Origin: Ptiloglossa arizonensis
Lineage: Eukaryota; Arthropoda; Insecta; Hymenoptera; Colletidae
DNA: 64,000 nucleotides
NCBI RefSeq assembly: GCF_051014685.1
Contig: NC_135056.1
Location: forward strand, 7,378,001-7,442,000
Direction: 5' to 3'
Of this stretch, positions 1 to 64,000 are shown piece by piece. How positions within the stretch are numbered: position 1 is the stretch's first letter; the number at the start of each line of letters is the position of its first letter. Made by a program: the position numbers and the translations under genes. The notes below the pieces were generated by a model, which was not told the origin of the DNA, made no database searches, and was given only the letters and a program-made list of their open reading frames with translations.

Positions 1-1100
1 CCTCCTCGATGGTGATCCTCGTTAAACGTAATCCTGGTCTTCCTTGCTTTTAACGAGAGTTATTATACTTTTTCTCGTTTAAGGTACGTACTATTAGAGA
101 TTGTCGCGATTAGGTGAAACGGTTTGTATGTTCTCGCGAAACAGAAGTAGGATGACTTGGAACGACGATAGCCGCGGATAGGGGAGAAGAAGAGGAAAAA
201 AAAAAACTAGCACACAGAAAAGGTGTATCCCCCTGCACCTCGTTGCCTTTAAACTCACGTTTCTAGCGCGGCGAGTAATTTCATGGTCGGCGATTTTATG
301 CGTTAACGTCATCCTGAATGCGCAACGGCGATGAAAATACAGGTGTTCTCGTCAGCTCCTGTCAATTGGGAAATAACGATGTCGGGGAAGATGGAAGCAA
401 CGCATCCTGAAAATATGTTACCTGCTTGAAATCCACGTACTCGGTTTTCCAGCGAGATAATTCTCTCGCAATTTACAAAGAAACCTTGAAATTCCTCTTT
501 TTTCCCTGGGTGTCGCACGACGATTACATCAGCATTTTACATTCTTCGCGACGTCCATTGTTCGATCGACACGCACGGTAGATTGCATACGAAGTACACG
601 CACGTACCCGCGTCAATTTCGGTATTTTTACGTGCCGAGTATTCCCGGTAAATTAGCAAAGTATAGTTTTAACTGGATGCGAAGTCCCTTGCGTAGTCAC
701 GGGATAAAAGAGGATAAACCGGTGGATAATACATTCTCTTTACCAAACGCGGTGAATTTATGTTTGTTTAAGTTGTAACTCACGCCCACGATACTTTTGC
801 GTTACGGAGAGTTGTACTATTTTGTCGTTAAGAGGATAGTGGAAATACATGGGAGATGAGTTTGGCGTGTGTCGTATTTCTTTCGAAACTCAGGAATTAA
901 TGGCCATTTGTGTAAACAAGCACGATATTTATTCTTCTTCGTATTTGTAAATTTTCTTTCAAATTTGATTGTACGATACGTGTGAATATTAAAAGGTATT
1001 TTTTTTTGGAATTCTTTCGTAGGGGGGAATTTTCCTGTTTGTTCATCTCTGGTTACACTACTGTAAAGTATTCGTTTTGCATAGTCTTCGAGTCACATGT
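1..1100. other. Non-coding, no recognised feature
   Basis: Mixed-composition DNA with homopolymer A runs and no frame I could assign to a gene. The short open frames on the minus strand in the first 520 bases carry no recognisable motif and lack flanking splice signals that I could defend. I see no promoter, RNA gene or repeat in this stretch. Confidence 0.5.
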
Positions 1101-1275
1101 ATCTTAATTAATTCTCCAAACGTAATCGTGCACGGGCCATCTGACGTTTCAATCGTGTCACTAAGAAGCTTCTAAGAAAGGAGAGGGGGAATGTGTTTGG
1201 AACGCTGCATTCTCTTAAAAAAAAAAAAAAAAACAGAACGAATGGGCTTGTATCTGGGTAGACACAATTTCTCCT
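1101..1275 (+). repeat. Local dispersed repeat, copy 1
   Basis: This segment resembles 2110-2275 in the same orientation. Shared landmarks, in order, are TTAATTCTCCAA, a GCCATCTG(A/G)CGTT block, an ACTAAGAA block, GC(T/G)GC(A)TTCTCTT, and GAACGAATGG. A third, shorter copy of the first part is at 2395-2470. The three copies flank the 114-bp tandem array, so array and flank were probably duplicated together. No coding content is visible. Confidence 0.6.
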
Positions 1276-1294
1276 CGTTTTTCCCTAAATGTTC

Positions 1295-1542
1295 TTCAAC
1301 ACGTTAACTTCTATGCTAATTTTCCATACTAAAGTATGTCCACGAGATTTGTTCAGCCCGTAACGTAAACAGAAGAAATATTCAACAGTTTGTTGGTGAA
1401 ATATTTTATAGTATTACCAACGGTAGTAATATTACTTGAAAATTTATAAATATCGAAGTTCATTCCCTGTAAGCATTTTAAAGAAACGTTGTAACTTTGG
1501 AGCGCCGGTCACTGGTGACCACCATGGCATTTAGTGTGTTAA
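1295..1542. mobile_element. piggyBac-like MITE (probable)
   Basis: The right end, read inward on the minus strand from 1542, starts TTAACACACTAAATGCC and then holds the subterminal palindrome GGTCAC-(2 nt)-GTGACC at 1507-1520. The left end has a matching but decayed TTCAACACGTTAACTTC at about 1295-1311. TTAA targets with an inner GGTC/GACC palindrome are typical of insect piggyBac-like termini. A second end of this style is at 59766. No transposase is present, so this would be a non-autonomous copy. The left boundary is uncertain. Confidence 0.4.
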
Positions 1543-1553
1543 AGCTTCTATAC

Positions 1554-2045
1554 TCGATGAATATTAAAAAAAAAATTGTTTGCTTCTCTAAAAGAAATGA
1601 ACTCGAATGTCTAGAAACACCATTTTTCCTTGATTATTTCTGTAAACATTTTTGAAAACTATATTCGATGAATATTCAAAAAGAAACTTGTTTACTTCTC
1701 TAAAACAAATGAACTCAAATGTCTAGAAACACACAGTTTTCTCGATTATTTCTGTAAACAATCTTGAAAGCTATATTCGATGAATATTCAAAAAAAAACT
1801 TGTTTACTTCTCTAAAACAAACGAACTCGAATGTCTAGAAACACACCATTTTTTCTCGATTATTTCTGTAAACATTCTTGAAAACTATATTCGATGAATA
1901 TTAAAAAAAAAATTGTTTACTTCTCTAGAACAAACGAACTCGATTGTCTAGAAACGCACCATTTTTTCTCGATTATTTCTGTAAACAATCTTGAAAGCTT
2001 ATATTCGATGAATATTAAAAAAAAAATTGTTTACTTCTCTAGAGA
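1554..2045 (+). repeat. 114-bp tandem array, about 4.4 copies
   Basis: TCGATGAATATT recurs at 1554, 1665, 1777, 1891 and 2005, a spacing of 111-114 bases. Each unit continues through an A run, TTGTTTACTTCTCTA, a CTAGAAACAC block and a TTCTGTAAACA block. Copies are close to identical apart from A-run length, which implies recent expansion. One unit gives a short open frame by chance, but unit lengths vary and are not coding. A diverged relic of the unit's end is at 2250-2310. Confidence 0.85.
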
Positions 2046-2109
2046 AAACCTCCCACTCCTCCCAGTTACATCACAATTATGTATCGTACATACTTATGCT
2101 TAGGTTCCA

Positions 2110-2275
2110 TCTACCGGAGTTAATTCTCCAACGATACACGCGCCATCTGGCGTTCCAGTCGTACTACTAAGAATTTTCTCGAGTAGAAGAAGAGGAACAT
2201 ATCCGGTGCAGCGTATTCTCTTCAAACAACAAGAACGAATGGATTCGAATGTCTAGATAGACATCAATTTTTCTC
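2110..2275 (+). repeat. Local dispersed repeat, copy 2
   Basis: Second copy of the segment at 1101-1275, lying just after the 114-bp array. Its start (ATCTACCGGAGTTAATTCTC) is repeated again at 2400-2420, which begins the shorter third copy. The order repeat, array, repeat, short repeat suggests unequal exchange. Confidence 0.6.
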
Positions 2276-2639
2276 GTTCATTATTGCAAACATTTTCGAA
2301 AGATTGTTTTACTCCTTCCGTAGAGAGAACATCTACCTCCGCCATCGCTCTAGTTAGATCACAATTGTGTATCGTACATATAATACTTGTGCTTAGATTC
2401 CATCTACCGGAGTTAATTCTCCAATCACAACGATACACGTGTTATTTAACGTTTCCAACCTCAGCTTCGTCAATAACCTTTTGACTGCGGCACACACTCG
2501 GAGATAATCATCAATGCAGACGACAGGATATTCTCGTATCAGTCGCTGCGACTGTTTGTCCACTGACTATTGACGAAAACGGTATCAGGGAATACGTTTG
2601 CAATTGATAAAAGTAAAGGTGTTACAGTAAAAAAAATAT

Positions 2640-3149
2640 ACAGGGCGTGTATTTACGTATTTCGTATACATTGGTAGACTTGTGAAAGCGTACATACACG
2701 CCTTTCGTATATGTTAATAGACTGCAGTGGCGTATATATATGCCTTCCATATATATTAACAGACTTCCAAAAGTGTATATATTAATAGACTTGCAATGGC
2801 GTATATATATATGTCTTTCGTATATATTAATAGACTCGTAAGAGCGTATATATACGTCTTTCGTATATATTAATAGACTTGCAAAGGTGTATATATTAAC
2901 AGACTTACAAAAGTGTATATGTTAATAGATTGGTAAAGGCGTATATATTAATAGACTTTCAATGGCGTATATATACGTCTTTCATTTATATTACTAGATT
3001 AGCAAAGGTGTATATATTAATAGGCTTGCAAATGTGTATATATGGTATTAATAGACTTGCAATGGCGTATATATATGCCTTTCGTATATATTAATAGACT
3101 TGTGAAAGCGCATATATACGCCTTTCATTTATATTAATAGACTTGCAGT

Positions 3150-3211
<62 letters not shown>

Positions 3212-3375
3212 TTTCATATATATTAACAGACTTCCAGAAGTGTATATATTAATAGACTTGCAATGGCGTATGTATATGCCTTTCGTATATATTAATAGAC
3301 TTGTGAGATCGTATATAAACGCCTTTCGTTTATATTAATAGACTTGCAAAGGCGTGTATATATACACCTTTCGTA
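2640..3375 (+). repeat. TA-rich minisatellite (TATATTAATAGACTTG units)
   Basis: Variants of GTATATATTAATAGACTTGC alternate with the self-complementary block GCGTATATATACGCCTTTC for over 700 bases. Unit length varies between about 30 and 60 bases because the two sub-units combine irregularly. The GCGTATATATACGC block is a perfect palindrome in some copies, so single strands could form hairpins at regular intervals. No open frame of note. Confidence 0.85.
3153..3208. repeat. (AT)28 microsatellite
   Basis: An uninterrupted run of 28 AT dinucleotides inside the TA-rich minisatellite. Slippage in one of its TATATATA units is the likely origin. Confidence 0.97.
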
Positions 3376-3534
3376 ATCAAAAAAATAAGAAGCCTCTCGC
3401 GAATGAAAGAAGAGGCTACTCACCTCACCTCCCCCCCTTAAATTGCAAAAATTAACGATCCCCGTTTGCGCATCTTATTTTCGAAAACGGACAGGTGTCA
3501 GCGCGTACCCTGAAACGAGATCAGCAGGTTCTCG

Positions 3535-4086
3535 TTATCTCGAACGATAACCATTTACGAATGATGGAAAACGCGAATTTGTAGCAAAGTAGCAGTTCCC
3601 GCGAACGATCCGATCCGGTTCGTTATAGGCGTAATTACCTCGAAACCGGTCCCACGGGGACGAAGGAGGCGATCTGGACACGGTTCCCTTCTTATCTCGG
3701 TGTTCGTGCGAGTCGTGTCTTCGCGGTTCTTTGCGCCGCGTGTCGACATGCAAATTTGTATCTAATAAATCGAGAGGAGGGCTACGCGCGTACCGGTTCC
3801 ACGGCCGGCGATTAAGAGAATCAACCTGCTCCGGTCTGGAATTATTTTTCACTTCAAGCTCGTCTCGTGTCGCCGTTTGAGAACACGAGGCGGGACTTAA
3901 CCGCGCCTGCGGAATCGGAATTGCCGGTTGGACCGTATTTGTCACAGTCGTTCCGAGGACGATACCGGACGAACTTCTGTTCGCGTTCACCGGTTCGGTA
4001 AACTCTTCAGAATCTCCACGGAAAGTCCGATCGGCGAGGTAATCCTCGAATGCATCGCCTTTCTGTCCGACCACGGACGTCCTTGA
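3535..4086 (-). CDS. Unassigned open frame, possible disordered exon
   Basis: On the minus strand a frame of about 180 codons stays open after a TAG at 4089-4087; its first ATG-like start is a GTG at 4074, so it would have to be an internal exon. The product is rich in Arg, Ser, Pro and Asp, with runs such as SRSPPSSPWDRFRG near its C-terminal end. It shows no domain I recognise. An acceptor-like GGGATAG sits immediately before the frame, but no convincing donor follows. The 5' part of this frame (…GQKGDAFEDYLAD) resembles a frame encoded near 8.4 kb (…GQEDSDVFEDRYDD). CpG-rich DNA opens long frames by chance, so this may be non-coding. I give it as the only exon candidate in the window. Confidence 0.15.
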   Translation of the reverse strand, partial: SRTSVVGQKGDAFEDYLADRTFRGDSEEFTEPVNANRSSSGIVLGTTVTNTVQPAIPIPQARLSPASCSQTATRDELEVKNNSRPEQVDSLNRRPWNRYARSPPLDLLDTNLHVDTRRKEPRRHDSHEHRDKKGTVSRSPPSSPWDRFRGNYAYNEPDRIVRGNCYFATNSRFPSFVNGYRSR

Positions 4087-4120
4087 CTATCCCGAAGCTC
4101 CGAAAGGGCCCTCGAGAACG
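4000..4120 (-). repeat. Related segment A (partner at 8370-8480)
   Basis: By eye this stretch aligns with 8370-8480 in the same orientation. The shared blocks are AATCCTC/GATCCTC, CATCGC, (T)CTGTCC/CTTGTCC, ACGTCCTTG and CGAAAGGGCCCT. Both copies carry, on the minus strand, a pyrimidine-rich stretch with an AG just before the shared CAAGGACG. That layout could be a splice acceptor kept in both copies, or part of an unrecognised old mobile element. Confidence 0.4.
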
Positions 4121-4199
4121 CCACCTCGAGACATCGAACGGTCGAGCACCGACGGGACCCTCTGTCGGGTAGACGACACTGTGGTCGCGTCATCAGGAA

Positions 4200-5220
4200 A
4201 CGATTTCAGAAGTACAAGTACGTATACACGGACGGCTCCTAGCTGCAACGCTGCGGGTCGAGTTCTTCGAAGTACCGACTCGCGTGCGTGGAAACAATCT
4301 CAACGAATCGGGGGATGTGAGTTTCGTTTCGATTTTAAACCGTTTGTAACGAGACCTTCGATTCGATCATGCGTTACGATCGTAAAATCATCAGCGTGGA
4401 ATTTTTTTACGAAACTTTCCGTTTCTAGCGAGAAACAGCGACTTGCAACGTAATGGCTCGCTTCGTGTGTCGATCGTCATATTGGGAACAAACAGAACGG
4501 ATATTGTTCGAATCGGTGTATTTGATACAAAATGAAAGAGATAGGTGAACGAAAACTCGTGTATGCTCGTGTGCAGCGTTATTTTTGTAAATGTTTATTT
4601 TACAGTTTTGATCGCCATTTATTAATCCTCTTCAAAAGTAACCTTTATCTGTGTGTTTTTTAAATACATAGGATATTTCGTTACAGGTGTTCATTTCAGC
4701 GTTGGTCAGGGAATACAAAAATCACGAAAAAGATTCGTTTGAACGTGTGTCCTGTTTCACTTTGTTCCCAAGTTGGAACCGTTTTTGTATTTCAGGAATT
4801 ATCTTTCTGTTTACACTTTGTCGCAAGTGCTTGAAATGAAATTTAATTACCGAATATAACTGAATTTAGTCATTTGACTTACAAAGCAGCATAGTCAACA
4901 AGGTCGAGAGACATCGAGGAATTATCAAGGATTGTATACAAACAGTGCAGTAGAAACATTTCTGCTACCTCGGTTTGCGATCGGGAATTTCGTCCGAGTA
5001 CAAAAATTGTAATAACTCAAGAAAGCAAGATCAAACTGGGTTCGTGTTTTTATTAACTCCTTTCATCATTTTTATGTCCCCCTTCGTAAGTAGGGTACCG
5101 CGTGTTACGAAATACCTTGTGTAACAACCTTATTTACATTTCATTCGCGTACGAGTTGACTATCATCGATTTTAATTCTCTTAATTTCGAAAACTTCGAA
5201 TCATTTTTCTCGCACATCTG
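4200..5220. other. Non-coding, no recognised feature
   Basis: After a CpG-rich start the stretch becomes AT-rich. No open frame with a recognisable domain, no repeat and no RNA gene is visible. Confidence 0.5.
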
Positions 5221-5224
5221 TCCC

Positions 5225-5400
5225 AAAACGTACGAAAATATGCTCTTTTAGTTACATCGTCCGAAAGAAGTTCAACTTCCCTTTCCACGAACATAAAATA
5301 CATCGTACAATTGTAAAAATTGACCATCGAGTATATATTATATCACATGGTGTGTCTACGTAAAATACGTGTACATTAATAAAATTTGGTAATAAAATTT
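5225..5400 (+). repeat. Dispersed repeat (partner at 9940-10110)
   Basis: Shared landmarks with 9940-10110 in the same orientation: ACGTACGAAAATATGCTCTTTTAG against GCGTACAAAAATACATTCTTTTAG (given in part), then TTCC(C/A)…CCCACGA, ACATAAAAT, CGT(A/G)CAATTGTAAAAAT and a (T/C)ACGTAAAA block near the end. The copies are clearly diverged. No coding sequence; origin unknown. Confidence 0.6.
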
Positions 5401-5480
5401 TACCATTTAAATAGCACTATACACCCCGTACAACAACGATGTACAACATTAGTTCTACATCGATCTCGTACAGGTTAACT

Positions 5481-6070
5481 GCCGCCATTTTCACGTACAT
5501 CGCTTAACCTCTAAAACCTGAAATTATTACACTGCCACGTTCGTCTGTTCCCTTAACAAATGTTGAATATTATTTACAAGTGTCGTGAACGATGTTAAAA
5601 TCGAGCAACGCAAATGGAAGGGTAAATCGTTTGTTCTAAATAAATTTAGATGAGTCGCGTCGGTTCTGACTGCCGCCATTTTCACGTACATCGCTTAACC
5701 TCGAAAACCTGAAATTATTATACTTTCACGTTCCTTTGTTCCCTTAACAAATGTTGAATATTGTTTACAAGTGTCGTGAACGATGTTAAAATCGAGCAAC
5801 GCAAAATGGAAGGGTAAATCGTTTATTTTAAATAAATTTAGATGAGTCGCGTCGGTTCTGACTGCCGCCATTTTCACGTACATCGCTTAACCTCGAAAAC
5901 CTGAAATTATTACACTTTCACGTTCCTTTGTTCCCTTAACAAATGTTGAATATTGTTTACAAGTGTCGTGAACGATGTTAGAGTCGAGCAACGCAAAATG
6001 GAAGCTTGTACGAGTTAACTAACTGAAAGTTGTTCCGAACGAATTTAGATGGGTCGCGTCGGTTCGATGA
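5481..6070 (+). repeat. 191-bp tandem array, three copies
   Basis: GCCGCCATTTTCACGTACAT recurs at 5481, 5672 and 5864, a period of 191-192 bases. Each unit ends with GATGAGTCGCGTCGGTTC. The third copy is altered after about 6003 and breaks off at 6070. The unit has no lasting open frame. Its length is close to a nucleosome repeat, as in several other arrays in this window. Confidence 0.9.
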
Positions 6071-6758
6071 GTTTCAACTCCGATTCTGGTCCTTGCTTAT
6101 CGAGCTCGGTTAATTCTGACAGGAGATAGCAAGGCGATTATAATTTTTCAGGGGGTTGCCGCGTTGCGGTTCTTAACATCGTAATCTCGGCGGTGGTACT
6201 GAATAGTGCTCCTCCTTCCACCCCCGTAAGCCCTCCGAAAATTCCGATCGACGAAGGTAATCCGGGAACATATCGGCTTTTCGCCTCGCCAACGGAAATC
6301 CTTGTCCGCTTTTAGCACAGGAAACGTCCTCGACAACTGCGGATCGAAGCGTCGAATGGTCGAGTTCTTGTTTCTCGACTTAAACCGAATCGAACTGTAA
6401 TGGTCACAGCGGCCTCGACAGGAAGAGAGAAAATCACTACACCAGCGTGGAATCAAAGGGCGCAGATGGATCGTGCAGAAGCATCCACGCGTTTTATTGC
6501 TCGTTGGTAAACAATAAAATGAACACCAAGGGGGACAAAGGGACAGCACCGATAACCGTGCAATTGTACTCGTTATTACTTGTAACGAGGCTTTCGAACA
6601 AGGATTTAAGTTCTCGCGAGACTCTTTTGTTAATGCTTTAAGAGCGATCGTCGAGACTCTTAGAGACTACTATCGTAGCATTGTAAGAACTGGTGATCTG
6701 TCTTTATTCTACTCTAATTAATTAATGTACAAGTTTCTATATGCTGGGAACTTATTAT
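6071..6758. other. Non-coding, no recognised feature
   Basis: A mildly CpG-rich stretch at 6130-6440 carries open frames on both strands, none with a recognisable motif. The rest is AT-rich. A TAATTAATTAATG block near 6716 precedes the next array. Confidence 0.45.
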
Positions 6759-7325
6759 GGTATTTACTTCGAATCTTAATTTCAGTATTGGTATTTACTT
6801 CGAAGTTTTATCTTAATACTGGTATTTACTTCGAAGTTTTATCTTAATACTGGTATTTACTTCGAAGTTTTATCTTAATACTGGTATTTACTTCGAAGTT
6901 TTATCTTAATACTGGTATTTACTTCGAAGTTTTATCTTAATACTGGTATTTACTTCGAAGTTTTATCTTAATACTGGTATTTACTTCAAATCTTAATCTT
7001 AATACTGGTATTTACTTCGAATCTTAATCTTAATACTGATACAATGATACTTGATACAATATACTTGATACTGACTACTTTGATGAATATACTTGATACA
7101 AGGTAATTGTATTTACATTGAATCTTAATCTTAATACTGGTATTTACTTCGAATCTTAATCTTAATAGTGATACAATGATACTTGATACAATATACTTGA
7201 TACTGACTACTTTGATGAATATATTTGATACAATGTAATTGTATTTACATTGAATCTTAATCTTAATACTGGTATTTACTTCGAATCTTAATCTTAATAC
7301 TGGTATTTACATTGAATCTTAATCA
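6759..7325 (+). repeat. 31-bp tandem array with nested 132-bp duplication
   Basis: GGTATTTACTTCGAA recurs at 6759, 6790, 6821 and onward at 31-base steps, with nearly identical TTTTATCTTAATACT linkers. After about 7000 the linker changes to ATCTTAATCTTAATACT. A longer insert beginning GATACAATGATACTTGATAC then appears twice (7038 and 7170), giving a second-level period of 132 bases. The array has no open frame. The order of simple and compound units shows at least two rounds of expansion. Confidence 0.9.
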
Positions 7326-8369
7326 AACATAAATAATTTTGGACATGCAAACTTTCATGTGTTTTTAATTCCTCGATGTACAAAATGAACTTATCATCGT
7401 GAACGTTTTCGACTTTAAAATTTTTCCTACAAACACTTACTGTTTTTCTTGTATGATTAATCTAAATGAGTACAAAAATTAATGTGAGAAGAAACTATAA
7501 GTGTTCGAGGATCAACTGAGAACGAAAACGTTGACAATGTTAATCTTTTTTTCGTATGTCGATAAATACAAAATATAAAGATACTTGTATTCTATTATTT
7601 ATCTTTTAACAATTTACAAGCAAACGAAATCTTTGGTAATTTTAACGAATCATTTTACATGCATAATATTGATATATAATCTGAGAATAATTACTGTAAT
7701 ATATTTACTGTAATCATAGAATATTTACTGTAACATTGAATTCAGACTTTAGGTCAATTATACTTTTGTAAGTATTTAATGAAACATGCAATTGTACGAT
7801 TAGTACAATGAGGATTTATATCCTGAGAGTTCTACCTTCGCTACATTTTTAATTGAATTACGATTGAAAATTGTTGCAGATAAAATTTTAATATTTGCGA
7901 AACTATCTCTACTGGCTAGATAATCGTCTACACGAACTCTATAGAAACGCAAGAGTCTTCGTTATTTCTTAAACCGTATATACAGGAATAAATGATACGT
8001 ACGTGATGTTCCTCCCACTTGGCATAGTGATATACGAAGACATAAAAGAATCTTGAAGGACGGTTGTACGCTACAAGACGGTTTTCTTCTCTGAACGATA
8101 TAAGTGAACAATCCGTCTACGTGTCCCTGGAAACTCGAGAAATTTAAAATCGAATTAATTTCAAAAAATTCGATCCTTGTCAAATTTCAAATATTCGCCC
8201 AGATTTTGATAAATGTTAAGCATTTCAACATTTTCATTGAGGAAAATTCTACGTTAACCATGCCCCAAGTGTATATTCTTGATATCTTTCTCAAGTAAAC
8301 CGAACGCTTTGGTAGTTCGCGAACGAGAAAATCTCGCTACGCGAAAACAATTATTGTTCCACTCGAAAA
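7326..8369. other. AT-rich, no recognised feature
   Basis: Only a short repeat of ATATTTACTGTAA (about 7690-7735) stands out. No gene, RNA or mobile-element end was recognised. Confidence 0.5.
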
Positions 8370-8480
8370 TTTCGTGGAGGGGCCGGGTCATCGTAACGAT
8401 CCTCAAACACATCGCTATCCTCTTGTCCAGTGTCTGACGTGGAACGTCCTTGGCTGCTTCGAAAGGGCCCTTGAGCATTC
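8370..8480 (-). repeat. Related segment B (partner at 4000-4120)
   Basis: Partner of the segment at 4000-4120. On the minus strand it has CTTTCGAAGCAG followed by CCAAGGACG, a good match to a pyrimidine-AG acceptor. The frame that would follow reads SQGRSTSDTGQEDSDVFEDR and stops after about 35 codons. The plus strand also has a 125-codon open frame over 8374-8751, but it has no recognisable motif and lies opposite this pattern. Confidence 0.35.
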
Positions 8481-8730
8481 AGGAACACCGAACGTCCTGA
8501 TCTTCTGGTTCTCGTTAGACGTGAAACAGGGAGACATATTTATGACGCTTCGTCGAGGGAACAAGAGGTCCCGAAAAGCGGTTGGAATTTATCAAAATAA
8601 TACGGTGCCCAAGTGTACAATGTTTTACGACCTTCTCGCCGGTTGTGGTGTTTTACAGTGGAAGAAACGCGGTGGGATTAACCACCGAGCGATAAACTCG
8701 GATGCCAGAAACGTGGGCCCGCCTAATGCT

Positions 8731-8816
8731 TCTTTATTCCTTCTGATTTAATAATGCTCACTCTTTATTCCGTCTGATTTAATAACGCTCATTCTTTATT
8801 CCGCCGGGGGGGGGGG
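8731..8816 (+). repeat. 31-bp triplicate followed by G11
   Basis: TCTTTATTCC occurs at 8731, 8762 and 8793, each followed by (G/T)TCTGATTTAATAA(T/C)GCTCA, a 31-base period. The last copy is cut off by a run of 11 G (8806-8816) and then 7 A. Confidence 0.85.
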
Positions 8817-8823
8817 AAAAAAA

Positions 8824-9508
8824 GGATATTAAGGATACCGAGTTTATTTGGCCGGCTGTCGTATATCTTCCTGCTTTTTAGAAATCTTCTTTCCACCTAT
8901 TCGCAATTAACTACAACAGCGACATCGTGGAACGATGGTTTATTTTACTATTAATACGTAGGTGTTACAAAAGACTGATTTATTCACTAACAAGCGTTCC
9001 TGGTTGCAAAAGAGTGTCATATTTAGACACGCGGAGTGTGGGTCACGGTGAGTTATCGCTTCGAATTATTTCTTCGTTACCGATGTCACGCGGAAAGAAA
9101 CATTGCGAGAGAAATATGTTGCGTTCAATGTGTGAAGCCGAACGATGGGGATTGCGTTGTTAAAAATTTGTAATTTTTTTCAATCACACGGTCATTTCGA
9201 CTCTTTTAAATTGAAAGTGTTTTTTTTCTAACTATATATCTGGGGATAGTAAAACTGGATTAGATCGATGATAATATTTAGGTATATTTATCTCTGTACA
9301 TGTATCGTTGTTGTTATTATTATTAACACAACGAGGAATTCAAGAGCATACGATGACATGTCCTTCCATTGATCTCAAACCAGTATTTTTATTGCAAATA
9401 TGTAACTTATAAATTCTATAATACAATTCTATTGTACGAAGGTGAATCCTGAAAATATTGATGAAAAAATAATAATAATAGCGTAGTATCGTAGAAAATG
9501 TAATATAA
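8824..9508. other. Non-coding, no recognised feature
   Basis: Short open frames only. AT-rich in the second half, including an AATAATAATAATAGCGTAG block at 9467-9485 that also occurs right after the duplicated segment at 11.8 kb. Confidence 0.45.
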
Positions 9509-9790
9509 AGTATTTTTAAATAGTTATTCATGTATGGTACACTACAAGATTCCATTTCAAACAGAGTCTGAAAAAATTATATTAGCTGCAAATTACCATA
9601 TACTAAAATGAACAATATTTTATTTATAAGCAGTCACGGTGATCTCGGCATTTAAGAACGAGAGCGACAAATTTTATAATTAATTATTCCGATTACACGA
9701 TTTATTCCATTAAGCAAAACATATCTTTTTTCGAAACACTTGTTTTTAACGATCCAAAATACAGGGATAATTACAAACTAATACAAATGT
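9509..9790 (+). repeat. Segmental duplication, copy 1
   Basis: This copy matches 11516-11807 in the same orientation almost throughout. Long shared stretches include AGTATTTTTAAATAGTTATT, GGTACACTACAAGATTCCA, ATGAACAATATTTTATTTAT and CGATCCAAAATACAGG. Small indels separate the copies, for example an extra block near 11580. An AATAATAATAGCGTAG block precedes copy 1 and follows copy 2, as if a larger unit of about 2 kb had been rearranged. Non-coding. Confidence 0.9.
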
Positions 9791-9939
9791 ACATTTAAGT
9801 ACAAACGACTCGTTCTGTACGCGAGAAACTTTATAACAATTCTATTATACGACACGGTAAAAGAATAATTAAACGAAAGAATCGAAGGTATTTCTAACAT
9901 CAACCAGAAACGTTATTTTAATATTAATCTTTGTACACC

Positions 9940-10110
9940 AACGAAACGAAAGCGTACAAAAATACATTCTTTTAGCTACAGATTCAGCTTTCCATCCCAC
10001 GAGCATAAAATGTCTCGTGCAATTGTAAAAATAAAGTACGATCGAGCACTCACTTTGTATCAACAATGGCCACGTAAAAATACAATTTAATATTATACTT
10101 GTTTATACCG
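9940..10110 (+). repeat. Dispersed repeat (partner at 5225-5400)
   Basis: Diverged second copy of the segment at 5225-5400. Order and spacing of the shared blocks are kept. Confidence 0.6.
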
Positions 10111-11234
10111 TGCCACTCTCGTGCTATTTCTGTAAATGTTTCGTGTCTTCGTCGGAGCTTACAAAACGGTGAGAAAAAAATTCAATTAAAACGTAGGATT
10201 TTCTATCGTTGAGCTATGCAAGAAGCGTGTAACGCGTGAAATAAACGTAATAATTTACGCAGCCCGAAAAACGGTCGCAATAGTGAAAACGTGTAATTTC
10301 CCGAAATAAAATACATTTTTCTAGGCTCTAACTCTTCGAAGCTTACACAGATTCTCGTCTGTCAGGGAACTATTCAAATTTCGTGGAACCAGCGCCCGCT
10401 CCGATTCCATGGACAACGCTTCGCGTTTAAATCGCCCCGGTTGCGCGTAAAACGATGAAATTTGTTTATTCTACGCGACCGCCCGCGGCTCGCTCTAAAA
10501 TTGTATCTACCTTGTACGTCTAGCTGGAATCGTCAAACTTCGTGAAATTTCTAACCTTCTACGGTACAACTGTGCTTCCCAGAGATACACAATAGCCAGA
10601 GTTGTGATCTCATTGTTATGTTTAAGTTACCTTGTCTTTCGTAAGCGAAACGTTTACCAGTGTACGAAAGAAATCATTTGTACCTGTTGTAACACAATGG
10701 GAACTAAATTGGTGATCGTAACTGCGTTTCGTGCAAGAAAAATGATTATTTATTACATATTACTTCAATTAGAGAGAAACATTGTACAGAAATACACAAG
10801 TTATAACGATTCTCTTCGACTTCCAACCTATTGTACTTTCTTAATCTTCTTCAGCTGTTGAACTGTATATTTACTTTAAAGTCGGTATTTCAATTGGATT
10901 ACTTCTTATTTGTGTTTCGTACAGTCTGATAGTTAATTTTTAAACTATGAATTGCGTATGAATATTGTCCCCAGCAGTATCATTCTCTTCGTCTTTTTTT
11001 TTTACGAAACCAGTTTCTTTTTCTTATCTTCTGATTTAGTATCTACATTGGTATATAGTGTAACGATGAATTCAGAATGACACTCTTACATAGCATTATT
11101 TGGAATGTTTATTTTCCTTTAGAACAGTGTAAGTAGATACAAATTGACAATCGAGAGAGGTTTCATTTATTAATTGAAATTAAAAGTTTTATATTTGTCG
11201 TTGTATCTTCGTGGTAATATTACCAATGAATTTG
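10111..11234. other. Non-coding, no recognised feature
   Basis: A small CpG-rich patch lies at 10370-10500 (GCGTAAAACGATGAAATTTG and neighbouring GC-rich words). An 85-codon open frame at 10604-10861 has no recognisable motif. Nothing else is seen. Confidence 0.45.
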
Positions 11235-11394
11235 TGAAGTTTTCCCGAAGAAAATGAGTCCAAACACGACCCGATTCGGAGTACTTTCAATTATATATAG
11301 TCGAATGATTTTCAAAAATCATTCAAATGACGTATAATTACAGATAGTCCGAACGAGGTCGTGTTTGGATTCATTTTTCTCGGCAAAACTTCGT
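11235..11394. repeat. Foldback hairpin, about 160 bp
   Basis: Nearly the whole segment is self-complementary. The outer arms are TGAAGTTTTCCCGAAGAAAA at the left and the complement of TTTTTCTCGGCAAAACTTCG at the right. They continue through AGTCCAAACACGACC and its complement GGTCGTGTTTGGA, down to a centre at GATTTTCAAAAATC near 11314. Such a structure is typical of a foldback element or palindromic MITE. A transcript would form a long imperfect hairpin, so a small-RNA precursor is an alternative. Confidence 0.8.
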
Positions 11395-11515
11395 CAGTCC
11401 GAAGACAATACTTTTATAAAAGTATGACAAAAAATATAAAATACTGTCGTTTACAATACTTTAAAGACTCGACCACCGAACACGTGTAATGCTCAACTCG
11501 CTAACTCGCTTTAAA

Positions 11516-11807
11516 GTATTTTTAAATAGTTATTTATGTATGGTACACTACAAGATTCCACTTCGAACAGAGTTTGAACAGGAGTGTTTGAAATTATATT
11601 AACTGCAAATTACCATACACTAAAATGAACAATATTTTATTTATAAGTAGTCACGGTGATCTCGACATTTAAGAACGAGAACGACAAATTTTTAAATTAA
11701 TTATTCCGATTACACGATTTATTCCATTAAGCAAAACGTATCTTATTCCTAAACATTTGTGTTTAACGATCCAAAATACAGGAATAATTACAAACTAATA
11801 CAAATGA
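11516..11807 (+). repeat. Segmental duplication, copy 2
   Basis: Second copy of 9509-9790, about 2 kb downstream in the same orientation. It is followed by an A run and (AAT)n ending in AGCGTAG, a motif that lies upstream of copy 1. Confidence 0.9.
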
Positions 11808-11979
11808 AAAAAAAAAACAATAATAATAATAATAGCGTAGCATATTATAGTGTATTCGTCTTTTTCCATTTTCTTAACATTTTATATCGTACAACCGGCG
11901 ATCGCTCCTAACCGAGAACGTACCAGCTGGCAATCCGCTCGGAGAACGTTCTCGCGCGACTGTACCGCGAACGTTTCAA

Positions 11980-12780
11980 AAATCTGGGACGAATTTACCG
12001 AATCGAATCGAAACTCCGGCAATGGACGTAAAAGAACGTCGATAAACCGCGAGGGACGAGATGAGGGGGGTAGGAGGAGGAGGAGGAGGCGAATTTCTCG
12101 GGCGGGGATTCGTGAAATTCGTGAAATTCGCCCGCTCTCCCTGGAAAATTCAACGTAGAATTCCGCGGAAATTTCCGTGAAAGAAACTTGGTGTGTCCCG
12201 GTGACGATTTCGCCCGGTCGCGCGTCCATGCGCGTCTCGACGCGGGGAAACGATTCTGAAAGTGGTAACTGCACTCGTTGGTCGCCGGTAGGGCGTACAG
12301 GGGAGCCGAAAAAAGGAAGCTGAAAAAGCGCGGCGAAGAGACCGAAGACTGGACGGGATTTAGCGATTTATGCCCGGGCCACGCCTGCTTTTCGTTCCTC
12401 GTACAAGAAGAACGAAATTGCCAGACAGGAAAGTAGAAAGGGAGTGGGGTGCAAGGGGAAAGTGAGGGGTGGGGGGTGGGGGGTGGGACTCGACTTGGTA
12501 CTCGTTTGAACAGAAACCGTTCTACGGTGTAGACACCGGTATACATACGTACGTACTTCCGGTGCACGCGGACCTCTCGCGTAAATCTCACGCCGGAAAA
12601 ACTCTCTTTTCCCACCCGGTTCTTTCTCTCTTCTCTCTGCTCGTCTTCCGCGTTCGTCTGTCCGTCCGTCCGCTCCTCTATCCCTCTCAGACCCCCTTTT
12701 CCCTTTTCTCTCTTCCGTCCGTGTCCGGCTTTTAGCTTTTAGCGAGCCATTTCAGTTCAGCCCATTCGCCCAGCAAGAAA
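11980..12780 (+). promoter_or_regulatory. CpG-rich island with purine and pyrimidine tracts
   Basis: This stretch is far richer in GC and CpG than its surroundings. It holds a GGAGGAGGAGGAGGAGG purine tract (about 12072-12089), a GTGGGGGGTGGGGGGTGGG tract (about 12467-12485) and a long pyrimidine tract with repeated GTCCGTCCGTCC (about 12610-12735). A TTTCAGTTCAG near 12748 resembles an arthropod initiator, but the nearest DPE-like word is one base off the usual spacing. Strand-asymmetric tracts like these occur at insect promoters and GAGA-type elements. Overlapping open frames on both strands reflect GC content rather than coding. No gene could be attached to it. Confidence 0.25.
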
Positions 12781-13079
12781 GACCTGTTTCACGATTGGTC
12801 AGCTATGCCGCTGACGATCCAGCCCTGGCACAGTTTCGCTGAGATTCCCGTGTGACTGTTGCTAATTCGCGCGTCCAATCGAGTGGAGGGCCCGATGGTT
12901 TTCCGAGGGAATGTAAATCGGTTGTTTGGATGGTTGAATCCTGCGGTTGACGCGCCGTTGGGATGAACCGCTCGACGGAAACATCCACGGTGAGGTCATC
13001 ACCTCGGAGGTAACATCCTCGGGGAGTAGCAACCACTTGCCAGAGATCAGGTTCCGTTGATTCGTCATTGAGCATAGGA

Positions 13080-13141
13080 GATTCGTTCATCGTCAGGCAT
13101 ATTCATCTAGGATTCGTTCATCGTGAGGCATATTCATCTAG
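13080..13141 (+). repeat. 31-bp tandem duplicate
   Basis: GATTCGTTCATCGT(C/G)AGGCATATTCATCTAG occurs twice in a row, with one base difference, immediately before a mariner-type MITE. Confidence 0.95.
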
Positions 13142-13151
13142 GATTCGTAGT

Positions 13152-13391
13152 ATCGGTTTGTTCGGATTGTCATTTCGTTTTCCAAAATTGAGAATATATC
13201 AGTTAATGATATGTTTGTACACTCTAAAGAAAATGGTGTTTCATTTTCACCGAAGAAACAACGAAATGACTTTACGAACAACCTAATATAAAGGAGTCGA
13301 GACAATGGTGACGTTCGGAATTCGAAATTTACTTATTTATTATTCTCTTCCATTTACATTCGGAAGAAAAATGACTCGTGTTTATTTTCTG
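13152..13391. mobile_element. Mariner-type MITE plus duplicated flank, copy 1
   Basis: The MITE covers about 13152-13288. Its left end reads GTTTGTTCGGATTGTCATTT. Its right end, read on the minus strand, is TTAGGTTGTTCGTAAAGTCA, giving imperfect terminal inverted repeats. The inside holds AGAATATATCA and TTTCATTTTCACC blocks shared with the copies at 17005 and 19281. The following 100 bases (AAAGGAGTCGAGACAATGG and TTTACATTCGGAAGAAAAAT) are also present after the copy at 17005 but not after that at 19281. So copies 1 and 2 come from a segmental duplication that already held the MITE. No transposase. Confidence 0.8.
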
Positions 13392-14587
13392 GAAAACCTA
13401 ATAGAATCGGATTGCACTGAGTTCTAGAATTTCGTTTTGGTCACATTGTAAATAGATGAGAGTACTGTGTGTTGTGCACCTTTGTAAAATGGTTCAGTGT
13501 CTTCTAGACTCTGTGATACTTTTCGTGCGTTAGTTAACCGAATTACGAAATTCTTTTCCATCGATGTAGAATTATTAACGAATCGTTCACCGTGTATTCG
13601 TCTTTGTCCACTTTCCAAGCGTTCATTGATTCGCCAAGAAGCATCGAAACGTTCTTGGACTGTACTGTGAACAGTATTCAGTTTGGAAGCTCACGATGCA
13701 AAGTAGTCGCTACGTTACCTTTGTAAAATAACCATCCAGGTAATTAACGTCTGCGTCGAATCTTGGAATATCGTTAGAGCAATTAGCGAAATAGGAACAG
13801 TGTCTCGCTTTACTCGATCTACTAGCTAACAAAGTTTTGTCGAATCGACAGTGATTTCTAGCTACCCTTCGTAGCGTATTCTCGGCTTCGGATTGAATTT
13901 CTAATATTCGAAGCTTGCAGTTTATAATATTATCGGTGGTAGTTCTCGAGAGTTAATTGTTCCGTTCTTGGATCGGAATTATTTTTCAACATCCCTGAAG
14001 AAAGTTCATCTCCGAGGGTATCCACTCATCAGATGCGAACACTTTCCCTGGTACTGTTGAAAGTTGTGGACGTCTGTCTCGAGAGGTATCGCGAGGTTAA
14101 AGGGAACGTTCCTTGGCTCTGCGAATTACGTTTCCTTATATCTGGTTTGGTACAATTGATACCTCTTGAGGCTTTCAAGTATAAGCAGAGTCCTTTTGGA
14201 AACGCGTTCCAACGTTTTGTTCCCATTGGAACTTCGTCGACAGTTCGAGTAACACGTTGATAGAGTACACTGTGGTTACGATCGATTAAAAACATTGTAA
14301 AACGAATCACTGGTCACCGACCGCGGATCTTCAATCGGTCGAAACGATAAGAAGATTTCGTGCTTGTTTTATATAAATCGTATTTAATAAGCCGATTTCA
14401 ACGTTTCCGAACTTTTTGTACCGAGTCCTCTACGGAAAATACTATCTACAAATATGAATGTATTTAAAGTAACGATAAAAAGATTAAAAACGTCGACGTA
14501 TTGAATCGGTTTGTTAAAAGACCATTATAGTTTAAACGATAAAATTCCAATTTTCGATACGAGTAGTATTCTTTGGAAAAATATGCT
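13392..14587. other. Non-coding, no recognised feature
   Basis: Mixed-composition DNA with a few open frames of 60-95 codons on both strands, none with a recognisable motif. Confidence 0.45.
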
Positions 14588-14862
14588 CACGTTTCGCCAG
14601 CATTGTAACCGACTCCGTCGTGAAATCGGATAATGATGCTCTAATGATGTATACATTGTGGTTGTCATCTATTTAAGGCATCGTTTCATGGATCATTGAT
14701 CGTTTACCATAGATCTTTAAGTCAGCCAGCTGAATAATTAAACAGTGATCTGTGATATGAACATCGATGCCTTAATTAGATGATAACCGCAAAATACACA
14801 TCATTATCGGTATGACATCTGATCCCTTGATGAAGCTAGCTGCAACGCTGGTGAAACATCGA
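14588..14862. mobile_element. Long inverted-repeat element, about 275 bp
   Basis: The arms are about 105 bases each, around a loop of about 65 bases. The left arm starts CACGTTTCGCCAGCATTGTA; the right arm ends GCAACGCTGGTGAAACATCG, its imperfect complement. Inner matches include ATAATGATG, TTGTCATCTATTTAAGGCAT against ATGCCTTAATTAGATGATAA, and the central GGCATCG/CGATGCC. The structure fits a non-autonomous foldback element. Family unknown. The CCAGCGTTGC…GAAACATCG wording is faintly like sequences near Penelope-type element ends, but I would not rely on that. Confidence 0.7.
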
Positions 14863-17004
14863 AGCACTGTTCGGAATCTTCGGACAGTATTCAATTGTAA
14901 GAACCCAGAGCGCGAAAGCTTCAAGTATCTCAAGTAGCTTTAATGGTCGTTTGTGAGGAACGAGGCGTCAAAATTCTTACCGATAGAATTCACATTCCAT
15001 TCGAGTCTCTCAAGGAAAGACACCACTCTCAGGCGTCAAAAAAGGGTAAAGTTTGAGAATTTATCTTACAAGTAGTTACCAAATGAAAATTGTAGTCCTT
15101 TTGATAGAGTACAAATATAGTTTCTAGTTTTATTTGACAATTTTGCGAAAGTAAAAATCGTACAATATAACGAAGTTACTCGATATGTCCAGAAACCCTT
15201 CTGGTGGAACATTGTGTGTCTAACATAAAAAAATTTTCTTGACTCAGAAACTAGAAACTATCGTCTAAAATGTAGCCTACGATTTTTCGAAAATTTGAAT
15301 AATTGTAGAAATGATCGAAGTTTAAAGAAAAGGCAATCGTTTTTATCCAAAAAGAAACAACTTTAAACGTTTATAAAAAAAGATGATGGTTTAGGAGAAA
15401 TTGTCTCCATTTTACGTGTACAATTTACCGGAATACAAACATGTGAAGGTTACTTCAAAGTCAATTTTGTAAGTCCTATTTAAAATAACTTCCAAAGTAC
15501 TGATTTCACACGAGATAATCGTGCAGGTAATGTAATCTCCTCTTTCGCATAGAATCTAATGAAATGTAAGTATTTTGAAAAATGATGTCAAAGTTAACTC
15601 GATAGGTGCCGTTTGAAACACCTCGTAAACTAATAATATATAATAAAGAACGCGTTCTCAGTCCCAAGCACAGAATCCGAAGCAACACGAACACTTGAAA
15701 GTAAACACGACGAACGTAATTTGAAATAATACTTTAACAACCTTCTTTAGTGAAAAACTTGTCCAACGGGATGAAAATACTCCAAGGTTACTCCAAGTTC
15801 AATAAAAAGACAAAAGTCTCGTAACACATTTGGTAGACACACCGTTGTCGACCAAAGGATGCTCGTCGTGTGTCCCACACGTTTGACCTTCCGTGACATT
15901 GACCGTGAATCGGAAAGGTTCTAAAAGCCGTGTAAAAGGATTATCGTCGCGTGGAATCGTTCCCGGTGCGTCCTTGTTCCTTACGTATCGTTCTCACCTT
16001 GCTCCTTTGACGCTAGGCGATGCTTCTTTTGTGCGAACCTCGAGGATATTTGTCGCGACGTTCGTAGAAGGATCGTTGGAAGTGGCCCGCTGGTATCAGC
16101 AATGCAAATAAATACGTGCGCGCAATATAATTCGATCCGGTGGAAGGTAATTCGACGACGATGTATAAATTGGCACGATGGCGCGCGAAGAATTCGAAGT
16201 GATCGATCGAGTTTATACGGAGCGGAGAATACTGGCGTCCACGCTCCGGTATACGCCGCGAAATTTATTTCCTAACGTTTAACCATCGCGTCCCCGTGAT
16301 CGCTCCAACGTGTAATAATACAATTCAACCGGGATGGATATTATCTGAGCGGTTCCAACATCACGCGGCGGCGTGATGTCGCTGTTCCGCCCGTGGAACT
16401 CTTTAGACTTTAAAGGCACACCTGGGCTGACAAACGTTCGCGATGCTATCGACGATACCTGTTCAAGTCTGGACACGTTGCTTCCCGAGGTAAACAGCGA
16501 CGATTCTACTCAACGTTCCCGCAACGACGATTTGTTTCTGTTGTCGTCTAAACGCTCCCGTCCTCGTGTTTGAGGTCAGTGCTTTAAACTTTGTTTCCAT
16601 CACGTCTTCCGCGACATTCGAAGCGAAATGCAACGTTCGTTTGATTGCACACGTAAAAGTGTCCAGTATACTGACGTTAAAACTACCACGACCTAAAATT
16701 TAGAAATTTGAATTTCCCGTATACAATGTAACTGTATCAACGTTTTTAAACTTTTAAAAAGACTTTTTCTTGGATATACTCCCGATACATTTCTCAATGT
16801 TTGCTTCCTTTTTTTTCTTATTGTTTGTTTATTGAGAAAAATGTGTTGTCTGTCGTATCTACTACGTCCGATTGAACAATTTATATATTTCTGTAATTAC
16901 ATTCTCTGTAATTACAAGACTCGATTCTGAAAGTATAATGTCGTTACGAACGAGAAGTAATGCAAGTATTGAATGACTTTAGCCGAAAACGTAATGATAC
17001 ATAA
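14863..17004. other. Non-coding, CpG-rich patch at 15.9-16.6 kb
   Basis: AT-rich DNA up to about 15.8 kb, then a CpG-rich patch (15840-16620) with clusters such as GGCGCGCGAAGAATTC and GCGGCGGCGTGATGTCG near 16370. Open frames in the patch have no recognised motif. It may be regulatory, but no direct evidence is visible. Confidence 0.4.
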
Positions 17005-17208
17005 TATTGGGTTGTTTGGAAAATCGTTTCGTTTTCCACAATGGAGAATATATAATTTGATATAAATGTTTTAACACTTTAAAAAAATCGTGTTTCATTT
17101 TCACCAAAAATAAATGGAATTACTTTTCGAACAACCTAATATAAAGGAGTTGAGACAATGGTGACGTTCATTTACATTCGGAAGAAAAATGACTCGTGTT
17201 TATTTTCT
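17005..17208. mobile_element. Mariner-type MITE plus duplicated flank, copy 2
   Basis: The MITE part (17005-17141) starts TTGGGTTGTTTGGAAAATCG and ends CGAACAACCTAA. It shares its interior with the copies at 13152 and 19281. The flank to 17208 repeats that after copy 1, minus a block of about 30 bases present at 13317-13350. No transposase remains. Confidence 0.85.
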
Positions 17209-18435
17209 CGTGTCTCGATTTTTGTCATTGTTGTAAGACAAAAGACGAGAAGTTTCGTGCAGATTTTCGATACGAGTAGTATCAAAACTCTTGAGAACGT
17301 TCAAAACTGTTATTAACCAGGACTGTATATTACTGTCGATGAACAATTGTTTCCAACAAAATTACGTTGTAGATTCGTTCGATACATGCCCAATAAAATG
17401 AACAAATTTGATATGAAATTCTGGTTAGCGTCCAATGCAAATAATAAATGTATAATAAACGGCTTTTCGTATTTGGAAAAGACAAAAAGAGAGAAATTCC
17501 AGTTTCGCTTGGGGAATTTGTTAGTCTGAAATTTGTTAGTCTGAGTTGTGAAACAGGGTATCACAATTATAAGTACAGATTATATAAGACAATAAGACCA
17601 ACAAAATCTATTTAAAAAATATGTATGCGGGAAATGTGAAATCGAGAAACCTGTTCGTAAAAAATGCGGTGAAAACGAGTAAAATGTACATTATTTACTT
17701 TTAAATAACTTCTATTATCAGATTCTATGTTAAGAAATGTAAGTTGTTTTAATAACCGGTCATTTAACCGGTTCAGCGTTAAACATCGAAGTAAGAATAT
17801 TATCGGAAACAAAAGAAACAGGTCGGATTGAATATCAAAAATCTGAATCTTGATAAACTGATTGGTTTACAACGAGAGCAACGTTCTTTTATTTTAATCG
17901 CAAACGGAAGAGGAAATCTTAATTTTAGCAAGATGCAACGTTTCAACTTTAACTTCGATAAGAATAACGCTATCTCGAAGCAACGAATCAAGTGGTTACT
18001 TCATTCTTCTTGCAAGTATTATAATAATTGGCCTTAATTTTACTTCAACTGGTCTCGGGTTTAGATAGCATTGAAACCATGCGATAATTTCACGAAACGA
18101 TAATGGTGAATCTTGTTCGTTGTTGAAAGACAATCGAATCCGAGCTAACTCGATCTATCTGTAATAATTAACACGCAAAATTCCAATGAAATTTCTATTT
18201 CGAAAACACGAAATTTCTCTCAGTGATGAATCGGTCGAAATTGGATTTCGAAATTAAAACTGGTTACAATATTAGACGTCGGTGATTAAACAATGATTCA
18301 GAAATAAGCTAGTAAGAATAGGACGAGTCTGGTGGTAAAATTGCTTTAATTTGAAAGTATCGATTGGCTCAAGATTGAGAAATTCTAACGGGACAGCTGG
18401 AATCGCGAAAAATTCGCGAAACTAAAGAATAAAGG
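17209..18435. other. AT-rich, no recognised feature
   Basis: Short open frames on both strands, none with recognisable motifs. I looked here for the reverse-transcriptase part of the Penelope-like relic that follows and did not see it. Confidence 0.45.
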
Positions 18436-18843
18436 AAGTCTATCTTTCGTATACAAAGAACACGACTGATTCCCATTATCAGAATCGTAAGTGGAAAGAA
18501 TATTAAAAGCGTCTTCACCGCAGAAAATACAATTGGACATGTTCTCTCGTTCCCCAAGAACACTATCCTTGTCAGGACGCTACAAGACACCCTACTCACG
18601 AGGAAAGGTATACATCGGAGAAATGGGGAGGAGCATGAGCACACAACTCGAGGAACACGAGAGGGGCATCAAATTGGACTACATACAATCAAACGTAGCA
18701 GAACATCGAAAGACCACTGGACAGATGATACTTTTTGCAAACACCGAAATAACACAGCCAATGGATACTTTCTCGAGAAAATACCGAGAATTACTCGAAA
18801 TAATTAAGCGTCCCGACGTCATCGACCGAATCGTGGTCTAATA
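18436..18843 (+). mobile_element. Penelope-like retroelement relic, GIY-YIG endonuclease end
   Basis: The relic holds the C-terminal end of a Penelope-like element, which encodes a reverse transcriptase followed by a GIY-YIG nuclease. A first frame, to about 18560, reads RIVSGKNIKSVFTAENTIGH, matching the usual linker before the nuclease. The frame then shifts by one base position. The second frame (open from 18491 to a TAA at 18841) continues GRYKTPYSRGKVYIGEMGRS, then EEHERGIK and SNVAEHRKTTGQ. The core YIG, the Arg of GR, and the EH and AEH motifs are visible, but the two cysteines normally found before GKVYIG are replaced (Tyr and Arg). The reverse transcriptase is missing. Frameshift, lost cysteines and 5' truncation make it inactive. 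Confidence 0.85.
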
Positions 18844-19280
18844 ACTGAACAGTACCTGGAACTTGTTCCAATTCTTAAATTGGTGACCGATTAAAAATAC
18901 CTGCGGCTGGCAGGAATACGAACGAAGAGGTTAAATGTACATTTAAAATATTAAAAGAATATCATGTAATTCGGAAAAAGAACGAAAAGATATAAATGGT
19001 CAATGAATTAGCACACCTGAGAGAAATTCTAAATGAGAATATTGTTAAAAGGCTATTTCATTTACAAAGATTCCTGGGATTTTTCTATTTCCACCGACAT
19101 TTATTCTCACTTGTACATCAAAATTTGATACGACAGTATCGTTTATTCACTATCAACATACATTTTGCTGTATAAATATATCGCTCGATCATAGATACAT
19201 CTCATTATCGACTCATATATCATTCCCGAAAGACGCTAAAATAAAACACTTGAAACGCCATAGAACTTCATCCATAACCA

Positions 19281-19418
19281 TTAGGTTGTTCGGAAAGTGA
19301 TTTCGTTCTCCAAAATGGGGAATATATAATTCAATAAAATATTTACTCGCTCTAAAAAAAATCGTGTTTCCTTTCCACCAAAAAAAAAAACCAAATTCGA
19401 CTTTCCGAACAACCTATA
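19281..19418. mobile_element. Mariner-type MITE, copy 3
   Basis: This is the best preserved copy. The left end is TTAGGTTGTTCGGAAAGTGA; the right end, on the minus strand, is TATAGGTTGTTCGGAAAGTC. It lies between TA-containing flanks, as expected for a mariner target. The interior (GAATATATAATTCAAT, AAAAATCGTGTTTCCTTT) matches the copies at 13152 and 17005. At about 138 bases it has no coding capacity. Confidence 0.9.
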
Positions 19419-19460
19419 ATTCGTCTATCATCCAAGCGTTTTACCGAGCAAAGAATCGAA

Positions 19461-19654
19461 CTAAAATAATCGAAAGTTGAAAGAAAAAGCACTGGAAGAA
19501 CGTATTATTCGTATCGTAACGATTGTTCTCGTCGTTGGAATTTTTTTAACCGAAATACTAAAATAATCGAAAGTTAAAAGAAAAAGCACTGGAAGAACGT
19601 ATTATTCGTATCGTAACGATTGTTCTCGTCGTTGGAATTTTTTTAACCGAAATA
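19461..19654 (+). repeat. 97-bp tandem duplicate
   Basis: Two copies, starting CTAAAATAATCGAAAGTT at 19461 and 19558, differ at about one position. Near identity points to a very recent duplication. Confidence 0.95.
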
Positions 19655-19679
19655 CTAGTCGTAGTACTACTAATAGTAG

Positions 19680-20400
19680 TCGAGTACACTTCGCCCCGAA
19701 ATAAGTCCGAGTTGGCGGTCCATCGTTCGAGACAGGCGGACCGTGAAGGGTTAATGGCGAGCAGTTTCGTCCGTATCCTCGTAAAATGTGATCTATGTTC
19801 AATTAATTTTTGCACGCGCAACGGCCGCGTCGCGGAGCGTCGACTTTCGCGCCGCTTCGAATTGCATCTCTGATGCATGGCGTCGCCGTAAATGTTGCAA
19901 GGTAGCGCAGCCACCGGACGCATTGCGCGACGTATTGTCGCAGCCTCCGCAACGTAGCCACCGTTCGCGAAAATACACGCGGCCCATTCGCGATTCAAGC
20001 CGGGAGAGGCGGCTCGCCTCTTGCATATTTCATACGATCCGCGGTCGAAATAATCGAGGAACTCCGGTCCGCTATTAAATTATTGATAAGAGCCTATACG
20101 GCAGAAAGCGGCTGTACGTAAACGCGTGCTGACTTCGACGTAGCAGGCTCTCGTCGGTCGAGTCTCTCGGCTCCCAGGCAACACGCCAGCTTGGGGACTG
20201 GGATGGGCGAAGCTGGGAAATTGGTATCGATGAGGGACGACTACGAAACTGTGCATAATTTATTCATTTTGGTGAAAGGCAGTACGCGCGGAATATGCAA
20301 TAAAGCGGTCCTTCCCGCACGGACTGATTACCGCACCGACTTCAATTTCCCTGATATCTGTCCAAGACGCAAAATCGATTTTTGCGACGAATAACGAACG
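19680..20400. other. CpG-rich island, no gene assigned
   Basis: A stretch dense in CpG (for example GCAACGGCCGCGTCGCGG near 19817). Overlapping open frames of 65-145 codons occur on both strands, as expected from composition. No protein motif is visible. It could be regulatory DNA. Confidence 0.35.
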
Positions 20401-20539
20401 TGTGTAGGGAACAATTTTCGGATTACCGGTTATGTTGGATTTCTTTTTTTTTTATTTCTTGTAATCGCAACGTTTTCCAAAGTGTGCTCCTCGAGTATCT
20501 GTGGAAATATAGTTACTTTCGGTAGAGGATACTGGTACT

Positions 20540-20715
20540 TTTCTAGTAGTTATAAAATTATTGTTACCGCTGATAGTATTGGTAGTAGTGTTGCAGTTAA
20601 TAGCAATGGCAATGGTGATACTGCTCTTATTATTGTTACTGCTGCTAGTATTGCTACTACTGGTGCTACAGTTGCTGTTACTGTTAAAACTATTATTATT
20701 ATTACCGGTTACTAA
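20540..20715 (+). repeat. Degenerate trinucleotide repeat
   Basis: Interrupted GTT/GCT/ATT/ACT triplets run for about 170 bases (for example TTATTATTGTTACTGCTGCT). In one minus-strand frame this reads as Asn/Ser/Thr-rich and in one plus-strand frame as Leu/Val-rich sequence. These are by-products of the repeat, not evidence of a gene. Confidence 0.75.
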
Positions 20716-23700
20716 TTTTATTATCACATATTGCAATAATCGTGTTCACCCCTCTCGAGTTCCATTTATTATTCGTACATGCTTCGATAAAAAGAAGATT
20801 ACTCAATGTTGAACAAAATTCATCCTACGACGTCACTGCCATGAAATTTCGCGAATCATAATTTTTGGAATATTGATAAGAGTTTCGGACGTAATCTTAT
20901 TTTCTTAGTTACTCTTCATCAATGAATTACATAACTTGAAAGAATAGTTCAATGGAAGAGAAAAAAAAGTTTGATTAAAAAGACACTTAAAATATTCTGA
21001 ATTTGTACTGTTCATTGACATAGGTATTTTGTATATGTTGGTAACAAATACTTTGTAGAGAAATAAGTACATACATTTTAGCGTGAACTCATTTTGTAAA
21101 TGTTTGAAGGCAAATAGTCTGACGTATGTGGTTTCGAAGGTTTATGGCTGGATCAGGGGCTGAATAGGTTCTTGACATAATCCATGCATCCTCATGAGCG
21201 GACATTGAACGATGCCTGGCAACTTGCAGTCTCTGGCAACTATTTGCTGTCGGATCATATTGTTTGGGAACCTGTTTTGGGAATATCGAAACGTTTGTAG
21301 GAAATATAATTTCGGTGTTTGCTCGAGCTATAAATGTAGTATAGTTCCTACAGTCGTTTCTTTTATACGAGGGTGCAATACAAAACCACTGATCTTTTAC
21401 AAGGTTAGTAATACTTCAGTTTGTGACACCAACTCCTGCGAAATAAAATGTCTATTCTACATCTCGGTTGTACTTCAACTAAAACAAAGTACTGCAAACG
21501 AATTGAATTCAGAAACGAGAATTCAGTTGCCTTCTATGAAGCCGAATGTTAGAAAACTTAATATAAATATAAAATAACAACACTTGTCTCGTTAAAAGTG
21601 ACAATGTTTTTGCTTAAAAAAATATAGCGACTCTTCGATAAAAAATAATATGCTCGATGTATAATTAGTTCGTTTTCGTTATACGTTTATCGAGTAATAT
21701 AGAACATTGATAGATAAAAGCTTCGTGGGGCTCGACGAAAGCTTTCGGAATTATAAAGAGTTTCGAAGACCGGAAAATTTGAGAACCGCTGTTCTATTTT
21801 ATACATTGTTATTCCGCATTCGTGCTTCGTGTACAAAATATCTCAGAAATAAGTGGTTAAACCTGGTTCTCGATCTTACTCCACTTACCTCGATGATGGA
21901 AAATGATTACGGGTTGTATATCTGGAAATATTTCCTTTCCAAGTTACGAACACTTTTTTTTTGTGGCAATTTTACAAGAACACTCGAACGTTGTAGACGC
22001 GTAATCTTGAAAGGAATATTGTCGGACGTACAGCCCCATTAATGCACGATACAATGAGTCAAGTTAACTTATCCAATCAATGCGAATAGTGTTATTAATA
22101 TTCATAAAAATTAATATTCTTTTGCTCCGTTTTGATTTTGGGGCGTAACTTTACTTTGTTCTTAAGCTTCTGTTTCGTTTCGGAGCAAAACGTCTACTTA
22201 TTTAAGTATACGAGTGTATTTAGACATACAAGTTCATATACAAGTACAAGTTTAACGTTGTAACCTATCTCGAAGGTTAAAATCTACAGGTACAGCAAGA
22301 AATAAATATTATATTGTATTAATTCCAGATTAATATTGACTTGATTAAAAAGAAAGTTTAATCAAAGAAACTATAACCTTTCAAAAGATATAAAACTTTG
22401 TACGAGGAATTTACTATACAAAATAGATACTTATCAGATAAATAGATTATTCCTTTTTATTCTACTAAACAATTTGTACCCTATTTTTATCCTACTTTCT
22501 GCTCTATTTTCAATTACACGAGGTTTCATGTATAATTTATAATATATATTTACAGGATAGTGTTTCATAGTTCTAGAAAGTTCTATAATCCGATGTAAAG
22601 TACACTATAATACAAAGAAAACGATTGGAGTATATATACTCAGTTAAGTTACCCATGGATTCTTGCAAAACTCTTTCACAAACAAAGAGTGTTCATTGTT
22701 GAAAACCAATTTTAAAGATTCATTCTGACCACTTATTTCTAAGCTGCTCTCTAAACACTTCGTCCCTTCTTATATTAAAAACCCAACTAAACAAAATGGA
22801 AGATATTTCTCAAAACTGCTTCCCACTAGCCTGGAACATTTATCTAACCTTATTCTCTCTTTCCACGGACCATATTCACCACACTAACGTCTCTACGTTC
22901 AATCTCCATAAACAATACCCGAAACTAGTAAAACTATGAAAACACTGTTAGCAGTTGTTCGTTCCGGAATAAGAAAGCCAACATCCGCTCTGTGTTAAAT
23001 ACACGCTCTAAATTCTATCCGCACTTACTGTATCAACGATACGGAAATACCGTTCACGGTAATTCGGGGCATAGAAAAAACTCAACGATCCAATGAAATT
23101 ATTTTCCCCGGGCGATTAACCGGGAACGATTTCGCGATAAATGTTATACTCCTTCTTCGAACCGGATCGCGGATTTTCGTTGCGCCGGTATCAATTCTCT
23201 CAAGAAGAATCCAGCCAGTTATTTAACCGGAACAGTTACCGCGAATGTTGACGATAAACACACCGCGCGCGTTCATTTGCCAGGAAAGCCATTAGTGTCG
23301 CCACAGAAGTTCACTTAACGCACACCGTGCACCTTCGGTGTTTTCGCCCGGTTTATCTCTCCGCATTGACGATACCACGTACGTTTCTTCGCTCCAGGTA
23401 GTGAGCTGTTCGAGATTTTTCTTTCCATTCGCTTCGGTCCGTGTGACGGTTAATTAATTTGTAATTTTGGCGCGCCAGTAACGCTCGGATCCGAGTCCCC
23501 CACGGAACATCGCGACGTCCTTGTCTTTCCCGATACGAGCGGTTAGGTGGGGACGATGGAAGGCGCACGATGGAAACCGCATCTCGAGTCTATTTCAAAG
23601 TCACGACAAGCTCGCCGCGCGGCACAGACGACCCGATTAACCGGCAGATCGAAATAAGCTCCGGCGCTTAATTAAGGCTAATCGAGTTAACGAATATACT

Positions 23701-24440
23701 TGCTGTACATTGGCCCCCTCCGGGGTCCTCGCCGATGTGTCTTGATACCAATCTACAGTTGTAACCCTGGCGTGCTGCCTGGAAACCGAGAGGAGGCTCA
23801 TCCTCGAAAATTACCCAATCCCTGCTGCCGCGTTTCCTCTGTGCGCTGAATAGGTTGTTCTTGTCGATGAACGTTGTCTCCTTGCACGGTTATTTCACTG
23901 TAATTGCTCATAATTACGACCGACTGGTTTTTCCAAACAAAGGAGCGAACACGGTGTCCTTTTACGAGCACTCGATTACGGACGACGAAACGGTCTCGTG
24001 TAGAACGGACGATGGGTCAGTTGCGACCCGTAGCAAATCTTTTCTTATTTTCTCCGTCCACGAAAAGAAGGCACAGCATGTTTACGTTCTCGCTTCTCCC
24101 GTAGTCCGTTGCCACGCCCACGATCGCAAGCAAGAATCGCTATTGGCCGAAGATCGTGACGAAGATCGACAATGGTGATACTAAGTGCGAGTGAGAACGA
24201 ATTCGTGGTAAGGTGCATAGGCGTAGGCTCCCAATAAAGCGTCAAGTATTCATAAACAGAATTATTTACTTACGGTTTGGGTATTACTGCTGATTCGATA
24301 AGTTGTTCGTAATGAAAAAATGAATATAATTTAATATGCGTAATCATTAATATTTCGAAAATTATTTATAGAAGTAATAGAAGAAAGAAGAAGTATAGAA
24401 GAAAAGAAGTGACTTTTATTTATTGAAATTTATATAATTA
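20716..24440. other. Mostly AT-rich; CpG-rich patch at 23.0-24.2 kb
   Basis: Open frames at 21212-21577 (121 codons) and 21707-22042 (111 codons) show no domain, and no splice sites around them convinced me. From about 23040 to 24200 the sequence is richer in CpG, with words such as CACCGCGCGCGTTC. No repeat, RNA gene or mobile-element end was recognised. Confidence 0.45.
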
Positions 24441-24443
24441 CGC

Positions 24444-24640
24444 TTATACTTATTTCTATCAAGATCAAATTTATGTAATTACGATTTACACAAAAACAAG
24501 TCATATTTTTATTGAAACAAGTATAACTTTTATGATTTGCAATGCAGGAAAATGTAAAGGTTATTGATTTCAGTACGACTTGTTCTTGTGTAAATTGTAA
24601 CTGTGTAGAATTTATCTAAATAGAAATGAGTGTAAGTGGA
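24444..24640. repeat. Inverted-repeat element, about 200 bp
   Basis: The left arm (ACTTATTTCTATCAAGATCA … TTTACACAAAAACAAGTC) pairs with the right arm (GACTTGTTCTTGTGTAAA … ATAGAAATGAGTGTAAGT). Arms are about 64 bases, with a loop of about 65 bases. Pairing continues weakly outward into AT-rich flanks. This looks like a foldback MITE without coding capacity. Confidence 0.75.
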
Positions 24641-27600
24641 GTTGTATTATTTTTAATAAATACGAATTAGTTCTTTTCGCATAAACTTTGTTTCTCTTAT
24701 TTGCTGCTACAAAGAATACTGGCTAGCGTTGCGCGTCGAACGTTCGAACGAATTATCTCACTGCTAATAGCAGAAAGGGAGAAGCTGCAGTATTATGTTT
24801 CAAGTACCCGAGCATTACCAAACGTGAACAAAAATGTGAATGCATGGATCTCGCGAGACCCGGCGTCCGCTGGCGGAAGGTTAAGAGGTAAATACGATGG
24901 TGCTTCGTACAATCGGAAATTTATCGACTTTCGAATCGAGTTGGGAGAAACAGGTATATATATGAAAAAAAAAATAAAATAAAATGTTCCTGCAGAACAT
25001 AAAAATGAAAAAAAAATAAAGTGTTCTTGTAGAAAATGGGGGCATTTTTGCGACCGAAATTCACGGAGAAATTTTGGTTCCATTTATTTTAATTAATTTG
25101 AAATTGAATCGTTCTGTGGAATTTCTTACTCGTTGAATATAATGTTTTTTTTATCAAAAGATAAGAGGAAAATATACTCTTATAGTTGTTGAACGATAAT
25201 AAAATAATTATATTGAATGTAATAATAGAAGTGCATGTTTATGTTATCCACACTTTTCTATGGGAAAAATTTTTAGTTATGTCACCTATGAACTCTATAA
25301 TGATCCCTTAGGGATCACATTCTTACTTTGAAAACGACTTGAATGTCGTATAAAGAAGTATATTTTGAAATTTATGAAGAAAGAACTAATCTTAAAAAAA
25401 CTTATTTACAGTTTTCACACGAATATAGAAGAATATTTTCTTTAAAAAATAGAGCGAAAGGTAATTCGGTTGCTCCAAAAATTATTTCACTATTGTTATT
25501 TCCGATTGTACGAACACAGATATGAATTGAAAAGAAGCAAATATTCAATTGATTCCCTCTCGCCATAAAATTAACGAGCTTTTATAAGAACGACTTTCTT
25601 ATAAAAAAAAAGAATTGTGTACAAACGATAGAAACACGCGATTTAATTATAAAAACCTTTTATAAAATCAATTAACGATATTTCAACTGCTTTCATCCGA
25701 GAGCCAATAATTTTACGAACAATGGCAGCCTAGGTTATCGTGGATTATTCGGAAATAAATAAAGGGAATATCTGAAAAAATCCGTTACGGTCAATTTCAT
25801 ATCTTTTTGTTTTCTCCGTTCCCCTGTACGTCATAAAGTTATAAATTCAGTTGTTAGACTGATCGTAAAAGGCACTTCTTCGTTCGAAGAGATCTTTCTG
25901 TTCGTTTGAGAATTGTTTTGGAGTGCATGTCATATTGAATGCACAGAGAGGAGACTTTTGTACATAAAGAATTCTTTGCGCTGCAAGCGTTGCGAAAAAT
26001 GTTGCTCCCGTGAAGAGGTATCAAGGAATCTAGAGGACCGAGAAAGTGGATTTGTCGTGCAATTTGATCGTAAATAATTGAGAGATTTGTATTCGAGACG
26101 TTAGAAACGTGCGATTAAAATATACTTGGAAAGAATGTACTTACATTATAAATATACTTATTCGTTGAAGAAACATTTTCGTTCCGGAATAAAAACACTC
26201 GACAATTATTTTTCGCGAAATAAAATGATCAATTATAAACTTGCAATTAATTGTATGCCCGCCAAAAGAGGATTGAAATTAATTTCACCGTTACGTTTCG
26301 ATTTATTTCAATTTTAATTTTCTCTTTAGCATATTTTATACAGAATGGTATAATTGTACGCACTCGGCAGTCATTATTGAAGATATGAGAATATTGTTTC
26401 TATAAATTTCATTCACTTCGAATTAAAACACGTAAAACCAGATATTTTCATTACGTCCTTCGTATTCGTTCTGTTCAAGACGAATGCGAAAAAAAAAACA
26501 TAAACACGATTCGTTTCTGATTAATCATGCGTATTTGAAACATTGCAATGAACATTGGCTGGTATACAATACTAATTGAACCGTTTTTGAAACAGCTCGT
26601 AATTATTACTCGTGCCAAACACTCTGATAAATTATTTAACGTACATACATAAATTTCACACTATTTGGACAAAAGTAACGAGACAATAGTCCGATCTTCG
26701 CCAATTTCGCAATTAAGAGTTAGTACGGATTCTTACGGTATATTTTTCACACAATTAATTGCATACCTAATCAAATTATATAGAATAAAGCTTGACTTGG
26801 TCTACTCAATTTGTTACAGTCTACATAGCTAATTTCGCTTCATTAGAATGAAATAACAATTGCAAGACCACAACTTCGTTCCTTTTTCATTCATTTCGTC
26901 TCAAGAATTTTTACGAAATTCATTTTCGTGTACAGACGTATAATATTGAAAATATTCTACCACGTGCTATGACGTTACTAACGACTTCATTCATTTCATG
27001 TCGCATCAATCAGTGTAACGTAAATAGATTTGCATCTTCACGTTCGTTCAATGAACGAGCATCGACGATTCTTAATGAGAATAATCTAACTGGAGAATCT
27101 TCATCCTTACTCGTTCCTAAACGGAGTTGTAAATCGAAAACGCTGATAGTAAAATTTAGAAAAAGCAACTGGCATCCACGAGCACGGCGTGACGACGATA
27201 AAAATATATTATTTAGAAAATGAAAACAAAGCAGATGACAAGAAACAACGAAGAAGAAATTGATTACGTGGATTGTTCTCCAAGTGTGCGAAAAAATGTC
27301 TTGCAAAGAATTGGGCGTTACGGAGGGATCAAACCACTGCGGAATCTGTTCAATTTTAAAGAAGAATGTTCATCCCAGGTGTGCGAAAACAGTTTGTCAA
27401 ATGGGGAGAAACCCGAGCAAACGAAACTACTCCGTGGCGAGAAATAGAAGAAGAGAGGAAGTATTGGACGTTTGCTTTTGGAAAAGCACACTGCTCCAGG
27501 TCCATTAGATCCGCCAGAACGGAACAGTCGCGATGATTTACCGATCTTTCCGGGTCGATAAGATTCGTGATAGCCGTGGTAATTCACACGTACGCGAGCC

Positions 27601-29600
27601 CGTGGCACGTATGTATATAAATGGCACTGGGAAGTATGAAATAGTGATTCAACGCTGCGGCGAAGACCAACGATAAATACTTGAAAAATTCGCGGCCAGG
27701 GCCCGGATATTTGCTATTCGATGCCGCTGCGTTTCCGCAATTGACGCGATATTTATTTGTACTCGTTGCACCGTCGACGAATAACATCGAATCTATCGAG
27801 AAATCGCGAAATTAAAACGGTTTCGAAACACGTGCTCTGTCGTAACGCAGCGTAGAGCACGAGGTAAAAATATTTTTTTTAAAAAACTTTTCAATCGAGT
27901 AACCAAACGTGTGCATCGGTCTTTTTCTTCTGGAAAGTACAGTGTAAAGTTCTCGATGTTTCGTGGTTTCGTTAAATTTTTCAATTTGTACAGATTCTTT
28001 CGATAAATTACTTAGAATCGATTTAGAATTTGTGTAAAGTATAAATAATAATGTGTGACGTAACTTGAGTAACTGTTTTAATATCTATATTATTTTCATT
28101 TATTATATTTCATTTAACGTCCTTGTTGCACGTGTGTATAAAAGTGTGCATATAGAGTACATAAATAAAATTTAACGAAAAATGTGAAAAGAGGCAAGGT
28201 ACTGCTGAAGTACTGTCACTGCCTCGACCTTGGACGGAATAATAATTGCAGATGCATTTTTAATAATTATTCGAATGAAAAAATTGTAGGATACATTGAA
28301 AATCATATACGATCTAATAAAGTAGAATATATTTATTACAATTTAACGGTTTATTAAAATCAATGACTGAAAAATGTTCTCCCGTTTATAAAATCAATTT
28401 AGATCGGTTTTAATTTTAATTTCAACGTTAATGCTACGATTTATTGCCCCATTTGACGTAACGAGAACATGTAATAATCGAGATTGAAGAATTAAAATTA
28501 AAATGAAAATCGAAATTGAAATGAAAAATCGTAAACGAGCATCGGGAAAATTCGTTTCGTTCAGTTTCCTTAACGATTTAATTATACACTCGCTTTAAAT
28601 TTTTGTCCCGGCCGAGAACAAACAACGATTAAAGGAAAGGTATTAAAATGAAGGAGGACTCCTCGCGATATAAAGCGTCCAATTTGCAGTACGTACAGTC
28701 GCAAATTGCGTCCGTCAAATAAATCGTCTCTAACTAGGAAGAATGTGGAGGTTCGCTCGACGAATTTCGTAGCGTGCCTGCTTTAAATCGCCGGCGACAT
28801 CTTATCGGAGACATATTTGGAACGTTTCCCTGGCCAGCAAAAACGTTGAGAGCGCAATAAATGTCGGAGCAATTACACAATTAAACGATCCCGAATGCAC
28901 GAAACCGCGCCGTTTAAGTACGACGAGTTGTCCGTTCGCGTTCATTTTCATTTTCGGTCACACCGAACGTATTCTTCGCGATCGTCTTTACGTCAACTAT
29001 GCGTGCACCTCGGTCACCAAAATTAGATCGCGGCTAAATTTGAAACTCCCGATGAAATTAATTTAATGGACACCCGTCGAATATCGAGCGCCGCGGTTGT
29101 AATTCAATTATATGTTTACGTTCGCGCTAATACGAGTATCGGTATTACCAACGTGCATCGACGGTTTTACTCTAAATCGAGATCACGTAACGATTCCAAC
29201 CACATTTTTCCGCGCAATTTTTCCAACCGAGGAATGATATTTTTTTTTCGAGAAAAAAATTGAATTTCAATGCGCGCCAAATGAAACGCAACGGGAAATA
29301 AAATTACGGTATTGTTGCGGCTGGTTTATTTAGAAATGTAGGGAAGCGAGCGTTAACAGATGAAAAACTCGACGAATCAATGATTCTCGTTGAATTACAA
29401 AATCCAACTAATACGCGTAGACCGTATCGGTGGTGTTTCATTTCCATAGGTCAGTTCGCTATGGTCGAATCGACAACAAGGGCTTAAAGTTCGATTAACT
29501 TCGACCATTTGCAACGCTCGTGAAGAATTGAATGGACGTTGTAAATTTTGGAAAATGTTCGAATCAATGATTATACGTATCGATGTTGTATCTACGTACA
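24641..29600. other. AT-rich, no recognised gene
   Basis: Nearly 5 kb with scattered short open frames. Two consecutive plus-strand frames (26969-27223 and 27220-27447) share an ATGA, but neither has a recognised motif. CpG-rich patches occur at 27.5-27.8 kb and 28.6-29.0 kb. A small palindrome GATCCCTTAGGGATC lies at about 25302-25316. No RNA gene or mobile-element end is seen. Confidence 0.45.
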
Positions 29601-29838
29601 TACCGTGTCCCAATTATTACCGGTCGATTTGAATTTCGCAATATTTTTAGAACGTCAAACCGATTAACCTGAAACTTGACGTATGTTATTTAGACAGATG
29701 GGAAATTAGTTGTGGAAAAGTACACGATGAAAGAACGCGTGCAAATTATTCAGACGTATTACGAAAAATCGCGATCTTTAACGCTAACGATTCGGGGGAA
29801 AAAGTAAATCGACCGGTGATGATTGGGACACCCGATAT
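29601..29838 (+). mobile_element. Tc1/mariner-type MITE with transposase start
   Basis: The terminal inverted repeats are clear. The left end is CCGTGTCCCAATTATTACCG followed by GTCGATTT. The right end, on the minus strand, is GGGTGTCCCAATCATCACCG followed by GTCGATTT. The flanks are TA-rich. Inside, from the ATG at 29727 to a TAA at 29807, a 26-codon frame reads MKERVQIIQTYYEKSRSLTL. This resembles the N-terminal helix-turn-helix start of insect Tc1/mariner-like transposases (ERV-II-YYE-SLT pattern). The rest of the transposase has been lost, so this is an internal-deletion derivative that depended on a full copy elsewhere. Confidence 0.8.
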
Positions 29839-30429
29839 ATTACATTATATTTGTAATATCATCGATTAGTGGAATAAAGATTCAATTGTATATTGAATCG
29901 AATAAAATGAACTTTAACGAGAAATAAATAGAATTCACTTTTACGAAAAAAAAATACTCCTACGTATCGCTCATGTTTCTCAATAATAACGTTGAGAATA
30001 ATTTTTGTAAAAATAGTGGAAATCACGCTTGAAAAAGTATAGATTTCTAAAGGAATAGATAAAAATTAAAAAAATTATCGATTGCTAAATGAATAGACGA
30101 AGGCAGATATATAATAGAAATTCATGGTTCGAAAAATTGGAAGAAGTCTTCATCGGAATCCCAATGTCAGATGATAAGTCGTATTGATAAGTTGGATGAC
30201 AAGAACAATGGATAAATGTCTTTTTCTCTCGACTCCCTCTTTTTCTCTTTCCTCGGCTTCTTAACTTATCTTTTCTTTTAATTAAAACACACCAATTTTT
30301 CTTGTTCGATCGGTTCGTATTAATTCGTCGATTAATTCTAACAATTTAACATTAGAATATTTTGTGCACTGGATATTCATAGTATTTAAATAATACGATT
30401 GGACGAGTAGTATTAGCCTTGGGGCAAGA
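29839..30429. other. AT-rich, no recognised feature
   Basis: No open frame of note and no repeat structure until the self-complementary array starts near 30430. Confidence 0.5.
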
Positions 30430-30920
30430 AAATGATTACTTTCTTATTCGAGTAACTCGATCGAGTACTCAAACATTCGAATCATGGTATTTGAGTGCTC
30501 AAATATTCAGGCCATGATGTTCCAATGCTCAAATATTTGAGTTATGGTACTCGAGCACTCAAATATTCTACTCGTGGTATTCGAGTAATGATATTCAAGT
30601 ACTCAAATATTCTAGTAATAATATTCGAGTTGTGGTATTCGTGTACTCTAACATTTCAATACATAGCATTCGAGTAATGATATTCGACTACTCAACTATT
30701 CGAGTAATGTCTACTCGAACCCTCGATTATTCTAACAACGCTACTTAAATGCTTGAATACTCGACAAATGATTCTCGAACGCTCTACTATTCGAGTAATG
30801 TCTACTCGAATCCTCGACTATTCAAACAACGCTACTCAAATACTCGAATATCCGACCAATGGTACTCTGATAAATGCTCTACCATTCGAGTAGAAATAAT
30901 ACTCGAATACTCGAAGTTCG
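30430..30920. repeat. Degenerate self-complementary repeat (ATTCGAGTACTCAAAT)
   Basis: Words such as ATTCGAGTA, TACTCGAA, ACTCAAATATTC and GAGTAATG(G/A)TA recur in both orientations about every 20-30 bases. The basic unit is nearly palindromic (TCGAGTACTCGA, GAATATTC). Copies are strongly diverged compared with the other arrays, which suggests age or rapid mutation. Open frames in it are incidental. Confidence 0.8.
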
Positions 30921-31496
30921 TTCGTAACGTTCTCACATCTGTGTAGAAACGTTCGAACTGTCCCCGATCCTTGCTGCAAACCAGTCCCTACCGACAAAGT
31001 TGCGCGAACAGTGCGTCGGCACGCAACGCGCCAGACTTCCTGTCAACAATCTACTCTCCGAGAAACGACAACTATCCGTGAACTCATTGAACGGGCTCCC
31101 GTATTTTCAACGAAGAATGCGCATCGAATAACCGCGACGTGCCTCGCCTAAAAGTTTCGCGATCAATTCGCCCCGCCACCGCCATCGCCGCTTGTTGCAT
31201 TTTTCGGGTTAGACGGAGCGAGCCGAGGGAAGGCTTGGAAGGATACCGTATTCACGCAACCCATGGGACAGCAACGCGTCGTTTCGCCACGGTACCATCC
31301 GTCTTATAACGGTGAAATCGGCCAGCGAGAGACCGAGGACGATGGTTGGGGGATGCATTGCACGGCTGTATTGGTTTCCGCAATATTTACCAGGACGTTT
31401 GCGCGCACATTGTGCGTCGTCATATTGTTCTTTCCCTTTGTACGCTAATTTGACATCCTACATCCGTGCGCCTCAATACGGAGAGCGCAGTCTGCC
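30921..31496. other. CpG-rich sequence upstream of module copy 1
   Basis: CpG-rich DNA with several overlapping open frames and no recognised motif. It leads directly into the first copy of the repeated module. Confidence 0.4.
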
Positions 31497-31893
31497 GTTA
31501 TTAACAATAAGTTACCAGGCGGGGGCGCGGTTACCCCCGGAGCGTTGTTGCTTTGATCGTCGGCGAAACAATGCCGAAAGGATGCCGGGGTCGCGGCATA
31601 CAACCTGTACACTCGAGTTTTCCCGGTTGCCGCGAATTATACCCGAAAACACCAACCGCTCAACCCCTACCCCATCCACCACTACTCATCTCTTCCCCAC
31701 TAGTCCCGTGTAGCCATCCAGTGCCGCGGATGCGCGCGGCGATTATTGTTTTACCGCAGAATTTATCGTACTTGCCTAAGCGCAAGTTTTCCCCGACGAC
31801 TTTAGCCGCCCGCCGAAAGCGCGATTATGTACGCGTTGGATTTAATGGAACGGACCCCCGGTCCCGGCGTTGTTTGATTAATTTAATTAATTA
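31497..31893 (+). promoter_or_regulatory. Repeated CpG-rich module, copy 1
   Basis: Four ordered blocks define the module. First, GTTATTAACAATAAGTTA (31497). Second, GTTGCTTTGATCGTCGGCGA with CCGAAAGGATGCC (31545-31585), then TGTACACTCGAGTTTT. Third, ATTATTGTTTTACCGCAGAA followed by TTTATCG (31742-31768). Fourth, TTAATTTAATTAATTAACGG. The same blocks in the same order and orientation occur at 36.8 and 41.9 kb. Frames across the module are not kept between copies, so a coding origin is unlikely. TTTATG/TTTATC and TAATTAAT words are compatible with Hox/Caudal-type binding, which is inference only. Confidence 0.5.
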
Positions 31894-33480
31894 ACGGCTA
31901 CAGAGGCGTTGCGTCTGATGCAAAATTGTCGTTTGTTTGCGTATCGCGATGTTACCTGCGGGCTTGTATACACGCCCGTCTCGTTGAAAACATACCGAAC
32001 CGGGGTCCTAATGATGTTTCAACGTGGGGGAAAAATGATTCATCGTGCACCACGGTGCACGATCACGATCCTACCTCGTGCTGGAAATCCGTGACGTTGC
32101 ACTCGGGGACTATCGGTGCACCAAAATCGATGAAGGTTGTTTTTTGGATAGCCTTTTGGATCTTTCATGATGGGGAGAAATTAATTTCGGATGATACCGA
32201 GTCGAGAAGGAAGAGTGGGATGAGATTTGTATTGTTTTGCACGATGAGAGTAGAAAATGGATCGTAATTTTGGTGATAAATTTGCAATATTCATTACAGA
32301 ATGTAATATGAAGAACGTTGGGGTTTGAGATTGTTTATTTTTCGATTGTTGATCGCAGGGTTCGATTGTTCCCTAGATCTTCGGGATAACTAATTTACCA
32401 TCTATAAATTTACGTAAGAGAGAAAACTGAAGTTATAGTCTAATTCATAAATTAAAGTGAGAACTTCCTGATTATAAGATCAGAACATTTAATATTTTCA
32501 ATTAAAGATTATATATATTTCTTTTTATATATTAGCAATACTATCTATAAAATAAATTTATTTGATTGATGTATCAGTTTCAAAAATATATATTTCTCGT
32601 CCCTTTTATTACTCCACATTTTTCGTATCGCGAAATAATTCCTAATAAATTCGATAATTAATATTTCCAATATTCATTCTTCAGCTTTACTCGTATACAA
32701 TTTTGTAAATTAATTTCCAAGATGTTAATATCTGTCCAAAAGAGAGACCGTTTTTCTAATATTTCGAAACAAAGGAGGAACAAAAGTACTGTTTAACTCG
32801 TGCACTGATTTGCCACGCACAACGGAAAAATTGCGAATTTTCTTACAACTGGAGGACATAATTACACGTTTGACGGGAAGTACAGGCACATAAAGCGGAG
32901 GGAGTGTATTAAATGATATTTGAACTATATTTTGCAATTAAACCGGGGCCCTGGAATTTAATTAGGCGCATTAGATGACATAATACTTGATTCTGCCTCG
33001 TTGTACTTATTTCAAGTCCTCCAGCGTTTAACAAAGAACCGACAATTCCGACGGTTCTGGCTTTTGCAATTGTGGCCCGCAATGTCGCTCATTCCTATAA
33101 TTCTCCGCCAGGTTTCCGTAATTTTCAGAGCGAAATCGGTAGACTCGCATGACACTTGGCATAAATTTCCAAGGTAATTGTTGTTACAGATACCGTGTTT
33201 CAATAATGGTACCAACGAAACGTGGATGCAAATCGATGCTACGAATTTTTGAAAAAAATGTCTTTCGAACGCGATTAACACAGTTGACGTTAATGGGCGA
33301 TAATAGTTGTGCGTCTTTATTGTGATTAGATTGAACACTTCAAAAGGAAAATAATAGAGTATCGAGGAGAGAAAGAAAGGTAAGATACGAAAAGAAGAAA
33401 CGAAAAATGTGAAAGTAGAATTAAATAAAGGTACGTTCGGTACAAAGACGAAGTACGGCAATATGCTGTTATTAACCTAA
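31894..33480. other. Non-coding, no recognised feature
   Basis: CpG content falls away after 32.1 kb. Open frames at 31909-32267 overlap each other and have no motif. A short near-palindrome CGTGCACCACGGTGCACG lies at 32044-32061. Confidence 0.45.
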
Positions 33481-33482
33481 TT

Positions 33483-33657
33483 TTGGAAAGAATATAATAA
33501 GAGCGCAATAAAATAATAAGGAATAAAGAAAAGGGGAAAACGAACAGTTGAAAATAAGAAGAAATGTGTAAGATAATAAGTGAGTTGTTGAGAAAGAGAA
33601 ATAATGGTAAAAAAATAAAATAAAATAAATAGAAAAATAGAAAGTTCAGAGACAACA
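33483..33657 (+). repeat. A/G-rich segmental duplicate, copy 1
   Basis: Matches 34054-34208 nearly base for base: AATAAGAGCGCAAT(A/G)AAATAAT, TAAGAAGAAATGTGTAAGATAATAAG (in part) and AAAGTTCAGAGACAACA. The plus strand is A/G-rich. The minus-strand frames over it are Leu/Phe-rich because of composition. A weak third relative lies at about 35115-35280. Confidence 0.9.
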
Positions 33658-34053
33658 GCAGCAGGAGAGTCAAAAGAGAAAACAACGTTGAAATAAGAAC
33701 AATACTTATCGATGAAGGTATTTTGTAGTAAATTACCTATAAAAATGGCCTGTAAGACTTTTCGATCTTTTCTTTGTCTGAAAGATGTTTCGATGGCCAA
33801 ATATTTTAACAAAATATTGTCACTTTTAATAAGAAATATATTTGACTTGCAGTAAGAATGTCAGGAATTTTTTACAAAAAAAAAACAAAATTTAATCTCA
33901 ACAATAGTAACTATATTTATCCGTAAATAACACTATCACACAACTAGTTCATATTTACCATTATACTTTTCTGTTACTGCATAGTGTGTCACTGGTAACA
34001 TACACGAAAATTTCTTCATATTTTCCACGTCCTCGATGTTGTTTATCATTATC

Positions 34054-34208
34054 TTGGAAAGAATGTAATAAGAGCGCAATGAAATAATAAAGAATGAAGA
34101 AAAAGGGAAAAAGAACAGTAGAAAATAAGAAGAAATGTGTAAGATAATAAGTGAGTTGTTAAGAAAAAGGAATAGTAAAAAAATAAAATATAAAGTTCAG
34201 AGACAACA
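34054..34208 (+). repeat. A/G-rich segmental duplicate, copy 2
   Basis: Second copy, 571 bases after copy 1 in the same orientation, with small deletions in the AAATAAAAT-rich part. Confidence 0.9.
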
Positions 34209-36809
34209 CGAATGATATTTCCCTTCGAAAAAATTGTTTTCGACAACATACAAAAATTCACACGGTGTACAGCCTGTTCTTTAATATCCACGTGCAAAAT
34301 CATTGATACAAGAAGCTTTCGAAAATCTTTTCCATGGGAAGACCCCTGCCTAGTAAATCTATCGCGTAACATTTATAGTAATACGTCGTCCATGAAAATG
34401 ACTCGAATGCTTCGACGTATAGCAGCAGCTGATGTTTCAAACGAGTTGAGAGTCGAAGCAACGAACTTGAAATACGACTTATTAATTCCGACGAAGGTAA
34501 ACCAGATTGCCCCTCGGTATAATTCCTTTGATCGCGATGAACAACATCGAGAGTAGCTGGCGAACCGCCGAAACGCGCTTGAATTTTCGCACTTGATGCA
34601 AATTCCACCACGGATTACCGAATACCTCGAGTGCTTCTATCTCACGACGCTCTATAATAATTATTGTTCCAACGTGGAATTATCACACGTGAAAACAAAC
34701 GCCCTTGCCCAATAGAGGCAGCCCATGGTCAACGATAGGACGTCGTTGTCGAAAAAACCGAGGTCGAGTCGGTGCTCGTAACACTCATGAATAATCATGC
34801 ACGAGAAATCCCCCTTGGGAAAAATTTCAGACTGCCATCGGAGTGTCCTGTATTAAAGGAGTCGTTGCAATTTTCTTAATGGCGATGGAAACGCAACGGA
34901 AGTCCTTTAAGTGTTCAGCAGCGTTAAGTAGCGGGTGTTTGAATTAGTTACGTTTACATAACGAAGCTTAACAATACTCGTAAACATTGCAAGTGCTGCG
35001 AAAGCTGGCTGAAAAAATGTTTGCTTACATTCTGTTTGCCTTGTAGAATTAGGAAATTGGAAATTGGAGTGTGCGAGGTTATACAATGAGAAGTTTGAAA
35101 CACTACTGATTAATAATGAAGAATGATAAGTGAGCTTTTGTAAAATAATGAAGAACTAGGAATTGAAAAGAGAAAAAGGAAACGAACGTGGGAAATAAGT
35201 ATAAATATACGTATGAGATAATAATTGCGTTGGTAAAAGAATAATAGTATAATAATAGTAGAATAATATAATCGATGAAAATGTTCTGTAATGAATGGGG
35301 TACATAAGTTGCAATTTTGGCGACGTAAATAATTGAGTTATACGAAGAAATTCTTAATATACCTATGCTGTTTGTAATTTGCAACTTTTGTTCGACAAAT
35401 TGTTTTCTTTAACCCATAGCTTTCATGGTATTGAATTAACACAATATGTGTTATAGGAGTGTTTTATAGGATGTTGAATGGTGCATAAAATATAGAGGAC
35501 ACGATTATTGTAAAAGTAGACATTTGTTGACACCGACATTGAGTAGATCATTCCAAATGTATTTGTAAAATTTTCATCCACTATCTAGAATATAAATATT
35601 AATGTATCAGCAATTTATGGTGTTATATTACTGTGTAGTCAAGGTTAGATATTGTTGTTAATCGATAAATTCCATTAATCAGAATAATTTTCAATTAAAT
35701 TTTAACAGAATGTTTCTCAGATATCTTCAAATAGATCGATTCTTGTTTGTTTACACTAAAATGGCGATAGTGTAATACGATAAAATAAAATCTCTAAAAC
35801 CTCGATCCGAACACTCTTTTACGAAACTTATTTTAAAAAAGCTCTTAAGGTATTGACAAACTAATTACATACCCGTCGACAGTAGTTCCTTTCATGTAGC
35901 ATGAGTGGCTTAAGTGGGACAGCTTATATACGTAGTAGGACCATAATAAACTCGTGTATTGAACGAATTTTACTTCCCCTCTCCAGGAAAATTTACATAA
36001 AAATTATATCACGAGAATTACAAAGCACCAGCTTCAGATCGTTTCACTGTACACCATCCTCGTTTTACAGTGCAATTGCTTTTCAATCGTTTGTAAATTT
36101 AAATATCATTTAACCAATGAAATCACTGACGATAAAACCGTTAAAAATTGACACGAAAATAGCGTTCGTAAAATATCGACGAACCAATTAATATTTGAAA
36201 GAAAACATTGAATAAAGATCACGAGATTCTGATTACGAACGAAACGGAACAGCACATTTGCAACACGTTGGAGCAACTATCAAAAAAACTGTTAATCACG
36301 ATTAAAAACTCTATTCATACAGTGTTGGTAACTCGCTTACAAGCCCTCCTTGTTAATATATAAGTGCAGTTAAAAAGCTGCAGAAACGTGTAAAGAGTAA
36401 TTTACTTAGTCGACGTTTCTCTTCAGGTGCGCAATTAACTAAACAAGAAGGGTGTTGAACATTAGCATAAAAACGTAAAACTAGGGCGCTATAAAAAGAA
36501 CTATATACGGAAAATACGAAGAAATGACCAAAAACGAAAAACGAGGACGAAAGTTTCCGTCTCTGTTTTCGACACGAAGTTTCAAGCGAGAAGAAAAAGA
36601 AAGTAATTTACAAGTGCGAGATTTAAAGTCTCGCGGACGAAAGAATCTTACAGGTGCCGGTTATTGGTCGTTAATTAAAACTGCTTCCGATAGTTGCAAA
36701 AAGGATCGGGTTCACTCGGCCATACATCACCGCGTTTAACAGTTCCCCGACCGTTTACAAATTTAAGGGGCAACGTATAGTTGAATTTCCAAAGGGAACA
36801 CGGCCCGGT
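34209..36809. other. Mostly AT-rich, no recognised feature
   Basis: Open frames on both strands at 34.2-34.6 kb overlap and show no domain. A weak relative of the A/G-rich duplicate is at 35115-35280. Nothing else is supported. Confidence 0.45.
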
Positions 36810-37165
36810 GTTATTAATGATACGTTATCACGCAGAAGGGTGAACGGGTGTTGTCGCTTTGATCGTCGTGGAACAACGCTATTCGGAAGGGGGAATGGTG
36901 CAAACGGTGTACAATTTGTACCCGAGTTTTCGTACTTGGCAGAAATTGCGTCCCGACATGGCCCCCTCTCGCGCGTGCGAAGATGAAACTCACCGTTCTG
37001 TCTCGCGCGACACTTTGTAATAATTATCGTTTCGTCGCGAGATTTATGGGACGGCTCTGGTATCCCGGGCCATTGAAATTTTCTGACTGCACCGAAATAA
37101 TTGCGACGTTGTTCGTCGAGGCTGCACGAACCAATGTTCGCGGTTCCTCGTCCCTGTAATTAATC
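36810..37165 (+). promoter_or_regulatory. Repeated CpG-rich module, copy 2
   Basis: Same block order as copy 1: GTTATTAATGATACGTTATC (36810), GTCGCTTTGATCGTCGTGGA (36853), GGTGTACAATTTGTACCCGA with GTTTT, then AATTATCGTTTCGTCGCGAG followed by ATTTATGGGACGG (37022-37053), and finally GTAATTAATCAC near 37157. The start lies 5.31 kb after copy 1 and 5.10 kb before the 41.9-kb copy. No common open frame. Confidence 0.5.
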
Positions 37166-37685
37166 ACACTCGTTCGATGATTTCCGCAAAATTGAGGAAA
37201 CTGACGGTGGGAATTAGCAGTTTGTTTTTTTGTTTTTTGTTCTTTTATTTTATCATCGTACCGATGTTCGTTTTCAAATATTTTTCAGCGACCGTGCTTC
37301 GTCACCGCGGGTGCTTTTTCTATTTATAAACTCGATACTCGTTCGTAGGGATGGGATTTCGATACTTTGGATACCTTTACGTATGAAATTGATACTCTTG
37401 TATTATTATAAAGTGTGTTTAACAAAGATTTCTGATTTATCGCCCGGGATCGATTATTGGAATCAAATAGTCGTGTGCGAAGCATCGGCTGGATGAAGAT
37501 TTCTTTGAAATTGTTCGAACGGTGTCTAATTTTCACTCAGATAAGTGGGATTTGATTATTGTTGTGTAAGTGTTTGGGATATTTACTAGGAAGCTTTTCG
37601 TTCGATGTGAGATATACATTGATCGTGTAATTTAAAGTGGAATTTTTATGGAACAAATACCGAATTGAAAGTCGTTTTATTTTAA
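37166..37685. other. AT-rich, no recognised feature
   Basis: Short open frames on both strands near 37.2-37.5 kb show no motif. The stretch leads into the terminal-repeat array. Confidence 0.45.
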
Positions 37686-38331
37686 TAGGTTGTTCAATAA
37701 GTTTTGTCGTTTGATAAAACTTATTGCACAGTACTGTTCAATGTAGTTTTATCGAATAACAAAATTTATTGAGCAGTACTGTCCAATGTAGTTTTATCAA
37801 ATAACAAAATTTATTGAGTAGTACTGTTCAACGTAGTTTTATCGAATAACAGAATTTATTGAGCAGTACTGTTCAATGTAGTTTTATCGAATAACAAAAT
37901 TTATTGAGAAGTACTGTCCAATGTAGTTTTATCGAATAACAAAATTTATTGAGCAGTACTGTCCAATGTAGTTTTATCGAATAACGAAATTTATTGAGCA
38001 GTACTGTTCAATGTAGTTTTATCGAATAACAAAATTTATTGAGCAGTACTGTTCAACATAGTTCTATCGAATAACAAAATTTATTGAGCAGTACTGTTCA
38101 ATGTTATTTTTATCGAATAACAAAATTTATTTTGCAGTACTGTTCAATGTAGTTTTATCGAATAACAGAATTTATTGAGCAGTACTGTTCAACGTAGTTT
38201 TATCGAATAACAAAATTTATTGAGCAGTACTGTTTAATATAGTTTTATCGAATAACAAAATTTATCGAGCAACCTAGTACTATACTGTTCAATAAGTTTT
38301 GTCGTTCCATAAAACTTATTGAACAACCTAG
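37686..38331. mobile_element. 45-bp tandem array built from mariner-type end repeats
   Basis: The segment begins TAGGTTGTTCAATAAGTTTT and ends, as its complement, AAAACTTATTGAACAACCTA, so the whole block has matching inverted ends. Between them a 45-base unit recurs about a dozen times (AGTTTTATCGAATAACAAAA then TTTATTGAGCAGTACTGTTCAATGT). Each unit is an imperfect palindrome of the end repeat itself: the first and last units still read TTCAATAAGTTTTGTCGTT(N)ATAAAACTTATTG. Inner units share changes absent from the outer ones. A palindromic MITE thus appears to have amplified its own core. Single palindromes of the same type lie at 56422 and 57013. Confidence 0.85.
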
Positions 38332-39170
38332 TATTCGTTGTTTGACGTTTTTATCCAAGTAAGCATTTTATACATTGAATTTTGGTAGTAGATTAGCAAC
38401 ATTGTTGTTTCGTTAAGGACTTGACGATATGTACTGTTTGAATTGTATCGATATGGTAAATATCGGAAAAAGTTTTTATTGGATTGAAATTCGTACATTT
38501 TTCTGTTACAAATACATTGTATTAAAGAAAGACAATTTCAACAGATTTAATTACACATCTGTATATTTTACATTCTCGATTCACGTTTGTTTAGAATAGA
38601 TTCGAAAAGTAAACGATCCGAGAACTTTTATAGTGACATTTTAAAAAAACGAATCCAAACATAAATTTTCGTTTCAAGCGAGAGAACAACAACCTCTATC
38701 GGAACAAAATGATAGAATATTTCCAAAAAACAACGATCAAAATTACAAAGCAAACACGAATCGTAAAATTTAAATGAAAAATATATTACACTAAATTTTC
38801 CATAAAATTACAGAATCTCAGAAGTTCGTAAATATTCATTACACAGAGGCAACAAAACTGCACATATAATTCCAACTGTAAAAGTCTACATGTACCTTAA
38901 ATTATTATCTAAAATTGAAGGTTGTACTTAAAATTTAACCTAGAAAAAATTTTAAGTAAGGTTGTACTTAAAATTTAACAACCCCGTTACTTATTTCACC
39001 AATTTCTCCGATAATACTCCATTATTCCATTATCATAGAAATCATTTCAAACAAAAGTGAAAAATTTGTCTACGATCGGACCGTTTCGATCAACACCAAG
39101 GTCCTTAATTCATCGAAGAAGCAACGACAGAAATCGTTGGTTGGTCTCGTCTCGATTATTGTTACAAAAT
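38332..39170. other. AT-rich, no recognised feature
   Basis: A 29-base stretch (AAGGTTGTACTTAAAATTTAAC) is repeated at about 38919 and 38958. Nothing else is seen. Confidence 0.45.
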
Positions 39171-39625
39171 CGTGTGTCACCGAGCCGGTGTCCCGTCGCA
39201 ATTTATTCGGACACCGCGTATATCTTCGCAGCCCTTTCAGCGCATTCGATTCTTCGCGCGTTCATCGTGCAGAAATATTTTCCTTGATCGAAATACGAGT
39301 ATTCCTGCATTTTGTTATCCTGCCATTCCAGAGCGGAATTGTTCGCGACATCCGTTTCGTACACGCGATATCGTGTCAGTTTCATTCGCGCGTCAGGTTC
39401 ATCGGGAGCCAGGTCCGCGCCAGCGAATTATGATATTCCTTTTTTTTTCACCTCGTGCTCGCTCTGAGCACGAATATAACACCGCGAAAGAGCACGATAG
39501 ACACGAGGATGGATCAGCGGGCTTGTCTTCCGTAGCGTTTCGCGATTGTTGTTGCTTCATCGCGAAATTTATGACACGGCCGCCAGACGTTCCGCTACAA
39601 ATTAATAACGTATCGATACAAATGT
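39171..39625 (+). promoter_or_regulatory. Repeated CpG-rich module, partial copy
   Basis: The third block of the module is clear at 39543-39580: ATTGTTGTTGCTTCATCGCG followed by AAATTTATGACACGG. A looser version, GTCCCGTCGCAATTTATTCG, is at 39189-39208. An ATTAATAACG end follows at 39600. The first block (TTGATCGTCGG) was not found. Long overlapping open frames (up to 158 codons) cross the region but have no protein motif. Confidence 0.35.
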
Positions 39626-40349
39626 TGCCCGCTCGTGAACGTTTATAAATGCAACGACTTTGGTAAATTTGATCGAATTACGAAATCGGTGGCGAATTCG
39701 AAGGAAAGCTTGCCCCGACGCGATTAAATCCAAATTGATGCGATTACGAACGTACCGGAAGCCAATTTTGTATTGTATTGCGATCGATAAATAACGTTTT
39801 CGATGGAATTATGGCCACCTAAAAGTTTCATCGAGAATTCGGTCTCTGCGGCAAAAGTAATACTGTGATAAATAATCAAATTCCAATTGTACTGCGTATT
39901 AATTGCTCGAAAGGGTCATTTTTCCCCCACTGTTAGGCGAGGCAACTGTAGGATACGAATTATCGAAAGTATTATCGAAAAAAATTGGAAATCAGGATAT
40001 TGTTTTTCAAGAATGAAAAATCTGGCGTTTGTACGCTATGTGAAAAATAATTAAGTGTATTCGAACGATTGTTCTAGATCGGTGATTTTCATAGGTTTTT
40101 ACTTCTTTTTGTATCCTTCTTGTATCTCCACTTAAAAAGAAAAATTCAACGTGCAAGATAAGTGGTAGGTTTAAAGCGAGCCGAGAAAAAATATAGTGAC
40201 GGTTCGGTATCCACGCATTTTTCTAGATTAAATTCTTTCGTGACTCCTCCCCATTGGACTGCAAACATCAATCACTTTGAAAAACACTGATCTAGATCCA
40301 TAGATCTAGTTTGTAGATAATCCATAACTGTGTCGTTGTTCCAGCTACA
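39626..40349. other. AT-rich, no recognised feature
   Basis: No open frame with a motif. Leads into the 198-bp array. Confidence 0.5.
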
Positions 40350-41785
40350 TTGTTTTCTGATTAATATTTCGATAATTGATACTAATTTACACCAGTTACT
40401 AATTTCTAACATCGATAACAACAAAATGTAACCAAAACAAGGAGGTAAAATAATGCTACCAAAGAAAGATAATATTTCCAAAATAATTATCAAGAAGTAA
40501 TTTCACAAATACAGATGTCAATATTCATTCGATGCTTCAGAAGAAATACTCGAGAATCAGTATCATTCGTCACTAATATTAGATCCCGTCGTCATACTAA
40601 TTTCGAGACATCGATAACACCAAAATGTAACCAAAATAAGAAGGTACAACAATAATACTAAAGAAAGATAATATTTCCAAAATAATTATCAAAAAATAAT
40701 TTTAAGAATACCGATATCAATATTCATTCGGTACTTTAGAAATACTTGAGAATCAGTATCATTCGTCACTAATATTAGATCCCGTCGTCATACTAATTTC
40801 GTAACATCGATAACACCAAAATGTAACCAAAACAAGAAGGTACAATAATAATACTAAAGAAAGATAATATTTCCAAAATAATTATCAAAAAGTAACTTCA
40901 CAAATACCGATATCAATATCACTTCGATGCATCGGTCTAAATACTCGAGAATCAGTATTATTTGTCACTAATATTGGATCCCGACGTCATAGTTATTTCG
41001 TAACATCAATAACACCAAAATGTAACCAAAACAAGAAGGTACAATAATAATATTAAAGAAAGATAATATTTCCAAAATAATTGTGAAAAAGTAACTTCAC
41101 AAATACCGATATCAATATTCATTCGATACTTTAGAAATACTCAAGAATCAGTATCATTCGTCACTAATATTAGATCCCGACGTCATACTTATTTCGTAAC
41201 ATCAATAACACCAAAATGTAACCAAAACAAGAAGGTACAATAATAATACTAAAGAAAGATAATATTTCCAAAATAATTATCAAAAAGTAACTTCACAAAT
41301 ACCGATATCAATATCACTTCGATGCATCGGTCTAAATACTCGAGAATCAGTATTATTTGTCACTAATACTGGATCCCGACGTCATACTTATTTCGTAACA
41401 TCAATAACACCAAAATGTAACCAAAACAAGAAGGTACAATCATAATATTAAAGAAAGATAATATTTCCAAAATAATTATCAAAAAGTAACTTCACAAATA
41501 CCGATATCAATATCACTTCGATGCATCGGTCTAAATACTCGAGAATCAGCATCGTTCGTCACTAATATTGAGTTCCGTCGTCATTCTAATTTTCGTAACA
41601 TCAATAACACCAAAATGTAACTAAAACAAGGAGTTACAGCAATAATACTAAACAAAGCTAACATTTACAAAATAATTGTGAAAAAGTAACTTCACAAATA
41701 CCGATATCAATATCAGTTCGATGCATCGGTCTAAATACTCGAGAATCAGCATCGTTCGTCACTAATATTGGGTCCCGTGGTTAGT
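40350..41785 (+). repeat. 196-200-bp tandem array, about seven copies
   Basis: The (A/G)GATCCCG(T/A)CGTCAT landmark recurs at 40581, 40777, 40976, 41172, 41371 and, altered, at 41570 and 41770. Steps are 196, 199, 196, 199, 199 and 200 bases. Units with TTCATTCG(G/A)(T)ACTTTAGAAA alternate with units with TCACTTCGATGCATCGGTCT over the middle copies, so part of the array is built from two-unit repeats. The last copy runs straight into the CpG-rich sequence before a module copy. No conserved open frame. Confidence 0.9.
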
Positions 41786-41911
41786 CCCAACGCAGATCTT
41801 GGCACGCGCGAACGCTGTAGGTAAACAGAGGGGGTGACTACTGCAAGGAAGCAGCGATATTAAACAGAGAATTAAATCCACGGTAAACACGAAAACCGGG
41901 AGCGTATTTAG

Positions 41912-42220
41912 CGTCGTTAATTACTGGTGCGTTTATCGTTCGGCGAAATAACGCCGAAAGAAATCGCGATATAAATGCACACCGGGCTCTTTTTCCGGGA
42001 CGATACAAATTGCATCGTTCGCGGCGCGAGGTGAAGCTCGCCCGGCCGGCCGGCTATCGCGGCGGGCGTTCGCAATTATTGTTTCACAACGGAATTTATC
42101 ACGAGTTCTTCTTCCCGGCCGGCGAAGAACTTTTCGGGCCACGCGAGAGCAAACGTTGCCGCTTTGAACCCGGCTACCGCTGCCCCGGCCGCGGCGCAAC
42201 TTTTCTAATTAATGGTAATT
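41912..42220 (+). promoter_or_regulatory. Repeated CpG-rich module, copy 3
   Basis: Blocks in order: GTCGTTAATTACTGGTGCGT (41912), TTATCGTTCGGCGAAATAAC with GCCGAAAGAAATCGC (41933-41967), CAATTATTGTTTCACAACGG followed by AATTTATCACG (42073-42103), and CTAATTAATGGTAATTAG (42206-42223). The sequence between is very GC-rich (CCCGGCCGGCCGGC). Open frames on both strands (70 and 88 codons) have no motif and do not match frames in the other copies. Confidence 0.5.
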
Positions 42221-43384
42221 AGCCCCGAACGAGAAGAAGTTTAAGACCGCGATAAGAAACGGATCGCGCATAAACGGGATTTACAATCGAGCATTGTTCC
42301 TCGGTTTTTGACTTCGTCGCGGGTTTATTTACATTTTCCCAGTGCGTACCGGCTCGAAAACGACGACGGTGGTGATTTTTTTAGAAATTTACGCGTTTAC
42401 TTCCGGGATCCCCGGAAATTGGATTTTCTACGAATTCGAACGGGAAACCGGACATCGATGCGGTGTATAATTGAGAACGTATTTTTGTTTCCTCTTTTCG
42501 GATCGGGAAGCGGAAAAATGTTTCTACCTTTTCTTCCCTTTGTACTTAACTCGGTTGCACGAAACGGATATTTTTTACAGGCGGGATACGTATCTGAATG
42601 TTACTTAAATTCATTTAACGACGGAACAATGTACGAAGAACCGCGAATAAAAGAATTGTTATGTTGAATTTGAACTTCGCTTTTACGTAACGATGTACAG
42701 TCCAGTAATTTATCATTTGAACTCTAACCATGTTAAATTACTTTAATGCGTAATACTGGAAAACACAGATAATCTTGTTCGAAGTACATTACATAATTAA
42801 TGTAAGTGCGTTGTATACTACTGTTGATTCACGCCGTGTAATTAAGAAAATTAAAATTATTCACTTCAAAGAGTTTCAATGTTTAAATTATAATCGTGGA
42901 ATAAATTTCGTAAAATGTATCGTTGTTTAGAATACAAGTTCAAGAAAAATGATTACGAACAAACATTTAAATATTCATCGATTCGGAGCTTACGTGATCC
43001 TGTGTATAGCTTGAAGAAGATTTACATGGTTTTATGAAAACACGAGTGCTTGCCAAGCATGATTGAAAGATCGTCTCTAAACGGTCACTTGGATCGAGTA
43101 ATCGGAAAAAAAAAAACGTGTACATGTCACAACCAGACAGTGCTTCCAATTGGCAGAACATGAGTCACCAATGTCATCCTGTCGATCGAAAGTCTTCGCG
43201 CCTTTATGACGCATTGCTCAGTTGTGACAAGTTTTGCGCCACCCACGTAAAAACGTATGGGTATCTTGTTATCACCACTTCGATTTATTAATACACGTAC
43301 AATCGTTGAATCATTTAAACGCTCATCGAGACACCCCATGCTCTTCGCGTGTTTCGTACTCCGTAATTGTTTCTTTGCACAGTG
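42221..43384. other. Non-coding, no recognised feature
   Basis: A 119-codon open frame at 42308-42667 has no recognisable domain or splice context. The rest is AT-rich. Confidence 0.4.
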
Positions 43385-44830
43385 AAACGAATTTCAATTT
43401 TTATTGTATTCAATTTTTATTCAAGACTATCCCCGTTAGGTTTCACGAGAGTATCAAACAATTCCAAACATATTACAACTTCACCAACATGCAGAGCACT
43501 TGTTTCTCCAAAATAATCCAAAAGTGAAACGAGTTTCAATTGTATTGTTCTAAAATATCTCTACACCAATCGTCATAGTTTTATTCAAGACTGTCTGCGT
43601 TAGGTTTCACGAGAGTATCAAACCATTCGAAACATATTACAACTTCACCAACATGCAGAGCACTTGTTTCTCCAAAATAATCCAAAAGTAAAACGAGTTT
43701 CAATTGTATTATACCAAAACGTCTCTACACCAATCGTCATAGTTTTATTCAAGACTGTCTGCGTTAGGTTTCACGAGAGTATCAAACAATTAGAAACATA
43801 TTACAACTTCACCAACATGCAGAGCACTTGTTTCTCCAAAATAATCCAAAAGTGAAACGAGTTTCAATTGTATTGTACTAAAATATCTCTACACCAATCG
43901 TCATAGTTTTATTCAAGACTGTCTGCGTTAGGTTTCACGAGAGTATCAAACCATTCGAGACATATTACAACTTCACCAACATGCAGAGCATTTGTTTCTC
44001 CAAAATAATCCAAAAGTGAAACGAGTTTCAATTGTATTATACCAAAACGTCTCTACACCAATCGTCATAGTTTTATTCAAGACTGTCTGCGTTAGGTTTC
44101 ACGAGAGTATCAAACCATTCGAGACATATTACAACTTTATTAGCATGCAGAACATTTGTTTCTCCGAACATAATCCAAAGTAAATCAAGTTTCAATTATA
44201 TAATACTAAAACGTCTCTACACCAATCGCCATATTTTTATTCAACACTGTCCTCATTAGGTTTCACGAGAGTATCAAACAATTTGAAACATATTACAACT
44301 TCACCAACATGCAGAGCACTTGTTTCTCCAAAATAATCCAAAAGTGAAACGAGTTTCAATTGTATTGTACTAAAATATCTCTACACCAGTTGCCATAGTT
44401 TTATTCAAGACTGTGTCCTTTAGGTTTCACGAGAGTATCAAACAATTCGAGACATATTACAACTTTACCAGCATTTAGAATACTTGTTTCTCCAAACAGA
44501 ATCCAAAAGTAGAACAAGTTTCAATTATATTATACTAAAACGTCTCTACGCCAATCACCATACTTTTATTCAACACTGTCCCCCTACACGAGAGTATCAA
44601 ACAATTCGAGACATAATACAACTTTACCAGTATTCAGAACACTTGTTTCTCCGAATATAATCCAGAAAGTGAAACGAGTTTCAATAGTATTGTACTAAAA
44701 TATCTCTACACCAATCGCCATACTTTTAGTCAACACTGTCCCCCTACACGAGAGTATCAAACAATTCGAGACATAATACAACTTTACCATCACGTGGAGC
44801 ACTTTTTTCTCCGAGCATAGTCCAAAAACT
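43385..44830 (+). repeat. 164-bp tandem array, about nine copies
   Basis: The AACATGCAGAGCA(C/T)TT landmark recurs at 43486, 43650, 43814 and 43978, exactly 164 bases apart, and then in decaying form to about 44820. Each unit holds AGGTTTCACGAGAGTATCAA and GTGAAACGAGTTTCAATTG. Units with TTGTACTAAAATATCTCTAC alternate with units with TTATACCAAAACGTCTCTAC, so the repeat is largely two-unit (328 bases). Identical 63-codon open frames 328 bases apart follow from this. Since 164 is not a multiple of three, the frame is not kept through the array. The right-hand copies are shorter and more diverged. Confidence 0.9.
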
Positions 44831-44889
44831 ATGACCGCCGTTGTTCAACGCTGAAACGGAGCACCTTTTTACAATTAGTAGCTTTTGAA

Positions 44890-45160
44890 GGGGACGTTAT
44901 CACAAGGTGTCTGTGCTTTTATCGCCTCGGAGCAGTGACGAAAGGACCTTCCAGGATCGCGCTACATTCGAGTTTTAATGCTTGTTACGAACTGTAACCC
45001 TGCAACGTGAATGCACTCTACAATTACACCCTTACTGGGAACTTCGTCCTTGCCGTGCCGCGAAGTTTTCTTCGACGTTACGTCTTCTCTCGACTTTATT
45101 CTACGCGCAAAGGCTTTAATTAAAAAACTCACCGCGCATCCTTTAATTAGCGATCTCGCA
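44890..45160 (+). promoter_or_regulatory. Repeated CpG-rich module, weak copy
   Basis: GTGTCTGTGCTTTTATCGCC then GACGAAAGGACCTTCCAGGA and ACATTCGAGTTTT resemble the second block of the module copy at 31.5 kb, in the same order. GGCTTTAATTAAAAAACTCA and CTTTAATTAGCG near 45115-45150 stand where the AT-rich end block is expected. The third block is not convincing, hence low confidence. Confidence 0.2.
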
Positions 45161-47886
45161 TTTCCCCGCGAGAATTGTACTTTATGAAAATTGCACAAAT
45201 GCAGCGACGGAGCGTGCTCGAACGAAAGGGCAACGTTCCTCTGACGATTCTTCTATGGAGCTTGAACGATCGCATTTATCGCTCTGTCGGGAGAAATGGC
45301 TCTCATTTTGTATTTGTTGGTTTACTACATGGCTTGGTAAATTCTCCGGGGTAGATGTTTATGAAAAGAAATCTGAAATGATAAGCACTTCATGGAAATG
45401 TGTTCGGTTTGGAGTGTCCTTCAGTTTAGTACCCGCGGCTTTGGTTAGTCGACTCTTTAAAAGCGGAACACTTTTAACTTATCGCGGCACGGAATATACG
45501 AGTTTGGAATTATTAACACGGCAATAACATTGAAAATTATTCTATCTGGCTCGTAAATTTATTTTACCTTGTTGAATTTCATTACGCGTGCACGGGGAGA
45601 ATGCTTTGACCATTATTCGATCTTTATCGAGGTAAGGTTACATTCGATATTCAGCAATAGGTACTCAACTGTAATTTTTAAGGCAAGTATTTAAAAATCA
45701 TTCTTAACGGTTTTATTACGTGAATCGTAATTTATGATTCTCTGGATTGTGGTTCTTTCCAGAGTGAATAAATAGGTCATGTGAGAAGTTGATTTTCATT
45801 TAAAGATACAACAATGATATTCTAATAAGTAACTTTTTGATTAGGACATACTGTGTAATATGTACTTCCTTTGTCTGTATTGGTTATACTTTTCCAGTAA
45901 GTCTTCCTCTTTGTCAAGAGTGCATAACTAATTCTATTTTCTTCTCTTACGATTCATTATACAATCTATACTAATTTATCGTATGCATTCCTAATTTCCA
46001 GTAAGGTAAATGTTCAATTTTCAACGTACTCTAGGACTTGGAGGGTTAGAGAGAATATATAGTACGTGTGCGAGAAGATTGCGTTTGGAGTTATGGCAAG
46101 TCATTTCCTCAAGCTCGTACGAGGCAAATACACACATCCTGACGAGACCGTAACTGGTCGAATAGAATGTATTATAATTAATACTCCATTTTATTTCAAT
46201 ATTAAATACGCGTGTAAAATAGATATAGAACGAATTATGACACAAGAAACTACGAGCCACTTGAATATTGATACTTGAACGAACGAACGAAAATTAACTT
46301 CTCCGTTTAATTTGCAATTTCATTGGTACGCAAAGCATTTATAGGAGTAGAAGAACTTTTTAAAAGTAAAATGTAATCGCGACATTTAGAAGAAGAGGTT
46401 CTGAAAATGCGTGGCTGCATTGAAGTAACTTGAAAGTGCTGTATGAGTATGAGTATTCCTGAGAGCAGTTAATGTGTCGTGAGAGAAGTTCAGAGCGAAG
46501 TTTGAAGTGAGTGAAGTACACCATAAACAGAGATAGAGAATGAGAGAGAGACAGAGAGAGAATTGGATTATTTAGAGAGAATTTTACCGAGAGAGTGTAG
46601 CGAACTTTTGCATCCGTGCATTGTTAATACAACATTTCGTGTATTACGATTATTCATACCCCCGAGAATAATTCGATCAACTATCTCAAACGTTGCATAC
46701 TTATACTTTAAAAGCTTCGCCGCATAAATTAGATAGGCGTTAAAAATTCTATTATACCAAATATAATAGATTTATTGTTTCAATATTCCATGTCCTCGTT
46801 ATTTGATTCGTGTTATCGAGCCGCCCGAAAGCGTGTATTAAAATCATGTTCGGGAGCTACGCGAGACATTAAACTCGCTACCGTTTAAATTTTCGCGTAA
46901 CATCGATCTAAAGTTAAATATTCATTGTATTAAAATCTAGCAAAATCCTCGCCCGATTTTCATCGATTCGATTCAAAACCGTTACACGATAAGATTACCG
47001 GGGAATGGCCCTTTTATGCATATCGGGGCGATCCATTCGTATTACCGTAATCGTTCCGACCAAAATTTAACGACCGGTGTCGTCAGCAATAGTTCTCGAG
47101 AAACTGTACAACGATTCGTCGAAGTTCGCGTAGTTGGAACGAATCGTGCACGAGATTGGAAACGTTGCCCGCCCGAAGAACGGAAGGCACCGTTCGTTTA
47201 TTCAGTTTTTAAATTAGAAAATCGAGAACGAGCAGAACTCCCGCGGTTTTGCGGAAATTGGCAAGCGAAACGCGGTATACACCGTTCTTATCGGGGGTCC
47301 ATCGCTCGTTCCTTTTTCCAACTACCATCCTTTTGCTCGTTTACCTTCTAGATACTGTTTCTTGAAACGCTTGCAATTACACGGTTCCCGCTAAAGTGGT
47401 ACGCTATGCCTGCCGCGCGAACAAACCAAGGAGTATCCTCATGGAAAACAGGGTGCACAGGGAAATGAAAGAAAACGAATATCGAGTCTCTCTTTAAAGT
47501 AGCTCTTCGCACGAACACGGAGAACACAAAGTCGGCCAGACTGCGCCTGAAGTGAAATAGAAACGTATACCACGAACTCGATGAGACAAACAATACACTT
47601 TCCTTCTATAAACTGGTTAAAAAGTAATACCCGCTGTTCGAGCGCGAGACGAGACAGCGGAGTCTCTAGACTTCTATCGAACACTTTCCAAACATTGGAT
47701 CTACCATTGGTCCTGATCCTCAAAACGGTCATCCGAGAAACTTCCAACGCGATAGATTCACTACCGAGATAGTTCTCCCCGCTCTGTAAGGTACTTTCGA
47801 ACGTAAATCTTCAATCGTTACCGTGGACCGGGCACCATCCACAAATTGTACACAATCACATCACGAGCATGTGTCAATACCGTAGG
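45161..47886. other. Mixed composition, no recognised gene
   Basis: Open frames at 45255-45527 (90 codons), 47016-47351 (111 codons) and on the minus strand at 47439-47747 show no domain. A short GA-rich run (AGAGAGAGACAGAGAGAGA) lies near 46541-46560. CpG content rises at 46.8-47.4 kb. Confidence 0.4.
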
Positions 47887-48600
47887 ACTTCGGTAGTTGC
47901 AGAGAATTGGAACTCAAACCTAACCTAAACGCTTCGCGGACGCTTCTAAATATAAATCTTCTCCATCTCCTTCGCTGCACATTGCAGCGTTCAACTAATT
48001 CTAACTAACTGCACCACAGGTCGCCTTCGACGCGATGAAACCTCGATAGTTGCAACCGAACTTAGGTAAGACCTAACCTGAACATTTTAGGGACAATTCT
48101 AGGAATAGAAATCTTTTATCGTCTCAGTTTGTCTTGGAAAACAAATCTCCAACTTGGACACGTCCCAATAACGCGGCATATATTGTATAGAAAAAAAGAA
48201 TACCGTTTGGAAAAATGGAGTGGGCTTGATTATTAATTCTTATCGTCACGAATTGTTCATATTTCTGTCGACAAATCAAATATCTGTAGTTCTTTTATCG
48301 ATGAGAAGACCATTAGTCACTGCTTCTACGTAAGACCTAACCTAAACATTTTAGGGACAATTCTAGGAATAGAAATCTTTTATCGTCTCAGTTTGTCTTG
48401 GAAAACAAATCTCCAACTTGGACACGTCTCAATAACGCGGCATATATTGTATAGAAAAAAAGAATACCGTTTGGAAAAATGGAGTGGGCTTGATTATTAA
48501 TTTTTATCGTCACGAATTGTTCATATTTCTGTCGATAAATCAATTATCTATAGTTCTTTTATTGATCAAAAGACCATTAGCCACTGCTTCTACGTATAGT
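47887..48600 (+). repeat. 264-bp tandem duplicate plus older relic
   Basis: Two nearly identical copies start TAAGACCTAACCT at 48067 and 48331 and run to about 48596. They differ at a few scattered bases. The part 47887-47960 (GGTAGTTGCA … AACCTAACCTAAACGCTTCG … AATATAAATCTTC) is a diverged third copy of the unit's start. So an old duplication was followed by a recent one. Non-coding. Confidence 0.9.
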
Positions 48601-49679
48601 TACTTGCCTTTTTTTTATTCGTATAGGATAAACCCATTAGGATGTACGTTCGGAGTGTAACAAAAATATTTGTCTCGGCTTTCAGAGATGAAACCATATA
48701 TTTGGATCGATAGTAGTTCGTGAAACCTACACGCAACGTTCGTTTTAACCGTAAAATTGGAAGTCAAATTTTTGTATTATTCCTACGTATCCTGTTCGAC
48801 GAAATAGAAAACGAAACTTTCGACAGAAAGCATACATCGTAAACGAATCGTTTTCTCGCAAACGGTTGCCGAAGTTTTGGCCAATTGAATCGCATCGAAT
48901 TGCTTCTGGAAACCAAACGCTCCTCCCACCGTAACGAATCGCCCCGCCTCTCGAGGCAACGCTGTGCAATTCAGTTACCTAAAACTTTTGGAGAGAGCGG
49001 AATACATAGAAATGATAAAAAAAAAATTTTCCTTTCACATACAACGGTGAAAATTAATTGTTCGGCAGATTATTTTAATAAATCTTCTCCCCGTTCGAGC
49101 GATTCATATCTGGTAACCGAGCCGAATATTTACTAAAACGCGTACATCGATGCGGAAAATTAATAAATATATACGTTCATTTGAACACGAAACTAAATAT
49201 TTCGTGTACACCGTTATGATTCGAAATCCAAATTAAGATAACGATTATCCAAATTAAACTACCGCTCTCTTAATTTCTATCCAACGGTATATTTTCTATC
49301 ACACTCGAACTACAATCTTTTCGAGAAACGAAAAAAGAAATATCTCTCTTTCCCGTACCGTTTAGTAAATACGAAATGGTAATCGTTAAAAATATTCTTG
49401 ATTTGTTCGTTAGAAATATCACGGATGCAAAAAGTGTCGAAAGTGGTCCAATTAGACCAACTTTTACCCGTATGGAAAAAAAAATATCCGATACGTTCGT
49501 ACAGAAGGAACGTCCGAATGCAAATTTCGACGAAGGCGCGCACAAAGCGTAAAATAAAAAAAAAAAGAAAAAAAGATACGTTCGATCGGCTAATGGCGCC
49601 GATTTCGTTTTACGAAAGAATCCGTAATATCGCCACAGCGACTGTAGCGGTGACCTGACAATTTCGCATTCACCGCACG
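48601..49679. other. AT-rich, no recognised feature
   Basis: Short overlapping open frames on both strands near 48.7-49.7 kb without any motif. A-rich tract AAAATAAAAAAAAAAAGAAA near 49550. Confidence 0.45.
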
Positions 49680-49985
49680 CGGTCGCCTTCCGTCATTCGA
49701 GTCGGCACGCGTTCTGGGCCCGGTTGTATAACGAACAAACGGAGGTAACGGTCGGGTTTAACGCTGATAAAATGTTAAAATAATTAATGGCCGCCGGTCA
49801 CAGACAGTTGTGCGTTTTTCGACATCGATTGGCCCCCGCAATAATCGACGTCCTGTTCTGGATAGAATTTAATTTATGACCCGGCCCGTATTTGCCCGTG
49901 CAATATTTTATTAAGCTCTCGCGGAATCGAAATCGTCCAGCTTTGATGTAGCATCCGCGGTGAATCATGACTCGCGCCACGATCG
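49680..49985 (+). promoter_or_regulatory. Repeated CpG-rich module, doubtful copy
   Basis: GTTGTGCGTTTTTCGACATC, CCCGCAATAATCGACG and TAGAATTTAATTTATGACCC with GGCCCG (about 49808-49888) stand in the same order as module blocks two and three. Matches are loose. An ATAATTAATGGCC word lies upstream rather than downstream. Included because composition and word order are similar. Confidence 0.18.
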
Positions 49986-52900
49986 ATAATACCGATTATG
50001 AAAATAACCCCTTGGACATCAACGGAGCGTTCGGCCTCTTTTGTTTGCGTTTACTCGTTTTAACGGGGCAAAGGTGGGGATGGATGCCAGCGTCACGACG
50101 CCGACGAACAATAACCCGAGTGGTTCGAAACGCGCGAAAAAATCAAATATTCAAATTCGTTACTTTTTCTTCTAACGTGGGAAATCTTCGAAAAGATACA
50201 CACTAAGTCTTTAGGACTCGTCGGAGGTTCGATAATTTTACATCGAGGCGATAAATGTTTATTTCAATCTGGATTCACAAGAAAATTGTCCGTTACGCTA
50301 TTTTTGGAGGATTAAGTGTTGGAAATATTGATCTACTTCGTTGTTCACTTGTACGAGGGGTTAACCTTCTCATGGAGGTGTTCGTTCAAACCCATCGCTA
50401 CAATTCAAAATTTTGAAATTCAAAATCAAAAAAATATACGCAAGACGACGGGCAGAAAGCTGTATGTAAATAGAGAATTTATAACAAATATCCGGAAATG
50501 TGGTAGATGTTAATTTTGTATTGGTAAATGATAACACGTACCGTGAGAAATGTAAACAATGCTTCAAACGTAGTTATATATAGTATATAAGTAGGTATAC
50601 TATTATACTTTATATCTAGTAGTATAATTTTCGCATTTTGTACGCGAGTTGTAAATTGAAATAATGAATATCGAATATTTATACCGGACACAACTATGTT
50701 TACTTTCTTTTTTTAGTCATTGAATAGTAATGGTGATTTTTTAGAAAAGAATAAGAAGAATTAAATAGATAATCGGAATGAGTATTTATATAATTAATGT
50801 GTGCAAATAGAAATATCTTGACGTGATTCGAACAGATCTGAGTTAACCTAGAAGTTAACGTCTTAGAAGTTACTTTATTACTGATACAATAAAGTATTAT
50901 CAAACTTTTGTGCCTCTGGTGACCACGTTCACTTCTAGCGTCTTACTGGCTCATTCTCGATAACGATCAACGTTTGACCCTGGGCCCAAGTCCCAACGCC
51001 CCCTCCACGTCACGGACCCATTACCTCCGCACGCTACCCAGTGAACGGGAAACAACCTTTTGGGAGAAACTAGACCACAAAGAACTCGACACCGATTCGT
51101 TAATCGTGTCATTACCCACTGAATAGATTTTTGTATATAATATTTTGTATATAATACTCAAGAAACAGTGAACCAACACTGACTTCATTATTTGTACACT
51201 TTTTTTCATTATTACACGTACAGTCAGAGACAACTCTTCCAGAAATAATATATTTCTGTAGCATTAACACGAAGCATCTGATAATTTTCGAAAATTTAAG
51301 CGTAAAAAAACACCCGTAAATACTTAAGAAATATTCACGATTATTATCCGTACGCAGCAATATTTTCTGCTAATATACGACAATTTTATTTTACAATCAA
51401 TTTGCAATAACACAAACGAAACGAAAGATGAAAAAAGAAAAGTTTATTTTAGAATATTTTTAATATACTTCCTATCCTTTGCAGGAATTAGTTTTACTCT
51501 GACAAAAGTTTCAATCTCGAAATTAAATTCTGTGATACAATGAACCTCCTGATACGATGTTTTTATATTAAAGAACGATAAAGTGCCGACGTGAGGATTT
51601 TTTATCGTGTTTTTCGAGATTCGTGGCACTGTGCGACGTCGCAACGAAACCGTGTCCCACGGACCTGACCCGTGAACGATCGAGAACACGTTCGAATTAT
51701 AATTGAAAATTTTTGGATCTCCATTAAGCCGAGGGTTTAATGAATTTTCCTGGGGATTACGATCACGTGGCTAGATTGATGCTCGAAGTGTCTGCGGATT
51801 CGTCGGGTTCTCAAATCGCGTTACACCGATACGTTACGATGAACAAAATTTGACGATAACGTAACGACTTTTTCATCGAGAAGAGTGAAAATCATCGAGC
51901 TTTTCGTGCTTCGATATAATACGTCCTATAATCGGACAATTTATAAAAGAATAATGAAATTCAGATTTTTGTAGACTTTCACGATCTGGATTCTTATCAT
52001 AATAGTATGGGTGATGTGCAGGATGATTCGAGTAAAAACGAGACTATTTTTTTTTATTTATTACACGAATATTTTGTCGAATTAACCAAAAATTATTTTT
52101 CTACGTAGCGTTCATTAACTTCTGGGTACCTTTGACAACGAGTTTGGCAGTTTTTTAGTGTCATTATCGTAAAAATGATACAAAGAGTATTGAGCCTATT
52201 GAGCCAATTGCAATTCTTTGAATCTTTTTAATACTTTCGTGAAATATTTTTTTCCATCCGAATCAAAATTTTGTTAATAAAATTCAATACATGTGTAATT
52301 TAATTTACGTAGTTTTAAATAACAAATTTTTAAAGGAATCCAAAATCTATCTTATTCTTCAGCCGGTTACCTTAATATAATTAATTTATTTTGCGTCTTT
52401 GTTGCACAATTTTTAAATACAGAAAACATAAAATGAAAAGAATGAAAAAAAAAGAGACAAAACGCAAAACAAACTGCAAAAAGACGAGGTATTGCAAAAC
52501 CCAAACTCAAAAACTCACTTAACGCCAAAACTAATAAACGACACATAAAATAGAACTAAAACCAGAACGACGCGTAACAAGTAACAAAGCTACGTGTACA
52601 CAACAATTAACAAGCATTAGAAAAAATATTAACACCCTCAAAAAGGTCATCTTGACCGCTAGAACCAATTACAATTGTACCTCTCTAAAAATTCCCGCCG
52701 AAAAGTTCACCAACGTTAAATTATTTCCCGACACAATCAAATCTCGTAAAAACGTGCAATAAAAACCAATTCGTCTTCTTATTGCTATTCAACGTAAAAT
52801 AAGTATCCATATTTTCTGCCCATTTAAGCCAAAGGCTCGTCCATCCTGGTAGAAAAAAGAAGAATTCGAGACCGACCACGAACGGTTTAAAATGATTCCG

Positions 52901-53617
52901 CGTACGCCGCACGAGGGTTAATTAGCGTGAAAATTGCGAAGAAATAACCAGTGGGATTTTTATTCAAGAGAGAGTGTCTTTCGCAGCGGCGAACGCGGTC
53001 CGAAATCATGGCGCCGCGGCAGTGGCACGTCGCAAATTAACAATCGTATGAAAGGGAAGGTTAATAGCGGCTAATGAATTCCTGAAAGCGGGTCGCGGCG
53101 TTGCCGGTATTTCGAGCATTTTCTGTGCGCCGACGGGAGAACTTGGTCGAGACAGTGGACGGGTGGTGGTGGGGGGTGCCCCCTTAAAAGGCGCCTGCCA
53201 GCAATCCCTGCCACATTCGAGCGAGAAGCGGGACGGTATCACGGCAGAGGGCGGAAAAACCCGTGGCGGTATCTCGTATTCATCGGCCCTCGCCTCGTTC
53301 GGGACCGTTCGCAACGAACCTTCCCGATTTTACGAGCGATTCGCGTATACCCGCGATTCGTCGCACGGTCGGCTAACTCAATCGGGAACTGCGAAGCGAG
53401 CCACGCACGGCCGCGGCATACGAATTCGCTCGAAAACGTTCGGTTAAACCGCCACGGTTACTAAGTTCGTGATATTCTTTTCTACCCCCACCACCGGCTC
53501 CATTTGGAAACTTCCTCGAGAATATTGCCGCGCGAAAATGCCCCAAGACACTTCTTCCCTGATACTTACGATACTTTTACCGTCCACTGTGCGCAGCAGT
53601 TATGGGCTCTGTATAAT
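49986..53617. other. AT-rich, with CpG-rich island at 53.0-53.46 kb
   Basis: Mostly AT-rich. At 52430-52680 the plus strand is A-rich and T-poor. The island at 52980-53460 has overlapping open frames on both strands (94 and 102 codons) and no domain. No RNA gene or mobile-element end was recognised. Confidence 0.4.
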
Positions 53618-53996
53618 TTGGAGATAAAAAATTAATATTCTTTTTTTTTTTTTTTCAACTTTCAAAAATCTAAACGCTGGACCGAAAATTGGAGTATGGC
53701 TTATAGGGCGAATGTATATTGAACACCGGCCTTCGAAGTTCTTGTAAAATTAATGTTTAAGATCTGGGTGTTTGATTCATTTTTTTAAGTAACAAATAGA
53801 GTCTGTGTGAAAGGGTACGTTGATTTTCTATGTTAACGAGTCTGTCTAGTGTGGAGATTGGAAAAATTGATCTCTTTTTTTGTATGTTTTCTTTTTTAGT
53901 TTCAAAAGGCTTCTGTAAACATTAGACCCAAACTAGTGGGACTTGTGAGAAGAATGTATATTGAACACTGGCCTCTGAAATTTTTGTAAAATGATG
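53618..53996 (+). repeat. Diverged tandem duplicate, about 240-bp period
   Basis: Copies at 53618-53758 and 53853-53996 share GGAGAT…AAAAATT, a long T run, TTTCAAAA and GAATGTATATTGAACAC(C/T)GGCCT. The clear GAATGTATATTG landmarks are at 53710 and 53952. Confidence 0.75.
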
Positions 53997-56029
53997 TAGT
54001 AGCAGTTTTTTACGAAAATCGTTAGAGCTCGAGCAGCGGTTATATGTATAGGAAAAAATTGTTCAGAATGTTCATCCTGGCAACATATTCAAATTTTGTG
54101 AAAATCGATGAGGTATACGCTTTCGTGCGCAATTACCAAGACATATTAAAATCTTTCCAATATACTTTTTTTTATTCAGCGATAGTTTTTTTAAAGATGT
54201 CAAATATCAGCTGATTTTTAGACCTCTAAATAAAACAGACTTCTTAATCTTCTCGATGGGAGAAACTCAAATAATTTCGCGATACCAACAACTTTTATTA
54301 AGACGTAATAACAAGCCTGGGTTTACGATACGGTTGTCATACGGTTGTCTGGTACGTGTTATTTTTAAGGATCAGCTCCCGGAAATATTGACGTTCAAGT
54401 TACCTAATTGTGCAAAAGATTAAGACTCTAGAGATGCTTCACTATCGTGAAATTTCTGCGCTTCTCCAACGTCTTACTATAATACATTCTCGATAGCGAT
54501 CGATAACTCGATCTATCGTAAACTCACAACGCAGAGTGTTCGGAATTGAAAAATTCAGTGGCGAGTTAAATGCCATTGTGACATTTTACTAAAATAATTG
54601 TCATTTTTCTATCAGTATCTGGTTAATAAATTCTTAAATGTCTACAGATTTTGGAAATGAAAAACTTGATCAAATACAATACAAATTTTAAACGATATAA
54701 TTACCGAAATTTTGATATTTTAAACATAGCATTTTTCAATCGAGAAAACTATTTTCTCGGTATACCCTGTAATTATGTATATTTCACTTCTAAAGTTGCA
54801 TTATTTTTAATACATACACTTTACTAATGATATCTCGTTAGATAATTATATAACAATGTTAATGTAACAATGAACGTGGTATCTCGTTGCAGTTACATTG
54901 TTTTCAATGTCTACCTTAATTGCCTAGCGTTTTGAAACAATGATTTTAACACCTTGAACACGTTAGCTGATTTGTCTTGTTCCTCCGACCCTCGCACGTC
55001 CGATTTTCTATTACGTGCGCGATATTATTTCCTGTTTCTCCCTTTTCGTGCATGAATTGAAACGATGAACACTATTTCTCATCGCATGTCCCTATCAACT
55101 CTTCTAATTGGACTTGGTTGGACGAGAACACGCTAATTTTACAGTACAGGGGATTCGTGGATGAACCATGATTCGATTCAGACTAATGCGTGCATTTTCG
55201 ATGTTAATATTAGTTGGCGAACCGAGAAGTAATTAATAAGATGGCGTGATATTCGGAGATGATTTTTCATTTTTCAACGTTGAAGAATATCGAAGAGTTC
55301 GTTGAAAGAATAAAATAACCGAATAATTTTATTTAATCCGTTATTACTCGTTTTAATTTCTAATTACTGTGCCTCCATTTATGCTATATTTAGTCAGAAA
55401 GGTATCGTTTCGTTGGCCACGAAATTCAGTACCTCCATTGTCATCGGAGAATTATCGAGTGCATCGAAAATTTTAATGCAGCCCAATGAATATTATTGTA
55501 ATATAAACTTTTATTTCCTTATATTAATATCGTGCGACTGAATTAAATTATAATTGTACACAAAAGAACCCCTAACGATAAGCGTGGGGAAAATTGATCC
55601 TACTTTATTTTGAGAAACGAACACTTCAAATGTGATAGTTTAGAGAAAACTAGAATCCCTTCTATAAAAACATTCAGGAATCGAAATATTGTTATTTCGT
55701 TGTATATCGTTGTATATCGTTAAAAGTTGTATTTAGTGTCTCTCTATTTGTTAGTATAACAAATTTGAGTATAATTATAGTAGATACATCTGTGTTTAAA
55801 TTTATTAATGATCTACCTTTAAGTAAATATTCAATATTTCTCCTAAACTTCCCCTAATTTCATAGCAACTTCTTTTTCTTTATTTGCCTCGAAATGAAAT
55901 ATAAAAACAATCGATTGAGAATCCAGAACAAAAATAACTCACTTTATAAAATCTAAATTTATCACTAAATCTTTACAAAATTTTGAATCCAGAAAAATAT
56001 AAATAACCGAAACTTTCCTATTAATACCG
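53997..56029. other. AT-rich, no recognised feature
   Basis: Two kilobases with no open frame of note. GTATACCCTGTA near 54758 resembles short transposon-end words, but I found no partner. Confidence 0.5.
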
Positions 56030-56421
56030 CCGCAAAAATGTTTTCTTTTTCTCAAGGGAGCATCTTGCGAGAAATTTAGGAATCACTAATACCTCTATAA
56101 TACTCGTATTAAGCTCAAGATAGCTCTAGTGTTGCTCTATTTGTCGCATGAACGAGCGATTCTTCCATCACAAAAATACTTCCTCTTGTCTCTCGAAATT
56201 TAACAACCACCGCAAAAATATTTTCTTTTTCTCAAAGAAGAATAAGAATCTTCATCTTGCGAGAAATTTAGAAATCACTGATACCTATAACACTCGTATT
56301 AAGCTCAAGATCATTTCCATCACAAAAATACTTTCTCTTTCTCGAAATTTAACAACCACCGCAGAAATGTTTTCTTTTTCTCAAGAGAGCATCCTGTGAG
56401 AAATTCATGAATCTCTAATAG

Positions 56422-56454
56422 TAGGTTGTTCAATAAGTTTTATCGAACGACCTA
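56422..56454. mobile_element. Solo mariner-type palindrome 1
   Basis: TAGGTTGTTCAATAAGTTTT followed by ATCGAACGACCTA is a short palindrome with the same ends as the 37.7-kb array. It lies inside one unit of the 190-bp array, between CTCTAATAG and TAATACT. Confidence 0.75.
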
Positions 56455-57012
56455 TAATACTTGTATTAAGCTCAAGGCAGCTCTAGTGTTGCTCTATTTG
56501 TCGCATGAACGAGCGATTCTTCCATCACAAAAATACTTCCTCTTGTCTCTCGAAATTTAACAACCGCTGCAGAAATATTTTCTTTCTCTCAAAGAAAAAT
56601 AAGAATCTTCATCTTGCGAGAAATTTAGAAATCACTAATACCTATAGTATTCGTATTAAGCTCAAGATAGCTCTAGCGTTGCTCTATTTGTCGCACGAAC
56701 GAGCGATTCTTCCATCACAAAAATACTTCCTCTTGTTTCTCAAAATTTACAACCACCGCAAAAATATTTTCTTTTTCTCAAGGAAGAATAAGAATCTTCA
56801 TCTTGCGAGAAATTTAGAAATTACTGATACCTATAATACTCGTATTAAGCTCAAGAGAGCTCTAGTGTTCCTCTATTTACCGCGAACAATTCTTCCATCG
56901 CAAAAGTATAATACTTCCCTTTGTCTCTAAAAATTTAACGACCACCGAAGAAATATTTTCTTTTTCTCAAGGGAGCATCCTGTGATAAATTTATGAATCA
57001 CTAATACCGTTG

Positions 57013-57050
57013 TAGGTTGTTCAATGAGTTTCGTCGTTCGATAAACAACC
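57013..57050. mobile_element. Solo mariner-type palindrome 2
   Basis: TAGGTTGTTCAATGAGTTTC, then GTCGTTCGATAAACAACC, at the same place in its array unit as palindrome 1 (after CTAATA…). The shared position shows that the insertion was there before the array unit was copied. Confidence 0.75.
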
Positions 57051-57125
57051 AATTACCTATAATACTCGTCTCAAGCTCAAGACAGCTCTAGCGTCGCTCT
57101 ATTTGTCGCACGAACGAGCGATTCT

Positions 57126-58067
57126 CCCGTCGCGAAAATACGTATCCTCGTTTTTCAGCAGCTCCGCAAACCCGCGAAATTTTCATCAAAATTTCATAGA
57201 CAGGGGTGGAACACTTCGCGGATGTCCCCTGCGATCGTTTCGTGGTCGACATTCGAGAAGACAACCCAACAACACGCTGTATATCCCGAAGCCGTCCCGC
57301 GGAAAAAAATTCGAAAAATTTCACGTACAAGGGATCACCGCGGACAACCCGAATATGAACAGCACCAGTTGTAACCGTCATGAATATAAAGAAATTGGAA
57401 CGCCATGCGATTCCGTGTCGCTGAGTACGCGATCCCCGTGACGCGTCCTACGACGTTGTCCTGGCTCTCACGTACCACGGAGGATCTTCTACTTTTCTTC
57501 CTTCGTTCCCTGATATTTGGTTCCCCGTTTCCGTTCGTCTGGTTTCTTCCACGTTCGCCACCCCCTGCACCGCGTCATCCCCTTCGTTGCCCACCACTTC
57601 TTACGTAGGTTCGTTTCGTTTGTTTGCCACGCGTTTTCCCTTGCCTCGATCTTTTATCTACAAGATAAGTCGGTCCGGAGAAACTTGTTTTTCCTGGTGT
57701 TCCGTTCGTCCCGATTTCCTTTGCTCTCGTCCCCGTTTCCTTCGAGCACGACCCTACCCCGTAAATATTGCCATCAGGAATAATTTACTTGCAGCTCGTC
57801 GTTGGGGCAGCCATTGTTCGATGGAAGATTAGAAAGCGCTTCTTTCTCGTCGCGTCTGGCTTCTGTGTGAAATTAAAATCTCCTCTTGGTGTTTCGTAAT
57901 GCGTACAACCACAGACGGGCACACTTCGATTCGAATAAAAAGAACGAATCTATCGCTATATGCAATACCTGGATAACGATTAATTATCGAAACGAGTGCA
58001 GGAGATTCGAATGACAAAAACGAAACCTAAACTCGGAGACGCTTGAAAAATACAAGCCTTCGCGATA
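57126..58067. other. CpG- and pyrimidine-rich sequence, no gene
   Basis: From 57130 to 57780 the stretch is CpG-rich, with long pyrimidine runs (for example CTTCTACTTTTCTTCCTTCG near 57488). Frames of 60-110 codons on both strands have no domain. The tracts could belong to a promoter or a 5' leader, but there is nothing firm. Confidence 0.35.
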
Positions 58068-58095
58068 CTTATTATGCATAAGTATGCATAATAAG
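58068..58095. repeat. Near-perfect 28-bp palindrome with ATGCATAA words
   Basis: CTTATTATGCATA and its exact complement TATGCATAATAAG lie on either side of a 2-base centre. A third TGCATAA and a fourth ATGCATAA follow within 25 bases (58101-58115). Octamer-like ATGCATAA words are compatible with POU-domain binding, which is inference. Confidence 0.8.
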
Positions 58096-59765
58096 AGAAT
58101 TGCATAAGAATGCATAATTCCAGAGAATAGCATTAATTGGAAATCGAGTCTCGTTGCAAACGATTCGAAATTGTGTAAACAAGAGACCAACGAATAATTT
58201 ATTCTATCGAAAGGTTAAATGATTGTTTCTTCGTCGTGGAATCGTCTTGTGATTCAAATTTTAATTCTCCTTCGACGGACAACCCACCAAAAATTATCTT
58301 TTGTCCCAAATTTTTCACAACACTGTGTCTAACTTAAAAAAGAGTATCAAAGTACATGTCAGTTTTACCAATGGACGATATTTTGTATAGATACTATGTA
58401 TTCTAATGCAGACTCGTAAACCGTTTGCTCAAATGAGGCGCAAAATTCGCTTCCTTTTCGTATGGATGAGACTCGAGTAAAGAGTTACGAGTGAAAGTAG
58501 ACGCGTTTAGAAATATACCAATCAAGTTTCCTCCAGCGCTCTCAGCCAACAAGCGAACTTTAACTTCGAATCGCTGAAACTCGTCCAAGCACCCCACGAT
58601 TCCATCGCCTGAATACTTTTCCCGACATATTGGCGCGAAACGTAGCCAAACTAGATCCAAAGAATTCTTGAGACATCGGAGGTCGAGCGAAGCAAAAATA
58701 AAATCTTCCATTCCAAAGACGAAAGCAAAGGAGCTTAGACGATAAGGTTGTTCAAGGAGATCGTACAGTTAACGTTCATCAATAAGCTGGACAGTTTACG
58801 TTTATTCCTCAAAGCTTGCTAAATACATACTTACAGTTGCAGTTCCGTTCCAGGGTTGCTCTCGAGCCGATAACGGTACACTTTCGGTCTTCAAACGTCG
58901 GTCAATAACTCCAAGCGTAATTACAGTGTAAATATCGGTACACATTACTGCCGTTCAAGTGCATCAAATAATATAGAGGGCAACGGTGACCACATCGCCG
59001 ATAGGGCCGTTAATATTAACTCAATCTAGGATTTCTTATCGTTCTTGTGAATCCAACGATGTGAAGTACCATAACGGAGACCCGTGGCACAGGTGAATCA
59101 CAATGGATTATTCTCTGTGTGTTCGAGCAACGGAAGAAAATAGTTCCTCGTCGCGCGTCCATATTGTGAATTGAGACTGATTAGAATGTATACCGAACAA
59201 GCGGGTCGTAACAACGATTTCCTCGAGAAATAAGGTGTAGAAAATGATCCAACGTGAGTAGATAACACGTCGAGTACTAAATGCAAGAATAATTGAAATC
59301 TTATACGCCTTATAACGTTAATATTATACGCCCATTGAGCATTTATTTAAATACTTCAAACAGTTCTCGTCTAACGATCGATTTCTTACATCTGTCGCGC
59401 GTTATTTATTTTGCAATATTGCTGTTATTGGCGAATTATTTTTCACCAAAAAAATACCAACAGTAGGTGTCGAAAACTTTAGTTGAATGAATACTCTGGT
59501 TTGATTATTATTACAATTTTGTGATCGTGTAATTACTTGGTACAAAAATCTTGCTCTCGGTATAAAATGGTTGACTGTTTATAACTACTTCGGTTCGGAT
59601 AGGTATGCTTGCTTGTTGACGATGAAGTATGTAAGTTATTTTTAATACAAGGGGTTACGAGCGCTCTGTTAACATGGAACGCACAGATTGGTTAATTTGA
59701 AAAACGTTTGTCATTTGGAAAGGGAAACGACCACTGTATGCAATTGGTTAAGGTTAGGCATTCGG
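58096..59765. other. Non-coding, no recognised feature
   Basis: Open frame 58403-58711 on the minus strand (102 codons) shows no domain. Otherwise nothing stands out before the piggyBac-like end. Confidence 0.45.
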
Positions 59766-59815
59766 TTAACCCGTAAGCGCGTGGGGGTCCAGTTGACCCC
59801 CACTGGAGTAAATTA
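59766..59815 (+). mobile_element. Solo piggyBac-like end
   Basis: TTAACCCGTAAGCGCGTGGG is followed by the subterminal palindrome GGGGGTC-(5 nt)-GACCCCC at 59782-59800. The TTAA start and inner palindrome are the layout of insect piggyBac-like ends. I searched the next kilobases for the matching GGGTTAA end and did not find it, so the element is truncated or its other end has decayed. Confidence 0.55.
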
Positions 59816-60439
59816 TGCGCTATTACTTCGTAAATGATTCCAGTAAATTTCAAAATATTAAATAGCCTACTTATACGGCGAAGACAAGGAAGAAATTATT
59901 TTCGTTCGTAATTAGAAGGAAAAAGCAAATTGGGAATTTGCCAGACTTCCACGCGTCTATTTAACACTAGGAGAGATAACATTTTCAGAAGGTAATAGAA
60001 ATATATAATTAACTTTGTTTATTGTAGGTAAAATGAAACCTTTAGTAGTTCGTTTAGTAGTTCAGAATATACAAACAATGATATGAAATTGAGAAATAGG
60101 AAAAATACTTGTCACAATCGGAGCAATGATATTGAGTAATAAGATTGATTACTAAACTTCATATCTTTGCAATTAATAATATTCTAATAATAGTACAAAT
60201 TCGACATTAATAAGGAATTTCTAGAAATTTTTGTAATTACCTACGTGTTTTTAATCTCGACTTTCTCGATACTTTCATTTTTTACCGATACGTACACCAC
60301 GTTATTTACGTACCAAAAAAATCCGTACCTAATTTGTATAAAAGACTGCCTCGTATATCCGGTGGTTTTGAAGATAAAGTCGAAGGATTAAAACTTTGGA
60401 GGATAATTTTACCCATAAAACTAGAGTTACCGCTTAATA
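59816..60439. other. AT-rich, no recognised feature
   Basis: If the piggyBac-like end extends into an element, it would lie here, but no transposase motif is visible. A 68-codon plus-strand frame begins at 60334 and runs into diverged repeat sequence. Confidence 0.4.
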
Positions 60440-62010
60440 CGTATCGCTTATATTGGTTATACCACGAAACTAAAAAGTTTTATCAAAATTTAAGGAAGTT
60501 AGAGGACACTTCGTGGATGTTTTCTCTACGTTATAAATAAAAAATTCTCCAAAGAATGAACAGCTACGATCCTTCAGTTCCTTTAATTTTTGGTTAAAAC
60601 CAAAATTATCATGAATGATCAGAATAATCGTGAACAGAAATATGTACCTATTTTTGGTTGCTCTACAAAGCTAATAAATTTTACCAACATTCGGAGATGA
60701 AAGAAACATTTCACAGATATTCCTCGTGAGCTCTAAACGAAGAATTCGAGTTTCTAAGAAATAAACAGCCACGATTCTCCGTTTTTTTAACTTAAACCCA
60801 AAATTACCATGAATAATCAGAATAATCGTGAACAGAAATATGTACCTATTTTTGGTTGCTCTACAAAGCTAATAAATTTCATCAACATTCGAAGGAGATG
60901 AAAGAAACATTTCACAGATATTCCTCGTGAGCTCTAAACGAAGAATTCGAGTTTCTAAGAAATAAACAGCTACGATTCTCCGGTTCTTTTAACTTAAAAC
61001 CAAAATTACCATGAATGATCAAAATAATCGTGAACATAAATCTATACCTATTTTTGGTTGCTCTACAAAGCTAATAAATTTGATCAACATTCGAAGGAGA
61101 TGAAAGAAACATCTCACAGATATTCCTCGTGAGCTCTAAACGAAGAATTCGAGTTTCTAAGAAATAAACAGCCACGATTCTCCGTTTTTTTAACTTAAAC
61201 CCAAAATTACCATGAATAATCAGAATAATCGTGAACAGAAATATGTACCTATTTTTGGTTGCTCTACAAAGCTAATAAATTTCATCAACATTCGAAGGAG
61301 ATGAAAGAAACATCTCACAGATATTCCTCGTGAGCTCTAAACGAAGAATTCGAGTTTCTAAGAAATAAACAGCCACGATTCTCCGGTTCTTCTAACTTAA
61401 AACCAAAATTACCATGAATGATCAAAATAATCGTGAACATAAATCTATACCTATTTTTGGTTGCTCTACAAAGCTAATAAATTTGATCAACATTCGAAGG
61501 AGATGAAAGAAACATCTCACAGATATTCCTCGTGAGCTCTAAACGAAGAATTCGAGTTTCTAAGAAATAAACAGCCACGATTCTCCGGTTCTTTTAACTT
61601 AAAACCAAAATTACCATGAATGATCAAAATAATCGTGAACATAAATCTATACCTATTTTTGGTTGCTCTACAAAGCTAATAAATTTGATCAACATTCGAA
61701 GGAGATGAAAGAAACATTTCACAGATATTCCTCGTGAGCTCTAAACGAAGAATTCGAGTTTCTAAGAAATAAACAGCCACGATTCTCCGGTTCTTTTAAC
61801 TTAAAACCAAAATTACCATGAATGATCAAAATAATCGTGAACATAAATCTATACCTATTTTTGGTTGCTCTACAAAGCTAATAAATTTGATCAACATTCG
61901 AAGGAGATGAAAGAAACATTTCACAGATGTTCCTCGTGAGCTCTAAACGAAGAATTCGAGTTTCTAAGAAATAAACAGCCACGATTCTCCGGTTCTTCTA
62001 ACTTAAAACC
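60440..62010 (+). repeat. 202-bp tandem array, about seven copies
   Basis: TACCTATTTTTGGTTGCTCT recurs at 60645, 60843, 61045, 61246, 61448, 61650 and 61852, steps of 198-202 bases. A strongly diverged relative (TATTGGTTATACCACGAAAC onward) lies before the first clear copy. Type A units (CGTGAACAGAAATATG) and type B units (CGTGAACATAAATCTA) follow the order A A B A B B B. Later copies are almost identical, which indicates recent homogenisation. No unit carries a lasting open frame. Confidence 0.93.
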
Positions 62011-64000
62011 TGAATCGTTTCTTACTCGTTGAATGGACAGTTCGGTTAGAAATAGTCGAATTTCTCAATAACCCTGCCGACTTCCGGTCCAAACGTTCTC
62101 AACAAAGAAACGAATTATCGCTCGAACGTGCGGATTTTCGCCGAACTTCCTGCTTCGTCCTGTGCGCCGCTCCTCGAGGTACGTCACCGGAAATACAAAT
62201 ACGGAAAAGAGCGGAGCTCGATGGGAATAAAGAGCTTGACGAAACCGGCCAATCTCGTCGTCGCTTTTCCACGTGCACACAATGTGTATCGATTGTGTGC
62301 AGGCAACCGTCCGCCCGCAGACGCGTGTCGGTGATTTTTCAATTTTGGTTGTCGCGTCGTCGATGCGAGTTAAGAATTTGAGAAATGGAAGACGAAGATT
62401 TTCCGCCTTTTACGAGAATTTTGCATACACTCTGATTACTTCCTGACTTCGCCAAATCCATTTTACGCGATGATTTGCCTACCGACGTTACGCAAATTTT
62501 CTTCAATCCACTATCGTCGAATATTGACAATTTTTGGAAAAGTTCCCTACGATACAGTGCACCATTGGAATAAGAAAACAATTTCACGTGGTTTGCACAA
62601 AAGTCGTCGACTCTCTTGCAGACTGATTTAATATTTTTATTCTCGGTCCTTTTTGGAAAACTAATTAATATCTAAAAGTGAAGAGTATTTAAGGAAAATA
62701 TAAATTGGAACGTTATATAGATTTTTTTTTTAGAGACTATGTACCTTTTAAACTGATAACGTGGTAATTATAATATTATTTCATTGTGTTTAATATCGAT
62801 AAGATCATTTTTGGAAATCTTTCTTATTGCTTGTGAATGCATTTAAAACACGTTACAGTCAGTTTGGGTTTTCTCGAGCGATTCACAATTTATTTACGTA
62901 TAAAACACGGTTAACAGTCGATTCGATTCGTGAATTAAATCATCTTTTTATTTTGTTTGAACGATTTCTCTATTGATAATTCATTCTGCCTTGGCCGAAC
63001 TTACGTATTTTTTCTCCAATGGAGCCACGTGTTTTATTCAAGATAATCGATACTTTTGAATATTCTGCGTGTAAAAGTATTGGCGCAAGCTGCTCGAAGG
63101 CTGAATATTTCAAGGGATGCTTGAAAATTTTTTATTCAGATATATAGGGGTTCTCGTATGAAATTCCTCTAAAAGATAAATTGCAATGGCGTCTAGTTGC
63201 GGAACAGAAGTTTTCGCATAAATCCTCTTATGATAAACATGTTCATTAAAATAAATATTTGAATTTCAAATGAAGTGCACGATTGATTTAAAAATTTGAA
63301 ATATCCTGTAAATTTTTTGCACACTCTACCCTGATACCTTCATAGTAAATTACTCGGAAGTTCCGTTTCAAAATAAAGTTAGAAAACTAATTGATTCGAA
63401 GGAAAATAACCTTTCGATTGCACGGTATAATTTGCGATAAATGTTGAGTGTCTCTTCGGACAGGTGATTCTCATTCGAGAAATTAAATAAATGAAATGGA
63501 GAATTTGAGATTAGGTTTAAAAGCAACCTTTGTTCCGCGCTCTTTACTTAATTAATATGCACTTTCATTGCTTGCGCAATAAAGACGTTATCAATGTAAC
63601 GATCAAACGAACGTAGAATAATTTTCCTCCTGAAAATATATTTTTGCGAGAAAAACAACTTTGCATGAAGCTTTTACATACGAACCAGTAGCTATCGATT
63701 TTCACTCGGAGGTTTACATTAAAGCAGTCGTTTATACTACGCAAAGAACTATTCTGAAACGATGAAAAAGTTTCAACATTTTCAGGGCAATGCATCAGAC
63801 GTATGAACTTTATAATAGATAGTTTTTCATTATGATATTTTAATAATTCAATTTAAAGAGAGTAAAATTGTTTGCGGTATGTTTGCCACTTTATCGTACC
63901 AAACTCGTACATTGTAAATTGTATAATTATTCACGGGCAAGTAAACCTGTACTCAGAATAAATAAATTATTACAAATTTCAGAGATAATGTAATAAAGTA
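62011..64000. other. Non-coding, no recognised feature
   Basis: A CpG-rich patch at 62.05-62.35 kb holds the short palindrome CACACAATGTG…ATTGTGTG (62276-62300). The remainder is AT-rich with short open frames lacking motifs. No end of a larger element was recognised at the window edge. Confidence 0.45.

Follow-up and report, generated by a model that had tools for sequence, protein, structure and literature searches.

The stretch of Ptiloglossa arizonensis DNA analyzed here (64,000 bp, referred to as the window) lies wholly, from position 1 to 64000 of the plus strand, in the interior of a single 165,161-bp intron that runs from -97379 to 67781 in window coordinates. The intron has the splice junctions AAG/GTAAGC and TTTCAG/GAT and belongs to a class-1 semaphorin gene transcribed on the plus strand. 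Its flanking exons match residues 50-111 and 106-139 of Semaphorin-1A chain 6qp9, and later exons match residues 137-175, 204-253, 250-365, and 453-526. Such a semaphorin is a nerve-guidance molecule. The recursive splice site YAGGTRAGT is absent from the sense strand of the intron, and the 264 kb that we searched contain 118 GC-rich islands. On the sense strand of this intron we found the following modules, named by their position in kb.

31481..31898, plus strand: m31, the best preserved copy; block A at 31550-31571, A2 at 31612-31638, B at 31741-31766, TAATTAAT at 31884
34470..34760, plus strand: m34; core at 34508-34690, A2 at 34578-34604, carries ATGCAAAT
36794..37173, plus strand: m36; A at 36856-36877, A2 at 36921-36947, B near 37023
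39506..39621, plus strand: m39, a weak partial copy with block B only
41867..42221, plus strand: m41; B at 42074-42099, TAATTAAT at 42206
44883..45167, plus strand: m44; A and A2, block B not recognizable

The five supported copies and the weak partial one at 39.5 kb are spaced in steps of 2.3-5.1 kb, and all five supported copies lie on the plus strand within 14 kb of the one intron.

Homology of the module copies

Leave-one-out nhmmer profiles, run on both strands of the 64-kb window, recovered m31 at 57.2 bits (E 2e-17), m36 at 21.5 bits (E 1.3e-6), m41 at 28.1 bits (E 1.4e-8), and m44 at 19.7 bits (E 5.5e-6). The best null scores were 13.8 bits in 100 local shuffles of 24 kb (2.4 Mb, six profiles) and 3.2 bits in the reversed 264 kb. 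The ordered, same-strand modules that the initial annotation described at 31.5, 36.8, and 41.9 kb were thereby recovered, and the weaker copy that it placed at 44.9 kb is real. It had overlooked the copy at 34.5 kb, by which its list is now extended: a four-copy profile built without m34 gave it 25.1 bits (E 1.3e-7), and three-copy profiles gave it 12.7-20.9 bits. A partial copy proposed at 39.2-39.6 kb does have a block B match, but it is only weak. Four of five profiles gave it 4.5-10.2 bits, the fifth did not list it, and a search of 264 kb gave 10.6 bits (E 0.054); all of these scores fall short of the 13.8 bits attained by the best null. Beyond m39, the 264 kb gave no further match, whether searched by covariance model (up to E 10) or by a set of three nhmmer profiles (E below 0.04).

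Pairwise comparisons gave E 1.2e-8 for m36-m31, 2.9e-5 for m44-m31, 7e-4 for m34-m36 (self-comparison of the window), and 0.0016-0.018 for m39-m36. Alignment with a low gap penalty yielded nearly end-to-end alignments, whose scores are usable against shuffles; identity among the copies in gapped alignment is 44-56%. The local scores of five pairs (m31-m36, m31-m41, m31-m44, m36-m41, and m36-m44) were each matched by 0/100 dinucleotide shuffles. When real GC-rich segments served as the comparison, these scores were reached in 0-2 of 208 cases on the same strand and in 0-1 of 208 on the opposite strand. The m41-m44 score was reached by 8/100 shuffles and is not significant alone. For the nine pairs with m39 or the previously suggested copy at 49.8 kb (m49), at least 13/100 shuffles reached the score, which leaves the latter without support. 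When only the modules were compared by blastn, m31-m41 matched over 36 bp (83%, E 5e-5) and 29 bp (83%, E 0.002), m31-m36 over 19 bp (95%, E 0.002), and m36-m39 over 25 bp (84%, E 0.007), the last E value being reached also by a low-complexity, T-rich m36-m49 match. Whole-window blastn at E<1e-3 showed no module pair among the 80 of 90 matches listed. Taken together, m31, m36, m41, m44, and m34 are homologous, noncoding, and arranged in tandem at one locus.

The starts reported as 5.31 and 5.10 kb apart are those of m31, m36, and m41. Since the steps are 2.3-5.1 kb, these distances are about two steps and not a single one. Over the 28-52 kb stretch alone, the GC peaks had a nominal autocorrelation of 0.22 at a lag of 2.5 kb and of 0.43 at one of 5.25 kb. 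A two-module unit of 5.2 kb, with odd and even copies alternating, was rejected, as tree bootstraps of 48 and 57 give it no support. Neither did we retain a GC-peak rhythm along the whole 264 kb, where the coefficient of variation (0.42 vs 0.35-0.55 in block-shuffled signal) indicates spacing no more regular than in the control.

Blocks within the modules and the DNA between them

The blocks follow the order A (CTTTGATCG..GAACAACGCC), A2 (CTCGAGTTTTC...CTTG), and B (AATTATTGTTTC..CG..GAATTTAT). The exact motifs said to be shared by the three main copies are so in part. ATTAT[TC]GTTT[CT] occurs in all three, at 31742, 37023, and 42075, as well as on the minus strand at 11824 and 18104 of the whole window. 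The start motif GTTATTAA is exact at 31497 and 36810, but the 41.9-kb copy has only GTTAATTA; likewise, TTGATCGTCG[GT] is exact at 31553 and 36859, but the 41.9-kb copy has TTTATCGTTCGG. For the CG..GA(A)TTTAT expression, the sole exact match is at 31755. Block A differs in m41 and m44 (TTTATCG). TAATTAAT, proposed as the mark of the module end, carries little information, with 23 occurrences on both strands of the window. By eye, block A forms a clear palindrome in m31 and m41 only.

Under an indel-matched neutral model, the four observed values of block clustering were reached by 2, 5, 17, and 6 of 100 simulations; three other neutral settings gave 0-19/100, and settings with shorter indels 0-14/100. 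Motif clustering inside the modules is thus at most modestly stronger than under the neutral model, and the earlier statement that the motifs are kept inside otherwise unlike sequence is at best weakly supported. Some block words resemble motifs that we take to be those of TCF/LEF (CTTTGATC in m31, m34, and m36) and of Sox (ATTGTT), and m34 alone has a presumably POU-like word (ATGCAAAT). The resemblance to TCF/LEF, Sox, and POU sites appears as good as that to the Hox/Caudal sites suggested initially. A Hox/Caudal identity is at most conjectural; the gene around the array encodes a class-1 semaphorin, and a signature scan of 264 kb found no homeodomain.

Similarity among the copies stops after about 350-400 bp and forms an island with sharp edges from about -70 to +350 around the block A anchor. 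With minisatellites masked, no pair of spacers between units in the window reached E<0.05; the real modules gave 4/10 copy pairs at E<0.01. In simulations, AT-rich spacers of 600 bp with the same divergence as the modules could be detected in 24/24 trials, with a mean of 4.9/10 copy pairs. The self-search, the island test, and the spacer simulation agree that the copies are better kept than the DNA between them, the contrast resting on the assumption that spacers were copied along with modules. The spacers diverged faster than the modules or were never copied; alternatively to faster divergence, they could have been inserted later.

Search beyond the locus

We scanned 998.7 Mb with three block patterns, allowing up to two mismatches, together with reversed controls. 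The block B pattern matched at three places, two of which are m31 and m41 (control 0). Matches of the A2 pattern numbered 33 (control 6), among them m31, m34, and m36, and those of the A pattern 14 (control 4), with m31 and m36 among them. Two or more blocks side by side in the pattern lists occurred in this array only. Patterns B, A2, and A recover 2, 3, and 2 of the five local copies; a dispersed family with hundreds of members of like divergence would therefore have been seen, and since each pattern misses two or three local copies, a few diverged copies could lie elsewhere. At this sensitivity we found no dispersed family in the 998.7 Mb, and the hundreds of genome-wide copies that would have made the family a transposon did not appear with the three patterns. 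As a 404-bp query, m31 matched only itself, a query of a kind that would miss 55% identity, and two block patterns had no match in viral contigs. The block patterns and the 264-kb search revealed neither the dispersed copies nor the copies in both orientations that are the hallmark of transposable elements.

Protein and RNA comparisons

In a blastp comparison of the 477 ORFs of at least 25 aa between 28 and 52 kb, the best cross-unit match (E 0.008) fell outside the blocks, and matches at block B had E 0.087 (m36/m39, minus-strand frames) and 0.098 (m31/m39). Five ORFs over m31, m36, m39, and m41 had no Pfam match, the ORFs of m34 and m44 being outside that scan. We found no conserved peptide or reading frame between units, and indels disrupt the frame, in agreement with the earlier view that open frames are not kept. 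That the copies are old was likewise borne out, with the profiles against their nulls and the peptide comparison confirming diverged, noncoding, ordered modules. For RNA, there was no Rfam match at gathering scores, and the consensus fold had an energy of only -1.36 kcal/mol, with changes on both sides in some copy at 7/18 predicted pairs. Thus neither an Rfam match nor a stable covarying fold marks the modules as structured RNA.

Across these searches, the copies occupy one strand and one location, with no shared protein and, at the sensitivity of the patterns, no dispersed family.

Other repeats in the same intron

The window contains a second array of diverged GC-rich modules with no detectable kinship to the m31-m44 array.

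4010..4361, plus strand: a4 (a4-a6, E 2e-10)
6227..6597, plus strand: a6
8368..8495, plus strand: a8 (a4-a8, E 2.9e-5)

Further direct-repeat arrays share the intron. GC-rich module families with no detectable kinship to one another lie near -57 to -44 kb, at 4 to 8.5 kb, and at 31.5 to 45 kb, and module pairs at -16/-10 kb and 84/87 kb, in each case with the copies on the same strand. The window also has 48 TRF rows of tandem repeats and a MITE-like element with copies on both strands (13142, 16996, and 19270). Its 33 islands (22,400 bp) include 8 island pairs; one 60-kb control region on another contig, with less GC-rich DNA, had 0 pairs among 18 islands (9,550 bp).

Discussion

In our interpretation, five or perhaps six CpG-rich noncoding modules of ~200-400 bp form an old array that arose by local tandem duplication; they would most likely be enhancer-type cis-regulatory modules of the semaphorin gene, a reading that we consider probable by a modest measure. 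Of the two possibilities raised at the outset, we prefer cis-regulatory duplicates to an unknown dispersed element family, since none of the blocks proved dispersed in the 998.7 Mb and the supported copies share one orientation within 14 kb of one intron. A module that already combined the short blocks A, A2, and B in a set order may have been duplicated, each step spanning roughly 2.5 kb. Its copies would then have been retained while the AT-rich spacers drifted until nothing shared remained, and each copy would regulate the Sema-1a-like host gene. What we infer from sequence is that the modules are under selection and act as enhancers, and likewise which gene they target and which transcription factors bind them.

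The modules could instead be functionless, neutral remains of an old tandem duplication, of which the GC-rich parts can be aligned for longer. The TRF rows and other diverged direct duplications in the window show tandem duplication to be frequent in this DNA, and the block clustering is only modestly non-neutral. Yet AT-rich spacers of like divergence, detected in every simulated trial, are missing from the window, and the module edges are sharp; the control region without island pairs also speaks against neutrality, weakly, as it is GC-poorer. On balance we regard neutral remains as rather unlikely. Short modules with blank spacers could also result if an old, short transposable element or MITE had multiplied locally, and another element of the window does behave like a MITE, with copies on both strands. 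Such a burst is nonetheless improbable, given that all supported copies share one orientation in 14 kb with none elsewhere in 264 kb, that the block patterns and the m31 query disclose no dispersed family, and that inspection of the alignments by eye brought out neither shared inverted ends nor target duplications.

Scarcely more credit goes to modules acting as RNA, either as exons of an intronic noncoding RNA or as splicing or processing elements. The position of all supported copies on the host sense strand, the lack of a shared peptide, and the two-sided changes in the weak fold are in keeping with it, but they are set against the missing Rfam match, the slight fold energy, and the intron's lack of a sense-strand YAGGTRAGT site. 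Remnants of tandem protein genes or alternative semaphorin exons would explain the tandem, same-strand layout and gene-like spacing; with frames broken by indels, the best cross-unit peptide match outside the blocks, and five ORFs devoid of Pfam domains, we deem them very improbable.

A broader and more tentative idea, which we think possible but doubtful, is that the semaphorin intron serves as a nursery of regulatory modules. It would have grown by repeated local tandem duplication, keeping at least three families and two pairs while spacers were erased, with copy number tuning the guidance gene. Such intron arrays would, if this is true, be a noncoding counterpart of tandem gene families, with enhancer copy number tuning expression. 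Enhancer families born of tandem duplication within one intron are hard to trace when old. With five alignable copies amid unalignable DNA, this array gives direct access to the questions of which sites outlast duplication, whether the copies are redundant or specialized, and whether a guidance gene is tuned by the number of its enhancers.

What defines shadow enhancers is an overlap in activity, and they differ in this from our modules, which are recognized by homology. What insect shadow or redundant enhancers have in common with the array is several elements for one gene with presumably similar input (PMC7556877). In the bee Lasioglossum albipes, 34% of the enhancer regions found by STARR-seq are intronic, and neither "tandem" nor "semaphorin" occurs in the main text of that study (PMC11568387). 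The titles and abstract openings that we surveyed report no such array in a semaphorin or hymenopteran intron. Human segmentally duplicated regulatory elements are, as here, noncoding families recognized by sequence similarity, but they belong to segmental duplications, whereas ours are old local copies in one intron (PMC13333887). In vertebrates, duplicated conserved noncoding elements (dCNEs) are homologs retained as multiple copies close to developmental genes, and many CNEs act as enhancers (PMC2781166). Our array is like them in its retained homologous copies; dCNEs are tied to genome duplication and paralogous genes, whereas the copies described here stand in tandem in one intron of one insect gene (PMC2781166).

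The module array and its copies

The initial annotation had proposed CpG-rich module copies at 31.5, 36.8 and 41.9 kb, a partial copy at 39.2-39.6 kb and weaker ones at 44.9 and 49.8 kb. When leave-one-out profiles built from three of the modules m31, m36, m41 and m44 (named by kilobase position) were used to find the fourth, we obtained 57.2 bits for m31, 21.5 for m36, 28.1 for m41 and 19.7 for m44, which bears out the first three copies and the one at 44.9 kb. A previously unnoticed copy at 34.5 kb, m34, was found by all five profiles, with 25.1 bits from the four-copy profile and 20.9, 12.7, 16.2 and 19.0 bits from the three-copy profiles. The shuffle null (100 x 24 kb with local dinucleotides preserved, six profiles) reached a maximum of 13.8 bits with the profile lacking m44 and 9.4 bits with the profile lacking m36, and the best score in the reversed 264 kb (window plus flanks) was 3.2 bits. 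One of the five m34 values lies below the overall null maximum, yet it exceeds what the profile behind it reached under the null. Built from the five copies, a sequence-only covariance model, which recovers those five by construction, found in the 264 kb only m39 besides (10.6 bits, E 0.054). The 39.5-kb candidate, m39, stands as a weak partial copy; the one at 49.8 kb (m49) was unsupported.

Block-A start anchors of the supported copies
near 31550, + strand, m31
near 34526, + strand, m34
near 36856, + strand, m36
near 41929, + strand, m41
near 44915, + strand, m44

All supported copies are on the + strand and have the common block order A, A2, B, followed in some by an end motif. Block A is CTTTGATCG..GAACAACGCC, with the variant TTTATCG in m41 and m44; block A2 is CTCGAGTTTTC...CTTG....AATT; block B, AATTATTGTTTC..CG..GAATTTAT, is unrecognisable in m44; and TAATTAAT closes m31, m36 and m41. 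The copies are pairwise 0.44-0.56 identical, and their tree is star-like with weak support. Conservation is uneven inside the modules, but since indel-matched neutral simulation reaches the observed unevenness in 2, 5, 17 and 6 of 100 runs (four measures), in 0-19 of 100 under three other settings and in 0-14 of 100 with shorter indels, stronger constraint on the motif blocks than on the rest of the module is not proven.

Modules, spacers and coding potential

Similarity was confined to about -125 to +375 around the anchors (mean z 5.1, 4.3 and 2.5) in 250-bp windows sliding from -1500 to +2125, with repeat-array windows removed, which leaves each window with 1-10 of the 10 pairs and the stretch from -1250 to -750 with no pair. 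The remaining flank windows had a mean z of -0.7 to 0.8, except one at 1.9 to which a single pair contributes; in the +1000 window the m31-m44 comparison alone rose to z 3.7. No spacer pair between different units reached E<0.05 in a 400-bp all-against-all comparison of the masked window; one spacer has a repeat at 33.46/34.04 kb inside it. Simulated spacers (five, 600 bp, AT-rich, module-like evolution) were detected in 24/24 trials, at a mean of 4.9 of 10 pairs, and among the five real modules 4 of the 10 pairs reached E<0.01, with m36-m39 in addition. Because simulated spacers are detectable and the real ones are not, either the spacers were not part of the duplications or they diverged more quickly than the modules did; the tandem layout and single orientation favour quicker divergence.

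In the ORF, Pfam and Rfam searches the array modules look like neither protein nor a known RNA. Among 477 ORFs of at least 25 aa at 28-52 kb we found no convincing peptide joining units: the best cross-unit match (E 0.008) lies outside the blocks, and two matches over block B have E 0.087 and 0.098. A Pfam scan of ten proteins in all gave no match for the five ORFs over m31 (two), m36, m39 and m41, and Rfam at gathering scores gave none in the window. The consensus fold has -1.36 kcal/mol and 18 pairs, with two-sided change in 7/18.

Nor do the modules look like a dispersed family in the genome searches. The m31 query (404 bp) found only itself in the genome, a search blind at 55% identity that excludes near copies alone. 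Block patterns with at most 2 mismatches, each with a reversed control, placed block B at 3 sites (m31, m41 and one on C2; control 0), A2 at 33 (including m31, m34 and m36; control 6) and A at 14 (including m31 and m36; control 4), and among these hits different blocks occurred together in this array only. As patterns B, A2 and A recover 2/5, 3/5 and 2/5 local copies, hundreds of equally diverged copies would show, while a handful might not. For A2 and A, the surplus of hits above the control is spread out and may reflect word composition.

Host intron and neighbouring repeats

The window, C9:7378001-7442000 of the 998.7-Mb assembly, has 37% GC and a CpG observed/expected ratio of 1.66, a value typical of bees and other Hymenoptera. 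The 100 kb added on each side of it contain semaphorin exon-like ORFs, two with Pfam matches (Sema 3e-34, PSI 1.8e-7) and a third, of 69 aa, without one. (Coordinates that are negative or above 64 kb lie outside the window.)

Six exons, + strand, matching Semaphorin-1A chain 6qp9 in order by sequence: residues 50-111, 106-139, 137-175, 204-253, 250-365, 453-526

Two exons, at -97.5 and 115.5 kb, match chain 6fkk (MIP07328p), presumably Drosophila Sema-1b, better than 6qp9, and we therefore call the + strand gene class-1, Sema-1a-like. Judged by 6qp9 residues, the exon at -97.5 kb is directly followed by the one at 67.8 kb; both have proper splice junctions, and they bound an intron of 165,161 bp with the window wholly inside.

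Other features of the region
4010-4361, 6227-6597, 8368-8495, + strand: second array (a4, a6, a8), diverged GC-rich modules ~2.2 kb apart
about -56860 to -44170 (L006-L007), + strand: third array, same intron, two-copy profile
13142-13394, 16996-17214, 19270-19420, both strands: short palindrome-like element, by alignment
37691-38325, 40397-41777, 43415-44827, 60594-62010: long minisatellite arrays, units 45, 199, 164, 202 bp
-91064 to -89997 (L002:8936-10000 + L003:1-3): 356-aa open frame

The 264 kb hold 118 GC-rich islands and 14 candidate island pairs at a nominal E<1e-3, 13 of them direct. In one pair both members lie in the same island, and two pairs, one of them inverted, bridge distances of 46 and 111 kb. 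The array under study accounts for 4 of the 14; among the others are the second and third arrays, together with the -16/-10 and 84/87 kb pairs. At E<0.01 the window had 8 pairs among 33 islands (7 direct) versus 0 among 18 in a 60-kb control, a single stretch holding less GC-rich DNA and thus too little to mark the intron as special.

A relation of the second array to the first was undetectable. Beside a8, a block-B-like stretch (8337-8388, +) scored 19.1 bits at 8347 in a first three-sequence scan versus a simulated maximum of 16.5, and with fuller profiles listing it reached only a non-significant E of 0.13-6.3; this stretch may point to a connection of the second array with the first. The second-array region also contains another diverged direct pair, 5217-5369/9942-10080. 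In the candidate third array two copies, at -56.8 and -53.7 kb, are clear, and those at -52.0, -48.5, -47.0 and -44.3 kb are weaker, putative ones (14.6-17.2 bits with the two-copy profile). The palindrome-like element, probably a MITE, recurs at 134.7, 135.6, 137.8 and 151.1 kb, and the 356-aa frame looks by eye like a mariner-type transposase. Two minisatellite arrays end <100 bp from m41 and m44.

A putative regulatory origin

Taken together, we infer that the array is most likely a locally duplicated and retained putative cis-regulatory module of the semaphorin gene. One such module would have been duplicated locally several times, and retention of the duplicates may provide redundant or graded control of that gene. 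The host gene, a class-1 semaphorin, lends no support to the Hox/Caudal-type sites suggested by the initial annotation; the modules do contain words that we take to resemble TCF, Sox, POU and homeodomain sites.
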